A stretch of DNA of 64,000 nucleotides. Origin: Triglochin maritima. Taxonomy: Eukaryota; Streptophyta; Magnoliopsida; Alismatales; Juncaginaceae. Location: contig OY821772.1 of NCBI GenBank assembly GCA_963682175.1, positions 46,646,925 to 46,710,924 of the forward strand, given 5' to 3'. Each line of letters opens with the position of its first letter. Within the stretch, counting starts at the first letter, position 1. A program made the position numbers and the translations under genes. Below are positions 1-64,000 of the stretch, piece by piece. The notes below the pieces were generated by a model. The model had not been told where the DNA came from, ran no database searches, and saw only the letters and a program-made list of their open reading frames with translations.

Positions 1-37
1 TTTGCTAAACCGCAACATTTTCTTTTTGTGTTCTTCC

Positions 38-1514
38 TGTGGGATCGTGATGGTCTACAATTCTAATCACTTTTATCCCTAATTACCTACTTGTATAACG
101 ATCAAAGATATGCAGCGGAATTTAAAACTAAACAAGCAAGTAAGGAATAGAAAATGCAAACCACAAGGAACACGAGAGTTTTTACAGAGGTTTGGCCTCC
201 CACCTACGTCTTCTCTTGCAAGCTCCGCTCGACACTTCGATTTCCGCTCGCATCTTCACTGACCACTCCCCGTTCTGGGCCGGGAGAGAACGCCTTTACA
301 AGTCTTCAAGCTCGCAAACAACCCTCGCCGAGCTTGGCTCCTCCTCTCACAATCCGAGAGGATCACTTCGGGCTCTCACCAAAGTCTATACTCGTGTCTT
401 AGGCTTTCACCAAGACCCTTGCTTCCTTTGCACAGCAAATGAGTTAGACAACACTCTCTAAACTTGAGCACACTTGAGTAAAATATGATTTATGATTAAA
501 GTGTGGAAGGTTTGAGGCTTTGAGTGTGTTAGGTTTCTCTCTAATGTATTGGACAAGTATGTGTGAGAGAGTTGTGTTAAAATGTGTTTTACAACTCTAT
601 TTATAAGCATTAGAGAGAATATAGCCGTTGAGGATGAATTGGGGAAAGATTGTGTAAGATACACTAAACAGAAATCTGCAGGACCCAATTCCGCTTAAAA
701 TCGGTCGACCGAAACAGGTATACCGGTCGACCGGTTGGTCAAAATATGGCTATCACTTAAGTTCACTTAAGTGAACGGTCGAACAGGCTCAGGGGATTGG
801 TCGAACTAGGCAAGAGGTTGGTTCGATCGAATACGTCCAGACACTTCTGGGTTTGGGAAGAATCGAGTTTCGATCGACCGGGGTCAAAGACACGTTCGAC
901 CGAATTAGTCCAGAGTGTTCAGGGTGACCAGAAATATGTTTGATCGGTCGACCGCTAGAAAAGTTTCGGTCGACCGGATGTTTGGTAAGTTTGGGTTTTT
1001 GGGAAATCCGACCGTTGTAGAAAAACGACAAATCAAACGGTCATGTGACACGTGTGATCGGTCGACCGGTGTTAACACTTAATCCTATAACAGAATTAAC
1101 AACCCGATCGGTCGAACGAAGAACTCGTTTCGGTCAACCGATTTGGTCCAGACAGTTCAGGTTAGGTTAAGTGTTTTCCGGTTCAAGTTTGGGTGATCTA
1201 TTGAAGTTCAAATGTTATGAAATTTCGTGTGTGACTTCTCTAAGGAACCTAGTATGTGTTTAAGTTGATTTTAGCTCAAGTATGCTCAATTACACAAAGT
1301 TCCTAAGACTCAAAGAAATACAAAATACATGTCTTCAAATAAGCTTGATTACATGTCTTGACTTGATTTCCTTTCTTCCTTGAGTCTTGATCACCTGTAG
1401 AGGTTAACACAAAGCAATATATATGCAATGTAACATGTGTGCTACTCTACACGATCACAATTAAGATTAGGTTGATTAAATATCAAAACATAGATTAATG
1501 CCAAAAAACCAACA
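38..1514 (-). mobile_element. Solo LTR, Sirevirus-like, with 5-bp target duplication
   Basis: Read on the minus strand the LTR starts TGTTGGTTTTTTGG (up to 1514) and ends CCCACA (at 38). The 5 bases just outside both ends are identical, CTTCC at 33-37 and 1515-1519, so the ends are exact and this is a solo LTR left by recombination between two LTRs. The middle (about 690-1150) is packed with copies of the palindrome CGGTCGACCG and variants, a feature resembling the palindromic repeats described in Sirevirus LTRs. The same palindrome type recurs in the LTRs at 13140-13864, 23184-24670 and 41404-42790. Family assignment is by inference from LTR ends and palindromes; the boundaries are seen directly. 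Confidence 0.85.
690..1150. repeat. Cluster of CGGTCGACCG palindromes inside the LTR
   Basis: At least five exact or near-exact CGGTCGACCG palindromes (around 702, 723, 944, 966 and 1060) plus degenerate copies occur in under 500 bp. Each can form a small self-complementary stem. They sit in the U3-like part of the LTR. Confidence 0.85.
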
Positions 1515-1619
1515 CTTCCGTAGTGCAATACTCGTATCATGAGAACCAATTTCATGTCTGCGATCACATCTCACGTAACAATCCGTCCGGTTATCTGCTT
1601 TTGATTTGTATGATTATAT

Positions 1620-2140
1620 AACCCAAAAAAATCCGGCTCTTATGGCAACTTGTTTCGCCTATTTACAAGCTTTCTCGATTGTTGTAAATATTTGTTTACT
1701 ATCAAAAAGCTCACTGTAATGTACTCCATCACCACCGAAAACTTGCAACGGAACCTGAAAAAAATTAATTTAACACAAAATAAATAAAAAATAAAAAAGG
1801 GCGTCTGGCTAAGACGCCCCAACCATGATGGGGGCGTGTGGCTACAACGCCTCACCCATGGCTGAAGCGTCTGCATGGGGGAGGCGTCTTAACCAGACGC
1901 CCCCACCATGGCTTGGGCGTCTTAGCCAGACACCCGAGTCAAAGATTTTTTTTGCTTCCTTTACCTCACCGGAACCGGGTGCTTCGCCAGACATTTTCGT
2001 GGTGTTGGTACTGAGAATGTGACTAAAATTGAGGCAAAAACGTTGTTTTAAGACACATGACGAAATGAGTATTAAATGAATTGTGAATGGCAAAATGGTA
2101 ATTGTTGGGGCAATTTAAGTAGTTTTCCGACGACGAATAG
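1620..2140. mobile_element. Non-autonomous TIR element, copy 1 (left end lost)
   Basis: This stretch is a diverged direct repeat of 2970-3345: both contain a GACGCC-rich block with small inverted motifs, then a shared tail running from a CATTTTCGTGGTGTTGGTACTG motif through GACATGACGAAATGAG to a terminus with AATTTAAGTAGTTTTCCGACGACG. The right terminus matches the terminal inverted repeat of copy 2, but no matching left terminus is visible, so copy 1 appears truncated. The short reading frames here are incidental to the repeat. Confidence 0.6.
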
Positions 2141-2235
2141 TAGCTCCCATTTTAACGTGTCTAAACCTTAATCATGGGTATTGATTGATTTGTGGCTGAT
2201 GCAAAAGAGACCATGCCTCGGAAAGAAAATTTAAA

Positions 2236-2690
2236 GGGATAATTACGATTTGTCCCTCTTAATTATGTTTTGATATCACTTTGTACTTCTGAATTTTTAA
2301 AGTTGACAGTTATCCCTTTTAAAATTTCATTTTGTAACACTGTCTCCTGAACTTTAAAAATATATTATTTAAACATAAATTCACGTTTTTTTGTATTTTT
2401 TTCGTTGTATCTTTAATACACTCCCAAACTTGTATTTACGTTAAAGTTCGGATCGAAATGAATGTCAGATTTGGTTGTAATTTGGGTCGGATTCAATACC
2501 AATTCGACTCAAATTCAAACCATATCGAACATTTGTTTCGATCCGAATTTTCACGTAAATATATGTTTGAGAGTGTATTAGGGATACAATGGAAAAAATT
2601 ACAAAAAAATTTGTTTTTAAATAATGAATTTTAAAATTTAATAGAGATAAACGTTACAAAACAAAAGTTCAAAGGATTAGTTATTAATTT
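2236..2690. mobile_element. Foldback (palindromic) element between the two TIR copies
   Basis: The two halves are inverted copies of one another: for example 2401-2458 (TACACTCCCAAACTTG... TTCGGATCGAAA) pairs with the reverse complement of about 2537-2596. The outer parts (2236-2350 versus 2600-2690) pair more loosely. No coding sequence. A MITE-like hairpin element is the simplest reading. Confidence 0.6.
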
Positions 2691-2704
2691 CTGAATTGCT
2701 ATTC

Positions 2705-3345
2705 ATTGCCGGAAAACTACTTAAATCGTCCCAACGAATTACCATTTTGTCATTCTCTCATTTCTACGCATATATCTCGACATTTCACTCTCCTGCCACC
2801 TCTTTCTCTTCATCTTCTTCTCATAATCATAAAAAATAATATTTCGGAGGTCAGGAAATTAGCAAACGGACACACCGGTGTACTCGAATATGGTAAAATG
2901 TCCAACTTCTTTTTAATAAAAAAATAGGGGCATCCGCCGGAACCCCGTGGGGCATGCGTCTGGCTAAGAATCTTCATCACTTGCAAAAAACTCATTGTAA
3001 TCCAACTCGTTACAACTGAAATCTTGCAACGGAATCTCAAATAATTTAAGTTTTTTTTTTGTTTTTTTTGGACGGACGTCTTAGCCAGACGCCCCCCTCA
3101 CGAGGAAGGCGTCTTCCATGGGGGCCGTTTTACCCAGATGCCCGACCCCATTTGTGTTTTTTTGCTGGACTGACTTCACCGAATCCAGGTGTTTCGGCGG
3201 ACATTTTCGTGGTGTTGGTACTGGGAAAATAAGGAAAACGTAGGCAGAAACCTTATTTTAAGAGACATGACGAAATGAGTATTAAATGAATTGTGAAGAG
3301 TAAAATGGTAATTCTTGGGACGATTTAAGTTGTTTTTCGACGATG
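2705..3345. mobile_element. Non-autonomous TIR element, copy 2, about 40-bp TIRs
   Basis: The left terminus (CGGAAAACTACTTAAATCG from about 2709, continuing to ACCATTTTG) is matched in reverse complement at the right terminus (about 3297-3343), giving TIRs of about 40 bp. The body shares sequence with copy 1 at 1620-2140. No transposase is encoded. Superfamily not assigned; a clear target-site duplication was not found. Confidence 0.65.
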
Positions 3346-6150
3346 AATATTAGTTTCCATTATTTTTGAAAGTTACTTGGTGTACAGTAATATCAAATGC
3401 ATAATTTAAATAACCCAAATATAAAAAAATGCAAACACCTCCCACGGGACTCACACCACACCACCAACCTTATGGAGTTATTATTTTTATTCCAATAAAC
3501 AAAACATGTCTCTCATCGACGACGTTCCCATTCCCAAACTCCAAAGCAATGCAATTACCAATTAGCAAAGTTTCAGTTTGAATCCAAAAAAAATTTAAAA
3601 TTAACAACCAACAGAACCTCATCTGCTCCACCGCACACCTGTTTTCCTCAATCCACCATCTTCAATTACTACTCCTCTTCCCTTTTCCATCTTCAATGGC
3701 GCAGCCGCGGTTGGGATCCTTCCGCAACAGCCTGGCGCAGAGGAGCAAGCATCGCCTCTTCTCCCACTCCCACATCGACAGAGACTGGGACACCGCGCGG
3801 GCCCCACTCCTCCCCTCCTTCCTCCACGACGACGAAGACGCCGGAAACTTCTTCCAGAAGGCCCGCCTCTGGGTTTCCAAGGTCCGGGAGAGGGCGCTCG
3901 AGATTGCCGCGAAGATCTGGGGCTTCGCCCGGTCGGATCCGAGGAAGGTCATTTTATCGGCGAAGATGGGGTTGGCGCTCATGCTGCTCTCCTTTCTTAT
4001 TTTCCTCAAGGAGCCCTTCGACGCCATTAGTAGTCACTGCGTTTGGGCCATCATTACCGTCGTTGTCGTCTTCGAGTTCAGCATTGGTGACGACTCAACT
4101 AAGATTTTTGTGTCTTTTTGTTTTGACTTTTGAGGGAACTCGAAGATTATGTATTGAATTTATCTGAAAAAAGAAACAAAAGTTGGAGGGAGTCATGTGT
4201 TGGTGAATTGGAATTCGCAATCACGTTTCATTTGGTTATGTTCAGAATGAGGATTGGACCATGCCTTTTAGATAAATAAATAAATAAATAAGTTTTGGTG
4301 AAAAAAGAAAATTATCATTTAATTTCTTACAGAGTAAATTCAAAGGAGTCAAAAGTTTCAAAACATCTTTGTTGTTGAACAACGGAATTCTGGTTCTACA
4401 TGATATTGGTGAAATTTAGTCCCCATTTTGATGTTGTATGTTTCTTCTGGGTTAACTAACTTTGTTTACCATTAACTTACTTTTGCAGGTGCTACCCTAA
4501 GCAAAGGGTTTAATAGGGGTTTGGGAACATTGTTAGCTGGAGGACTAGCTCTTGGGATACCTGAACTGGCTGTATTGGCTGGTGGTTGGGAAGAGTTCGT
4601 CATTATCCTCAGTATCTATCTTGCAGGTTGAGACTCAGCTCATCATTCACATTTATTTCTTCATTTGAAGAGCTTTTCTGATGAAGCAATCTGCTTTGTC
4701 TTCTTTTCTTGCAGGCTTTTTGTCCAGCTTTCTTAAGCTCTATCCGACAATGAAGCCTTACGAATATGGGTTTCGTGTCTTCTTGATAATGATTACCTTT
4801 TGTTTCATAGTAGTATCGAGATTTAGGACAGGTGCTTTCACTCAGACAGCAGTTACTCGTTTTTTTCTCATCTGCGTTGGTGCTTCTGTTGCTTTGGCTG
4901 TGAACATATTCATTTATCCAATATGGGCTGGGGAAGATTTGCACAATTTGGTTGCAAAAAACTTCACCAACGTGGCACAGTCTCTTGAAGGTCCGTTTTC
5001 TTTTGTATTGCTTAAGGTGTACTGGTATATGCTTGAAATTGTTATTTTGCATATTTACTTTGTTACATGATTTTATCTACTTGCTTTATAGCATTCTTCT
5101 ACATCTAACATGAAACACTAGTGGACGAGGTTTCTTATTAGATACTTAATGTAATGTTAAAAAACCTGAACTCCGACCTCTGGATATGTCATTTCCATGG
5201 GTCAATTCCATGAATTTGAGGCCAAAAGAAGCCTTGTGGAGAAAGCAATAAGCTTGCTTTCGTCCAAAGTCATCACTCCAAATTCTTATGTTGTGATTAC
5301 ATGAAAGCCTACACCTTTGCCTTTTTGTCTTTCCATGTCTATTTATTCTCTTTTGCATCTCACTTATGAAGTATTTAAAAAATTACTATTATTGCATCTT
5401 TAATTTCTTCCACCAAATGGTTTAATCTTTTACATCATCTTTTACAAAATGAGATGTCATAATTTGTGAAACAATTGATGGTAGATTGTATGGGTGTAAT
5501 CGATCTCTAAACGAACGAGCCGAGCATGCTCGAGATTAGTTCGATAAGTTAAAAGTTTCGAGCGGAAAATCGTACTCGGCTCAACCCACGAGCGGCTCGT
5601 TAACTGAACCTGTTTTCCCCCTTCCAATAACCTGCTTATTGGTATTAAATCAATGATAAAGCCGTCCTAACAAGTAACAAATAACAATCTAATTTTCCAA
5701 ACAATCCACTTGCTTAACAACCTTTAAAACACCACGAACATATCACTACTACATCATAAATAAGATCATCCACTTTCTTAACACAATCTTAAAATCAAAC
5801 AAAATATGGAAAATACACAAAGTCCACAACATAATTCGAACATGCTTAACATCTGCATTGCTGACAATGCATCTAAAACCTTTGATCATAGCTTAGTCCT
5901 CCAATGCGTCGAAGGTCTCTTTCTTGACGTACGAAACAACACAAATTAGTAAAACGACATTTTATTTGTTGAGAACAAAATTAAACAACCTACAACACAA
6001 TAATCAGGAAATTATTATTAAACTTGAGAAAAAATCTTACATTCAAATTGTCGTAATCATGCTACCATCCGGGAATTTCACAATTTTGTCTTCTTCAACC
6101 AAATAATCATGCTGAAAAAAAGAATACATGACCTTAATAATATTATTTAA

Positions 6151-6590
6151 GACCAAGGTTTTTAGAACCGAACCGGAAGTCGAACCGGCAATGTCAAAAG
6201 TTCAGAGGTTCGACCGGGGTCGGACCGAATCGAACCGGTGACGTCAGCATGACGTCATAAATATATATTATAAATATAATGGTCATATCTATTAAGCAAA
6301 AAAATATTCAAAACATCTACAATATCAACATTTCTAGGGTCGGGGTATAGATTTGGGTTTTTTTTTTTTTGAATATGTAGTAATCGAATAACTGAATACA
6401 TAATCGGGCACTGATATAAAAAAAACAAAACAATGTTTTTTTTTTCTGAACCGATTGTTGAACCGCCGGTTCAACCCGGTTCAGGGCAAAAACGGTTTTG
6501 GGAGGTGAACCGGACCTCACAAGCCTTTGGTTCACGGTTCAATCGGTTGAACCGGCCGGTCCGGTCTAGTTTTCAGAACAGAGCTTAAAA
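6151..6590. mobile_element. MITE-like element nested in the hAT element
   Basis: The ends are inverted: AAGGTTTTTAGAACCGAACC at the left and, in reverse complement at the right, AAGCTCTGTTCTGAAAAC followed by GACCGGACCGG. Both subterminal zones are full of GAACCGG/CCGGTTC motifs. Flanks TAAGAC and TAAAAC are compatible with an eroded 8-bp duplication. No coding capacity. Confidence 0.6.
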
Positions 6591-6654
6591 CAAATATAAT
6601 AGTAGTTGCAAACTAAACTAGTTATTACATTTATACTTACACTTGGTGAGGAAA

Positions 6655-6780
6655 TAACGGCCGAAACTTTGCTTCGAAGCCAACTTTATGTACAAAGCGA
6701 AGTATTCACTGTTTCAGCAATTAAAGAATTCCTATATTGATCTAGAACTCTCCCACCAACACTAAACGCGGATTCTCAAA
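6655..6780 (-). pseudogene. hAT transposase C-terminal dimerisation-domain relic
   Basis: The minus strand from 6775 downwards reads ESAFSVGGRVLDQYRNSL, then IAETVNTSLCT, a stop, and SWL. This matches the conserved hAT carboxy-terminal signature (ES.FS..GR.LD..R..L ... C...WL). An in-frame stop splits it and the upstream part is scrambled. It identifies the surrounding element as a once-autonomous hAT transposon transcribed on the minus strand. Confidence 0.85.
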
Positions 6781-8097
6781 GCTTGGTCGACACCTAACTT
6801 TGCAAATTGCAATGCACATGAAATCAAAGTCTAAAGTGAATGATCAACCATCCGAGTATATAAGTTATTTTGCATGTACCACAACTATTATTATTCCTTC
6901 CTTTTTGGTGTCAAAGTGTGTTGATCCACTCAATTTCTTTCCTACTTTATTTGCTAGATATATACGACCAACATCGAGAAAGTTTATGCAAAGAACCAAA
7001 GTAAATGTTTGTATTCTTACATGGTATATAGTAAGTGTAGTAGTGGTTAGGCATTCACCTTATGACGTCTGAGATAATTATTTCACATAAGAATCAAAAC
7101 ACTAGCTAAGATTAGCTTTTCATCAGATGTTAGATTTTGAGAAAATCATACTTACACCGTACGTTAGCTTCTGGGAAAATTGGAAAAAGAATGCCCGTAA
7201 GTGTCACTTTTAGATGCTAGATGTAAAAATCGGTGTCCTAGATGGAACTCCGTTATTTGCTGATCGATTTCTCTTCTTGGTTCCAAAAAAGAGAGACAAC
7301 TATACTTTATAGGAAAGTGTTATAATAATTATCCGACAAAAAATAAAATTATATAGTCAATTGATAATAATAAAAAAGTCAATGGAAGATAGATGCTATG
7401 CACAACTTTCTCAGCTCCTACGTAGCAAACAAGCTACCATATGTGATTATATTAAGTTATAAACCTCTTATTCTAATTCTCATATCTTCTTGATTCCGAA
7501 GGAACAAAAGCCTTTGCCACTACATGTGGCTTTACCTAAGCAAGTTATTAAGTGACAAGAATCCTTTGTCGTTTCAAGAATTAAGTGTGATCCTCAATTA
7601 CCTGAAAATTTTAGATTCTAGTTTGGTTGTCAAATTTTAAAAAATAAATCCACTCGACACATTGCACCACCAAAAAACATAGCAATAAGAACACATTGCA
7701 CCTAAAATATCTTCTCCTTGCTGCCTAAATTATCAAGAACACCAAAATTAGGTCCTAAATATCCAAGCATTTCTATACTACCCAAAATCATCACAACCAC
7801 AAAACCAACCCAAACCCACCAACACCAAAGCAACCACCACTCTATGCAGCAAGGATTATTCGCCCTTCGCCAAATCCAGAGACCACCACCCTTAACCCTG
7901 TTCTATTTCCACTAGAGTTGTTGGAAACAAGCATACATGATCTCTTGCTCGATGGAGACGATAATGAGGTAGATGACGGCGAGGAGATGTTGACGAAGAG
8001 GAGACGACGGCGAGGAGGAGACAATGACAAGGAGGAGGTGATAGGGTTTGATTTGGGTGTGAGGTGAAGGTTTGAGAATTGGGAGGGTGGGGAGATT

Positions 8098-8222
8098 TGG
8101 GTATTTGGGTTTGGTATGTTAAATATGTTATTGGGTTTGGTAAATGGGTAATGGGTTTGGTAAATGAGGTTTGATAAATGGGTTATGAGTTTGATAAATG
8201 GGTAATGAGTTTGGTAAATGGA
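8098..8222. repeat. Tandem repeat, about 20-bp unit (GGGTTTGGTAAAT)
   Basis: Five to six imperfect units of the type ATGGGTTTGGTAAATGGGTA occur in a row near the right end of the hAT element, upstream of where its minus-strand transposase would start. Confidence 0.7.
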
Positions 8223-10587
8223 TAGAGTAATCAAACGAGCATCGAGCGAGCGGAGTCTGCTCGTGCTTGGCTCGTTTAGCTTGTCGAGCGGATTTCTTTG
8301 CTCATGCTCGGCTCGTTCTGAGCCACGATTCGAGCAAAATCGAGCGATCTACCGATCCCGAGTAGAACTTAACCCTAGTAGTAGTAGATTGATAGTGCTT
8401 GCATAGGTACTGTTTAGAAGGAAAAAATGTGTCACAGAAATTTCCGCATATGTTACCTCACAGTCAAACATTTTCTAATTTCAGAACCACAATTTTGTTA
8501 GGATGTGTCGACGGATACCTAAAATGCTTTGAATACGCGAGGGTTCCTTCAAAAATTCTTACATATGAAGCCTCTGATGACCCCCTATACAAAGGTTACA
8601 GGGCAGCTGTAGAATCAAAAGCTCAAGAAGATACATTGGTATTCATCTGGTGTACACACTTTTTCTCATCTTGTTTTTGCATCTAGAAAGGATATAACAT
8701 TTAACTTCATCGTTGATCCTTACAGTTGTTTTTGCTGTATGGGAGCCACCCCATGGCCCTTATAAGATGCTACGATATCCATGAAAGAGCTATATTAAAG
8801 TTAGTGGTGCACTGAGACACCGTGCCTTTGCAGTAATGGCAATGCATGGATGCATACTTTCTGAGATCCAGGTGGTAAACATTATGTCTAATAATTCTTT
8901 CTGAATTTTGGAAGGAACTGTTCTGCATCATTAAAGAAACACATGCTTCACTTTCCATCATTTTTGTGGATCATTCGACATTATGAAATCTACAGTTTAC
9001 CATTTCTCCTATGTGCATATAATGTTAAGATAGTTGTCTTTTTATGTGATAGACCTTTTTAAATAGTATATTTTCCCTTTTGTATTCTGAACATGGAAAC
9101 CTCATAGCTGAAGGAGTATTGATATCTGATGGCTTGTATTACCTAACGTCTGAATTCTGATACCTGTAACTTAGTCCTAATTGCGACTTCTATTCACTTC
9201 TTTATGGTATGTAATTGGATAGTCTTGCTTTATGTTAGTGTAACAGTGTTAGGTCGATTTTATGCCTGTTGCAGGCTCCACCAGCAAGGAGACAGGTTTT
9301 CAAAAAAGAGCTGCAGAGGGTTGGTAAGGAAGGTGCAAAGGTGTTGCAGGAGCTAGGGGAAAAAGTAAGTACAATGAAAAAATTAGCTGTCGATGAAGAT
9401 ATTCTCTCAGATGTAAGGATGCTGTTGAAGAATTGCAAAAGAAAATAGATACGAGGTCATATCTTCTTGTGAACTCGGAGAGTTGGGAAATTGGAACCTG
9501 GCGAGACGACACTAAAAGCGTGCCTGATGACCTTGACCCTTACGAAAATAACACAAATCATATTGGTGTCAAATCACATAGTGAAGCTGTGCTTGATCTC
9601 AGATACACTGAAATTCCAAGAAGTCGGGATGCTCCTGATGCCAAGTACATTTCCATTGGTTCTGCAAATCCAAATCTAGACTCCCAAGAAAGTAGAGCGT
9701 CAAAGTTAGATGCCAAGGGCCCGCCAAGGCCTACAAGACAAGGTTTGGCTTGGGACGATGATATTGTCGAGGAATCAAAGACATACGAGAGCGCAAGCGC
9801 ATTATCTTTGGCAACATTTGCTTCTCTGTTGATCGAGTTTGTGGCCAGACTTTCCTATCTAGTGGAATCCTTTGAGGATCTGAGTGAGGTGGCTAAATTC
9901 CAATAGCCAGTATACTCTGAACTTCAAGAATGTAATGGAATTTAAGGAAAAAATGCTAGGTATTTTGGATCGAGGAAACGAGATTTCGCCGTCGTGCAAA
10001 GAATAACTGTGAATTTGATGTTTGAACCATACATGTGACCGCCATGGCAATCCCATATTTTGACTTCATGCAAGAGGAGCAAATGCAGATGTGAACTTGT
10101 TACTTGATAGCAACAAGAGCCTGAAGGTTGCAACATAGTGCTGTGGATGTGCAATATTTTTTGAGATGTAAACGGCTAACAAAGTGATAACAAGATGATT
10201 TTGTAAAATTTTTTTCTTCTAAAATTACATGCAGTATCTGTATTTCTACTTAAAAGAGCCTCAAAGCACGAAAAGGGCTCTATTTACTTTTGTAACCTTG
10301 CTTCAAGTTTTCGGACAGTAAAGCTGGAAAATGATGGGATTTTTTGTATGAAGGGCTCGTTATTATTGTTTGATTATTAGGTGATTGTATTAGGATTACT
10401 AAACCGAGGCCATGAACCACAACGACTTCTAGGTGGACTTTTTGTTACTTTTTTATTTCATAAAATAAAAGAGTGCCCAAGTTTCTTGAAAATAAGAAGC
10501 ATAGGAATCTTAGGATGATGTCTCCAAGGTTACTTAGAGCAAAAATAACAGTTTCTGGTCTGGTACCATGTTCTCTCTTTTTGTCAC

Positions 10588-10831
10588 GTAGAGGTGTAAA
10601 CAAGTCGAGTCGAGTAAATTTTCGAGTTATATGTTTATCAAATACAATTTTTTTATAAATATAACAATAAAATTTTCGAGCGAGCTATCGAGCCAGAGTC
10701 AATTTTTTTCGAGTTCGAGAGGTTCATTTACCGAACCAAGTTGGAAGATTTTTTTGTTTTTCATCAAGATCTTTTATTTTCAAGTTAAACTGGAGTGAAG
10801 CTCAAGTCGAACTATCAAGCCGAGCCAAAGT
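10588..10831. mobile_element. hAT-type fragment with GAGT/GAGC subterminal motifs
   Basis: The left end reads TAGAGGTGTAAACAAGTCGAG, a common plant hAT terminus, and GAGTCGAG/CGAGC motifs recur to about 10831. The right terminus is not clean and abuts the Harbinger element, so this looks truncated. Confidence 0.5.
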
Positions 10832-11255
10832 TGACAGCTTACTGCCACGTTAGCTCACCCAACTCACCCAAAAAACCCCTTAACCACGCTTAGGCTACCC
10901 CCACCCACTCTACTCTCTCTCCTCCACGTCATTTCTTAATTAAATAATTTTAATTCTTCCACAACATTCAACAAATTACATTTTATAAAATTCTAATTCT
11001 AATTACTATATTTAATTACTTTAACTCGAAAATATTTAATAATTACTATTAAATCACGAAATTATTATTAAATATTAGAAACTCACGTTACATATTAGAT
11101 AAACTGAAATCGAAAATATTACATTCAAAGTTAAGAAACAATAGTACATATTACATAAACTGGACTTCGAAATAGTACATTAAAATTTTTGTTAAACCAT
11201 TTTCAAATTGTTCCTCGTCCGTAATGTTGTCATATATGCTCGATTAAATCGCATT

Positions 11256-12460
11256 TCAGATCCAAATGTTGATTCCTGTCACGCACCTTATCTTGATTGA
11301 CAAAAACTCGTGAATATCCGTTATACGATCGGTCGAATATTGCATTAATTCCTCCTCAGAAGTTCCAGGTCGATCTTCCATAAATTCACGAATATCTCCA
11401 AAATTAGCGTAACAGTCGTGTTTGTCCTCCACTATCATGTTATGCATAATGATGCAAGTTGTTATTATTTTGGATAGTACGTCCTTACTCCAGGCAAGAG
11501 TTCGATTTCTGATGATCGCGAACATCGCTTGCAACACTCTGAAAGCACGTTCTACATCTTTACGCGTTCTCTCCTGGACTTCAGCAAACAACATGTGCTT
11601 TGGGGTTTGAGGGTGAATGATAGTTTTGGATGAAGGCGGCTCATTGTGGATAAATATCATTTGTAATATAGTATCTCATATCATATTGAACATCATTTAC
11701 CTCATAATTTACAGGTGGAGTTTAGCCTTCTAGTATGTCGTCGAAAACCGGAGATTGTTGCAGGTCGTTCAAGTCGTTGGCCGAACCAGGAATTCCGAAG
11801 AAGAAATGCCAGATCCATAAGTCGTACGATGCCACCGCTTCAAGGATCATGGTTGCTCTCCCAGTACGCCCTTGATGTTATCCCTTCCAAGAAGTCAGAC
11901 AGTTTTTTCACTCCCAGTGCATACAATCGATACTCCTCATCATACATGTGAACCCACGTTGCTCACCAACATAAAGTAGTCATGCCAAGTCATTTGCAGT
12001 TGGACGCCGTAAATACTTATCACCGAAGTTGTTAATAACACCTTCGCAGAATTTGAGGACATTTCTGGATGTTGCCACATTCATTCGTAGATACTAATCG
12101 ATCCCATCAGCTGTCACGCCATAGGCTAGCATCCGCATTGCTGCCGTAGTTTTTTGTAAGCTTGAAATGCTCAATCTACCAATTGCGTCCGGTGTTCGTT
12201 GGAAGAAGACATCAGATGCTTCAATGACATTGGAAATGCGCAGAAAGACATGCTTTCACATCCAAAATCTTCTCATGAAAAGAGTATCAGAATACACAGG
12301 GTTGTCAGAAAAATAATCGTCCATAAGACATCTGTAACCAAGTTCACGATCTCTATATGGGTTTGTTGTTCTCCTTCGACGCTGCTAGGGCGTATACTCC
12401 TTTCGTACACAACTCGAGCGACCATATCAACAACACGGTTCAACAGATTTTGAACTATTA
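11256..12460 (-). pseudogene. PIF/Harbinger transposase (element 1), broken
   Basis: The minus strand is alignable along its length with the intact transposase at 36795-38048. The best-preserved piece (11256-11660) holds EVQERTRKDVERAFRVLQ, matching the region of the third catalytic residue (the Glu in VERAF), and the tail CVTGINIWI. Further upstream the frame is lost by deletions and stops (for example the first Asp region is not readable in one frame). The DDE nuclease cannot be made from this copy. Confidence 0.85.
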
Positions 12461-12539
12461 AACGGCATTGAGAGAAGAAGTTAAGGAGATTTGAGGAGTT
12501 AGAGATAGATAAAAGTATTTATAGTTGGGAGTAGATAGA

Positions 12540-12745
12540 GGTATCCGTTGCACAGTACGCGTGTGACTACATTGTGCATGCGTGATTGAAGAGTACAAAC
12601 GTGATTACACAGTGCATGCGTAATATTAATAATTATTACGCGTGAATGTACAGTGTACGCGTGAATACGCAGTACCCGTATGAATGTACAATATACGCGT
12701 GAAAGCAAAGTAGTCCGCGTGAATGCGCAGTGTCCGATTGTCCAT
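12540..12745. promoter_or_regulatory. Divergent promoter of Harbinger element 1 with ACGCGTGAA repeats
   Basis: Between the two divergent genes lie about ten copies of an imperfect ~21-bp repeat with core ACGCGTGAATGTACAGTGT, in one orientation on the right half and inverted on the left half around about 12635. A TATA-like TATAAATAC lies on the minus strand (about 12515-12524) for the transposase, and TATATATACC (about 12748) on the plus strand for ORF1. The same repeat type precedes the transposase in element 2. Candidate binding sites for the element's own proteins; that role is inference. Confidence 0.7.
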
Positions 12746-12831
12746 CTATATATACCTTATACAAAACAACAACTTACACTCCATACCTCTTCCACAATCT
12801 AGCCTCATTGTTACGAAACACAACTTTACAA

Positions 12832-14194
12832 TGTCTTCTCCAGATCACAACCGTTCCCCCCGTCGTTCACAATCAAATCCACATCCACGCTATCCACAAG
12901 GATACCCCTCATGTCCATATTTCCAACAATCATTCCAATAGTCAGACTTCTCCCAATACGCACCACCATTCCCCACCAGACCAAAACCAATCATTTCCAC
13001 AATTCCCCCAATACACACCACCATTCCCACAAAATCAACCCCTGTTTAAGATGTTTGGCCGAAACATGTCCCAAACAAACAAAGGGTTTGGATCACCGTT
13101 CACCAACTTCCAGTAGATATTTTCATTTTAGCCCTAATTAAGTTCGGTTAACCGAATTCCATTCGGTTTACCGTTCCAAGGTGGACAGTAGGATTGATTG
13201 AGCTCTGATCTACTCAAGTTCGGTTGACCGTGTATACTTCGTTAGACCAAAGTTAGGGATGATAGTTAAGACTCAAATAGTCGTTGGGTACAACGGTCAA
13301 GTGTCACGTGTAAATAGTCGTTGGGCGCCTAAAGCCAAGAAGGACTCGGTTGACCGATAGATATTCGGTCGTTCGAATTAGGACAAGTCAATTGGGCTCT
13401 AGGGACTTGATTCAAATGTGACCATTGGAGCAAAGTCCAAAACCGGTCCAGGACTATTCGGTCGACCATAGGTAGTTCGGTCTTCCGACATGGTAATTCA
13501 AAAGAACAACCTAATGTTTACTGATGGGAAATATTCGGATAACCGATAGGTGTTCGGTGGACCGAACTAGAAGGGTTTCGGTGGACCGTGAGGGGTTCGG
13601 TTTACCGAATCTTGACGGGACAGAATCCTAGTGCTCAAGTTACATTAAACCTTATGGACTCAATAAATACAAAATTACATGTCTTGGTCCAAAACTTTGA
13701 TTACAAGTCTTGATGTCTTTGTCTCAATGCTCATTTCCTTCATTGTCTTGATCAACCTATTAAGATGATTGCAAGTATACATGTATGTATTGATTATGTT
13801 GATTGATTAAGATTAGTTTGATTAATCATCAAAATTAATATAGATTCAGACCAAAAAACCAACAACAATCACCATCGGAGGTAGAATAAATGATGTCAGG
13901 ATCGTCTACACGCCCAGAAGGTGTTAAGAATGTCAAAAAGAATGGTAAAAGTTCATTAGGCCCCGAATGCAACACCGATGTTAGGAAACTTGCACAACAA
14001 CTTGCATACACCACCCAAGTGAGAGATGGTTTTACCGAGCAGGAGGAATTAGTGGAACGAAATTTTGAAAGATATGTAAAAAAAAATTAAACTCGACATG
14101 CTTCACTCTCTGATGAAAAATGACAACCCGTCGGAGCGAGATCAAAAAATAATTACGAAACTCATGGACTGGATGAAAGAAAATGATTTCATGT
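12832..14194 (+). pseudogene. PIF/Harbinger ORF1 (Myb/SANT-like partner protein), broken by LTR insertion
   Basis: The reading frame opens at 12832 (MSSPDHNRSPRRSQ) with a Pro/Gln/Ser-rich amino terminus, hits a stop at about 12940 and a frame change, and is interrupted by an LTR fragment at 13140-13864. It resumes at 13890 with a Ser/Lys-rich segment and a carboxy-terminal part ending near 14194 (LMDWMKENDFM). Divergent placement beside a PIF-type transposase, plus composition, fits the second Harbinger protein that assists transposase nuclear import and DNA binding. The DNA-binding core itself is not clearly visible, so this name rests partly on context. Confidence 0.55.
13140..13864 (-). 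mobile_element. LTR fragment with CGGT(C/T)GACCG palindromes
   Basis: The right end (ACCAAAAAACCAACA at 13864) is the reverse complement of the LTR start seen at 1514 (TGTTGGTTTTTTGG), and the adjoining 100 bp are homologous to 1400-1514. Degenerate CGGTCGACCG palindromes fill 13140-13620. The other LTR end is missing, so this is truncated, and it lies inside the Harbinger ORF1. Confidence 0.75.
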
Positions 14195-14639
14195 AGTTTG
14201 TTAGTTTATATTAGTTGGTATTTCGAGTAGTTTATATTACGTGTAGTTTGTATTTCGTGTATTTCGTACGGCAATGTATTACGTATAGTTTGTATTTCGT
14301 ACTGTAATGTATTGTTCTTATGATATTGTAGTATTAATATATTTTCTAATTTAAGCATTAAATATGAATTTACTTTTGATTTATTTAATTTAAATATTTA
14401 AAATATTTTTCAAATTAATTACATTAAAAATTATCACCCCACGTTCATCAAAAATACTTAATACATTATCAATTACTTCTAATAACAAATCCTCTACTAA
14501 AATAAATAAAAAATAAAATTGGGCCAATGTGGGGTGGACGCACCCAAGGGCGCCCCGGGCATCTGCCCGGGATACCCACCGCCCGGATGGTTAACGAGCC
14601 CATCCGGGCAACGGGTGCCCGTTAACCATGCTCTTAGGA

Positions 14640-14861
14640 TGGCAACCAACATTACAAGTCTACAACCAACAAAATTATCTTCTATTAAATTTTCATCAAT
14701 TTACAAATAGGTCCAGCGCTACGGGTACCATAAACAACGCCGCATAACGTGTTGGTTGTGTTTCGACAAAAATAGCAATGATACAATATAAGCAAATATT
14801 TGATGATAGATTCTAAACGTAATAAGGTTACATGCTACTTCCAGGTACAAGTATAAGCGTA
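14640..14861. other. APCB1 3' flank
   Basis: Sequence between the Harbinger terminus and the APCB1 stop codon. It probably holds the APCB1 3' UTR; no other feature seen. Confidence 0.5.
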
Positions 14862-17800
14862 TCAGAAGGCAAAATCCAAATCCATTTTATGTGGTCTAGC
14901 ACAATGGGAATGCATCCATCCAATCCTCTCCTCCACGTTATCATACACAATCAGTTGCCCCTGAAGTGAGATATCTGCGAAGTCAAATGTTGATACTTAA
15001 TTAGTGATAGTTCAAGGAACACGACGTGTTCAGAGAAGTAAAAGATTCTTCCTTTCCTTTTCTGATAACGACATATAGTCACTCATTTGTCAAATATCTG
15101 GGAGTTTCGTATTTCTTCTTTGTAAATAACATTATCTTGACCATTGCTCAAGAGAATATATACCTCCAAGAATACTAAATGATCCATCATGTACATCAGT
15201 GCCATTAAGAATCCCCAAGCAGACGTTGCCTTTATTCTGCATTATGCAAATAAAATTGGACTAAGATTATAGCAGACATTTTAGGCGTCAGTTGTTCTCG
15301 AAAGGAAAGAAAATGTATGATCAAAGTCTTAAACCACTGTTTTCATCCTCAAACTCAACTTCTGAATTGGTGATCAAAATTTGTAAAATATGATAAAAAG
15401 GAATATGCTCAGCTCCACTTGTTTTCATATTTCAGAAGATCTTACACTGATTATCAAGTAACCTTCTGGTTGAATGACCATCACTTTGGAAATGAATAGC
15501 CAAGCACTCCTGAAGTGGATCGTCAATGGCTTGAAAAACCTTCTTACATCTTCAATGGACCTGAAGGACCATAAGTCTACTCAAACATCTTAATCACACA
15601 ATGTTTATTTGAAGAAAACAGGGTTAACTAAATCAGTCTTCAAGGAAACATCACGAAGATTATAGACAGGTGTGAGTTCAGGGACCAGATCAGCGAGTTA
15701 GATTGCTGAAACTCTCATTATTAATTTTTACCTTATAGGTGTGGTAGCTCGCCAACATATGGGAAGGGTCTGATCTGAGATATCTTGAGCAAGGCCATTA
15801 ACAGCTTTTAGCTGTCAAGTTATTTCATTGATCAAACCTTCGACAATGAGAGACTGGAAGATCATGACTTCTAGAATAGGTTCTTACTGAAGTGATAAGG
15901 TCAGCATATGCTGCATTTGTAAAGTACGAATAGGAGCTGCCAGTGTCAAAAACAATGAGACCCCTGTTACTTCGCTTTCCAGTTAAACTAAGTTGTTCCG
16001 CTCCATATTTCAACTTATGCACCTCTGCTACATAGAAATTTCTGCAAAATGGATCATTTGGAATTTTATCTAAGTTAGATGGGAGAACATCTACAACTGA
16101 TGAAATTGCGTCAAACAGGAAACAATACGTAATAGATTTTCACATACATGGTAGCACAGCCACATCTAACTACATCATGTCTGCCTATCAGGCTATCAAT
16201 ATGTGAGTCAACATCCTAGCATGCTCTGGTAAATTCTTATACCTTAAATTCAAATAAATATATGCTTTTTACATGGTCTTCAACATGTAACATACGGATA
16301 TTGCAGAATTGCATCTTCACCTTAACATCCAACATGAAAACTATCCTTGGATAACAGGACAGGCGACAGCTAAGATTTTAAATAATGTTTCCTCGGATAA
16401 ATGGGGGAATTAGCTTTGCTGCAGCCATTTCCTAGTTTCATGACATCGCTTCCTATAAACGAGCTAATAAACTGGAACTCCATATGCAATCTACTAGGAA
16501 TGGGAGTAACTCAGTGAGACGCAAACAGTAGGAAAGAAACAATAAATTAGTTCACAGTGTTGTAAAATTAAAGGGAACAACAGAATTGCAATAGAAGTCC
16601 AAAGATCATAAAATTACACAAAGCAAAAGACATGATCATTATAACCAATTCTTCCCCGTTAGGAATTTACCTACCAGTAACTGCTGTTAAGAGGATCTAA
16701 CAGTTTATTTATAATCTGTTATAAGGTACACTAATTATTTGATGGACTGAACCGAAGCACACTTACAGTGGAGATCTGACCATGGGAATCCAAGTCATAC
16801 CCCATTGAGGTACAAATTCATCACCCAAGAAAATGTATCCGCTGTTACCCTGATTTTTTGCAATGCAATGGCCAGCCACATTTGTGATGATTCCTTGACT
16901 TGCTAGTTGAGAAGGAAGGCCAACCTTAGCACCACTTAGCCCAAGTATGCCATCGGTCTGGGCAGGAGAGGCTAAAAGTTGTCCCTGCTGATCATAAGCA
17001 CACCTGCAATTGCATGAAAAACGGCAGATGTATCACAAGGCATACGAGAGCAATTGTTTCCGAGGTCACGAGATCATACCCGAAAACAAAAGTTGGATTT
17101 GCTATATCATTGTTCACCATGTCAAGTGACAAGTCATCTTTGACAAGAACGCCCATGGATGAGCTATGATCTGCATATTCAATCTCATAGTCGCATTGTG
17201 TGCAAATATCGCATAATTTTGAGTTTTGATTACTTTGCACTTCTATACAAAGTGAATCCCTTGATGGCACAATCTTACTTTTAGAAGGCTTGTATAAGGG
17301 ATTTGGCCCCTACATGAAACAATTTATGTTACAAAAGTTAATTTTTGATATTGTTATAATCAAGAAGATCGTATTATGGAGAATGCTTAAGAGAAGCAAA
17401 TCAAATTTGACATCAATGGAAAATGAAAATATACTTATCTTAAATGGACATGCAAGCTTGTTAATTAAGGGCTACCTACGACAAGGATTTTATTATCTAT
17501 AGTGCAAATGGTTGGACAGGGAAAGACCAGAGAGAAAAAATTGCATTTTAAGTTAAGATTATGTTACAACATTTTCCAACAGCATGCATCTCTTATAATA
17601 ATTGGGCTGCCAAAGCCTTAAAGCACTTGAAGTACCTTTGCACAACTAGCACAGGGAGCATCACACTGAATCCACGTTAAATCGCTGCCAGTGTCAATGT
17701 CAAGATAATAATTTCTTGGAGGGTTCCCAACACGAATAATGGTGTAATACATCCTACAATAAGTTCCAACTCTTAATACTAGAGACACACGCCACAAATT

Positions 17801-20800
17801 ACAAAGAAAAAGTATTCAGTAGCATTCATAATAAACCAAGTGAGAAACAAAAAAATGACTACGCCACAAATTACAAAGAAAAAGTATTCAGTAGCATTCA
17901 TAAAAAACCAAGTGAGAAACAAAAAAAAGACTAAAACCCAACGAGGAAAATTAAAAAACAGTCGTAACTAAATGGATTCTCAATGAGTCAGTGGACATGA
18001 ATGTGGACAAAAATAAGTTTTCCAAATTTTCTGGCAGCAACTTAGGTTGCAAATACGACAGAGGTTAGTGAAGGGAATGTGTTCTAAAAGTTTACTTTTA
18101 CATGTTAGTTATTATGAATTTGATGTACAAACATTTTATTCCTTGATTAATGTATTCGTCTTTTGAAGATGTTAAGGAAGAAGTTCTTCGTTCTTAACCG
18201 TAGATTTCTAAAAGATAATATTTTACATAAATCAAAAGTTATTCACAATTATGGTAATTGGCAATGAACATGAATTACCGAGATAAGATTGTCGTGTTGG
18301 TTAAAGAGTATTATGCCTCAATAAATATTTAACACGAGTATATAAAAGAGGAAAATTGTTACTTTTATATATTGAATACACCTAACAAATAAACATTATA
18401 AAATTGTGTTTAGTGTCATTAATGTTTCATTGTGTCTTGAATTCTAAGATATAAAACTTATTTTTTCACATAATAAGTGTTCAATTTGATTATTATCAAA
18501 AACTATCATTAAGAATAATGATAAGGACAATAATCGATTAAACATAACTTATGTTGGAAAAGATAGTTCGTCAAAGGATTATCATTACCCTTTTTGTTTG
18601 AGTAATGATATTAGTGGACACATTGATAAAGTGAAATTATAATGTGTACAATGTGACTTGTGTTAAGTTACATATTTATAATTAGCTTAAAAGATCAAGA
18701 AATGAATATATAATACAAAGGTGACACATTTCTACTTTGTATAATACTCTTAATATCATGAGACAAGGGATAAACACAAGTGATATTCTTATATCACTAA
18801 ATAGATCGTGTTTAGTTCGAGTAAACAAGACAACTTTGTTAATTGGGTAACTAAAATGTGTAGCTGAATACCACTCATAGTTTGTGATATTAAGTGTTTA
18901 ATATCATTGTCAATGTAACTTCGATCCTCCTATAAGTCACATCACAAAACTAAGAAACAATAAGTTTGATTTTATATTCATATGATGTATCTAGTTTCAT
19001 GTGAAATAGTATACATGTGATGAATTAATAAAATCAATATGTCGTGTAACTAACATAGTTAAAATCATAAATAAATTCATATCAGATGTATGTATATATG
19101 AGGTGTGATGTTTTAACATTACATATGATAATATATTAAATGATATGCAAAATTTAGGTAATGCCTAAGCGACCTGGCATGCACAGTCGCCCAAATGTGG
19201 AAGACTTTTTTTATTTTAAAAATTAAGGATAAATACAAAAAAAGATAAAACAAATTATTAAAAAAAACTTCCAGCACTTTCACCCCACGTGTCCAACACT
19301 TTCACCCTTAAAAAAACTTAACAAAAAATGTAAAAAAAAAAATCACACGCTTCTAGCACTTTCCAGCACATTCACCTTTCATTTCCACATCCCAGATCTC
19401 TCCTTCCACGATGATGGGCAAACCCCCTCCGCAACCCAAACCCTAAATCTTCCTTCCTTGACCCCCCATCCTACGTCGACGTCGTCTTCAAGCCTGAGAA
19501 CGACGCCTCAACCGCCTAGATCTACTCCTCCATCTCCTTCTCCGACCCCCAGAAGGATCAGGCGATCGCCTGATCGCCTAGGCGACCACCAGCAGGGGTG
19601 ATCACCTATTCGCCTAGACGACTGCTCAGCTGAACATTGATGATATGTGAATTTGCTAAAAACCCCAAAGATCAAATTTTGTTGGATGTTAATCCAAAAT
19701 TTGATAAAGTCAAAATCGGGTCAAAACGATTGGAAATTTTCGGAGACGGGTCAACCGGAAATTCACGGTAGTTGTTGCGTATGTGAACAGTCGACCGGAT
19801 GGATTCGTTGTTGGCTTTTTGGCTCATGATTAATCAACATATAACTTAAACACATGTAATTCGTTCATATCATTCTTGCACAATACACATATATCGTTTT
19901 GTACCTAAAATGTTAGTACAAAACGATATATGTGTATTGTGCAAGAATGATATGAACGAATTACATGTGTTTAAGTTATATGTTGATTAATCATCAAAAC
20001 GGATAAGCAATAATTAGCCAAAAAGGCAACAATCTCCCCCTTTTTGATGATGACAACTTATCAAATTAAATACATGTTATTTCAATGAATTCTACTCAAT
20101 GCTCCCCCTATCTTATAGCTCCCCCTAGCTATATGGCATTTGTAAACCCAATAGACATGTATGAGTAGTATTACTCTCCCCCTTTGGCATAATCAAAAAG
20201 CTGAAAAAAAATATCCAACAACTAAAACACATCCATTTGCCAAAACAAACAATGAAGGAGAAACAAAACATGCATTAAGTAATGAAAGGTTCAAAATACA
20301 TCAAACGCAAACGATACACCACACAACCAAAGCGGAAAACATATCATACAAGACACACGACCAACCAACATTAAACCATTAAAAACAACGTCAACCAACT
20401 CAATGTCCAAAGCGATCACGAAACATAAATGTGAGAGAGTCAATGCCATGAAGCACCGAGTCGAACTTAGCGTCAAGACGCTCAAGGTGCTGAGATGTCG
20501 AAGCTTCAAAACGATCAAGTCGTTGAGAAGTGGAAACTTCAAACGCATCAAATCGATCCGACAACTGCTGAAAGGAATGATCCAGAGTGTAGTCAGTATA
20601 AGCGGATCTCCGCTGACTCTCATGCCAAGCAGATTCGTCGCCTTCTCCCCAAGAAAAGTGACCCTCCTGCTGAGATGGCTGGGGCATCCAACGAGGATCG
20701 GCCGGCACATCATCTTCATTTTCTTGCTCAGAATCTCCCTCAGAGGACGGTTGAAGAGAAGATAAGGCAATGGTTTTCATTTTTGATAGAGTGGTCTTAC

Positions 20801-23800
20801 AGATTGGATATTTGTATGTGGCCGATGGACAATCGGTAACACGAATTTTAAGAAAGTCAAAGAGAACGGTAAGCAACATGGGATAAGGGAGATACCTCCC
20901 TTTCTTAAAGCGCATATGGAGGAATATGAATAAAGGTCAATTAATCGGAATTTTCTTGTAGATGCAATAGATACACAAGCTCCGTATAAGAGATTTCGTT
21001 ATGATGACCATGTTTAGGAAGCAAATTGAAGGATACGATATATGCCAAGACTCGAGCGAAAGGATGCATCAAGGAGGAGTTGTGAATAATAAAATCATTT
21101 TTGGAAGGAGGTGGAAAGACATATAATTCAGCAACCATATCATCATGAGTGATGTTTTCAAGTACACTAAGAGGATGCTCAACATATAAATGAACACCCG
21201 AGAACTCTAAGCCAAAAACTTCAGCAAGAGTTCCGGGGATAATTTCATATCTATATCCATTAATCATGGTACGAACAATGTGGTGAGTTGGTTCAAAATG
21301 AAGATTACAATAGAATTGTTGAACCAAAAAAAAGATAATAAAGTTTTGAAACTAGATTTGTGAGACAATGTGTAAGACCATTAGCATCTAAGCAAGATTT
21401 AAGAGAGTAGTCATGAAAGTCCGTTACCTCAACTGCGTGATTCGGAATGAAAGGAGCCGCCGAGAGCTTTTTCTCCCAATCGCTTTTGGCGAACTCGTCA
21501 ATAGGGTGGAAAGCAAGAGTTGGAGGCGCAGGCGGATGACGGACATTGGGGGTAGTAGAGGAGCGATTGTGGGCCTTTTTGGTGCGTTTTTCGGTGGAAG
21601 TAGTGGGATCAACCAAGCGTTTCTTGCGGATAGTCATTTTCTTCCCGGTCATGGTGAAGGAGGAGAAAAAAACTTTGGGAAAAAATGTGTGCAAAATGAA
21701 GAGGAGATGATGAGAAGCGATAAAATGCAAAAAAATTGAGTTTTACCGCAGGAAATATGCGAAATCGAGGGATGAACGTGATGGGGAAGGCTTAGGGTTT
21801 GAGAGAGATTGTTTAGGGTAAAATCGGAACGTAATGGCCTTACACATTGTCTCACAAATCTTAGCTTCAAAACCTTATTATCTTTTTTTTGGTTCAACAA
21901 TTCTATTGTAATCTTCGTTTTGAACCAACTCACCACATTGTTCGTACCATGATTAATGGATATGGATATGAAATTGTCCCCGGAACTCTTGCTGAAGTTT
22001 TTGGCTTAGAGTTCTCGGGTGTTCATTTATATGTTGAGCATCCTCTTAGTGTACTTGAAAACATCACTCATAATGATATGGTTGCTGAATTATATGCCTT
22101 TCCACCTCCTTCCAAAAATGATTTTATTATTCACAACTCCTCCTTGATACATCCTTTCGCTCGAGTCTTGGCATATATCGTATCCTTGAATTTGCTTCCT
22201 AAACATGGTCATCATAACGAAATCTCTTATACGGAGCTTGTGTATCTATTGCATCTACAAGAAAATTCCGATTAATTGACATTTATTCATATTCCTCCAT
22301 ATGCGCTTTAAGAAAGGGAGGTATCTCCCTTATCCCATGTTGCTCACCGTTCTCTTTGACTTTCTTAAAATTCGTGTTACCGATTGTTCATCGGCCACAT
22401 ACAAATATCCAATCTGTAAGACCACTCTATCAAAAATGAAAACCATTGCCTTATCTTCTCTTCAACCGTCCTCTGAGGGAGATTCTGAGCAAGAAAATGA
22501 AGATGATGTGCCGGCCGATCCTCGTTGGATGCCCCAGCCATCTCAGCAGGAGGGTCAATTTTCTTGGGGAGAAGGCGACGAATCTGCTTGGCATGAAAGT
22601 CAGTGGAGATCCGCTTATACTGACTACACTCTGGATCATTCCTTTCAACAGTTGTCGGATCGATTTGATGCGTTTGAAGTTTCCACTTCTCAACGACTTG
22701 ATCGTTTTGAAGCTTCGACATCTCAGCACCTTGAGCGTCTTGACGCTAAGTTCGACTCGGTGCTTCATGACATTGACTCTCTCACATTTATGTTTCGTGA
22801 TCGCTTTGGACATTGAGTTGGTTGACGTTGTTTTTAATGGTTTAATGTTGGTTGGTCGTGTGTCTTGTATGATATGTTTTCCGCTTTGGTTGTGTGGTGT
22901 ATCGTTTGCGTTTGATGTATTTTGAACCTTTCATTACTTAATGCATGTTTTGTTTCTCCTTCATTGTTTGTTTTGGCAAATGGATGTGTTTTAGTTGTTG
23001 GATATTTTTTTCAGCTTTTTGATTATGCCAAAGGGGGAGAGTAATACTACTCATACATGTCTATTGGGTTTACAAATGCCATATAGCTAGGGGGAGCTAT
23101 AAGATAGGGGGAGCATTGAGTAGAATTCATTGAAATAACATGTATTTAATTTGATAAGTTGTCATCATCAAAAAGGGGGAGATTGTTGCCTTTTTGGCTA
23201 ATTATTGCTTATCCGTTTTGATGATTAATCAACATATAACTTAAACACATGTAATTCGTTCATATCATTCTTGCACAATACACATATATCGTTTTGTACT
23301 AACATTTCAGGTGACAAGTTTAACGAGAAATGAAGTTGAAGAGTAGATAGGTTTACATTATTGTCATTAGGATTTAAATGTAACTTGAGCACTTAAATCT
23401 TGATGCATTGCATATCATGACTCTTTAGGATTCCATAGAAGTAGAATTAAACCTTCAAATTCCATACAAAACTTCTTTAGAAATCAATCAAACCATATCC
23501 AGGATTTCTGCACTCAACCGGTCGACCGGTCGACCATCTGGTTCGACCGTTTAATCTAAAAACTGTTTTCTGAACCTTTTCGGTCGACCGAACTGTGTTC
23601 TGGTTCGACCGTTTCATTAGAGTAACTTAAGGTATTTTGGTCGACCGATCAACTGTTCATACGTGCTGGAAGACACGTGCCTTAGTGCAAACCGGTCGAC
23701 CGAAAGTCCTTTTCTGTTCGACCGTTTGATTTCTATTTTTGTCTTCTTTTGTGACCGTTATACTTGTCGTATTATACAACGGTCGTATACACATACTTTC

Positions 23801-26608
23801 ACCTACCCTCAAATGCATAGCTTACCGGTTGAACAATTCGTATTTACCGGTCGACCGTTTGACCATTGATCTTTCGTATCATGTTTCCTGTTATCGGTCG
23901 ATACCACCTTGGTTCGACCGAACACACTTTGTCTCTACCGAACTTTACACATCGGTCGACCGTTTCCTAGTTTCGTTTGACCGGTGTACTTAAGTTCCAT
24001 CGCAGTAAGTTCGACCGTTCCTAGTTTGTCTGACCGTTTGACTACTATTCACGTAACCGGTCGACCATTTCATTCTTACCGGTCGACCGAACATTGACAG
24101 AATTGTTTCCCGAATTTCTGGAGAAAACTTAATAGGCTTATATATAGAGCTTAGATCATCTTTACAAGGTTACAAATCCGATCTCTAAGCTCTCATTGTG
24201 TTAAAACCTTCCAAGTGCTCTTACTCTCTTTATTGCTCTCAACCACTCTCTTGATCAATCATTCAATTGCATTCATCATCAATTCAAGTGCTCAAGAGTA
24301 AGTTACACAAAGTCTACTACAAAGGAGTTGTACAAGCTTCCGGAGTGAAGCTCTTCTCGGGTTGTGAGAAGGATGTCCAAGCTTGGCGAGGGTTCGCAAG
24401 CTTGAATTGTAAATGCTCGATCTTTGCCCGGAAAGAAGATCAAATTAATGAAGATCGCGAAGTTGCTCAAGAAAGAGCAATTCGTAAGAGAGGACTAGGA
24501 TCCGGTGCTTGGATCCAAACCTCTATACATCCGGTGTTTGGTTTGCCTTTTCATCTCACTATTTTCATTGGTTATTTTGTTATTGCACAAATAGTTAGTA
24601 GTGAGAAATTAGTCTATAAACCCCCCCCCCCCCCCCTTAAGACTAATATTTAGGGAAATTAGATCCTACATGCGTTTGGTCGACCAAAAACTTCCATAAG
24701 CTTCCGCGAACTCTTCTTGGTAGTGATTGGTTGAAGGTCGTGGTTCGATCGAAAATTTTCATGAACTTTTCTTGGTCATAATTGGTCAACCGACTTGAAG
24801 TGCAGTCCGACCGAAAAATCACAGTAGCTTTGGTAACACATGATTGGTCGACCGTCCGGTTTCATGGTTCAACTGAAACTGCAAGTAACTGTCAATCGGT
24901 CGACCAGTTGGCAAGTTTCGGTTGACCGGTGAGCACGATTCTGCTGGAATTAATTAAGAGATTGATGTTGATCATGAGTTATTCCAATTGTGGTCAAACG
25001 TATATAAGGATGATTATGTGTCAATTTGTAATTGATTTTAGGGAGAGAAAATCAAAAAATCATTGGTAAGTAGATTACTCATGATGTGGGTGTTGGGAGA
25101 GTCCATAAATAAGTTTCATCTCCCTATTTGTTTTAATTAATGCAAAAATTCTCTCTCTCAAACCTTCTCACTAATCCATCCGAAAATCTGTTGGTTAATT
25201 AAGCTTTTGGTGATTAAATTCTCAGGAAGCTTTAAAAGGGTTATTAGTTAGATTCTTGATTTAGAGATTGATTAACTAGCTCATTTCTCTTTAATTTTGT
25301 TTAGAATTTGGTGAATACTTTGAAGCGAATCGGTGGACGATTTTACGGGCAACACAACTTCGGATCTTCATAAAGATTTTAGAGAACATTTGGGTATAAT
25401 TCTCTATTATTTATTTTAATATACATGTAGATTACATTGTATTAAAATAAAACATATGATAATGTACATGAAATCTTCGAAAATTGTATTAAAATAAAAC
25501 ATATGATAATGTACATGAAATCTTCGAAAACATGGAAATTTATCTTGTATGCATATATAAAATTTTAAAAATATATACGTAAATAGGGACACGAAATCCT
25601 ACAATTAGTTTTACTATGATTGGAAATTTTGATTGTTGAAGATGCAATATTATAAAATCATCACCCTGATTCACGCTCTTAGAAACTGAAAGAGATCAAG
25701 GTACATGAAGGAACTCCATCAGATACACACCACACGTTCACAACTGGAAAATGTTGTATTATTCTTTAAATTATGTGTTTCTTCTTGACAGACCCAAAAA
25801 AATTCAGATCAGTTGAAGTGAGAGGAGCAATTGAGACAATACCAACATCAAAATCAAACCCTGTTGCATCCAAAAAACAAGCATAAGTTCAGTAATTATA
25901 TTTTACACCAAAAGAACCAATGAAAGATTTTTTTTCTTCTTCTTTCCTCACACTAATTACTTCCTCCGATCGCTCTCTAGTTGCATGTAGATTTCAATTG
26001 CTACACTAATATTAGCAATACCACAACACATCCCCTAGCCAACTATCCCACTCACTAACTAACATTCCATATCAAGAAGCAAATACATACCCGTTGGGGA
26101 AAACGTTCCCGTTGACGGCGAAGGCGACGGACTCATTTCTCTTTCCAAACGAATCCACAACCTTCCTTCGCCTCCTCACCGCCGAAGCCAACCCGATGTG
26201 GGCCTTCCCGAGCTTGACCTCGGCCGCGGCAATCCTCTTCTGGTGAAGGGGGAAAAGTATCGACCTAACCTCCCTCCTCTCCTCCCCATCCTCTCCAGTC
26301 TCAACCCCGAGGAACTGGAACCCGCCCCGGTAGGACGCCCAGGACCGGAGCAGGAAGACGACGGCGGCGGCGGAGAGGAGGGAGATGAGGGTCTTCCGGA
26401 GGGTGAGGGAGAGGGATCTGGGAGTTGGAGTGGGAGGAGAGGGAGGAAGAGGAGGTGGGGTTGGGGTTGGGGTTGGGTTGGATGGGAGTTGGAGTGGGAC
26501 GGAGAAGGCGGTGATGGTCTTGGTTTGGGTGGGGGAGTCGGGTGGGGGGAGGGTTATGATCACGATGCCTTTCACCGGCGACGGTGGTGGTTCGCCGGAG
26601 TCGGCCAT
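14862..26608 (-). CDS. APCB1: APCB1-like aspartyl protease, nine exons, intact
   Basis: Pepsin-family (A1) protease closest to Arabidopsis APCB1, a membrane-anchored enzyme that processes the co-chaperone BAG6 in autophagy and immunity. Exons on the minus strand: 26091-26608, 17636-17753, 17080-17309, 16767-17003, 15888-16041, 15732-15811, 15446-15560, 15164-15236, 14862-14974. All junctions are GT/AG and all phases agree, giving 545 residues without a stop. Residues about 72-90 form a membrane anchor after a Pro-rich cytosolic tail. First active-site motif DTGS at D193 (exon 2); second DTGSS at D400 (exon 5). Cys-rich stretch CDICTQCDYEIEYADHS in exon 3; carboxy end ...GWMHSHCARPH. Intron 1 (17754-26090, 8.3 kb) is loaded with nested transposons; exon 1 is easily missed because of this. 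A MULE lies about 100 bp upstream of the ATG. The usual family length is about 580 residues. Confidence 0.93.
17789..17932. repeat. 72-bp tandem duplication in APCB1 intron 1
   Basis: The segment starting ACGCCACAAATTACAAAG at 17789 is repeated immediately at 17861 with a few differences. It is close to the exon 2 acceptor (17753), on the upstream side. Confidence 0.9.
19148..19639. mobile_element. Small hAT-type element, 8-bp TSD, gene-like insert
   Basis: The 8-mer ATGATATG flanks it on both sides (19140-19147 and 19640-19647). Ends CAAAATTTAGG and, in reverse complement, CAATGTTCAGC are short imperfect TIRs. CGCCTAGGCGA-type palindromes occupy the right end. The interior (about 19400-19560) is GC-rich and reads as an exon-like frame (FLDPPSYVDVVFKPENDAST, then a stop) unlike its AT-rich surroundings, suggesting captured host sequence. 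Inserted in LTR family B. Confidence 0.8.
19826..19994. repeat. 79-bp perfect or near-perfect palindrome, 11-bp spacer
   Basis: Two LTR tips meet head to head: 19826-19904 is the reverse complement of 19916-19994, separated by CTAAAATGTTA. A transcript in either direction would form a 79-bp stem with an 11-nt loop. Confidence 0.92.
20020..20185 (-). promoter_or_regulatory. Inverted copy of the polypurine zone
   Basis: Mirror of 23030-23183: CTCCCCCTTTTT at about 20034, GCTCCCCCTATC and GCTCCCCCTAGC near 20101-20125, and CTCTCCCCCTTTGG near 20173. It shows that the inverted arm includes the normal sequence next to a 3' LTR. Confidence 0.8.
20400..21652 (-). pseudogene. Env-like retroelement ORF, left arm (full length, two frame breaks)
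   Basis: Minus-strand start at 21652 (MTGKKMTIRKKRLVDP), a basic amino terminus, then a region resembling the plant transposon-protein domain PF20167 (WEKKLSAAPF ... QQFYCNLHFEP ... EVFGLEF). The frame changes at a poly-T run near 21310 and again near 20930; the last 171 codons end at 20400. The carboxy end contains repeated heptad-like units (LSDRFDAFEVSTSQRLDRFE and following), a likely coiled coil, after an acidic linker. Located between the polypurine zone and the missing pol, the place of the Sirevirus env-like gene. Function of these proteins is not established. Confidence 0.7.
21832..22816 (+). pseudogene. Env-like retroelement ORF, right arm (amino terminus missing)
   Basis: Forward copy of the same gene. 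It starts within the sequence corresponding to the junction after residue ~115 of the left copy, so the basic amino terminus is absent. The two reading blocks 21889-22275 and 22301-22816 contain the FYCNL/EVFGLEF core and the coiled-coil tail. It shares the frame break near 22280 with the left copy, so that break predates the inverted duplication. Confidence 0.7.
23030..23183 (+). promoter_or_regulatory. Multiple polypurine tracts before the 3' LTR
   Basis: Four GGGGGAG tracts: AAAGGGGGAGAG (about 23030), AGGGGGAGC (about 23090), AGGGGGAGC (about 23106) and AAAAAGGGGGAGAT directly before the LTR start at 23184. Repeated polypurine tracts at this place are described for Sireviruses; the last one would prime plus-strand DNA synthesis. 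Confidence 0.8.
23184..24670 (+). repeat. 3' LTR of the Sirevirus-like element, 1487 bp
   Basis: Starts TGTTGCCTTTTTGGC, ends AGATCCTACA. CGGTCGACCG palindromes cluster at 23515-24100. A run of 17 or so C bases followed by TTAAG lies at about 24620-24640 near the LTR end. The 5' counterpart is reduced to 96 bp at 19809-19904. Confidence 0.8.
25436..25529. repeat. 47-bp exact tandem duplication
   Basis: The unit beginning ATTGTATTAAAATAAAAC occurs at 25436-25482 and again at 25483-25529 within the 3' part of LTR-B. Confidence 0.95.
25610..26090. other. Proximal part of APCB1 intron 1
   Basis: Between the LTR-B end and the APCB1 exon 1 donor. AT-rich, no repeat or coding signal seen; probably original intron sequence. 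Confidence 0.5.
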
Positions 26609-27059
26609 TTGAGCTCGACGGTCAACTTTGGTGTGTGGGAGTGAGATGTTGACGTTGGAACAGTTGGTTCTAAACTTGTCTTTTCGCTGTACAAATGGAC
26701 GCTTTTATTTTTTATTTTATTTTTGCTTTCCGTACACCTCCAACTTGCTGAAATTGGCAGGATACACTCGTGTTTATGTGAATTACTAGTGTACGCCTCG
26801 TTTTGTTGAGAAATAACTTTCGTACGTCGACGTCGCTAGTGGAACTCGTTCTTCTGTGAATTACTTGTCTCGTTTTGTTGAGAAATAACTTAAGTACGTC
26901 TAAACCGTCAGTGGAACTCATTCCGTAACTCCACTGTAATCGCGTCGTGACCAATTTAAGTGTTTTGATCTCAAAAGTAGAACTATCATTCAGTCGGGAA
27001 GATTGTTAGGATCTTTGCATTTTGTAGTCACATATTGGTTAACTCTTCAAATAAGTAAT

Positions 27060-27364
27060 TGCACACTCTTTCACTGTGCAGTGTTGTATGAGTGTCATCC
27101 TAAAGGTTGTCACATCTGGAAATTGCTTGCCAATTGACATGTCTGGATTCACCATGTCCACTTCACAACCAAAAATTCATTAACACTGTCAATGAGGTTA
27201 TCAAATTCTCCTAACTCACTTTCTCCATAATCCTCCTCTTCATATTCCCTAAACACAAAATCGCTATTGGAAGTGTTATCCGTTCTTTCATCCATCACAC
27301 AGGACACGTAGGCAGCTCTTCCACTTTTTGTAAAGGTTTGTGTAGTATGTTGTGTGTCACACAC
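27060..27364 (-). pseudogene. MULE transposase N-terminal region (MuDR domain), partial
   Basis: The minus strand has an acidic stretch (EYEEEDYGESELGEFDNLID) followed, after one frame change near 27150, by VNPDMSIGKQFPDVTTFRM and TLIQHCTVKECAITYLK, the pattern of the plant MuDR DNA-binding region that precedes the MULE transposase core. No catalytic core follows before the TIR at 26955, so the transposase is deleted downstream. Confidence 0.75.
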
Positions 27365-27474
27365 CCTTAGTGATTCAAAATTGGATCATCCTTTTCTGTT
27401 TGTTCTCTCCCATCATTAATTCTCACCCTACATATCAACATTCTCTCCTACTTGTTCCCTTACATGATCATCAC

Positions 27475-28816
27475 TGTAACATCCCGATACAGTGGAAAAT
27501 TTTAAAAATTCATAATCAAGACAAAGAACACAATAATCAAAGGCGGGACTGTTACTTCTCATAAACAAATAGCGGTGCACCAGAATACATCAGAGTTTGT
27601 CAAAATGAATACATGATTACAACAAAACGACAAGGGAAGATAAACGTAATCAGGTTGACCTCAGTGGTCCGACTAGAGGATCCGACTCCAAATGCGCGCG
27701 CCCGCCGATCACCACCCCACTGGACTTACTGCGGTCCTGAAAAATATATAACAACAATGCCTGAGTTTCCAGAAGGAAACCCCGTATGCCAACTCACCTA
27801 TATGTATGCATTACACAATGAACCTATCATACTAGTAGTGTGTCATGTCATCGACAGAAAGGAAAACAGTTCCCCCGAAGGGTAAAACAGGACATCAGTC
27901 CGACAGTCAACAACGAGTCTCCCGAGGAGACCTACTGCAGGCACATGCAGCCTTACAGCACGCGACATCGCACCCCCCACACACGGCTACACTACCCAAG
28001 GGTTCGGCAGGGAGCCTCTGTCACGCCTGCGCGCCGATAGAATACAGATCTGCAAATCTCAGTGGTCGGAGCCACAGGGACCAACGGGGCCGTCGCCCGA
28101 AAGGTATAACAACAACATCTCGATAGGTGCCCAGTCGAGGAATCAACATAGCCGGAACAACCTCGGCCCAACAATCATCATCGCCGGCACAACCTCGGCG
28201 GCATTACCGGCACAGCATCGGTTGTCCATCACAACGTCCGACACAACATCGGACGGGTCCAGACCGAAGTCTGCCAGGTCATCAGGCTCCTCGAGCCGCA
28301 AACACCAACCACGCCGCTATAAAAGCAGGGCAGCGACCTCCGTAGCCCGTGGGCCGGTAGTCACCTCACCCAACGCCAGTTGCGTGCCCGCACAAACATC
28401 AAAACATTGGGATCCGCGATCCCTCAGGCCTGCTACACTACAATGAGTCCAATCAATCCATCAACTTAGTCACGGTCTAAACATGAAGGTGACGCGTCCC
28501 GAACACCCACACTTTTCCACACGGCGGTCCCTGGGCAGGCACGCGGAACGCGCCCACCGTCACCTCCCGGCCCACGCACAAGGCGAGGACACGGGTTTCC
28601 GTGGACAAAGTTGACAATGAGAGAGAGAGAGATGTTAGCTTATAAACCCCAACCCAACACACCCTACTCCTCTCCAACAGTACCCGCACCCTCACACCAT
28701 CACCTACACCTCCTACCTCCTCCATTCCCGTGCAAACTCCTGTTCACGTGCCCCTTCCCCATGCAAACCCCACCTTAATCCGAGATTAACCCTAATCCGG
28801 GGTTTGGGTTCTAACA
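27475..28816. mobile_element. Solo LTR, probable Gypsy, 5-bp TSD
   Basis: Starts TGTAACATCCCGATAC and ends GGGTTCTAACA; flanking 5-mers are identical, ATCAC at 27470-27474 and 28817-28821. TGTAACATCCCG is a frequent start of plant Gypsy (Tekay/Del type) LTRs, so the superfamily is inferred. GC-rich compared with its surroundings; a TATAAAAGC lies near 28318. No internal region. Short reading frames inside it are not genes. Confidence 0.9.
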
Positions 28817-29734
28817 ATCACTGCCCTATTATGGGCTCCCTGATTCATTTGTTAGTGTTGTTTGCATAGGAGCTGCACTGATATTATCACTAACTGAATA
28901 GGGGTAGCAAAAATGTTCAACTCCATTTTCTGATTAAGTTATTTTAAAGCTTCTACTAGGTTATTAGCACATCTGATAGGCCTATAATCCTTCCTAACAT
29001 TTCTAATGATCATGAAGTCTATCAAAAATTCGTTAGTCTGAACCCCACTATTTTGCCCCCAAAATCCAAGCTTGCAACATCTCAACTAACTATCCAACTA
29101 CCCATCTCCTTAAAACCAACAACCATTTTCTTACCCTTTTAAGTCACCCACTTCCCATCACAGTGAATCCTAATTTTAAGACTATGACCGTTTGTACTTG
29201 ACCTATGTTAAATAAACAATTAATCAAGCAATTTCACACCTATCATAAAAAATAGAGAAAATGAAAAATATTTGGGTACAATGCTTACATGGGAGTCAGG
29301 CTTTGCGGATTTGGGAGGTTAGGGTTCGAGGGGCGAAGGGAGTTAGGGATTTTGGTTGTCGTGTTTGGACAAAGGGGGGGATTTGGGGTAATTGGTTAAT
29401 TGGGTTTCCTATTCGGGTCAGTGATTTTAATTAATTAGATTTTCAGTTTAATAATATGTTTTAGCATATGATCATGGCTAACATCTTTTATAAACTCAAA
29501 GTGGACGGAGGAATCTAACAGGGTGATAACTTGGGCTTACAGACCAGTGGGTCACAATGATTACGAGGGACTTACGGAATGTGTCCCACTGACGGTGTAG
29601 GCGTTATTTCTCAACAAAACTAGGCGTACACAAGTAATTCATAGAAACACAAGTGTATATCGCCAATTTCAACAACTTGAAGGCATACGCATGCAAAAGG
29701 TCCTTTTTATTTATTTTTATTTTTGAACAAGTTT

Positions 29735-32690
29735 TTGCTTGGTGTTGTCCCTAGCTAAACAATCAATTATATTATTGTATTCAAGGAATTTGATCTTCAA
29801 GTAAATTGAGAGAATCATAGTCCATTGACTCAATTCTATTAAACTTCGCGTTATGATTTGTTGGGGTTTTATTTGTTTATATTCCTTATTTTAAGGGTAA
29901 TAATTTCTTAATTATGCTAAACTACAGTTGAGTATAATAATATAATTGTATGAAAGGGCGTCGAATGACTAAATAAAACAGAATTTGCTCTAGCAAATCA
30001 ATTTTGTGAAAGTTGTTTGTTATGCTATGTTACGTAAGTCTCAGGTTGCTACTCATTTCATTGAGACAATCTTTGGTCGTAAGGAAGTTGATGGACAGTG
30101 ATAGATAGATATCGTAATTATTTTGTGCTCTATTTAAATTGAAAATGTAATGCTATCTACATTCCCAGAACTTCATCCCGAGTCTTGGGTAGGAATAACA
30201 CCGTCAACTTCAGAAAATGTTATATGGTTCAAATATTTGCTATGAAATTGATTTTGTCAGAATGAGAAAGTGTTCTAATTGGAGATTGCACTTTTCTAGT
30301 ATTTCTTGATTATTTAGAAAAAAACATCAGAAAAATATGTTTTCTTTTTACATTTGTATATAGTAACTTATTGAGGTAAAAACCAAAAATTAAAAAGCCT
30401 AATTCACATAGAAATCACACAAAAGTTGGTCTCACGATTTAAAAATATCTCTTTGTAACCATTTTTACGAATCAAACACAAGCTAAACAATTTGAAGAGA
30501 AAAACATTAGAACAAATCACCATTTTTTTAAATCAAAGAAAATTAGCAAGGACTAATCTAACAATCTTTCTAATCCATTTGCCATCTCACCGCGCCTCTG
30601 ATATGGGCCTGTAATGGCCTCTGAGATGGGCATCCATCTTGTTAATTGTCAGTCCAAATACACCGAATAGAAAAAGATGATGAGTGCAAACTCAAGCAAT
30701 TCGTGAGTTTTACGTTCTCTCAATTTGGTCAACTTATCTACTTATTTAGACTCTGAACTAGCATTGTTGACAATAGTCAACAGCATGGTTCTTCACTTCT
30801 TTGTAAAGCTACGAAGTACCTACCCTGAAACTTCAGCTACAAATCAGAATCGTACCCTTTGCCAACGGATATCATATGAAAACACTTGTGACAGTAATGT
30901 ATCCTAAACAACTGGTACTTACAGTTATAACTTATAACCTTAACTAAGCATTTAGATTAAGTTTAGTCTCACTAGGGTTGGATGCAGTAGTTCAAGTTAG
31001 AGGATTATGCTTCACATTGAGATCCGAAAGTATATCACTAATTTGTAGCATTACAGCTTGCTTTGATGATTTCCTTCGTATCAACTGGGACTAGTTCAAT
31101 TGAAAGATTTTTCGTCTTAACATAGTTAATATTATGATTTGAATATAACCGATATCATTCACACATTTGACATATTTGATATTTGAATTTAGTATGGATA
31201 GTAGAGTAGATAGATTTAAAAAAAAAAAAGATGATTACCTCGATGCTTTCTAAACACTTCGCAGAGCTTCAATATATCACTTCTCAGTTGCAATGTCACT
31301 ATGTTATATTTAGAAACTTGGTCAACTAATTTACGAATGATGCATTGAGACGCAACAATAACGTAACTCAAAAGAATAGATAGGCATGCTGTCATGTATT
31401 AAGACTGAACACCATTAGTCTATTACCAACATACGAGTTACGTGTTGAAATTTAATTAACAAATTATTGATTAATAGCAACTGAATCATGTCGTGTTATA
31501 GACTAATAGCAAATGAATTATGTCAAATTTATATATGGGAGTACTGCTACAAGGAAAATTTGATTATGCTCGGCAGACGTACACGACATGATCATTTTTT
31601 TTGTGAATCTTTTGCGAGATGATCAAAGCTCACGAAGTCACAATTAATAAGAAGTCTTGTGTTCGTTTTTCTCTCTTGGAATCTTCTGAGTTGGTATCCA
31701 CTTAATAAGATGATCAAAACTGAGAGTTGCATGAAAATGGCATTTATTATTTGTTACGGTTATAATACTATCCACTAAATCCAAACAGGGATGGGATTGA
31801 AAAAAAATCATTATTTTGACTCTATTAAAAACATTAACATGAAGAGACAGTCTCCCACCATTTTAAAACTGTTAGAAGAAGAATATTACAAATAAAATAC
31901 GAACAGGGATTGATTAAAATAGATTATCCTCAAGGATTTGGAGAGATGCAGGGAATGATCCTGCAGGATTAACACAGTTATTTCATCTTTCTAGTATTAA
32001 TGATGCGATTGACTTTTGCTCTCTAGCCACTTTTTGGAATAGTTCCTACATACGCTTAGAAGATTGCACTGCACTGGAGATAAGAACATGTTAACATATA
32101 GGAATCTTTAATATTTCAGTTCTTCTAAACTGTTAAATATAAATACAAGAAGTAGCTCATGGTGAGGTTAAAACTTATGGGAGAATATTTGGTATTCAAT
32201 TTATCACATTAAATGGGGAAGTAGGTGGTTTCTATTAATTTGCAATGACTAATTAAAATTTAATCAAGTGAAGTTAGAAGCTTGAAATTCCAATTCTCAA
32301 CTTGAGTTTTTTATTTTGAAAAAATCTATTGTCGACGAAGTTCTATTCTAAGTACCAAGAATAATATTTTACAATTTTTAAAAAAGAAATCATCCAAACA
32401 AGTTATTCTTGACTTGCAAAACCAAAGCTGAATTAGCATCTAAACTTAAGATAGTGTATGCAAAGTCAACCTGATCGTGCAATTGCCTGTGCTATACTGG
32501 CATGTTCCCAGAATACATAAGCTTGGACTTTGTAGGTGGAGCGGAAATGATATATATCAAAAGCTTTCATGTTCATCATGATACCATAGTACTATCACAT
32601 ATTCACATGACTCGGAATTGTTAAGGCCAATAAGTTATATCCAGAAGAAGATTACTTCACTCAAAACCAAAAGGACTAAAAAGGCAATTG
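29735..32690. other. Gene-poor stretch
   Basis: AT-rich sequence without recognisable gene, repeat family or RNA. A duplicated phrase around GCCTCTGATATGGGC / GCCTCTGAGATGGGC occurs near 30595-30630. Confidence 0.5.
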
Positions 32691-32692
32691 CT

Positions 32693-32842
32693 TTCTAAAT
32701 CAGATTGCTTCTTCCTACAAGATCCTAAATGATTCTAAATCAGATTGCTTCTTCCTACAAGATACTAAATGATTCTAAATCCCATTGCATCTTCCTACAA
32801 GAACCTAAATGTTTCTAAATCCCATTGCTTCTTCCTACAAGG
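32693..32842. repeat. 40-bp tandem repeat, about 3.75 copies
   Basis: Units starting TTCTAAATC at 32693, 32733, 32773 and 32813, each containing ATTGCTTCTTCCTACAAG. Copies differ by a few bases. No coding context. Confidence 0.93.
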
Positions 32843-32844
32843 AC

Positions 32845-34370
32845 CCCATAAGAAGATTTTGTTTTGAGGTATAAGTCCATAACTTCAACATTATATATTG
32901 TTGGGTGGGTCAATTTCGCGTTCTTAGATACAAGAGGTACCTCTGATACCGATAATAATAATTATTGAAAGTGGTTGGGTTTTTTTAGGATACTAAAAGT
33001 GGTTAGTTGTTATCAAAGAAAAGGTTAGGAATTTTCTCAAAGTCCGGATTGGGATGCAAGTCAAAGCGTCTGCATCAACGCAATTCGTAGTTTGCACAAG
33101 CACCAAGAGGAGCATCCAAATAGGTTCAGGCTATAAATCATCGTCGACAGAAGTAGATGCATGTTGTAAATTTTGTGTGAAACGTAACGATGGGAGAGGA
33201 ATAGGAGTGGAGTTTGTCGTCTAAGAATTTTACAAAGGACGTCCAGACGTACAGTGGGAGAGAAAGACCGAAAATAATCTTCTGAGACGTGCGCTGCGAC
33301 CAAATTAAATATGTGACGCAAACACAGGATCCATTTGGGAGAGACGTTAAAAGCGTTAGTGGTGAGACACTTTTTGTTGGATTTATGCAATTAAGTAGAA
33401 AAAACTAGAAACAATACGTTTCTTTCACAACGCAAGTCTTACTCGTTGTGACAAAAAAAAAAACATCAACACGCTTGTTGTTTGGGTGTACGTACATATA
33501 TCTTAATTGCTTGGGGAAGTTATATTGTTTGCAAAATTTTCACATGCATAATGATTTTGACGCCCGACTCCACGAGAATCGGAACGTACCCAAAGATCGT
33601 TTGTACATGATGATGGGGATGTGTTGGTACATGGCTCTAATGACAAAAAGATGGGAGGCAAGACTGCAAGAGTCTGCTCAGTCAACAAGACCAATCACCT
33701 CGATCACTTCCCAATGCTTCCATCTGCTCTCACTGTTGGCCAAATTGACTGACCCTTTAAACCACTGGAGTGTCTGTCTTATCTCCCTACCCTTTCTAGA
33801 CTCTCAACGAAGGATGGCACTTGGGTTTGGATGTTGGAACGAACCTCATGCCAAACTTTAAGCCTCCCCAGCATGTCATAACAGCAAAGTGGATTCCACA
33901 ATACCAACAACTTTTCAAGGGATCACTGTCTGGCTTCCTTCATGTATGTGACAATGCGCGCTTTGCATGCAGCTATTGTCGGTGGCTGATGTTGACACCA
34001 AATATTATAATCCATATATATGTCAATGTAGACGATTTATGCCTCATCAGGAAATATGTATGTGTGTAGATCTATTGTGGGGAGGGATGCGATAAGCTGT
34101 GGACCACATAAACTGAGGATGAGGAAGAATTTTGACTAGCAGCTAGTTCTGCAAATGTAGAGGCCAAAGGTGGAAAGTGGTACCTACATAGAATCTACTA
34201 TTGGTTGATATGTTAGGATATGGGATATGCTTTAATCAATAATGAATGCCATTTTTCAGTTGGATGATCATCAAAGGAATGCAAGCCGTTGGAGGGTTGT
34301 GCTAAGTACGTGAGTCTGATTAAAGCATGATCTCAATGTGGGGGTGGTAGGGTCAGCAATCCTACTGCGA
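32845..34370. other. No supported gene
   Basis: Contains open frames up to 137 codons (33448-33861 on plus, 33061-33390 on minus), but none shows family motifs, and codon use looks random. I could not assign a function or a transposon type. Confidence 0.45.
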
Positions 34371-34379
34371 TGCGAGCAA

Positions 34380-34508
34380 ATGCTAAAATTTATTTGGTGA
34401 CCCGAAATTATATTTGGATCCTTAATCAGGTTGACTCGGATTTTAATTAACCCTTTAGAGATGAATGGTTCGGATTAATCACAGAATTAGGGCTTTGTAT
34501 AAAACACT

Positions 34509-34546
<38 letters not shown>

Positions 34547-34720
34547 CTATTGTAATCTTTTGGGTAATAGTGGATTAAGCTTTGAGGCGTATGTGGTTTT
34601 TTCTTCCAAGAGTTTTCCACGTATATATTTTGTCTTGTGGTTATGTATGTGCTTGTTGTTTTTGCTTCGGTTGATTTCTTCCGCTGGTCGAACTCGTTAA
34701 CATGTTGAATTTGAAACCGT
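34380..34720 (+). mobile_element. Copia-type LTR-like stretch with (TA)n
   Basis: TATAAAACACTTG at about 34498, a (TA)n microsatellite at about 34509-34543, then TTGTAATCTTTTGGGTAATAG and GAGTTTTCCACGTATAT near 34550-34630. The last motif, with its preceding T-rich CTTCCAAGAG, is typical of the R/U5 region of plant Copia LTRs. No primer-binding site follows and ends are undefined. Confidence 0.4.
34509..34543. repeat. (TA)n microsatellite
   Basis: About 17 uninterrupted TA units. Confidence 0.95.
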
Positions 34721-34799
34721 CTATGAGAGTAATTTTATACATCTTTTGAAATTGAGAACTATTTCGTAAACCAAATATTCAATCAATATCGCACCCAGT

Positions 34800-36260
34800 A
34801 GGGGCGACGTTGTATTAATCTTTGGTTTTGGACTCAGTGCGGGTGCGGAAACAGGAAGTTACATAAAACTTCAATAGTAGTAGGTTGATTCGTAGAATTT
34901 AATTAGAATAAAGTAGAAAAATCCTTAGAAAATGATTCCATTTTTTTTAAGTCAGTATCCCAAGTTGTACTGCTTGATTTCCTTCGAAAGGGTCACAAGA
35001 AGGCATCAGACATTTTTGTAAAAGTTGTTGCCAAGACTTACATTGTTCTTTGCGTATTTTTATTTTAGTGTACTGTTAGTCTCTGTAATAGAATCCCGGG
35101 AATATGTTGTTGGTTAAGATGGTATCGTGGCAATGATTTCAAGCTTATCCTTGATTGCACCCTCTGTTTTAAGATTTGGACGTTAAGATACTGTCCGTTT
35201 TGCAGATTTTGGAATTTCTAGATTTCCTATTCTTGTTCTCTATAAGTATTCACTGGAAATTAACTCCATGAATTCATTTATAATTTAAAAATTGTGCCTT
35301 TGAAATGACTAACCGAAAGATTTGGATTTTTTTGAATGCGACCTAATTTTGTTAAGTCTTAACTCAGTCAAAATCAACAAGTATGAAACATCTAATTAGA
35401 ATCTTCTGACTTTAACATAATCGATTAGTATGAAACATCGAATTAAACATAAGCTAGTTTACAATACTTTTATCTCATTCCGTTACTTATTTTCTTGGGG
35501 CATTTTAGAATGACCATTGTATATCTTCTCTTTGTTTCTCGAGCCTTCGGGATCAAAATTAGTTAGCAGTGATCGTCGAATAAGTTTTAATGCTTCAATT
35601 GAGTTAAAAGTGGGGAATCCATTTGCAGCGTTGCCATCTTCGAATAAAGTATTTTTTTGTAGTAGGACCATGAGTAGCTCATAATCAAGTGGCACCTAGT
35701 TCGATTACGGGAACGTTTGGTTGCACCAACGTCTCGCGTCAGACGGTAATGATGCAGTCGTCACGAACTTTTTCTCATCTTTCCATCTTCTTTGAGTCTA
35801 GGGTGTGGGCTGAAAAAACTGACTTCAGTGATCGAGATTCGTTTCTCTTGTCATTGTTTTCCTATAGAAAATTTATTTTCCCCATGCTTGTTTCATGAGA
35901 AGATGAGGCTAGAGATGTGTTTGGGACACACCCACGCGTCTAGGGTGGAAAAGCAAAATTCCCACCCCAGACGCAGTTTGCCAAACACACCTTATGAATC
36001 CTTGGAAGAATAGGAGAGACATATTGCAGGGGGTTGGTAGCTCTATTATATGCATGCCAATGGTGCGAGTATATTTCTTATCAAGGTTTACAAAATCTTA
36101 GCTCCTCCTACCCTAATGTCACCTGAATTCATTTTATCGTAAGATGTTCTTAGAAACTGCAATTGTAGAGTTACCTTCCAATTAAAATAATCATACATGC
36201 TCAATATCAAATTCGTTATTTCATCAATTATTCACACCACGAAACATGTTCAGGATCCAC
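34800..36260. other. Gene-poor stretch with one small hairpin
   Basis: No gene recognised. At 35917-35993 the sequence GTGTTTGGGACACACCCACG pairs imperfectly with AGACGCAGTTTGCCAAACACAC, a MITE-like hairpin of about 77 bp. Confidence 0.5.
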
Positions 36261-36570
36261 TTAGGGCACCCTTAACGGGGGTGCCCCGCCCGGGCGCCCT
36301 GGTCGGGCGCCCGGGCGCACCCCCGTTAACGGGCGGGGCGCCCGTGGGGCGCCCGCCCGGGCGCTTGCCCGGGCGGTGGGCGTCCCGGGCAGACGCCCGG
36401 GTGCCCATGGGAGGGGGACACGTGTCCCCCTCCTATTGGTTATTAAATTTTTTTTGAATTTTTTTTAGTTTTGGTTTTGTTATTAATGGATTGGGTATTT
36501 GTTATAAATGTGGGGTAATAATTTTTTGTAAGTAATTAAAATTAAGAAATTTCCAGAACCAATACACTGT

Positions 36571-36728
36571 TTAATCACGAGTGCAATATTTAATCACGGG
36601 TGCACTATTTTCAATCACGCGTGCACTGTTTGCAATCACGCGTGCACTATTTGCAATCACGCGTACACTATGTGCAATCACGCGTGAACAGTGCAACAAA
36701 TACATCCAAACCCTCCCAACTATAAATA
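36571..36728 (+). promoter_or_regulatory. Transposase promoter: six CACGCGTGCACT repeats and TATA box
   Basis: Six imperfect units of about 21 bp (CAATCACGCGTGCACTATTTG type) run from 36571 to about 36697, followed by TATAAATACA at 36721 and the transposase ATG at 36795. The core CACGCGTG is itself palindromic. Confidence 0.8.
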
Positions 36729-36794
36729 CATCTATTTATCTCCTGATTCCTCACATTTCCTTAACTTCTCAACTCGTAGCTTCTTCTCTCATCA

Positions 36795-38048
36795 ATGTCG
36801 GATAATAGTTTAAACTCCGGTCAATCGGACGATGATAACTGGAATGAGACATTAAATCTAATGGACCGTGCTATTGAATTAGCCGGACAGGCTGTTTACG
36901 AAAGGACTACACGTCCTAAGCAGTGTCGAAGGAGAACGACGAACCCAGATAGAGATCGTGAACTAGGTTACAGACGCCTTGTAGACGATTATTTCTCTGA
37001 CAACCCTGTGTATTCTGATACTCTTTTCAGGACAAGATTTCGGATGAGAAAGCATGTCTTCCTGCGCATCCACAATGCCATCGAAGCATCTGATGTCTTC
37101 TTCCAACGAACACCGGACGCAACTGGTAGGATGAGCATCTCCGGTCTACAAAAAAGTACGGCAGCAATGCGAATGCTAGCATATGGCGTTGCCGCTGATG
37201 GGATCGATGAGTACCTACGAATGAGTGCGGCAACATCCAGAAATGCTCTCCTCAAATTCTGTGAAGGTGTTATTCGCATCTTCGGCCCTGAGTATTTACG
37301 TCGGCCAACTGCAAATGACTTGGCACGCCTACTTTACGTTGGTGAGCAACGTGGGTTTCCAGGTATGATGGGGAGTATCGATTGTATGCACTGGGAGTGG
37401 AAAAACTGCCCAGCTGCTTGGAAGGGACAACATCAAGGACGTGCTGGGAAAGCAACTCTGATCCTTGAGGCGGTGACATCGTACGACTTATGGATCTGGC
37501 ACTCCTTCTTCGGAATACCGGGTTCATGCAATGACTTGAACGTCCTGCAACAATCTCCGGTTTTCGACGACATACTAGAAGGTCGAGCACCACCTGTTAA
37601 TTATGAGGTAAATGGTGTTCAATATGATATGGGATACTATCTTACTGATGGTATTTATCCACAGTGGGCGGCCTTCATCCAATCCATCCTTCACCCTCAC
37701 ACCCCGAAGCACAGATTGTTTGCTGAAGTGCAGGAGGCAACGCGTAAAGATGTTGAACGCGCTTTCGGAGTGTTGCAAGCGAGGTTCGCGATCATCAGAA
37801 ACCCGGCTCTTGCCTGGAGCAAGGACGTTCTGTCCAAAATAATGACAGCTTGTATCATCATGCATAACATGATAGTGGAGGACGAACGCGACTGCTATGC
37901 TAATTTTGGAGATATTCGCGAATTTATGGAAGATCGTCCTGGAACTTCAGCTGAGGCAACGTCGTATTCGACCGATCGTATAGCGGATATTCACGAGTTT
38001 TTGTCAATCAAGATCGAGTGCGTGACAGGAACCAACATTTGGATCTGA
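36795..38048 (+). CDS. PIF/Harbinger transposase (DDE nuclease), apparently intact
   Basis: A 417-residue single-exon frame with the length and motifs of plant PIF/Harbinger transposases (HARBI1-like DDE_4 nuclease). Catalytic residues visible: D196 in GSIDCMHW, D285 in YYLTDGIYP and E321 in DVERAFGVLQARF, with 35 residues between the second and third. The amino terminus is acidic and Asn/Ser-rich, followed by RRLVDDYFSDNPVYSD, the typical start of the plant domain, and an HTH-like segment (about 80-160). Starts 67 bp after a TATA box and ends close to the 3' TIR. No stop or frameshift. It would cut and paste its own and related elements, probably only with an ORF1 protein, which this copy lacks. 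It shares obvious identity with the broken copy at 11256-12460. Confidence 0.93.
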   Translation: MSDNSLNSGQSDDDNWNETLNLMDRAIELAGQAVYERTTRPKQCRRRTTNPDRDRELGYRRLVDDYFSDNPVYSDTLFRTRFRMRKHVFLRIHNAIEASDVFFQRTPDATGRMSISGLQKSTAAMRMLAYGVAADGIDEYLRMSAATSRNALLKFCEGVIRIFGPEYLRRPTANDLARLLYVGEQRGFPGMMGSIDCMHWEWKNCPAAWKGQHQGRAGKATLILEAVTSYDLWIWHSFFGIPGSCNDLNVLQQSPVFDDILEGRAPPVNYEVNGVQYDMGYYLTDGIYPQWAAFIQSILHPHTPKHRLFAEVQEATRKDVERAFGVLQARFAIIRNPALAWSKDVLSKIMTACIIMHNMIVEDERDCYANFGDIREFMEDRPGTSAEATSYSTDRIADIHEFLSIKIECVTGTNIWI

Positions 38049-38541
38049 AAGGCGATTTAATTGAGCATATATGGCAACGCTACGGACGATGAGCGGTTTG
38101 AAAATCGGTTAACGTAGTTTGTCATGTAGTATTTAAAAGTTTAGTTTATGTAATATGTACTGTTGTTTCTTAACTTTGATTGTAATATTTCCTATTTCAG
38201 TTTGTCTTAAATGTAACGTGGCTCCGTAATATTTAATAATAATTTCGTGATTTACCAGTAATTATTAACAATATTTCGAGTTAAAATATAATTATAATGT
38301 AATTAAAATTATATTTATATAAAATGTAATTTGTTAAATGTTGTGTGAGAATTAAATTTATTTAATTAAAAAATGATGTGGATGAAAGAGAGTGTAGGGT
38401 GGGTGGGGGTAGCCTGGGCATGGATAAGGGTTTTTTTTGGGTGAGTTGGGTGAGCTGACGTGGCAGAGAGAGAAGCTGACGTGGCAGAGAGAGAGTGCAG
38501 GGCGCCCGGGGGTAGCCCGGGCGCTGTTAAATATGCTCTTA

Positions 38542-39513
38542 GGGAGTTAGTTGCCCTGTCAATAAGAAAAGCAATGATTAAATCTATTCAAATACCTCAA
38601 ACAAAGATATTATAACGACATACAAGGATCACTATTCTACCAATCAGACACTCTTCAGTGCACGAAAACAAATGTGCATTCATCATCAAAATCGTTTTGT
38701 GTTTGTTCTTTTCTAATCTTGTTCAGAGGACTACAATTATGAGGGGGACAGCGTTCTATTGGTTACGACACGGATCCCAGGTATACGATACATGCATTAT
38801 GTGCAATCTTCTCCTACTCCAACTTTGTTCCTTTTGCAAATAGAAACAAGTGGGAGCAGATACCCAGTATGTTTTTACCTGAAGAGCAACATAGGAAAAT
38901 CCCAATTGCCCATACTCCTTAAGAATAAACCACGATCAAATCCAAAATACATAATTTATTGTAATAAAAAATGTATGCACCGTGCTAAACATGTTATTCT
39001 ATTATAGAGTGATGAGGAATTCTCACTAAATTCGACAACCTGGGGATATATGTATGTCTCACATTTCCATGCACATAAGGCTTGAAATGAGCTTCCACTC
39101 GTGGGCTACATGCTTTGCTAGTTGTTGGGTTTTTTTTGCAGGATATAATACCCCTTGAAATGAAGGAGGGGGGATGGTAAAATTAAGGATAAGGTTCAAT
39201 TTAGTTTTGATTTCAAAAATACATTTTAAAGTCAACATTTAATTCAAATTTTATTTTTGATTTTTTTTTGTAGCAATATATAATTTGTATAAAAATTACG
39301 TTTTCTGCAAATTCATATATTTTCTAAGACGTGAGAGATGAAGAAGAGATGCAACAAAATAAGAAAAAAGGTCACACCTCTTTAAAAAATGTGTTTTTAG
39401 TGGAAAACTAAGAGATTTGAATTATTGAAATGAAAGCGTCCATCTCAAAATCAATTAGTAATGTGTAAATGAACACTACAACTTATGACCTAAGAGAGCA
39501 AATCCCCAAATGA
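38542..39513. other. No gene seen
   Basis: AT-rich spacer between Harbinger element 2 and the Copia array. A polypurine run GAAGGAGGGGGGATGG lies near 39165 without an adjacent LTR. Confidence 0.5.
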
Positions 39514-39518
39514 TTATT

Positions 39519-39744
39519 TGTAGAATTTGGCACAGGAGAGCATGAACAGAGATTTGTATATTGATTTGTTTTCTATATTTCTTATATTACGAGGGTATAT
39601 ATATACTCTATTGATTACATAGCCATTGTGATGTTTGAATGGCGTGATTTCTTTCCTTAGATGTGTGACGAGAATGGAAGTTGTCATAACCGGATATCTG
39701 ATTGTGTTGTGATGGGGTTGAGCCTAACGGTCGTATTTTCAACA
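39519..39744 (-). repeat. Copia LTR 1 (outer 3' LTR)
   Basis: Minus-strand start TGTTGAAAATACGACC at 39744, end at 39519. It is the most diverged of the three LTRs: several indels and substitutions relative to the inner two. Confidence 0.9.
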
Positions 39745-40258
39745 TGCCCCTCAAGTTGGGTTCGGAATAAGTTGATAGATCCCAACTTGTGAAGTAGATT
39801 TGAAAAATACTTATGGTTGAGGGCTTTGGTGAATATGTTGGCCAACTGCTCTCTGCTGGCAACATATGAGACTTCAATTTGTTTGGATTGGATTTTTTCC
39901 CGAATGAAGTGACAATCAACTTCTATGTGTTTGGTTCGTTCATGGAAAACCGGATTTGTTGCGATGTGTCGAGCTGCATTGTTATCACAAAACATCTTCA
40001 TTGGTTCCTGAGTCTTGATGTGCATGTTTGTGAGTAATTGGTTTAGCCAATCAACTCACTGGTGGTGGAAGCCATAGCGTGGTATTCTGCTTCTCCAGTA
40101 GATCGGGCAACAACGTTTTGCTTCTTGTTTCTCCAAGTGACTAGATTGCCTCCTACAAATGTGCAAAAACGTATTGTAGATTTCCTGTCGTGGCTTCCTG
40201 CCCAATCTGCATCAGAGTAACCAATTATAGAATTAGAATTATTGGGTTTCATCCACAA
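39745..40258 (-). pseudogene. Copia RNase H, unit 1
   Basis: Minus strand: SDADWAGSHDRKST, then GGNLVTWRNKKQNVVARSTG and EAEYHAMA, followed after a frame change by ARHIATNPVFHERTKHIEVD and FTKALNHKYF. This is the Copia RNase H domain and the end of pol. The frame break near 40030 makes it inactive. Confidence 0.9.
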
Positions 40259-40453
40259 TCATTGTCCTGGGGTTCCTTTAAGATAGTATAGTATTCTATT
40301 TATGATGTCTAGGTGATGAGTATGAGGTGAATGCATAAACTGACTAACTATACTTACAGCATAAGCAATATCGGGTCGAATGATAGTGAGAGATAATTTT
40401 TCCAACAAGTCTTTGAGATAGATAACCTATTTTTCCAGTTTCTCTAAGAAGGT

Positions 40454-41400
40454 CTATAACATACTTCCTTCGGGAGAGAAATATACCTTTTTTGAGTATG
40501 CAATCTCTATCCCTAGGAAGTATTTCATAAAGCCTAAATTTTTAATGTCAAATTTATTTTTTAAGTTCTTTACTAGATCTATTTCGTGATCACTGTCTTC
40601 GGTTATTATGATGTCATCTACATAAATGAGAACAATGGTGGTGATGTTATGATTGTGTCTAGTGAACATGGATGCATCAACATAACTTTTTTTGAAACCA
40701 TACAAAAAGAGGGAGTGACTAAGTTTCATACAAGGCCCGTGGTGATTGCTTCAGTCCATATATATACTTATGAAGCTTGCATACCTGATGGGGAGTCGTG
40801 GTGTAACATGGGTGTGGAGTCATATAGACTTCTTCTTCAAGATTTCCCTGTAAGAATGCATTTTTACGTCCATTTGAAAGAGATTTCAACATAGGTTTAC
40901 AACAATAGATAAGAGAACACGAACAATGTTTATTTTGGCTACTGGAGCAAAAGTTTCTAGGTAGTCGAGACCATAAGTTTGTGTATACCATTTAGCTACA
41001 AGACGAGTCTTATATCTTTCAATTTGGCCATTACTATGGTATTTGATTTTGTAGATCCATTTGCAACCTACGTGTTTTATGCCAGGTTGTAATTGGACCA
41101 GAGTCCATGTTTTGTTGGTTTCTAATGCTTTAAGTTCATCTTTCATGGCTTTGGCCCACTTTGGATCTTCTATTGCTTCATGATATGAAATTGGTTCTTT
41201 ATTGTTATCTAGTTGAATTAGGAAGGCTCAATGTTTATGTGAGAGTTGGTTGTAGGACAAGTGGTTCTGAATATGGTAAGTAACTTGAGAAACAAAACAT
41301 TGGTCGGTGGTGGTTCTTCTTCTTCTCCCCCTTTGTTGCCCACTGGTGGATCATCGACTTGAGGATGGATAATGGTCGGAGCATCTGGAGCCGGGTCTAG
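40454..41400 (-). pseudogene. Copia reverse transcriptase, unit 1, broken
   Basis: Minus strand blocks: [44 protein letters not shown] (41146-40886), [13 protein letters not shown] and GLKQSPRAL (40991-40719), IVLIYVDDIIIT (the YVDD catalytic motif) and FLGIEIAYSK (40729-40454). Frame changes between blocks disable it. Upstream of 41400 the remainder of pol is missing. Confidence 0.9.
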
Positions 41401-41403
41401 AAG

Positions 41404-42790
41404 GTGTAGGATTTCGTGTCCCTATGTATGTATATATTTTAAAAAAATTAATACAACATACAAGATCGATTTCATATTTTCATTGATTTTACGTACATGT
41501 ACTTGTTTATTCTAATATCATGCATTCCTATACATATTAAAATAAACAAAGAATATATGATCATAACCAAAGGTTCTCTAAAACCTCTCAGAAGATCTGG
41601 AGTTCCGTTGCTCGTCTAATCGCCTGCCGATTCGCCTCTCAGTGTTCACCAAACTCTAAACAAGATTAGAGAAAAAGGAGCTAGTCAATCAATCTCTAAT
41701 TAGGCTTAGAATCTAGCTAATAACCCATCTTTAAGCTCCTGAGATTTCTATCTCCAAAACTTAAAACTATTAAGAGATTTTCGTTGTGATTAAGGGAGAG
41801 ATTAATGAGAGAGAAAAATTGCATTGTAATAAACAAGTAGGATGATGGGTCCTTTTATAGACTCCCAAAACATCATTATCAAGAGCTATTCTTTAGTCAT
41901 GATCTCTTGTTTATTCTCTCCTAAAATTAATCTTAAATTGCCACATAAGCACCCATAAAAACGTTTGATTAAATCTGGAATTAATTTAACCCATGATCTA
42001 ATTATTCTCTTAATAATTCAGACAAAAATCGCGTTGTTCGGTTAACTGAGAATTCTTCTCGTACAACCGAATCATTCAGTTTTAACACATGTTCGGTGAA
42101 CTGTGAGCTAGACGGACGACCGAATATGCATGAGAAAAATTCTCTGGAAAAATTCAGACGATTCGCGTCTTGCTCCGGTCGACCGTTGACCCACCAAAAT
42201 TTCTCCTGGCGAACATCCATCGGACGACCGTGTCACCTTCGGTCTACCGAAAATATTCTTTCTCGGTTGACCGTGCACGCTCGGTTAACCGAACCCAATT
42301 GTCCAGGCACTCCAGACAATTTCGGTCAACCAATTGTGTTTACCCGTTCCCCGTTCGGTTGACCGTTTCAAAGATACCTCGGTCGACCGAACCCTAAACG
42401 GCTCACCGTGTTTGACCCTGATTTTGCCTTTGTCAAATTTTGGATTTATTTCCAACAAAATTTGATGTTTTAGGGTTTTTAGCAAATTCATATCTTATGT
42501 AATATATTATCCAATGTAATATTAAATTATTACACCCCATAATATATACACCTCGTATGAATTTATTATGATTCTAATTATGTCAATTCTCATGCCATAT
42601 TGATTTTATTCATTCACCACATGTGCCCATTTTTCACATGAAACCCGATACATCACATGAATTCAAAATCAAGCTTCTTGTTTTCTATTTTTGTGGTGTA
42701 ACGTATAGGAGGATCTAAGACAAATTGACAGCGATATTAAACATTTAATATCTCAAACTATAAGCGGTATCTAGCTACGTATTATAGTTA
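41404..42790 (-). mobile_element. LTR-B piece nested in Copia unit 1
   Basis: Starts TGTAGGATTTCGTGTCCC at 41404, the inverse of the LTR-B end at 25603, and follows that LTR through the palindrome zone (42040-42420) and the ATGAATTTGCTAAAAACCC region to sequence matching 18840. It is truncated at about 42790. It replaces the protease-integrase segment of the Copia element. Confidence 0.8.
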
Positions 42791-43599
42791 CCCAATTAGC
42801 ATAGATGTTTTTGTTCCACTCGAACCAAAACATGATCCATTTAGTGATGTAAGTGGACCACTTGTGTCTGAATCTTTTCTTCTTGTTGTTGATGCCCTTA
42901 GCTTGGTTTCGACCGACGATGAAGGCTTAATTATCAGAGATAGTGTTGTTTGTGTTACTAGTATTGGTTTTTCTTCTTGTTTCCTCGCACTGAACGAGGT
43001 TTGTGATGGTCGCGAGACTTGGAAGCTCCGACACCATGATGATTTGAGACTGTAAATCTTCATAGTTGGGGTCCAAACCTACCCAAAATTGGTAGATATG
43101 GTTCTTCTCTTGTCTGATTTGGATGATTTCGACGTCTATGGTCAGTGGTTCGTAGGTCCACAACTCATCCCACCATTTCCTGAGGGTACCAAGGTACTTT
43201 GTGATGGACGTCGAGTTCTGGCATGTTTGGGATATTCTTGCCTGATCTTGAATATGTGGGTGAAGTACTCCGCCTTTCCATAATGCTCCTTGACCAAGTC
43301 CCATAGTTCTTTGGTGTTTTCTTTGTAAATAAATATCTCCCCGATGTTTGGTTGCATGGAGGCAATAAGTCACGACATGACCTGATGGTACGTTGTTTGT
43401 CATTCCTCTTGCTTGTTTTCAGTTCCTGCTCCTTCAAGTTTTTGGGTTTTTTGGTGATGTGGCCTACCTTCCCCCGGCCGCTGAGGGAAAGGTTTGCTGC
43501 TCGCGCCCACGAGAGGTAGTTGGTCCCGTTAAGAGTATTCGTGACGAGACGTTGGGGTCCGTTCATCTCCGGATGACTGCCTCCAGTGTCGCCCGACAT
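42790..43599 (-). pseudogene. Copia gag, unit 1, broken
   Basis: Start at 43599 (MSGDTGGSHPEMNGPQRLV, NTLNGTNYLSW), then the UBN2-like gag core in another frame (MGLGQGALWKGG, YLGTLRKWWDELWTYEPL, FWVGLDPNYEDLQSQI). At least two frame changes. No zinc knuckle seen before the LTR-B junction. Confidence 0.85.
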
Positions 43600-43730
43600 G
43601 TTTTGGAGATTTTTGGGTATGTATGTTGATTTTCTCGACCTTCAACCCCCTTGGATGAGGTGAGACCGATGAGGATCCCAAAGGGGGAGTCTGAGGTCGT
43701 GTTTTTCTTCGGATCAATGTTCTGATACCA

Positions 43731-43959
43731 TGTAAAATTTGGCACAGGAGAGCATGAACAAAGTTTGTATATTGATTTGTTTTCTATATTTTTATATTAC
43801 AAGGAGGGTATATATATACTCTGTTGATTACATAGTTGTTGTGATGTTTGAATGGCGTGATTTCTTTCCTTGGATGTGGTTGACGAGAATGAAAGTTGTC
43901 ATAACCGGATATCTGATTGTGTTGTGATGGGGTTGAGCCTAACGGTCGTATTTTCAACA
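43731..43959 (-). repeat. Copia LTR 2 (shared, central)
   Basis: 229 bp, serving as the 5' LTR of the left unit and the 3' LTR of the right unit. One visible substitution from LTR 3. Confidence 0.92.
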
Positions 43960-44475
43960 TGCCCCCCTCAAGTTGGGTTCGGAATAAGTTGATAGATCCC
44001 AACTTGTGAAGTAGATTTGAAAAATACTTATGGTTGAGGGCTTTGGTGAATATGTTGGCCAACTGCTCTCTGCTGGCAACATATGAGACTTCAATTTGTT
44101 TGGATTGGATTTTTTCCCGAATGAAGTGACAATCAACTTCTATGTGTTTGGTTCGTTCATGGAAAACCGGATTTGTTGCGATGTGTCGAGCTGCATTGTT
44201 ATCACAAAACATCTTCATTGGTTCCTGAGTCTTGATGTGCATGTTTGTGAGTAATTGGTTTAGCCAATCAACTCACTGGTGGTGGAAGCCATAGCGTGGT
44301 ATTCTGCTTCTCCAGTAGATCGGGCAACAACGTTTTGCTTCTTGTTTCTCCAAGTGACTAGATTGCCTCCTACAAATGTGCAAAAACGTATTGTAGATTT
44401 CCTGTCGTGGCTTCCTGCCCAATCTGCATCAGAGTAACCAATTATAGAATTAGAATTATTGGGTTTCATCCACAA
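43960..44475 (-). pseudogene. Copia RNase H, unit 2
   Basis: Copy of the unit 1 domain, same motifs and same frame break. Confidence 0.88.
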
Positions 44476-44670
44476 TCATTGTCCTGGGGTTCCTTTAAGA
44501 TAGTATAGTATTCTATTTATGATGTCTAGGTGATGAGTATGAGGTGAATGCATAAACTGACTAACTATACTTACAGCATAAGCAATATCGGGTCGAATGA
44601 TAGTGAGAGATAATTTTTCCAACAAGTCTTTGAGATAGATAACCTATTTTTCCAGTTTCTCTAAGAAGGT

Positions 44671-45617
44671 CTATAACATACTTCCTTCGGGAGAGAAATA
44701 TACCTTTTTTGAGTATGCAATCTCTATCCCTAGGAAGTATTTCATAAAGCCTAAATTTTTAATGTCAAATTTATTTTTTAAGTTCTTTACTAGATCTATT
44801 TCGTGATCACTGTCTTCGGTTATTATGATGTCATCTACATAAATGAGAACAATGGTGGTGATGTTATGATTGTGTCTAGTGAACATGGATGCATCAACAT
44901 AACTTTTTTTGAAACCATACAAAAAGAGGGAGTGACTAAGTTTCATACAAGGCCCGTGGTGATTGCTTCAGTCCATATATATACTTATGAAGCTTGCATA
45001 CCTGATGGGGAGTCGTGGTGTAACATGGGTGTGGAGTCATATAGACTTCTTCTTCAAGATTTCCCTGTAAGAATGCATTTTTACGTCCATTTGAAAGAGA
45101 TTTCAACATAGGTTTACAACAATAGATAAGAGAACACGAACAATGTTTATTTTGGCTACTGGAGCAAAAGTTTCTAGGTAGTCGAGACCATAAGTTTGTG
45201 TATACCATTTAGCTACAAGACGAGTCTTATATCTTTCAATTTGGCCATTACTATGGTATTTGATTTTGTAGATCCATTTGCAACCTACGTGTTTTATGCC
45301 AGGTTGTAATTGGACCAGAGTCCATGTTTTGTTGGTTTCTAATGCTTTAAGTTCATCTTTCATGGCTTTGGCCCACTTTGGATCTTCTATTGCTTCATGA
45401 TATGAAATTGGTTCTTTATTGTTATCTAGTTGAATTAGGAAGGCTCAATGTTTATGTGAGAGTTGGTTGTAGGACAAGTGGTTCTGAATATGGTAAGTAA
45501 CTTGAGAAACAAAACATTGGTCGGTGGTGGTTCTTCTTCTTCTCCCCCTTTGTTGCCCACTGGTGGATCATCGACTTGAGGATGGATAATGGTCGGAGCA
45601 TCTGGAGCCGGGTCTAG
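44671..45617 (-). pseudogene. Copia reverse transcriptase, unit 2, broken
   Basis: Copy of the unit 1 fragment, including YVDD and the same frame changes, 4217 bp away. Confidence 0.88.
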
Positions 45618-45620
45618 AAG

Positions 45621-47007
45621 GTGTAGGATTTCGTGTCCCTATGTATGTATATATTTTAAAAAAATTAATACAACATACAAGATCGATTTCATATTTTCAT
45701 TGATTTTACGTACATGTACTTGTTTATTCTAATATCATGCATTCCTATACATATTAAAATAAACAAAGAATATATGATCATAACCAAAGGTTCTCTAAAA
45801 CCTCTCAGAAGATCTGGAGTTCCGTTGCTCGTCTAATCGCCTGCCGATTCGCCTCTCAGTGTTCACCAAACTCTAAACAAGATTAGAGAAAAAGGAGCTA
45901 GTCAATCAATCTCTAATTAGGCTTAGAATCTAGCTAATAACCCATCTTTAAGCTCCTGAGATTTCTATCTCCAAAACTTAAAACTATTAAGAGATTTTCG
46001 TTGTGATTAAGGGAGAGATTAATGAGAGAGAAAAATTGCATTGTAATAAACAAGTAGGATGATGGGTCCTTTTATAGACTCCCAAAACATCATTATCAAG
46101 AGTTATTCTTTAGTCATGATCTCTTGTTTATTCTCTCCTAAAATTAATCTTAAATTGCCACATAAGCACCCATAAAAACGTTTGATTAAATCTGGAATTA
46201 ATTTAACCCATGATCTAATTATTCTCTTAATAATTCAGACAAAAATCGCGTTGTTCGGTTAACTGAGAATTCTTCTCGTACAACCGAATCATTCAGTTTT
46301 AACACATGTTCGGTGAACTGTGAGCTAGACGGACGACCGAATATGCATGAGAAAAATTCTCTGGAAAAATTCAGACGATTCGCGTCTTGCTCCGGTCGAC
46401 CGTTGACCCACCAAAATTTCTCCTGGCGAACATCCATCGGACGACCGTGTCACCTTCGGTCTACCGAAAATATTCTTTCTCGGTTGACCGTGCACGCTCG
46501 GTTAACCGAACCCAATTGTCCAGGCACTCCAGACAATTTCGGTCAACCAATTGTGTTTACCCGTTCCCCGTTCGGTTGACCGTTTCAAAGATACCTCGGT
46601 CGACCGAACCCTAAACGGCTCACCGTGTTTGACCCTGATTTTGCCTTTGTCAAATTTTGGATTTATTTCCAACAAAATTTGATGTTTTAGGGTTTTTAGC
46701 AAATTCATATCTTATGTAATATATTATCCAATGTAATATTAAATTATTACACCCCATAATATATACACCTCGTATGAATTTATTATGATTCTAATTATGT
46801 CAATTCTCATGCCATATTGATTTTATTCATTCACCACATGTGCCCATTTTTCACATGAAACCCGATACATCACATGAATTCAAAATCAAGCTTCTTGTTT
46901 TCTATTTTTGTGGTGTAACGTATAGGAGGATCTAAGACAAATTGACAGCGATATTAAACATTTAATATCTCAAACTATAAGCGGTATCTAGCTACGTATT
47001 ATAGTTA
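45621..47007 (-). mobile_element. LTR-B piece nested in Copia unit 2
   Basis: Same piece at the same place as in unit 1, which shows that it was inserted before the array duplicated. Confidence 0.8.
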
Positions 47008-47816
47008 CCCAATTAGCATAGATGTTTTTGTTCCACTCGAACCAAAACATGATCCATTTAGTGATGTAAGTGGACCACTTGTGTCTGAATCTTTTCTTCT
47101 TGTTGTTGATGCCCTTAGCTTGGTTTCGACCGACGATGAAGGCTTAATTATCAGAGATAGTGTTGTTTGTGTTACTAGTATTGGTTTTTCTTCTTGTTTC
47201 CTCGCACTGAACGAGGTTTGTGATGGTCGCGAGACTTGGAAGCTCCGACACCATGATGATTTGAGACTGTAAATCTTCATAGTTGGGGTCCAAACCTACC
47301 CAAAATTGGTAGATATGGTTCTTCTCTTGTCTGATTTGGATGATTTCGACGTCTATGGTCAGTGGTTCGTAGGTCCACAACTCATCCCACCATTTCCTGA
47401 GGGTACCAAGGTACTTTGTGATGGACGTCGAGTTCTGGCATGTTTGGGATATTCTTGCCTGATCTTGAATATGTGGGTGAAGTACTCCGCCTTTCCATAA
47501 TGCTCCTTGACCAAGTCCCATTGTTCTTTGGTGTTTTCTTTGTAAATAAATATCTCCCCGATGTTTGGTTGCATGGAGGCAATAAGTCACGACATGACCT
47601 GATGGTACGTTGTTTGTCATTCCTCTTGCTTGTTTTCAGTTCCTGCTCCTTCAAGTTTTTGGGTTTTTTGGTGATGTGGCCTACCTTCCCCCGGCCGCTG
47701 AGGGAAAGGTTTGCTGCTCGCGCCCACGAGAGGTAGTTGGTCCCGTTAAGAGTATTCGTGACGAGACGTTGGGGTCCGTTCATCTCCGGATGACTGCCTC
47801 CAGTGTCGCCCGACAT
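47007..47816 (-). pseudogene. Copia gag, unit 2, broken
   Basis: Copy of unit 1 gag, with one amino-acid-changing base difference (ELWDLV versus EQWDLV around 47522). Confidence 0.85.
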
Positions 47817-47947
47817 GTTTTGGAGATTTTTGGGTATGTATGTTGATTTTCTCGACCTTCAACCCCCTTGGATGAGGTGAGACCGATGAGGATCCCAAAG
47901 GGGGAGTCTGAGGTCGTGTTTTTCTTCGGATCAATGTTCTGATACCA

Positions 47948-48176
47948 TGTAAAATTTGGCACAGGAGAGCATGAACAAAGTTTGTATATTGATTTGTTTT
48001 CTATATTTTTATATTACAAGGAGGGTATATATATACTCTGTTGATTACATAGTTGTTGTGTTGTTTGAATGGCGTGATTTCTTTCCTTGGATGTGGTTGA
48101 CGAGAATGAAAGTTGTCATAACCGGATATCTGATTGTGTTGTGATGGGGTTGAGCCTAACGGTCGTATTTTCAACA
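47948..48176 (-). repeat. Copia LTR 3
   Basis: 229 bp, near-identical to LTR 2. To its right, on the minus strand, lies the polypurine side (TTGAGGGGGCA) of a further internal region cut off at about 48380. Confidence 0.92.
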
Positions 48177-48405
48177 TGCCCCCTCAAGTTGGGTTCGGAA
48201 TAAGTTGATAGATCCCAACTTGTGAAGTAGATTTGAAAAATACTTATGGTTGAGGGCTTTGGTGAATATGTTGGCCAACTGCTCTCTGCTGGCAACATAT
48301 GAGACTTCAATTTGTTTGGATTGGATTTTTTTCCGAATGAAGTGACAATCAACTTCTATGTGTTTGGTTCGTTCATGGAAGAACGGTCGTATTTTCAACA
48401 TTATT

Positions 48406-49200
48406 CTCTGGCACCCCCAAATGCTTGCTCAGGGTTATTTTTCTCTGCGTGCATGTCTAATATCTATGCACAAATAACAACATGAGTAGATGTTTTAGGT
48501 CGACCATTGAATCTTTTTGACTCTCATACCTTAGGAAATGTAGATATTAAACTCTCAAAACCAATTGATACAATACCATCTAATGGGAGACTATTTCTCA
48601 TACCCTTTTGAAATGCAATTTTTTGTATATTTAAACCCTCCCTTCTCATTACTCCCACCGCAAAAAAAGTACTTACGTTTTAATAGTTAATAAGCGTGAT
48701 TAGTCCATCAAGCTTCTAAGACCTACATGCTTAGGACCTAGATCATAATTGTCTTCTAGAGGGATTCCATGATGCCCCTCCCCTAAGGATCGACCAAAAG
48801 TAACTAAAGAAGGGATCTGATGTATATTTTGATGACGTCAAACCTCGATGACCCATCTTAAAATAATTAAGTACGCGTGAGATAAGAAACGATTTCATGT
48901 TCACATTGGGAGTGGAGGATGTATAGTAGTAACTGTTAAGTTGAGTGCGGTGGCGCGGACACGACGAGAATAAAGCCGTATGTTGTGGGAGGTGACGGGT
49001 ATCAACTTGGAGGCATCAAACCCAAGAGAACATGGGCGAACCAAAGCTAAACTCGTGAATAGGATGCAAGCAAGTACAAACACAACAGTAAGGTAAAAGA
49101 TGGAACCAACGCAGAAATTAATGTAGTAGTCCAGAAGGGTTGATCGATCAATGCAAATCAACGCCCACGCAGCGAACGTTTGGAGAGAGAGAAAGAGAAA
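48406..49200. other. Spacer with one small unassigned reading frame
   Basis: The minus strand 48901-49161 has an 86-codon frame with a hydrophobic segment (IFYLTVVFVLACILFTSLAL) that could be a signal anchor. No family motif, no homologous context; I do not call it a gene. Confidence 0.35.
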
Positions 49201-49209
49201 AAGAGTTCA

Positions 49210-51430
49210 AAAGAAAGGACGCTGGATGTTCGAAATCCGAGAATATGTTCATATATGTGTTCATTTTATCCGAAAATATGGCATCCGTATAACCTTATTG
49301 TCTCCGAAACTTGATATCTGGGAACTCGTGGAGCGAATATGGATATTGATATATCCGATCCGAAGAACATCTGATCCGAAATTGAATATTCGTATTATAA
49401 GATCTGTATCCCTATTTGTATTCGTTTAATATCATACATAACATATTATATATATATATATATTAAAACTTTAGGATTTGTATGTATTTGCTAATTAATT
49501 GCAACTTAATGAGTTAATATGTTAATGTTATCAATTTATCTTTCATATGTAATATGAAAAATTATGTTTTTGTTTTACAATTTACCCAACATATAAATAG
49601 AAGTATCAACTCTTCAAAGCAAACCCTAGCCCTAACCCAAACACATATATCGCCTTTGCCTCTTCTGGTGCCGCCTCTGCCTCTCGCCTCCTCCGGTGCC
49701 TCCTCCGCCTCTCGCCTTCTCCAGTGTTGTCGAATAGTTAGTTTCTCGATCCTAACTCGTGTGTTTCGTCGTCAAGTTACGATCTTAATATGTTTTATTT
49801 GCTTGCATGCGGATTCTCCTCGCGGAAGGTATGAAACCCTAGTAAAGACTTCTTTTTTCATTGCTATTTTCGTTGTTTATGTTGGGATTGTGTTTCATGA
49901 TGTTTACTAGTGCATTTGTTGTGATTTTGGTGGATCACATCTGATCACAATTGTTGTGTTTGGTTGCTGATTTTGGTGAAAAGAATCAAGCTTTGGTAGG
50001 TATATTTCTATAAAGGGGCAAAAAGATTCAGATTTTGCTGATTTCTATTTTATACTTTTAATTTGGTATTTTAGGAACTGGATTGTTCACTTTATGGCTC
50101 ATGCTGCTATTTTCTTGATATTTTGATGGTTTTATTTGTTTCTTTTTTTATTTGCTTATTTGGCATGGGCTTCACGTTTAGAAATTATGGTTTATATAGA
50201 GAAGAGAAAGCATTTTGGTAACAATTTTGTTGCCAATCTCAATTTTTTGAGGTTTCTACTTAGGCTTATTTATCAGGGTGAATAGGTCATGCTTTCAACT
50301 TAGGCCATAACACACTTCATCCAATTTTTATGTTGATATCATCATATCAATATATTCTAAAGATCTGGAAAAAAGACATATTCTTTGGCCTCTTAGATAT
50401 TATAGTTCATTATGTTTAAGCTTAACTTATTTCGTGATAGATGTCTCAATCAACCTGTAAGCTACTCGAATTCTAATGTTTTTTCAGTGTTTGTATTTGT
50501 TGAATAATACCCAATTCTCACCTTAAACAGAATGCCATTTCGCTTATATGTTGCCAATTTTGTTTTAGATTTTAATAATTTGTCTTATGTCACTTTTTGC
50601 AGCATGGAAGAAGACTTTCCTGTTGGAAGTGCAAATGTCTTTGTTGATGACGCGGGAGCGTCTTATGCAATGCGGGGAAAAAGCTTCTGGAGTTTCGATA
50701 CATTACACAAGAGAAGTGTTGAGTGATGATTCCATCAAGGCTACTTGCAAATACTGTAAGAAGGTATTCGATGGTGCATGTTGTAGAGGTACTATCCATC
50801 TCAAAAACCATCAAAAGTGTTGCATACGTGAAAGGTAGTTTTGGAATTTGATTTTTTAGTAACCATATGTTCATATAATAAATTGTTATTTTTCTTACTT
50901 TTTCTCTCTTTACATGTAGGTATCAAATGTAAATTTGTATGCTTCCAGGATATGATGCTTCTTGTTGGAATAATCATTTTGTTAGTTTTTTGTTGTTATG
51001 TGGTTCTTATACAGTTATGTGTTATGTGATGTTGAAGTTACTTGGTTCTAATTTTTATAATTTATGTTTGTATTACTTTGTAACTTGTATCAGTGTATGT
51101 ATTGTTGATAGAGTTACCCGATTTTCAAATTATGGAATTGAATATTCAAATTTATGATTTTCATTGTTATTACCTTAAACAGAAATTCGGATCGGATTTT
51201 CAGATCCGGATGTTTTAGACGGACATTTTCGTTTGGATGTTACATTCAGATGTTACATCTGGATTTTATTGTTCGGACCCCGATAATATCCGTATTCGAT
51301 CCGGATCCGTCGAATATTGATTCGGATATAGTTAAAAAGATCCGGGTCAGATACGGATGTTAAAAAAAATCTTGGATTCGGATGCGGATGTTGGCAGATC
51401 CGATCCGTATTCGATCCGTTGACACCCCTA
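49210..51430 (+). mobile_element. hAT element relic with ATCCGA subterminal repeats
   Basis: Both ends are crowded with ATCCGA/TCGGAT motifs (49217-49400 and 51185-51420), and the right end is GTTGACACCCCTA, a usual plant hAT terminus. Inside are a TATAAATAG at 49592, a 5'-UTR-like pyrimidine-rich stretch with GCCTCTCGCCT repeats (about 49655-49720) and a BED-type zinc finger. The catalytic region is absent. Left end and target duplication not defined. Confidence 0.75.
50604..50838 (+). pseudogene. hAT transposase BED zinc-finger fragment
   Basis: Begins MEEDFPVGSANVF after an AG at 50601-50602 and, after a frame change near 50700, reads SDDSIKATCKYCKKVFDG and CCRGTIHLKNHQKCC: the C-x2-C ... 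H-x4-C pattern with GT..L..H typical of BED fingers in plant hAT transposases. Ends at a stop; nothing of the DDE or dimerisation domains follows. Confidence 0.8.
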
Positions 51431-51434
51431 ACCA

Positions 51435-52753
51435 CCGGTAAACTTGTCAGAGAGGTGTGGCCGGGCAATCACACACCAGACCACAACCGACCCGAGTAAA
51501 TTTTTCTTACACGTGTCATCAACTTACTGTGCCCGTACTTAGGGTTCCAGGCATCACTACACATCTATGCATGCCATGGTAACTTTTCTAAATATATATA
51601 AGGTGACAAGTAATATTTATATAATTTCAAATTATATATTGGACATTCTATAAGATCATGGATCATTAGATTTTGAGATGGATGTCCACATCTTAATGTG
51701 ATATAAGAGATAATAGTGACGATTGATCAAACAAATGAAGGATATGCATGCATGGATTCAAACACTTGGCGAGTATTTGATTCAGTACGTGACACATATT
51801 CCTTTTGGAAGATGTAATTGTTCTAAAAATAGAAATAAATCAAAATCATGGGGGTTATGTGGCTTTAGTTCGCATGTCGGACATAGTTTGAAGTCATACC
51901 AACAGATCCTAGAACGATCAAGCATATCAATCAATCTTTGAGTTTATCCAAATATGACCCAAAGCATACCACATACACAGGAAATGTAAAATATAATCAT
52001 ATTTGATTGATTTTAAATTTTAAATAATCATAAATTAGAAAATTGATAAACATTGTCATGACTCATGAGATATAAAATCATTAAGTATCTATACTCAATA
52101 CCATGCAATTGGTTTTATATAAAACGAAAATCCGCACTCCAATGGTTTTCAACAAACACGAGAAGGAGGTTCATATGCAAATTTATCATTTGTATCAATA
52201 TCCATGCCTATAGTCTAAATGTTCATATATATACAGTGGTTAATTAGAGAGAAGAAATACCCACAAAACCCTAGGCACCAACATCAGAAGCTTTGCCCTA
52301 ATGAGTGTGGGGTTCCTTTCGGCCTATCAGTGGTCACCCTCCATCAACTGCACCCACGTGAAGATCACGCCACGCCATTTGCTTCAAACACTGCACCCTC
52401 TTAAATTCCAATTATTATTATTATTATTATTACTACTACTACTTATTACTTATTAAAATTTTGTTTCACGAGTGATGAGTCCAAATCCCTTCTTGACGTC
52501 AATAAATACATGTACCAGCTCAGGGGATGTTTAGGCTTTGTCTAAACTCTCTCTTCTCTCTCTCTCCTCTCTGCAACATCGACCCCCTTTTCTATTTCTC
52601 ACTTACCTCCTTTACTTTGTCGAGCATCGATCTCTTACAACATTAGAGAGCAACTAGGCAAGTACTTATGAACTTCTATCTAACTATTACAATTAATTGC
52701 CATAAGCTGTACGTTCTCACTTCAATTTTTTAGCTCATATTGCGAGTACTAGT
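51435..52753 (+). promoter_or_regulatory. Upstream region of the TCP gene
   Basis: No other gene visible. Contains an (ATT)n/(ACT)n microsatellite at about 52408-52443 and a CT-rich tract (CTCTCTTCTCTCTCTCTCC) at about 52548-52575, resembling the Y-patch found near plant transcription starts. The gene's 5' UTR probably begins near here. Confidence 0.5.
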
Positions 52754-52816
52754 GTGTGTACAATAAATAAAAATATATATCTTTTATTTATGTTTGAGGG
52801 TAAGAGTCATGAGAAA

Positions 52817-53818
52817 ATGTTCTTCTATGAAGACCAACAACTCCAGAAGCAAAATCTTATGTACACCACACCAATTTCCAACATGTACCAAGTTTCTCCT
52901 CCGACATTGATCAACCACAACGGCTTCGATGACCTCCTCCTTGCTCCACACCTTCGGCTCACAACCTCCAGGACTACACCAACACCGTCGCCTCCACCAC
53001 TATCCGATGCTCCAACCAAAGAATTGGACGTTGCGGTGACGTCCACCCGTGTGGCTACCACTCGCAAAAGAGCGACTAGGAAGGACCGACACAGCAAGAT
53101 TGTGACGGCTCAGGGAATAAGGGACCGCCGGATGAGGCTTTCGGTTGATGTATCGAAAAAGTTCTTCGAACTCCAAGACATGCTTGGATTCGACAAGGGG
53201 AGCAAGACCGTGGATTGGCTTCTCACCAAGTCCTCGAAAGCCATCAAGGTGGTGTCTTTATTACATTCCACTCCCAAGCTGCGAAGGTGTTGCAGCGGAA
53301 TTGGTAAGTCCGAGTCTTCCGTTTCTGAGTGTGAGGTTAATTCAACCAATAATGCTGGGAACATATTATTTAATGACTCTACAAGCTTCGAAGAAGAAGG
53401 TAAAACACCGAAGGAGGCTCTGACAACAAACAGAAATTTGCTTATCATGAAAGATTCCAAACGAAAGGCAAGAGAAAACAGGTTCAAGGAGAAAGAGGTA
53501 TTTAGGAGATCATCAAGTACAACAAATATCGAAGATGTTGGAGACCAATCCAAGCAAATTGTGTCCTCAACCACTCCCCTAGAAACCACCTGCGAGGAGT
53601 CGGAGACGGCATACGACATGAAATCGTCCACCGCAGTCGTTGGGACGAACGAGTATGGAGTCGAGTTCGGAGCAAACAGTAGTAGTCTCAACCTACTCCA
53701 GGAGAATTGGAGCATGCAGTGCTGCTTCTTGGGTGGTGGAGGACAAGAGGTTAACTTTGGTGATTACCCTTTTTATGAAAGGTACTGGGATGAATTGAAC
53801 AGTTTGGGAATCCTTTGA
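52817..53818 (+). CDS. TCP transcription factor, CYC/TB1 class (CYCLOIDEA-like)
   Basis: Intact frame; I prefer the ATG at 52817 (MFFYEDQQL, 333 residues) over the upstream one at 52754 because CYC proteins usually begin MF. Residues about 88-145 are the TCP domain: basic region [20 protein letters not shown], helix-loop-helix [17 protein letters not shown], then [15 protein letters not shown]. Around residues 212-228 a basic helix ([14 protein letters not shown]) stands where CYC/TB1 proteins have the R domain. Such factors act in the nucleus as dimers on GGNCCC-type sites, controlling floral symmetry (CYC2) or branching (BRC1/TB1). Which subclade this is cannot be settled here. The amino-terminal part is rich in Ser, Pro and Thr. 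No intron needed; a 3' intron as in some relatives cannot be excluded. Confidence 0.93.
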
Positions 53819-55028
53819 TTATTTCTGTCTGCTTCTTATGTCTTGTGTGCAGCGTGTATTGTGCTTTTGGGCAGACCTGTTCCTAATTCCATGTTAATTT
53901 GGTGTGTTATGTCCATATATGTTTTTTTTTCGTTTGTTAAGTTGCTGATGCCTAATTTTGCTTATCTGTGGTTTCAATTGTATTGCTTAACTGGTTTGAA
54001 GAGAAGCAACATGGATGCCTTCTCTTTATCGTGATTAGTTATGAAAATTAAAAATCAACATCAGTATGAGCTGCCAATGCAATGATCGATAAAAGGTTTT
54101 TGGCGAAGCATATTTTTTTGTGATTTCATTGTATGTAAACTAACCATATCAAGAGACGCAATATGATACTCTTAATATAGTTGCGATTTGGGTATACGTT
54201 TGTTGAATAAATAACTAGTAATTGGAAAGGAAATATTTACTTGTGACTAGCATCCAAATTAAGGAGGCAGCTCTACTATTATAAATAGATACGAGAGTTT
54301 TAATTTCTTAATCTTCCTTTTCTCTCTCGTTTCTTTAAAGTAGGTCAAAGTTCCTTTTACATCTGTTTTTGGTGAGACAAAACTTTTCTTCTACATTTTC
54401 CATTTCCTTCTAAAACACTATCAAATAGTTCGAAGAGGATATTTTGCCTTGTTTGGCGAATTTCCACTAAACTTGGATTTGCATGTAGTCATTCAACAAC
54501 TCCATATAGGGTAATTGATTAGATGAAGTTGTACCCCAATTGTGTGTCAAGCTTCAGTTTTATGAGGCCAAAATAGGACTTCACCCACCATCAACGATTA
54601 CGTTGATCTACAATATTATATATGTTGCAGTAAATTCAATCTAAAATCTAATTGTCAACCAATAACGCAGACTCATTTTTCTTTGTTATCGTTCTAAACT
54701 GCCACAGTGCCACCCCCAAGAAGTTCCCATCATATCTTAGATACACCTTCACTGTTGAAGAGGTTACATGTGTTTCCAACAACTCTTATTAATCTCCAAT
54801 AAGTTAATGTTTTTCATTTATTTCTTTTTTTGGTTTATAATGTAACGGGTTGTTAGTCCAACAAAAGGGAAAAGGGTTGTTCACCTAGCATGTGGGCAAT
54901 TCTTGTCTTTATTATTTTTCTTCTTCTTTTTTGAATGTTTTTATCATTTTCATTTTTCTTCACCATATATGTAGTCCATCCATGTTTTTTTAAGTTTTTT
55001 TATTTTTTTTATTTTTAAGGTGTGAATG
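53819..55028. other. 3' flank of the TCP gene, no further gene seen
   Basis: AT-rich. No repeat family or coding signal recognised up to the CACTA terminus. Confidence 0.5.
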
Positions 55029-55031
55029 TAA

Positions 55032-55110
55032 CACTACTACAAAAAGAAACTTTTCCGACCGGAAGAGACCCCATTTCCATGCCGACGGAAAATTCACGGC
55101 GCAAGTCCAT
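55032..55110 (+). mobile_element. CACTA transposon left terminus
   Basis: CACTACTACAAAAAGAAAC after TAA, followed by TTTTCCGACCGG and CCGACGGAAAA motifs, the standard terminal and subterminal pattern of plant CACTA elements. The opposite terminus (TTTTTGTAGTAGTG) was not found further right, so the element is truncated or rearranged. Confidence 0.8.
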
Positions 55111-55923
55111 TGGCAAAAGTAATTTTAAAATAAAATAAAATTCTTTTCACCTAAACGTAAAAGATTTTTGCATTTGATTGCATCAAACACTACAAATAGC
55201 ATTCAATATTCAACTTAGTATGAAATACAAACCACCGTCACAACTAAAATTTAACATTCATCTAACATACTCATATAAATATCATAATCATAAAAATTTA
55301 ACATGAACATTCTAAATAAGTACTACATCGAGCAATATCCATCACTCCCCTTCTCCTGCAGCAATAAAAGAAAGTGTGTGCCCGGGAGATTAAAAAAAAA
55401 TCCTCCTTTATACTCTCCAGTTCATATAAATAAAACGAACAACAAAGAACCAGTTATTGCCCATAATTCCAAAGAGTGGTAAGGGCAAACCAAATCAGCA
55501 GAAATAGATTGTGGATAATTATCCAACAACATACTGGATAATTATCAATAAAAATGGCAGATGCCCTAATAGCTAACAAAACTACCTAGAAGGGTAGAAC
55601 AAGCTTAAAGGTATCAACATAAAAAGACAACACAACAAAATAAGGCACTAACATCAGCTCTAGCTAGAAGGCCTAAGTGAAGGAGGATCAATTCTTTTCT
55701 GATTGATCACAACAATTTTTTTTATCATTGTCTCCACAAACTTGTAGCACACAAAAATTACACATTAGTACATCTTAGAAATGAATACTTTCTAGTGTCT
55801 AGTGGTTATGAAGTATATGCTACAATTAAAAATACCAAAGAATGCTTTAAGTAGTACAAGTTGTGGGGGAAGTAAATCGATAATTTTGTTTGAATTAAAC
55901 AGATCGAGTTTTGTGGCACTTAC

Positions 55924-56211
55924 AGAGTTCACAACTATGTCAGTGAGTTGATCGGCCAATGCTTCATACAACTGGACAAATATCACAAATAAGAAAGTTA
56001 GGTTCAAACATTCACAAGGACCAAACACAAAAGAAGACCTTATCTAGTAGAAAATGTATGAAGTAAAGATACCTTTGTCCCAAGTGTTGTTTTTGCCACC
56101 ATTTTCGAAATTTCTTTGTCTGGTGCATCACCCATCACAACAAGGGTTTTTGACTTCTCAAGTTGCTCTTTTAACAATTTCAAATCCATCTACTAACGGA
56201 TGCATCCCTTC
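55924..56211 (-). pseudogene. CCT6: CCT6 (TCP-1 zeta chaperonin) gene fragment
   Basis: Two exons on the minus strand. The upstream one (about 56211 to 56073) reads GMHP, VDGFEIVKRAT, then after a short deletion LEK, VVMGDAPDKEISKMVAKTTL and GTK, with a GT donor. The downstream one (55971-55924, 48 bp) reads LYEALADQLTDIVVNS between AG and GTAAGT. These match the apical-to-intermediate region of plant CCT6, a subunit of the cytosolic chaperonin that folds actin and tubulin. Upstream and downstream exons are absent. Splice sites of the parent gene are preserved, so the fragment was copied from genomic DNA, not from mRNA. It lies 0.9 kb inside the CACTA terminus, suggesting capture by that element. 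Confidence 0.85.
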
Positions 56212-56257
56212 AAAATATAAAAACAACAGTCGAGGTAAAACCAATATATTTACATGA

Positions 56258-56735
56258 ATTATTATCGCGTCGTGTAACATGTTACACGATAATACTTAAA
56301 TTGACATGAGTAGTACATGTATACACGATAAGTACATATGTACATGATAAGTACATGATAGACCCATATATACACGATACACGATTACACGAGTATACAC
56401 GATAACACAATAACCCGTTAGTATTTGATAACCCGATAATTTATTTATTAATGCACGGTAACTTGATAATTAATTGGATACCCGATAATTAATTATACAA
56501 GTATTAGCGTGTCTATTCGTATATACTTTTAGTTATCATGTATACATGTACTTATTGTGTATATATGTTATCGGGTTATCGTGTACGAGGTCTTATACAT
56601 GAACCCGACACGATAAGGATTCATGTAGTGTGTCGTATATGCTTATCGTGTTATCATGTACAACTTTTTGTACTCATACACAAAATTATCATGTCATGCT
56701 ATCGTGTCATGTTTGATTTTGACAGATCTAGTATT
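56258..56735. mobile_element. hAT-like element with ACACGATAA subterminal repeats
   Basis: Many copies of CACGATAA/TTATCGTG and CCCGATAA in both orientations; the right end in reverse complement starts TAGATCTGTCAAAATCAAAC, like plant hAT-type non-autonomous elements. No coding capacity. Confidence 0.6.
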
Positions 56736-56739
56736 AATT

Positions 56740-58870
56740 TGTTTCTTCTAAGGAAGGCGAGTATAATGAATGTGCTTCCCTCCAATAATCAATTAACCAC
56801 TTATTAGTAACATATCATACAAAACATTCATGTTATATATCTTTTATTTTTCTCAATATTTGTGCTACTAGGGTATTTGTTTCTTACATTTAAGGGTTTA
56901 GTTAATAAAGAGGAAACATAAAGCAAAAATGACATAAATGCAAGAAAAAATGACTAATTTGTAAGCCTTCTGGACATGTTTGTAATATTCAATGACTGAA
57001 TTACAAAATGGGAATGACCTACGTGAAAGCCCGAAGGGACCTAATCGTAAAAAATATGTTAATTGCAAGAGTCTATACATGAACACGAGGAGTAATTTAA
57101 CAATTAAGACTAAACGAGCTCAAACCACGACTTTGGTGCTAAATGGGTTAACTAAAACCACAAGGGGGCCATGGTTGTCAGGGAGGGGCACTCTAAACCT
57201 ATGCGCCACAACGTAAACAATCATTCATTCCAAAACCTAATTACGCACAAATGAAGGCCACACTCCTGCTTAAGCTGAGGATGCCACACGAAGTCGAGCA
57301 AGACATCTGCCTCACCTTCCAAAACTTCTAGAAGCCTTTGACTGGAAATAAACTACCTCTTGTAGAAATCAAGAATAGGAAGAGGAGTTGGTGGTGAAGG
57401 CCACATCGAAGATGTACAATTCGTCGATCGTTGTCTCCACCATCGTCGAAAACCCTAACTAAGAAACAACGAAAAAGTGGGGAATATATAGATACCACTC
57501 GCTGCCACCAAATCTGCAGGGGTTTGTTTGGATAGGGTTTAAAATGATTCATTGCACAAGTATCTACCAAACCTTTGAGGATTTTGGTAACGAGAAGTAT
57601 TATGTTGACAAGTTCTTAAAGTTCCAAATGATTTAGAAGCCACTCCATCTGCTCGATTGGAAAGTTGTGTAATAAAATCCAAACAACACCAAAACTAATG
57701 TCGTTATTAATCATTTTAGATGATGAAAGAACATATATGCACATAATATTAGATGTGAGTTGCCGATTACTAACCTATGTCAACAATACAATCTATGTAG
57801 TCAAACATTAAGCATATGCAGTTCGGGGAAACAATTGCAACATGGCAATAAAAAGTGTCCTATGATGATATATAGCTAAGTAAGTCGTGCAACAAATCTG
57901 CTTATTATATTGTATGGGTACAAAAAACTTGGTTGGGAGACATACGCCCGACTTTCTCCAGGGGGTCGGGTATTTGGATAGAAGCACGTCAAAGCATCCA
58001 GATCTGATTTGAGTCGTCTGATTGTGCCCAGATTAATCCACACATTCTAATCTTCTATAAGTAAACTTATAATATTTACATTTCCCTTCTTCCTTCTTCA
58101 TTCTTCCTTCTTCTTCTCTCCCCCATTAGAGTAGATTTTATTTCTTATTTTAATAGTGTAGTTAAGGTGTTGGAGAGAAAACCTTGTGATATTTTATTCA
58201 TTAATCATGTTTTGATATCATGTTCTTTACATTCTTATCTTTAATTTGATGTCATTTATATTTTTGTTTTGAATAGATTTAGATTTCTTTACATGTTGAT
58301 GAGTTGTTTTTACTTTATTGTTTTTCTTGTTGTTTATATGATTAGTGAGTAGTCCATCCCCATTAGGGATGGAGAATGTTGTGAAGCGTGGATGTAGTTA
58401 GATTAATGTATGTGTTTAATCTTAACTTCAGAGCTTCAAATGATTTTCATATCCATTTTGATGAATATTCTCACTATTTCATTTAATGTGTTAATGATCT
58501 TAATGGATGTTTAGCACATGCTTTGATTAGCGGGTCCACTTATTGGGGAATGGTGAGGTGATGATATGATTGAAGTGGATAAAAAGATAAAATTGTCATG
58601 TGAGCATGTGGTTGTCTTTATCCTTATCTTGAGTAGTGGTTTGTATGTTTTAATGTTAATGATAAATCTTAATGTATGTGAAAACACACTTAGGATAATT
58701 GTCATTATAAATATCAATATAATTAATTCATGTCATGAGAGCCTAATTGCACACACGTGTCACATACTTACATTGTTGCACGCTCTTATATGATCAATCT
58801 TACTTTTACAAATTGTAATTAGTGTAATTTAGAGTAGATATACTCACTCACTCTTCATTTTCTTCCCCCA
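56740..58870. other. Unassigned stretch
   Basis: No family recognised. The minus strand near 57450-57350 has a plant-like start context (AACCCTAGTTAGGG... then ATGGTGGAGACAACG, MVETTIDELYIFDVAF) that soon stops; it may be a 5' exon fragment. A CTTCTTCC-rich tract lies at about 58085-58120. Confidence 0.4.
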
Positions 58871-58879
58871 CTTTGTTGG

Positions 58880-59480
58880 AATTGTCGGGTTGTGATAATC
58901 CTGGACTCTTCTCAGATCGTGTACGGATCACTTTTCGAACAAGATTATTCGACCCTATTACACTGCCCGGGTTGCACGAATACCTTGCGGGGATAATCAT
59001 GAGAAGGAACAATCTCGTTCAGGCAATATGAACTTCGATCAGAAAGGTAGAGAAAGTCTATATTTTTTTTTTCAAGTACTGAATCCCTCTAATAATGAGA
59101 TAAATCGAAAAGGCAGAATGGCGGTTGGGCGGTTACACAACCGCTTTTCGGTTGGTATTATCCACTCAAACCGGAAATACATAAAATCTAAAAAAGAATC
59201 AATATGGATTTCCCGAAGAGCTTTCAGGGCGCTGCCCCGAACCCCGCCATGGGCTCTGCCCCTTGGACCCCGCGAGGGGGCTGCGCCCCCTCGACCCCTG
59301 CTTCATATTCGTGGTCGATAAACCATTAGCTCAACAAGCGTGCACTCCGCACTACCCAAACTCGTTTCCGAGCCTAACGATAAATCGCATCGGTCTCAAG
59401 TAAATCACATTACGACTAAAATGAATCGATGACACTAAAATCACCAACACACTTGAGTATGGTCGACGACGACCAGCACT
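58880..59480. repeat. GC-rich repeat with ~25-bp GCTGCCCC/GACCCC units
   Basis: At 59226-59301 three imperfect units of the type GGCTCTGCCCCTTGGACCCC occur in a row, markedly GC-rich against the surrounding AT-rich DNA. This phrase is common in plant dispersed repeats. The flanking 58890-59220 part is also repeat-like but unassigned. Confidence 0.55.
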
Positions 59481-59735
59481 TACTTCTCGTAGGCACACCT
59501 AGTACTTACCACCGAACGCGACTATGCACTTGCGATTTTGAATTTTAAAATCCCACCAACCACCAACTGTAATTTCTTAAAGTAAGGATTTCTAAAAACC
59601 ATCTTAGTTCTCTTCAGTGCATGGTACCTTATAAATTACTAGTGCAACTTAATTTTTCTTCAGGGTTGAGGAAATAATGTACTTTAATCATGCAACACGA
59701 TATATTTGTCAATGAGTTGGCCAAGTGGTGACCAG

Positions 59736-60240
59736 TTTCAATGAACTTGCAAATTATCGGAAGTGGGGAACTTTTCAGTGACCCAAAGATTATCAACTTG
59801 TGTTGAGCGATCATGCGCATGGGAATCTGAAACCATATGACTCCATACACTGTCAACTTCTGATTGGAACTGGAATGTGGACAACATGTTTTTACTTTGT
59901 GGTTGTCAGGTATCTCACTTTATTGAAGCTTTTGAATCAAAACCCTAATCCACCAAACTGAAAGGTCTATTTTTCAGCTCTATCCAAAACCTACAAAGTA
60001 AAAGAATGGAAGTGAACGTTGTTCTTGGCCTACCTTCGAGTTTCATGCAGTCAACAACATGCTACACTACGGAATAAAGGACAAATTAACAATCTTTTGT
60101 GCAAAAACTGTTTGTATATATGTCCTAGTGCCGGTTTTCGTTTCCCTGAGCTGATCCATTAGCTTCACACGAAACGAGATTGCCCTTCCTAGACCACTGA
60201 GTGTAGTTACTGAATCACTAGTTCATTTTACCTTAAAATA
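59736..60240 (-). other. Coding-like patches of an unidentified gene
   Basis: The minus strand has two stop-free patches with protein-like composition. One (about 59865-59738), bounded by AG and GT, reads SEVDSVWSHMVSDSHAHDRS and continues to WVTEKFPTSDNLQ. The other (about 60220-60140) reads SGLGRAISFRVKLMDQLRET. I do not recognise the family. They could be exons of one minus-strand gene or relics. Confidence 0.3.
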
Positions 60241-60249
60241 TTAAATCAA

Positions 60250-63200
60250 TCAAAGTTCACCTTCTTCGTAAAGAGATTTAAAGTTCACCATCATGATAAA
60301 GAGATCTTTTCTTTATAACGGGAAATTCCTCCGATCAGTTTAAGACACATTGAGGAACATTATATATCCTCTAATTACTCTGAAAACTCCAATATGTTAA
60401 GGTGTCGATAGAAGCCTGCATATAGGTGATCAACACCAGCTCAAAATTTTCATGTCAGGAAGATCAACATTCCAAGTTGAGTATAAGAAGAAGAAACTAC
60501 TAACATTGTTTATGAAATTATCTTACCTGTTTCTACTTTTAAACATGTTCCTGGTCATGAATAAGTACACTTCCATTTACAAATCACAATTTCATGGAGA
60601 CCATGCTTGGATAAAAATAAAAATTTATTCACATCACCATGTTGTAAGTGTATAACATAGGATGAAAGAACTTGTAATGAAGTAGTTGGCCTTTGTAGAC
60701 AAATTTGTTTAATTGGAGGTGGTAGCTAGCCCTGCAATAGAGATACAAAAATTAAAAAGTGCAGATCTGTGATATATTATTGTCATCACTACTTGATGAT
60801 CACCATATATATAGAACTTCTAGCTAGCAACTATATATATCTCTAAACATAGACCATAATTTACACATACATGAAGTAATGACAAGATCCCTGATAGCTC
60901 AAGTGGCTTTGCTAATGTATAGCAATAGTTACTTCCTGATTTCATCACAATATATATTGATAAAAATTACAATAGTTTCTCGAGTTGAGAATAATTTGCT
61001 AATTAGTCGATGTATCACTTCAAAGTTGTAGCATATCCATTTGAAAAATTATCTTAAACTGTAAGAAAATCAGTCAAGTCCAAAAACTGTTGGTAAATCT
61101 CACCAACAAAGTCAGCTGGGACGTTAACTCTGTACGATACTCCCGTGTGTGTTTTTCTTGTAACAACAATAGACATGCCCAATTAATCCTGACACATGGA
61201 AGAAGTACTGATGACTAATCATCTTAAAAGACAATCACACCAACCAAAATATATGTAAACCTTGATCCACCACGTCTATGACATCATTCTAATCAGCATG
61301 CATGGTACATTAACATGGACCAACATGTTTGATTGCTATAAATCCTAGAGGAAATAATTGAAAAGGCCAGGCAAAACCACGTATCGCCAAATGCACATAG
61401 ATGCGTGATTTCTTGTTTGCTAAATTACGACATCGAGATTATCCTCTAGTAAATTTTCTGGTACTAACAATAATGTGTACTAACCGAGCTAGAAACAACA
61501 AGCTAGAGGACGTAATCTATCGTGTCGCTTTACTATTTAATTTTCAGAGGCAAAGAGCAATGTAGCTAACTAACCATTAAGTGTGAATATGATGCGGTAT
61601 AATGAATTGTTCCCATGTGAGTAGTTGGAAAGGTATCTTCAATAACGGTCACAAACAACAGAGGTGGATCTACAAACTTTATCTTGTGTGAACCACGAAC
61701 ATCCATGAATTTTTTTGGTGATTAATGGCGTGAAATTACATATGGACCTTAGTATACATAATACTTTATTTTTAGTTAATGTCATGGCAATTTGCATATA
61801 TTTACCAATTACCATCTGGATTGGTTTAAGAAATGTTGGTTATGTGGTACTTGCTATCACTTACTAAAAAAATTATTTAGTCAAGTTGCACCTTCCAGCT
61901 AGCTCGTCTAATGATCCTTTTTTATGCGTTGTTATGATTCCAAAGTAAAATGAAACATAAAATTCCTCATAAATGAAGTATGACTTTTCACTAAATTCAC
62001 CTTAACAAAGACACATGGTTCCATAAATTTGAAGGGACCAAACGAGTACTGTTCCATATAAATGTTGCTGTCATAAATTGATGACGCACTAGAGAATTAG
62101 TTTGCAAATAATAGACATGTTAATCCATAGCGTGCATGTCATGCAGTCCCTGAAGAAATCAGCACATTCTATATATATTACGAAAGATATAAATGTTGCT
62201 GCTTATTTTTCACATGTACATGATATGGATTAACTTATATTTATAGCGGGAAAATCTGCTAGAACTTATATTTATAGTTGTTAAATTATAAATATTATGA
62301 GTTTCTCCAGAGAAATAGATTTTTATGTGTATAAATTTCTTGTTTTCAATGCTTTAAAAATCAAATTGATAATATATAATCTATATATGACTCTCGAAAA
62401 AAATTCTACAGTCTATATATGCATGGATCCAATCATGACAGGAATTTAATATGTAACTACAATCTATATATGGCACTACTAGAGTGATCTAGACTTAGAC
62501 GCTCTTTTGCACTCCAAACGCATGAACCATATATAGCTAGTAGACTTGGACTATTTTTCATCAGAAGTGACTCTGGGTATGGTTCTCTACAAGACAATTA
62601 ATTTGTTTGTTGAGAGAATGGTCTCACGGTGGATGATTTTCGTATTATTTTTGTGACTGACACGATATTGTGTCTTTCCATTCGTTACAAGCAAAATGAT
62701 TTTGAGTTTGAAACACACAACTTAATTGTCAATAATCTTGTTTGGATACCGCAGGTTTTAACTTAAGATTATAGAATGTGATGCAGAAAAATACCCAAAA
62801 TAAGCCTCATTGATCTTCTGCTTTTACGCAAAGTATATATGCAATTGAAGAGATAAGCCATCCGTAATTGTATACAAGAGATCAACAAAGCATGTAACTC
62901 TTTCAAGATAAAAATAATAAAACATAAGCTATGTTACAAATGGGTGAATAATCACAATTAAAAAATTCTATATGGGTACGTATTTCAAATACATTTTCTG
63001 GATGTCGATTTACATTGTTTATTGGTGTCAAATGTAATTTACTCTATAATTTTTTTAATTTGATTTATATTACAAGAACTTCCTTGGATAATCATACGGA
63101 CATGACTATGCAATGGTGATGAACTATGATACTACATACCATATTTTAAACATGTTAAATTATTAAACTACAGGGGTTCATGTAGTATGTAGTATACTGC

Positions 63201-63300
63201 ATGTACGGGTTTTTAAGTTTGTTCCCTTCTAAGAGATTGGCATGGTGCATTTGTTGACAAGTATGAATTCATGTAGCACGAGCATATAGAAAGAATGTCA
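60250..63300. other. No feature seen
   Basis: AT-rich with many TATATA runs; no gene, repeat family or RNA that I can support. Confidence 0.45.
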
Positions 63301-63307
63301 AATCATA

Positions 63308-63935
63308 ACTTACAAATTTCTGAACCATGCTGTGATCTTGGAAGCTCCATGTATGTGTATTTTCTCTTCTAAACATGCCATTTCGCTATCTGTGAGTCCA
63401 CCACATAACATAACATCCTTATTGTTTCAAATTTAGTAATAAGAAGGTAGAATCGTAGGATGACCTAATCCAGACAGAAAAAAATGCAGACATATATTTG
63501 ATATGTTTACAATAAGCCTTACTGCGACAATAGGTCGTAGCAAGTGCTTGCAATGATATACTGCCCAGTCCAACATCCTTAATTAGGAAATTTATGGCAT
63601 TTGAAATCCCAAACATGGTTTATCTACTTTATTTCCCACTCACCACATTTTAAATCCCAATATCCCAAACAATGTGACTGTTGGAATTGAATCTCTCAAC
63701 TGAACTAGTCCCAGTTCATAATTTTGCAAATATCAAAAGACCATTTCCAGATTATTTCTGACGTTCAATAACTTTTATTTGATGCACTCAAAACACGTGC
63801 ATAAATTAAAGAATGCTGAATTGCTGATGACTGAACTTATGGCAGAGTTAATGTGGTTGAATCATACCTTGCGCGATATGGTTAGCTGTTAGGGAGAGAA
63901 TAGGAGGCCAATACCGTCGTGAAGTTATGACATAT
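63308..63935 (-). other. Possible exons of a minus-strand gene entering from the right
   Basis: About 63418-63308 reads VMLCGGLTDSEMACLEEKIH and HGASKITAWFRN, with an AG just upstream and GTAAGT just downstream. About 63930-63866 reads SRRYWPPILSLTANHIAQ before GGTATGA. Both have splice-like borders and no stops, but I cannot name the family. Confidence 0.3.
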
Positions 63936-64000
63936 CAACATGGTATAGCCTGCTTAATTGACTAGTGAAATCGTTAGATGTCGATAAGCTGGCAAAGGTG

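Follow-up and report, generated by a model that had tools for sequence, protein, structure and literature searches.

A palindromic Sirevirus insertion in an APCB1-type intron of Triglochin maritima and its probable origin in reverse transcription

Introduction

How does a single LTR retrotransposon insertion come to carry its own 3′ half twice, facing itself as a palindrome, and what might such a structure do inside a host gene? Both questions are raised by an element located in the first intron of an APCB1-type aspartyl protease gene of Triglochin maritima, in a 64-kb stretch of DNA (in the following called the window, with positions counted from its first nucleotide) on contig C4 of the 1.06-Gb genome. 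A preliminary description had proposed a Sirevirus-like element that has lost its gag-pol and the body of its 5′ LTR, carries instead an inverted copy of its own 3′ half and, through transcription of the host gene, might serve as a source of silencing RNA. The matter bears on the open question of how a fresh burst of retrotransposition is initially detected by the plant. In the relevant parts of two studies (PMC3440606, PMC11624286), transposon hairpins are ascribed to chromosomal rearrangement or to tandem or nested insertion. Two independent palindromes of one family, both with intact integration ends, point to the copying reaction as another possible source of hairpins.

Structure of the element

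The element is a single Sirevirus-derived insertion of 4862 bp that occupies positions 19809–24670, with both borders where the preliminary description had placed them. Comparison of the flanks identified TTCGT on the left (19804–19808) and TGCGT on the right (24671–24675) as a target-site duplication that agrees in four of five bases. Two inverted arms of 1481 bp each (19903–21383 and 21832–23312) face each other across 448 bp. Of their 1480 aligned bases, 19 are substituted, and there are two single-base indels in addition. This confirms the inverted arms, which had been described as a near-identical repeat of 1.48 kb with an identity of 98–99%. Among the self-matches in the window that reach 200 bp or more, the arms form the only inverted pair with more than 90% identity (the next reaches at most 82%), so their similarity is far beyond chance.

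From left to right, the element consists of a forward LTR tip, the inverted arm, a spacer, the forward arm and a whole 3′ LTR. The tip (19809–19904, plus strand) comprises 96 nt of U3, begins with the exact LTR 5′ terminus TGTTG and differs from the element's own 3′ LTR by a 20-nt deletion and one substitution. The loss of gag-pol and of the body of the 5′ LTR, as first proposed, is supported. The inverted arm (minus strand) contains the start of U3, the polypurine tracts (PPTs) and the 3′ part of ORF3 in antisense orientation, with the inverted terminal PPT at 20034–20041, and its alignment with the forward arm supports the view that it is a copy of the element's own 3′ half. The adjacent spacer sequence (21384–21811, minus strand) holds the 5′ part of ORF3 and its leader, likewise inverted and absent from the right arm. 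It is followed by the turn point (21812–21831, plus strand), a short forward piece of the ORF3 leader from which the sequence jumps by ~430 nt into the right arm. As we read it, the 448 bp between the arms are mainly inverted upstream ORF3 sequence and terminate in a 20-nt forward fragment of the leader. The forward arm (plus strand) contains the 3′ part of ORF3, four PPT octamers and 129 nt from the start of U3. The latter are at the same time the first 129 nt of the full-length 3′ LTR (23184–24670, plus strand, 1487 bp), which carries six exact RM boxes, a TATA-like site at 24139 and a polyC stretch at 24621–24636. ORF3, labelled "envelope-like" in the preliminary description and in PMC2829016, is broken across two frames in both arms.

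Relationship to Sireviruses

According to Bousios et al. (PMC2829016), Sireviruses are marked by PPT octamers, an AT/TG attachment site, RM boxes, a TATA box and a polyC stretch; the same study describes an inverted repeat around the PPT/LTR boundary as conserved in Sireviruses and an envelope-like third ORF in some of them. In the window element, four octamers AGGGGGAG are found on the plus strand (at 23032, 23089, 23106 and 23174), and four mirrored ones on the minus strand. The terminal octamer (23174–23181, plus strand) is immediately followed by the AT/TG attachment site, which gives AGGGGGAGATTG at 23174, and this arrangement is mirrored at 20030. The RM boxes of the LTR are six copies of CGGTCGACCG, a palindromic CGG-CCG motif, and the 9-mer CGGTCGACC occurs in 8 copies, where 500 mononucleotide shuffles gave 0.004 on average. 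At the junction of PPT and 3′ LTR, the exact octamer together with the attachment site is present in 20 of 36 family copies, 15 of which possess both exact cores of the inverted repeat; by reading, the inverted repeat is also present in the right unit of the window element. A copia-type pol was identified in a normal relative (L019; RVT_2, E 1.3e-72) and is absent from the internally deleted window element. The third ORF of this relative is open and matches Transposase_32 (PF20167, E 7.9e-17). The octamers, the attachment site, the RM boxes, the inverted repeat and the copia-type pol of the relative support the identity as a Sirevirus-like element that had been suggested for this locus.

The host gene

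The host gene, located on the minus strand, was read from a joined nine-exon model rather than from single ORFs. All nine predicted exons are joined by GT-AG introns and encode an uninterrupted protein of 545 aa. Exon 1 is predicted at 26091–26608 and exons 2–9 at 14862–17753 (both minus strand), with Pfam matches to TAXi_N in exons 2, 3 and 4 and to Asp in exon 2; the reading frames of exons 1 and 5 gave no Pfam match. A protein search yielded 737 homologues at E ≤0.001 from 7991 scored candidates. Many of the best 120 of these 737 bear the name APCB1, including the Arabidopsis protein, which is 50% identical to the 545-aa protein. Identity reaches 54–56% for the six best homologues, and the top four of the 120 inspected come from monocots (Dioscorea with 56% and 55%, then Phoenix and Musa). 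The gene is accordingly predicted to encode a full-length aspartyl protease of the APCB1 type from spliced exons. Its predicted intron 1 (17754–26090, minus strand, 8337 nt, GT-AG) encloses the element, in agreement with the location initially proposed. Within this intron the insertion lies between fragments of an older repeat related to a tandem element at 42–47 kb, one on its left (18774–19147) and one on its right (24947–25451).

A second palindrome and the frequency of such loci

Among the best 40 of 298 candidates from a search with ORF3, 38 loci were inspected with their flanks, and two of these were palindromic, the window element and a second member of the same family on contig C8 (L009, C8:47900850). 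The other 36 are single-orientation copies, here called normal copies (L009 was inspected in 8 kb and the normal copies in 7 kb each). L009 begins on the left with a forward tip of 44 nt from U3. An inverted arm that starts shortly before the PPT comes next, then a centre of complicated structure, a forward arm and the complete 3′ LTR, and the whole is bordered by a perfect 5-bp target duplication (AAAAT/AAAAT). Both palindromes thus share a layout in which a U3 tip is followed by the 3′ half in inverted and then in forward orientation and by a full 3′ LTR, but they differ in their junctions. Neither was discovered through its left end, since the window element was found via its arms and L009 via ORF3 matches on both strands. 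The arm-to-arm distance is 1.33% in the window element and 1.06% in L009 (11/1305, computed without the columns beyond the left junction), compared with at least 3.05% to any other sampled copy, which means that the two palindromes arose separately.

Misassembly is frequent at inverted repeats, and the palindrome in the window could in principle reflect a false inverted join. Such an artefact has next to no probability in our judgement, as 19 sites separate the arms, the spacer has no mirror copy, the element is bordered by target repeats that nearly match, and the plan recurs at a second locus.

Palindromic products are rare. No pair in opposite orientation within 10 kb was found in another subfamily (best 40 of 706 candidates) or in a third one (best 41 of 690 candidates, representing 40 loci). 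In a sample that largely overlaps the ORF3 set (best 40 of 680), the window element was the only opposite-strand pair and L009 appeared with one arm, which makes it a weak procedure to read opposite pairs from such lists. Exact PPT/attachment sites number 3169 genome-wide. Among 100 of these, no minus-then-plus pair within 10 kb was observed, and two plus-then-minus pairs, 8.3 and 5.5 kb apart, are unlike the arrangement in the window. Scanning for a junction pattern of the L009 type returned only L009 and one false match; the locus C10:19252826 (L046) fits this pattern, but is an ordinary variant of the PPT repeat and not a palindrome. Scans for a left junction of the window type matched only the window element when the gap range included its own value of 202, and gave nothing at gaps of 21–81 and 81–141; an earlier pattern with gaps of 141–201 leaves out the value of 202 and hence had no positive control. 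All junction scans used exact anchors, so that diverged cases are missed and other palindromes may exist.

Junctions and origin

Both left ends coincide with the exact LTR terminus, behind which U3 continues for only 96 nt in the window element and 44 nt in L009. At the left junction of L009, the copy of the conserved PPT inverted repeat that lies in U3 adjoins the mirrored upstream copy, and the turn of this element lies at CGATCG, a motif found in four normal copies (seven were tried, three of which had no anchor match). The left junction of the window element, located 129 nt into U3, has a two-base overlap only and no inverted repeat. Its other turn lies, in our reading, beside GGGTAAAA...TTTTACCC of the normal ORF3 leader, just before the jump into the right arm. 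Left ends at LTR termini would be favoured in a cDNA whose integration requires an end at the plus-strand start, but not by a fold-back in the chromosome, and two strand switches during reverse transcription are favoured for this reason. Our preferred explanation, held with moderate confidence, is that the palindrome is probably a defective Sirevirus copy that originated from aberrant reverse transcription, was inserted by integrase, may later have been partly evened by gene conversion and is now probably inert.

We infer the following course, as well as the RNA consequences discussed further below. In a first step, minus-strand cDNA would be synthesised from the 3′ LTR across the PPT region and on into ORF3. 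Close to where ORF3 begins, the 3′ end of this cDNA would switch at a short inverted repeat or palindrome to a minus strand, either its own or that of a co-packaged copy, and synthesis would proceed back towards the PPT. Around the PPT and the start of U3, the growing strand would then meet plus-strand strong-stop DNA, switch to it and run off at U3 nucleotide 1; the site of this switch would be the conserved PPT inverted repeat in L009 and a position some 129 nt into U3 in the window element. That the strand moved onto plus-strand strong-stop DNA is deduced solely from where the elements end. Ending in U3 on its left side and in U5 on its right, the product would be competent for integration, and in the last step it would be inserted with a 5-bp duplication, in the present case into intron 1 of APCB1. 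The arms would afterwards have been partly evened by gene conversion, for which the signs are clear in L009. Recombination during plus-strand synthesis has been proposed for retroviruses as strand displacement assimilation (PMC3187697).

Two features of the window locus count against an origin in reverse transcription, namely the imperfect target duplication and the two-base overlap that takes the place of an inverted repeat at the left junction. The rarity of palindromic products and the non-significant or marginal tests on the window arms (see below) weigh on the same side. In L009, the left tip differs from the element's own 3′ LTR at 3 of 44 sites, which is more than the arms differ from each other, so that this origin has to invoke either a second RNA template or a 5′ LTR that aged separately.

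The main rival on the question of origin is that a normal insertion was later palindromised in the chromosome, by fold-back or by a template switch of replication at short inverted repeats, and lost its gag-pol and most of its 5′ LTR. In yeast, fold-back inversions are reported to arise through single-stranded hairpins (PMC7467729). The turns at or near short inverted repeats agree with such a course, as do the long shared branches on which both arm pairs are placed and the tip of L009, which is as divergent from the 3′ LTR (3/44) as an old 5′ LTR would be. A chromosomal event would, however, have had to occur twice independently, each time with a break in the initial 96 nt of the 5′ LTR and rejoining near the PPT/U3 boundary, and the outer arms of L009 have about the age of ordinary insertions (see below). 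We regard this chromosomal origin as rather unlikely, yet as an explanation to be taken seriously. The long shared branches of both arm pairs would also fit formation some time after insertion.

Divergence of the arms

The arms of L009 differ from each other in an uneven manner. Differences unique to one arm number 2 in the inner 950 columns and 9 in the outer 355, compared with 17 and 1, respectively, for private changes shared by both arms (Fisher p 5e-5; 0 of 2000 label shuffles with a scanned breakpoint). Normal copies lack such a regional difference (private changes 9.6 vs 8.3 per kb). The segregation indicates arm-to-arm gene conversion in L009, which would hide an older split and argues against the palindrome having arisen recently in the chromosome; alternatively, the pattern could stem from two different RNA templates. 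Arm divergence was discarded as a measure of age because of this segregation. The outer 355 bp of L009 contain 9 differing sites (2.5%, or about 1.27% per arm), and the terminal branches of the normal copies measure 1–2% in 25 of 36 cases, with 7 shorter and 4 longer ones. The outer arms fall inside this 1–2% range, and this palindrome is therefore probably about as old as its insertion.

In the window element, the corresponding test for inner and outer segregation was not significant (p 0.14). The arms are identical from 22770 to 23308, and the length of the longest identical run is marginal in both elements (p 0.025 for the window element over 1350 aligned columns, p 0.08 for L009). Of the 19 differences, the inverted arm carries the change in 9 and the forward arm in the other 10; C-to-T or G-to-A accounts for 14 of them.

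Plant genomes often contain nested insertions, and the two arms might stem from two opposite elements that were inserted near or into each other, with the remainder deleted. An antisense nested insertion of this kind has been described for EVD (PMC11624286). The present locus, however, has one full LTR, one short tip and only one pair of target repeats, no further target repeats or LTR ends having been noticed within the element, and its arms have 11 private changes in common relative to the 36 normal copies, which means that they come from one molecule or were homogenised. An origin from two elements is, in our view, highly improbable.

Predicted hairpin RNA and its possible role

In a predicted fold of the whole intron RNA, 1472 of 3122 pairs connect the two arms, all in register. 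The prediction thereby supports the proposal that the pre-mRNA of APCB1 has the potential to form a long dsRNA stem. The full LTR of the element reads rightwards, away from the hairpin, so that read-through from APCB1 would be the only obvious source of such RNA. At present, the locus is probably inert DNA, and APCB1 transcription would make an intronic RNA hairpin of 1.48 kb whose output would consist at most of local small RNAs and methylation.

It would be a much further-reaching function if this hairpin were diced into 21–24-nt siRNAs acting in trans to silence the Sirevirus family. This reading concerns function and is compatible with either origin of the palindrome. The predicted 1472-pair stem, the position inside a host gene and the recurrence of 69% of the 21-mers from the right arm in one or more of the 36 relatives would suit a silencing trigger. 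Against it, any single one of the 36 relatives matches only 20–43% of the stem 21-mers, and introns are usually spliced and broken down fast. The lowest matches (20–22%) are those of a subfamily (L037, L038, L039 and L041) that also has the shortest terminal branches (0.29–0.86%). While short terminal branches are not insertion dates, these are shorter than the 1.27% per arm in the unconverted part of L009, and the wider family has therefore probably still been moving alongside at least one hairpin.

Deamination of methylated cytosine can give rise to changes of the C-to-T type, and an excess of these in the window arms was a further point in favour of a silencing trigger. Private changes are C-to-T or G-to-A in 19 of 26 cases in the window arms, compared with 195 of 444 in the 36 normal copies (Fisher p 0.004). 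The excess is, however, not significant for the unique changes of the window element alone (10/15, p 0.11) or for the private changes of L009 (15/25, p 0.15), the fraction is as high as 0.75 in single normal copies, and methylation has other causes. The excess in the window fits a stronger methylation of the intronic palindrome, for which the hairpin may be the cause. Judged from the sequence, a trans-acting silencing role is possible and not indicated, and we consider the locus unlikely to be a silencing trigger.

A more general idea, which we put forward as speculation and hold for slightly less likely still, is that the Sirevirus reverse transcriptase, by switching at the PPT inverted repeat, would now and then yield integrating palindromes, that these would come to lie in genes, and that hairpins transcribed from host promoters would provide the host with siRNAs directed at the family as a side effect of a burst. 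If true, retrotransposition would make its own silencing triggers. The APCB1 locus provides a defined place to ask about small RNAs from an intronic retroelement hairpin.

Comparison with known systems

Among the papers listed in a search of the open-licence literature in full text, none describes palindromic LTR-retrotransposon insertions with target duplications in its title or at the beginning of its abstract. With the Sireviruses, a group of Ty1/copia elements (Bousios et al. 2010, PMC2829016), the window element has in common the four octamers AGGGGGAG, the AT/TG site, the PPT inverted repeat and, putatively, the third ORF, and the RM box CGGTCGACCG of its LTR is the unit given there for a Sirevirus element of Vitis. 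It differs from them in having neither gag-pol nor a full 5′ LTR and in carrying its 3′ half twice, as a palindrome. The model of strand displacement assimilation likewise places recombination in plus-strand synthesis; the relevant part of that account (PMC3187697) is silent on inverted duplications, and their inclusion is our own extension. Fold-back inversions in yeast resemble the present cases as inverted duplications made through hairpins; the events described in PMC7467729 are chromosomal, whereas both Sirevirus cases end at an LTR terminus and are flanked by target repeats.

The preliminary description had likened the locus to Mu killer of maize. Both are rearranged transposons with an inverted duplication of coding sequence beside or within a host transcription unit, for which a long hairpin has been proposed (PMC3440606), and to this extent the comparison stands. 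The parallel is weaker than originally drawn with regard to transcription, as Skibbe et al., in the relevant part of their study (PMC3440606), reported that silencing plants contain antisense transcripts started from an internal promoter of Mu killer, and that plants which fail to silence contain read-through sense transcripts. Moreover, Mu killer is a rearranged DNA transposon whose silencing activity has been demonstrated genetically (PMC3440606), whereas the element described here is an intronic retroelement, known from its sequence and with a probable origin in reverse transcription. A further comparison is with the antisense nested insertion of EVD (PMC11624286), where an inverted LTR retroelement has likewise been considered as a trigger of silencing. 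There, the possible hairpin comes from two separate insertions, whereas in the APCB1 intron both arms lie within one insertion.

Structural variants and possible tandem copies of the Sirevirus family

Exact copies of the polypurine tract (PPT) octamer with its AT/TG attachment site occur 3169 times genome-wide, and among the 100 sites listed we noticed three loci at which sites of one orientation follow each other at exactly equal spacing, namely C1:17553849-17560796 (3461 bp), C1:53948284-53958794 (3495 bp) and C3:2899315-2907024 (3842 bp). This regular spacing in a single orientation suggests that tandem arrays of Sirevirus units are present in the Triglochin maritima genome. Among the best 40 of 680 candidates, C10:21990122 and C10:21993091 are members of the family that share one orientation and lie 2969 bp apart, possibly another tandem unit. 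Among the same 100 of 3169 sites, the rest of C1 is dotted with exact sites and a stretch of ~25 Mb (C1:22829940-47989072) has none; this stretch may be centromeric or differently composed.

In the relative L014 (3824-5287, minus strand), an internal deletion has fused the integrase region in frame to the third ORF (ORF3), leaving a single long open frame. At the centre (3399-3660) of L009, the second palindrome of this family, there are two copies of the turn, separated by 172 bp of ORF3 in forward orientation, which would mean more than two strand switches.

In the arms of the APCB1 intron 1 palindrome (19903-23312), C-to-T/G-to-A changes are in excess, accounting for 19 of 26 private changes versus 195 of 444 in 36 family copies, a possible trace of stronger methylation. 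The intron also contains a perfect 47-bp tandem duplication (25436-25529).

Elsewhere in the window, another repeat is present in two inverted copies 24 kb apart (10842-12624 and 36614-38466; 82% identical over ~1.86 kb). Self-comparison further showed a tandem retroelement-like array at 39519-48386, in which 39519-44170 and 43731-48386 are 99.5% identical and the end piece occurs a third time, spaced by ~4216; fragments of the array repeat also occur within the intron, on both flanks of the palindrome.
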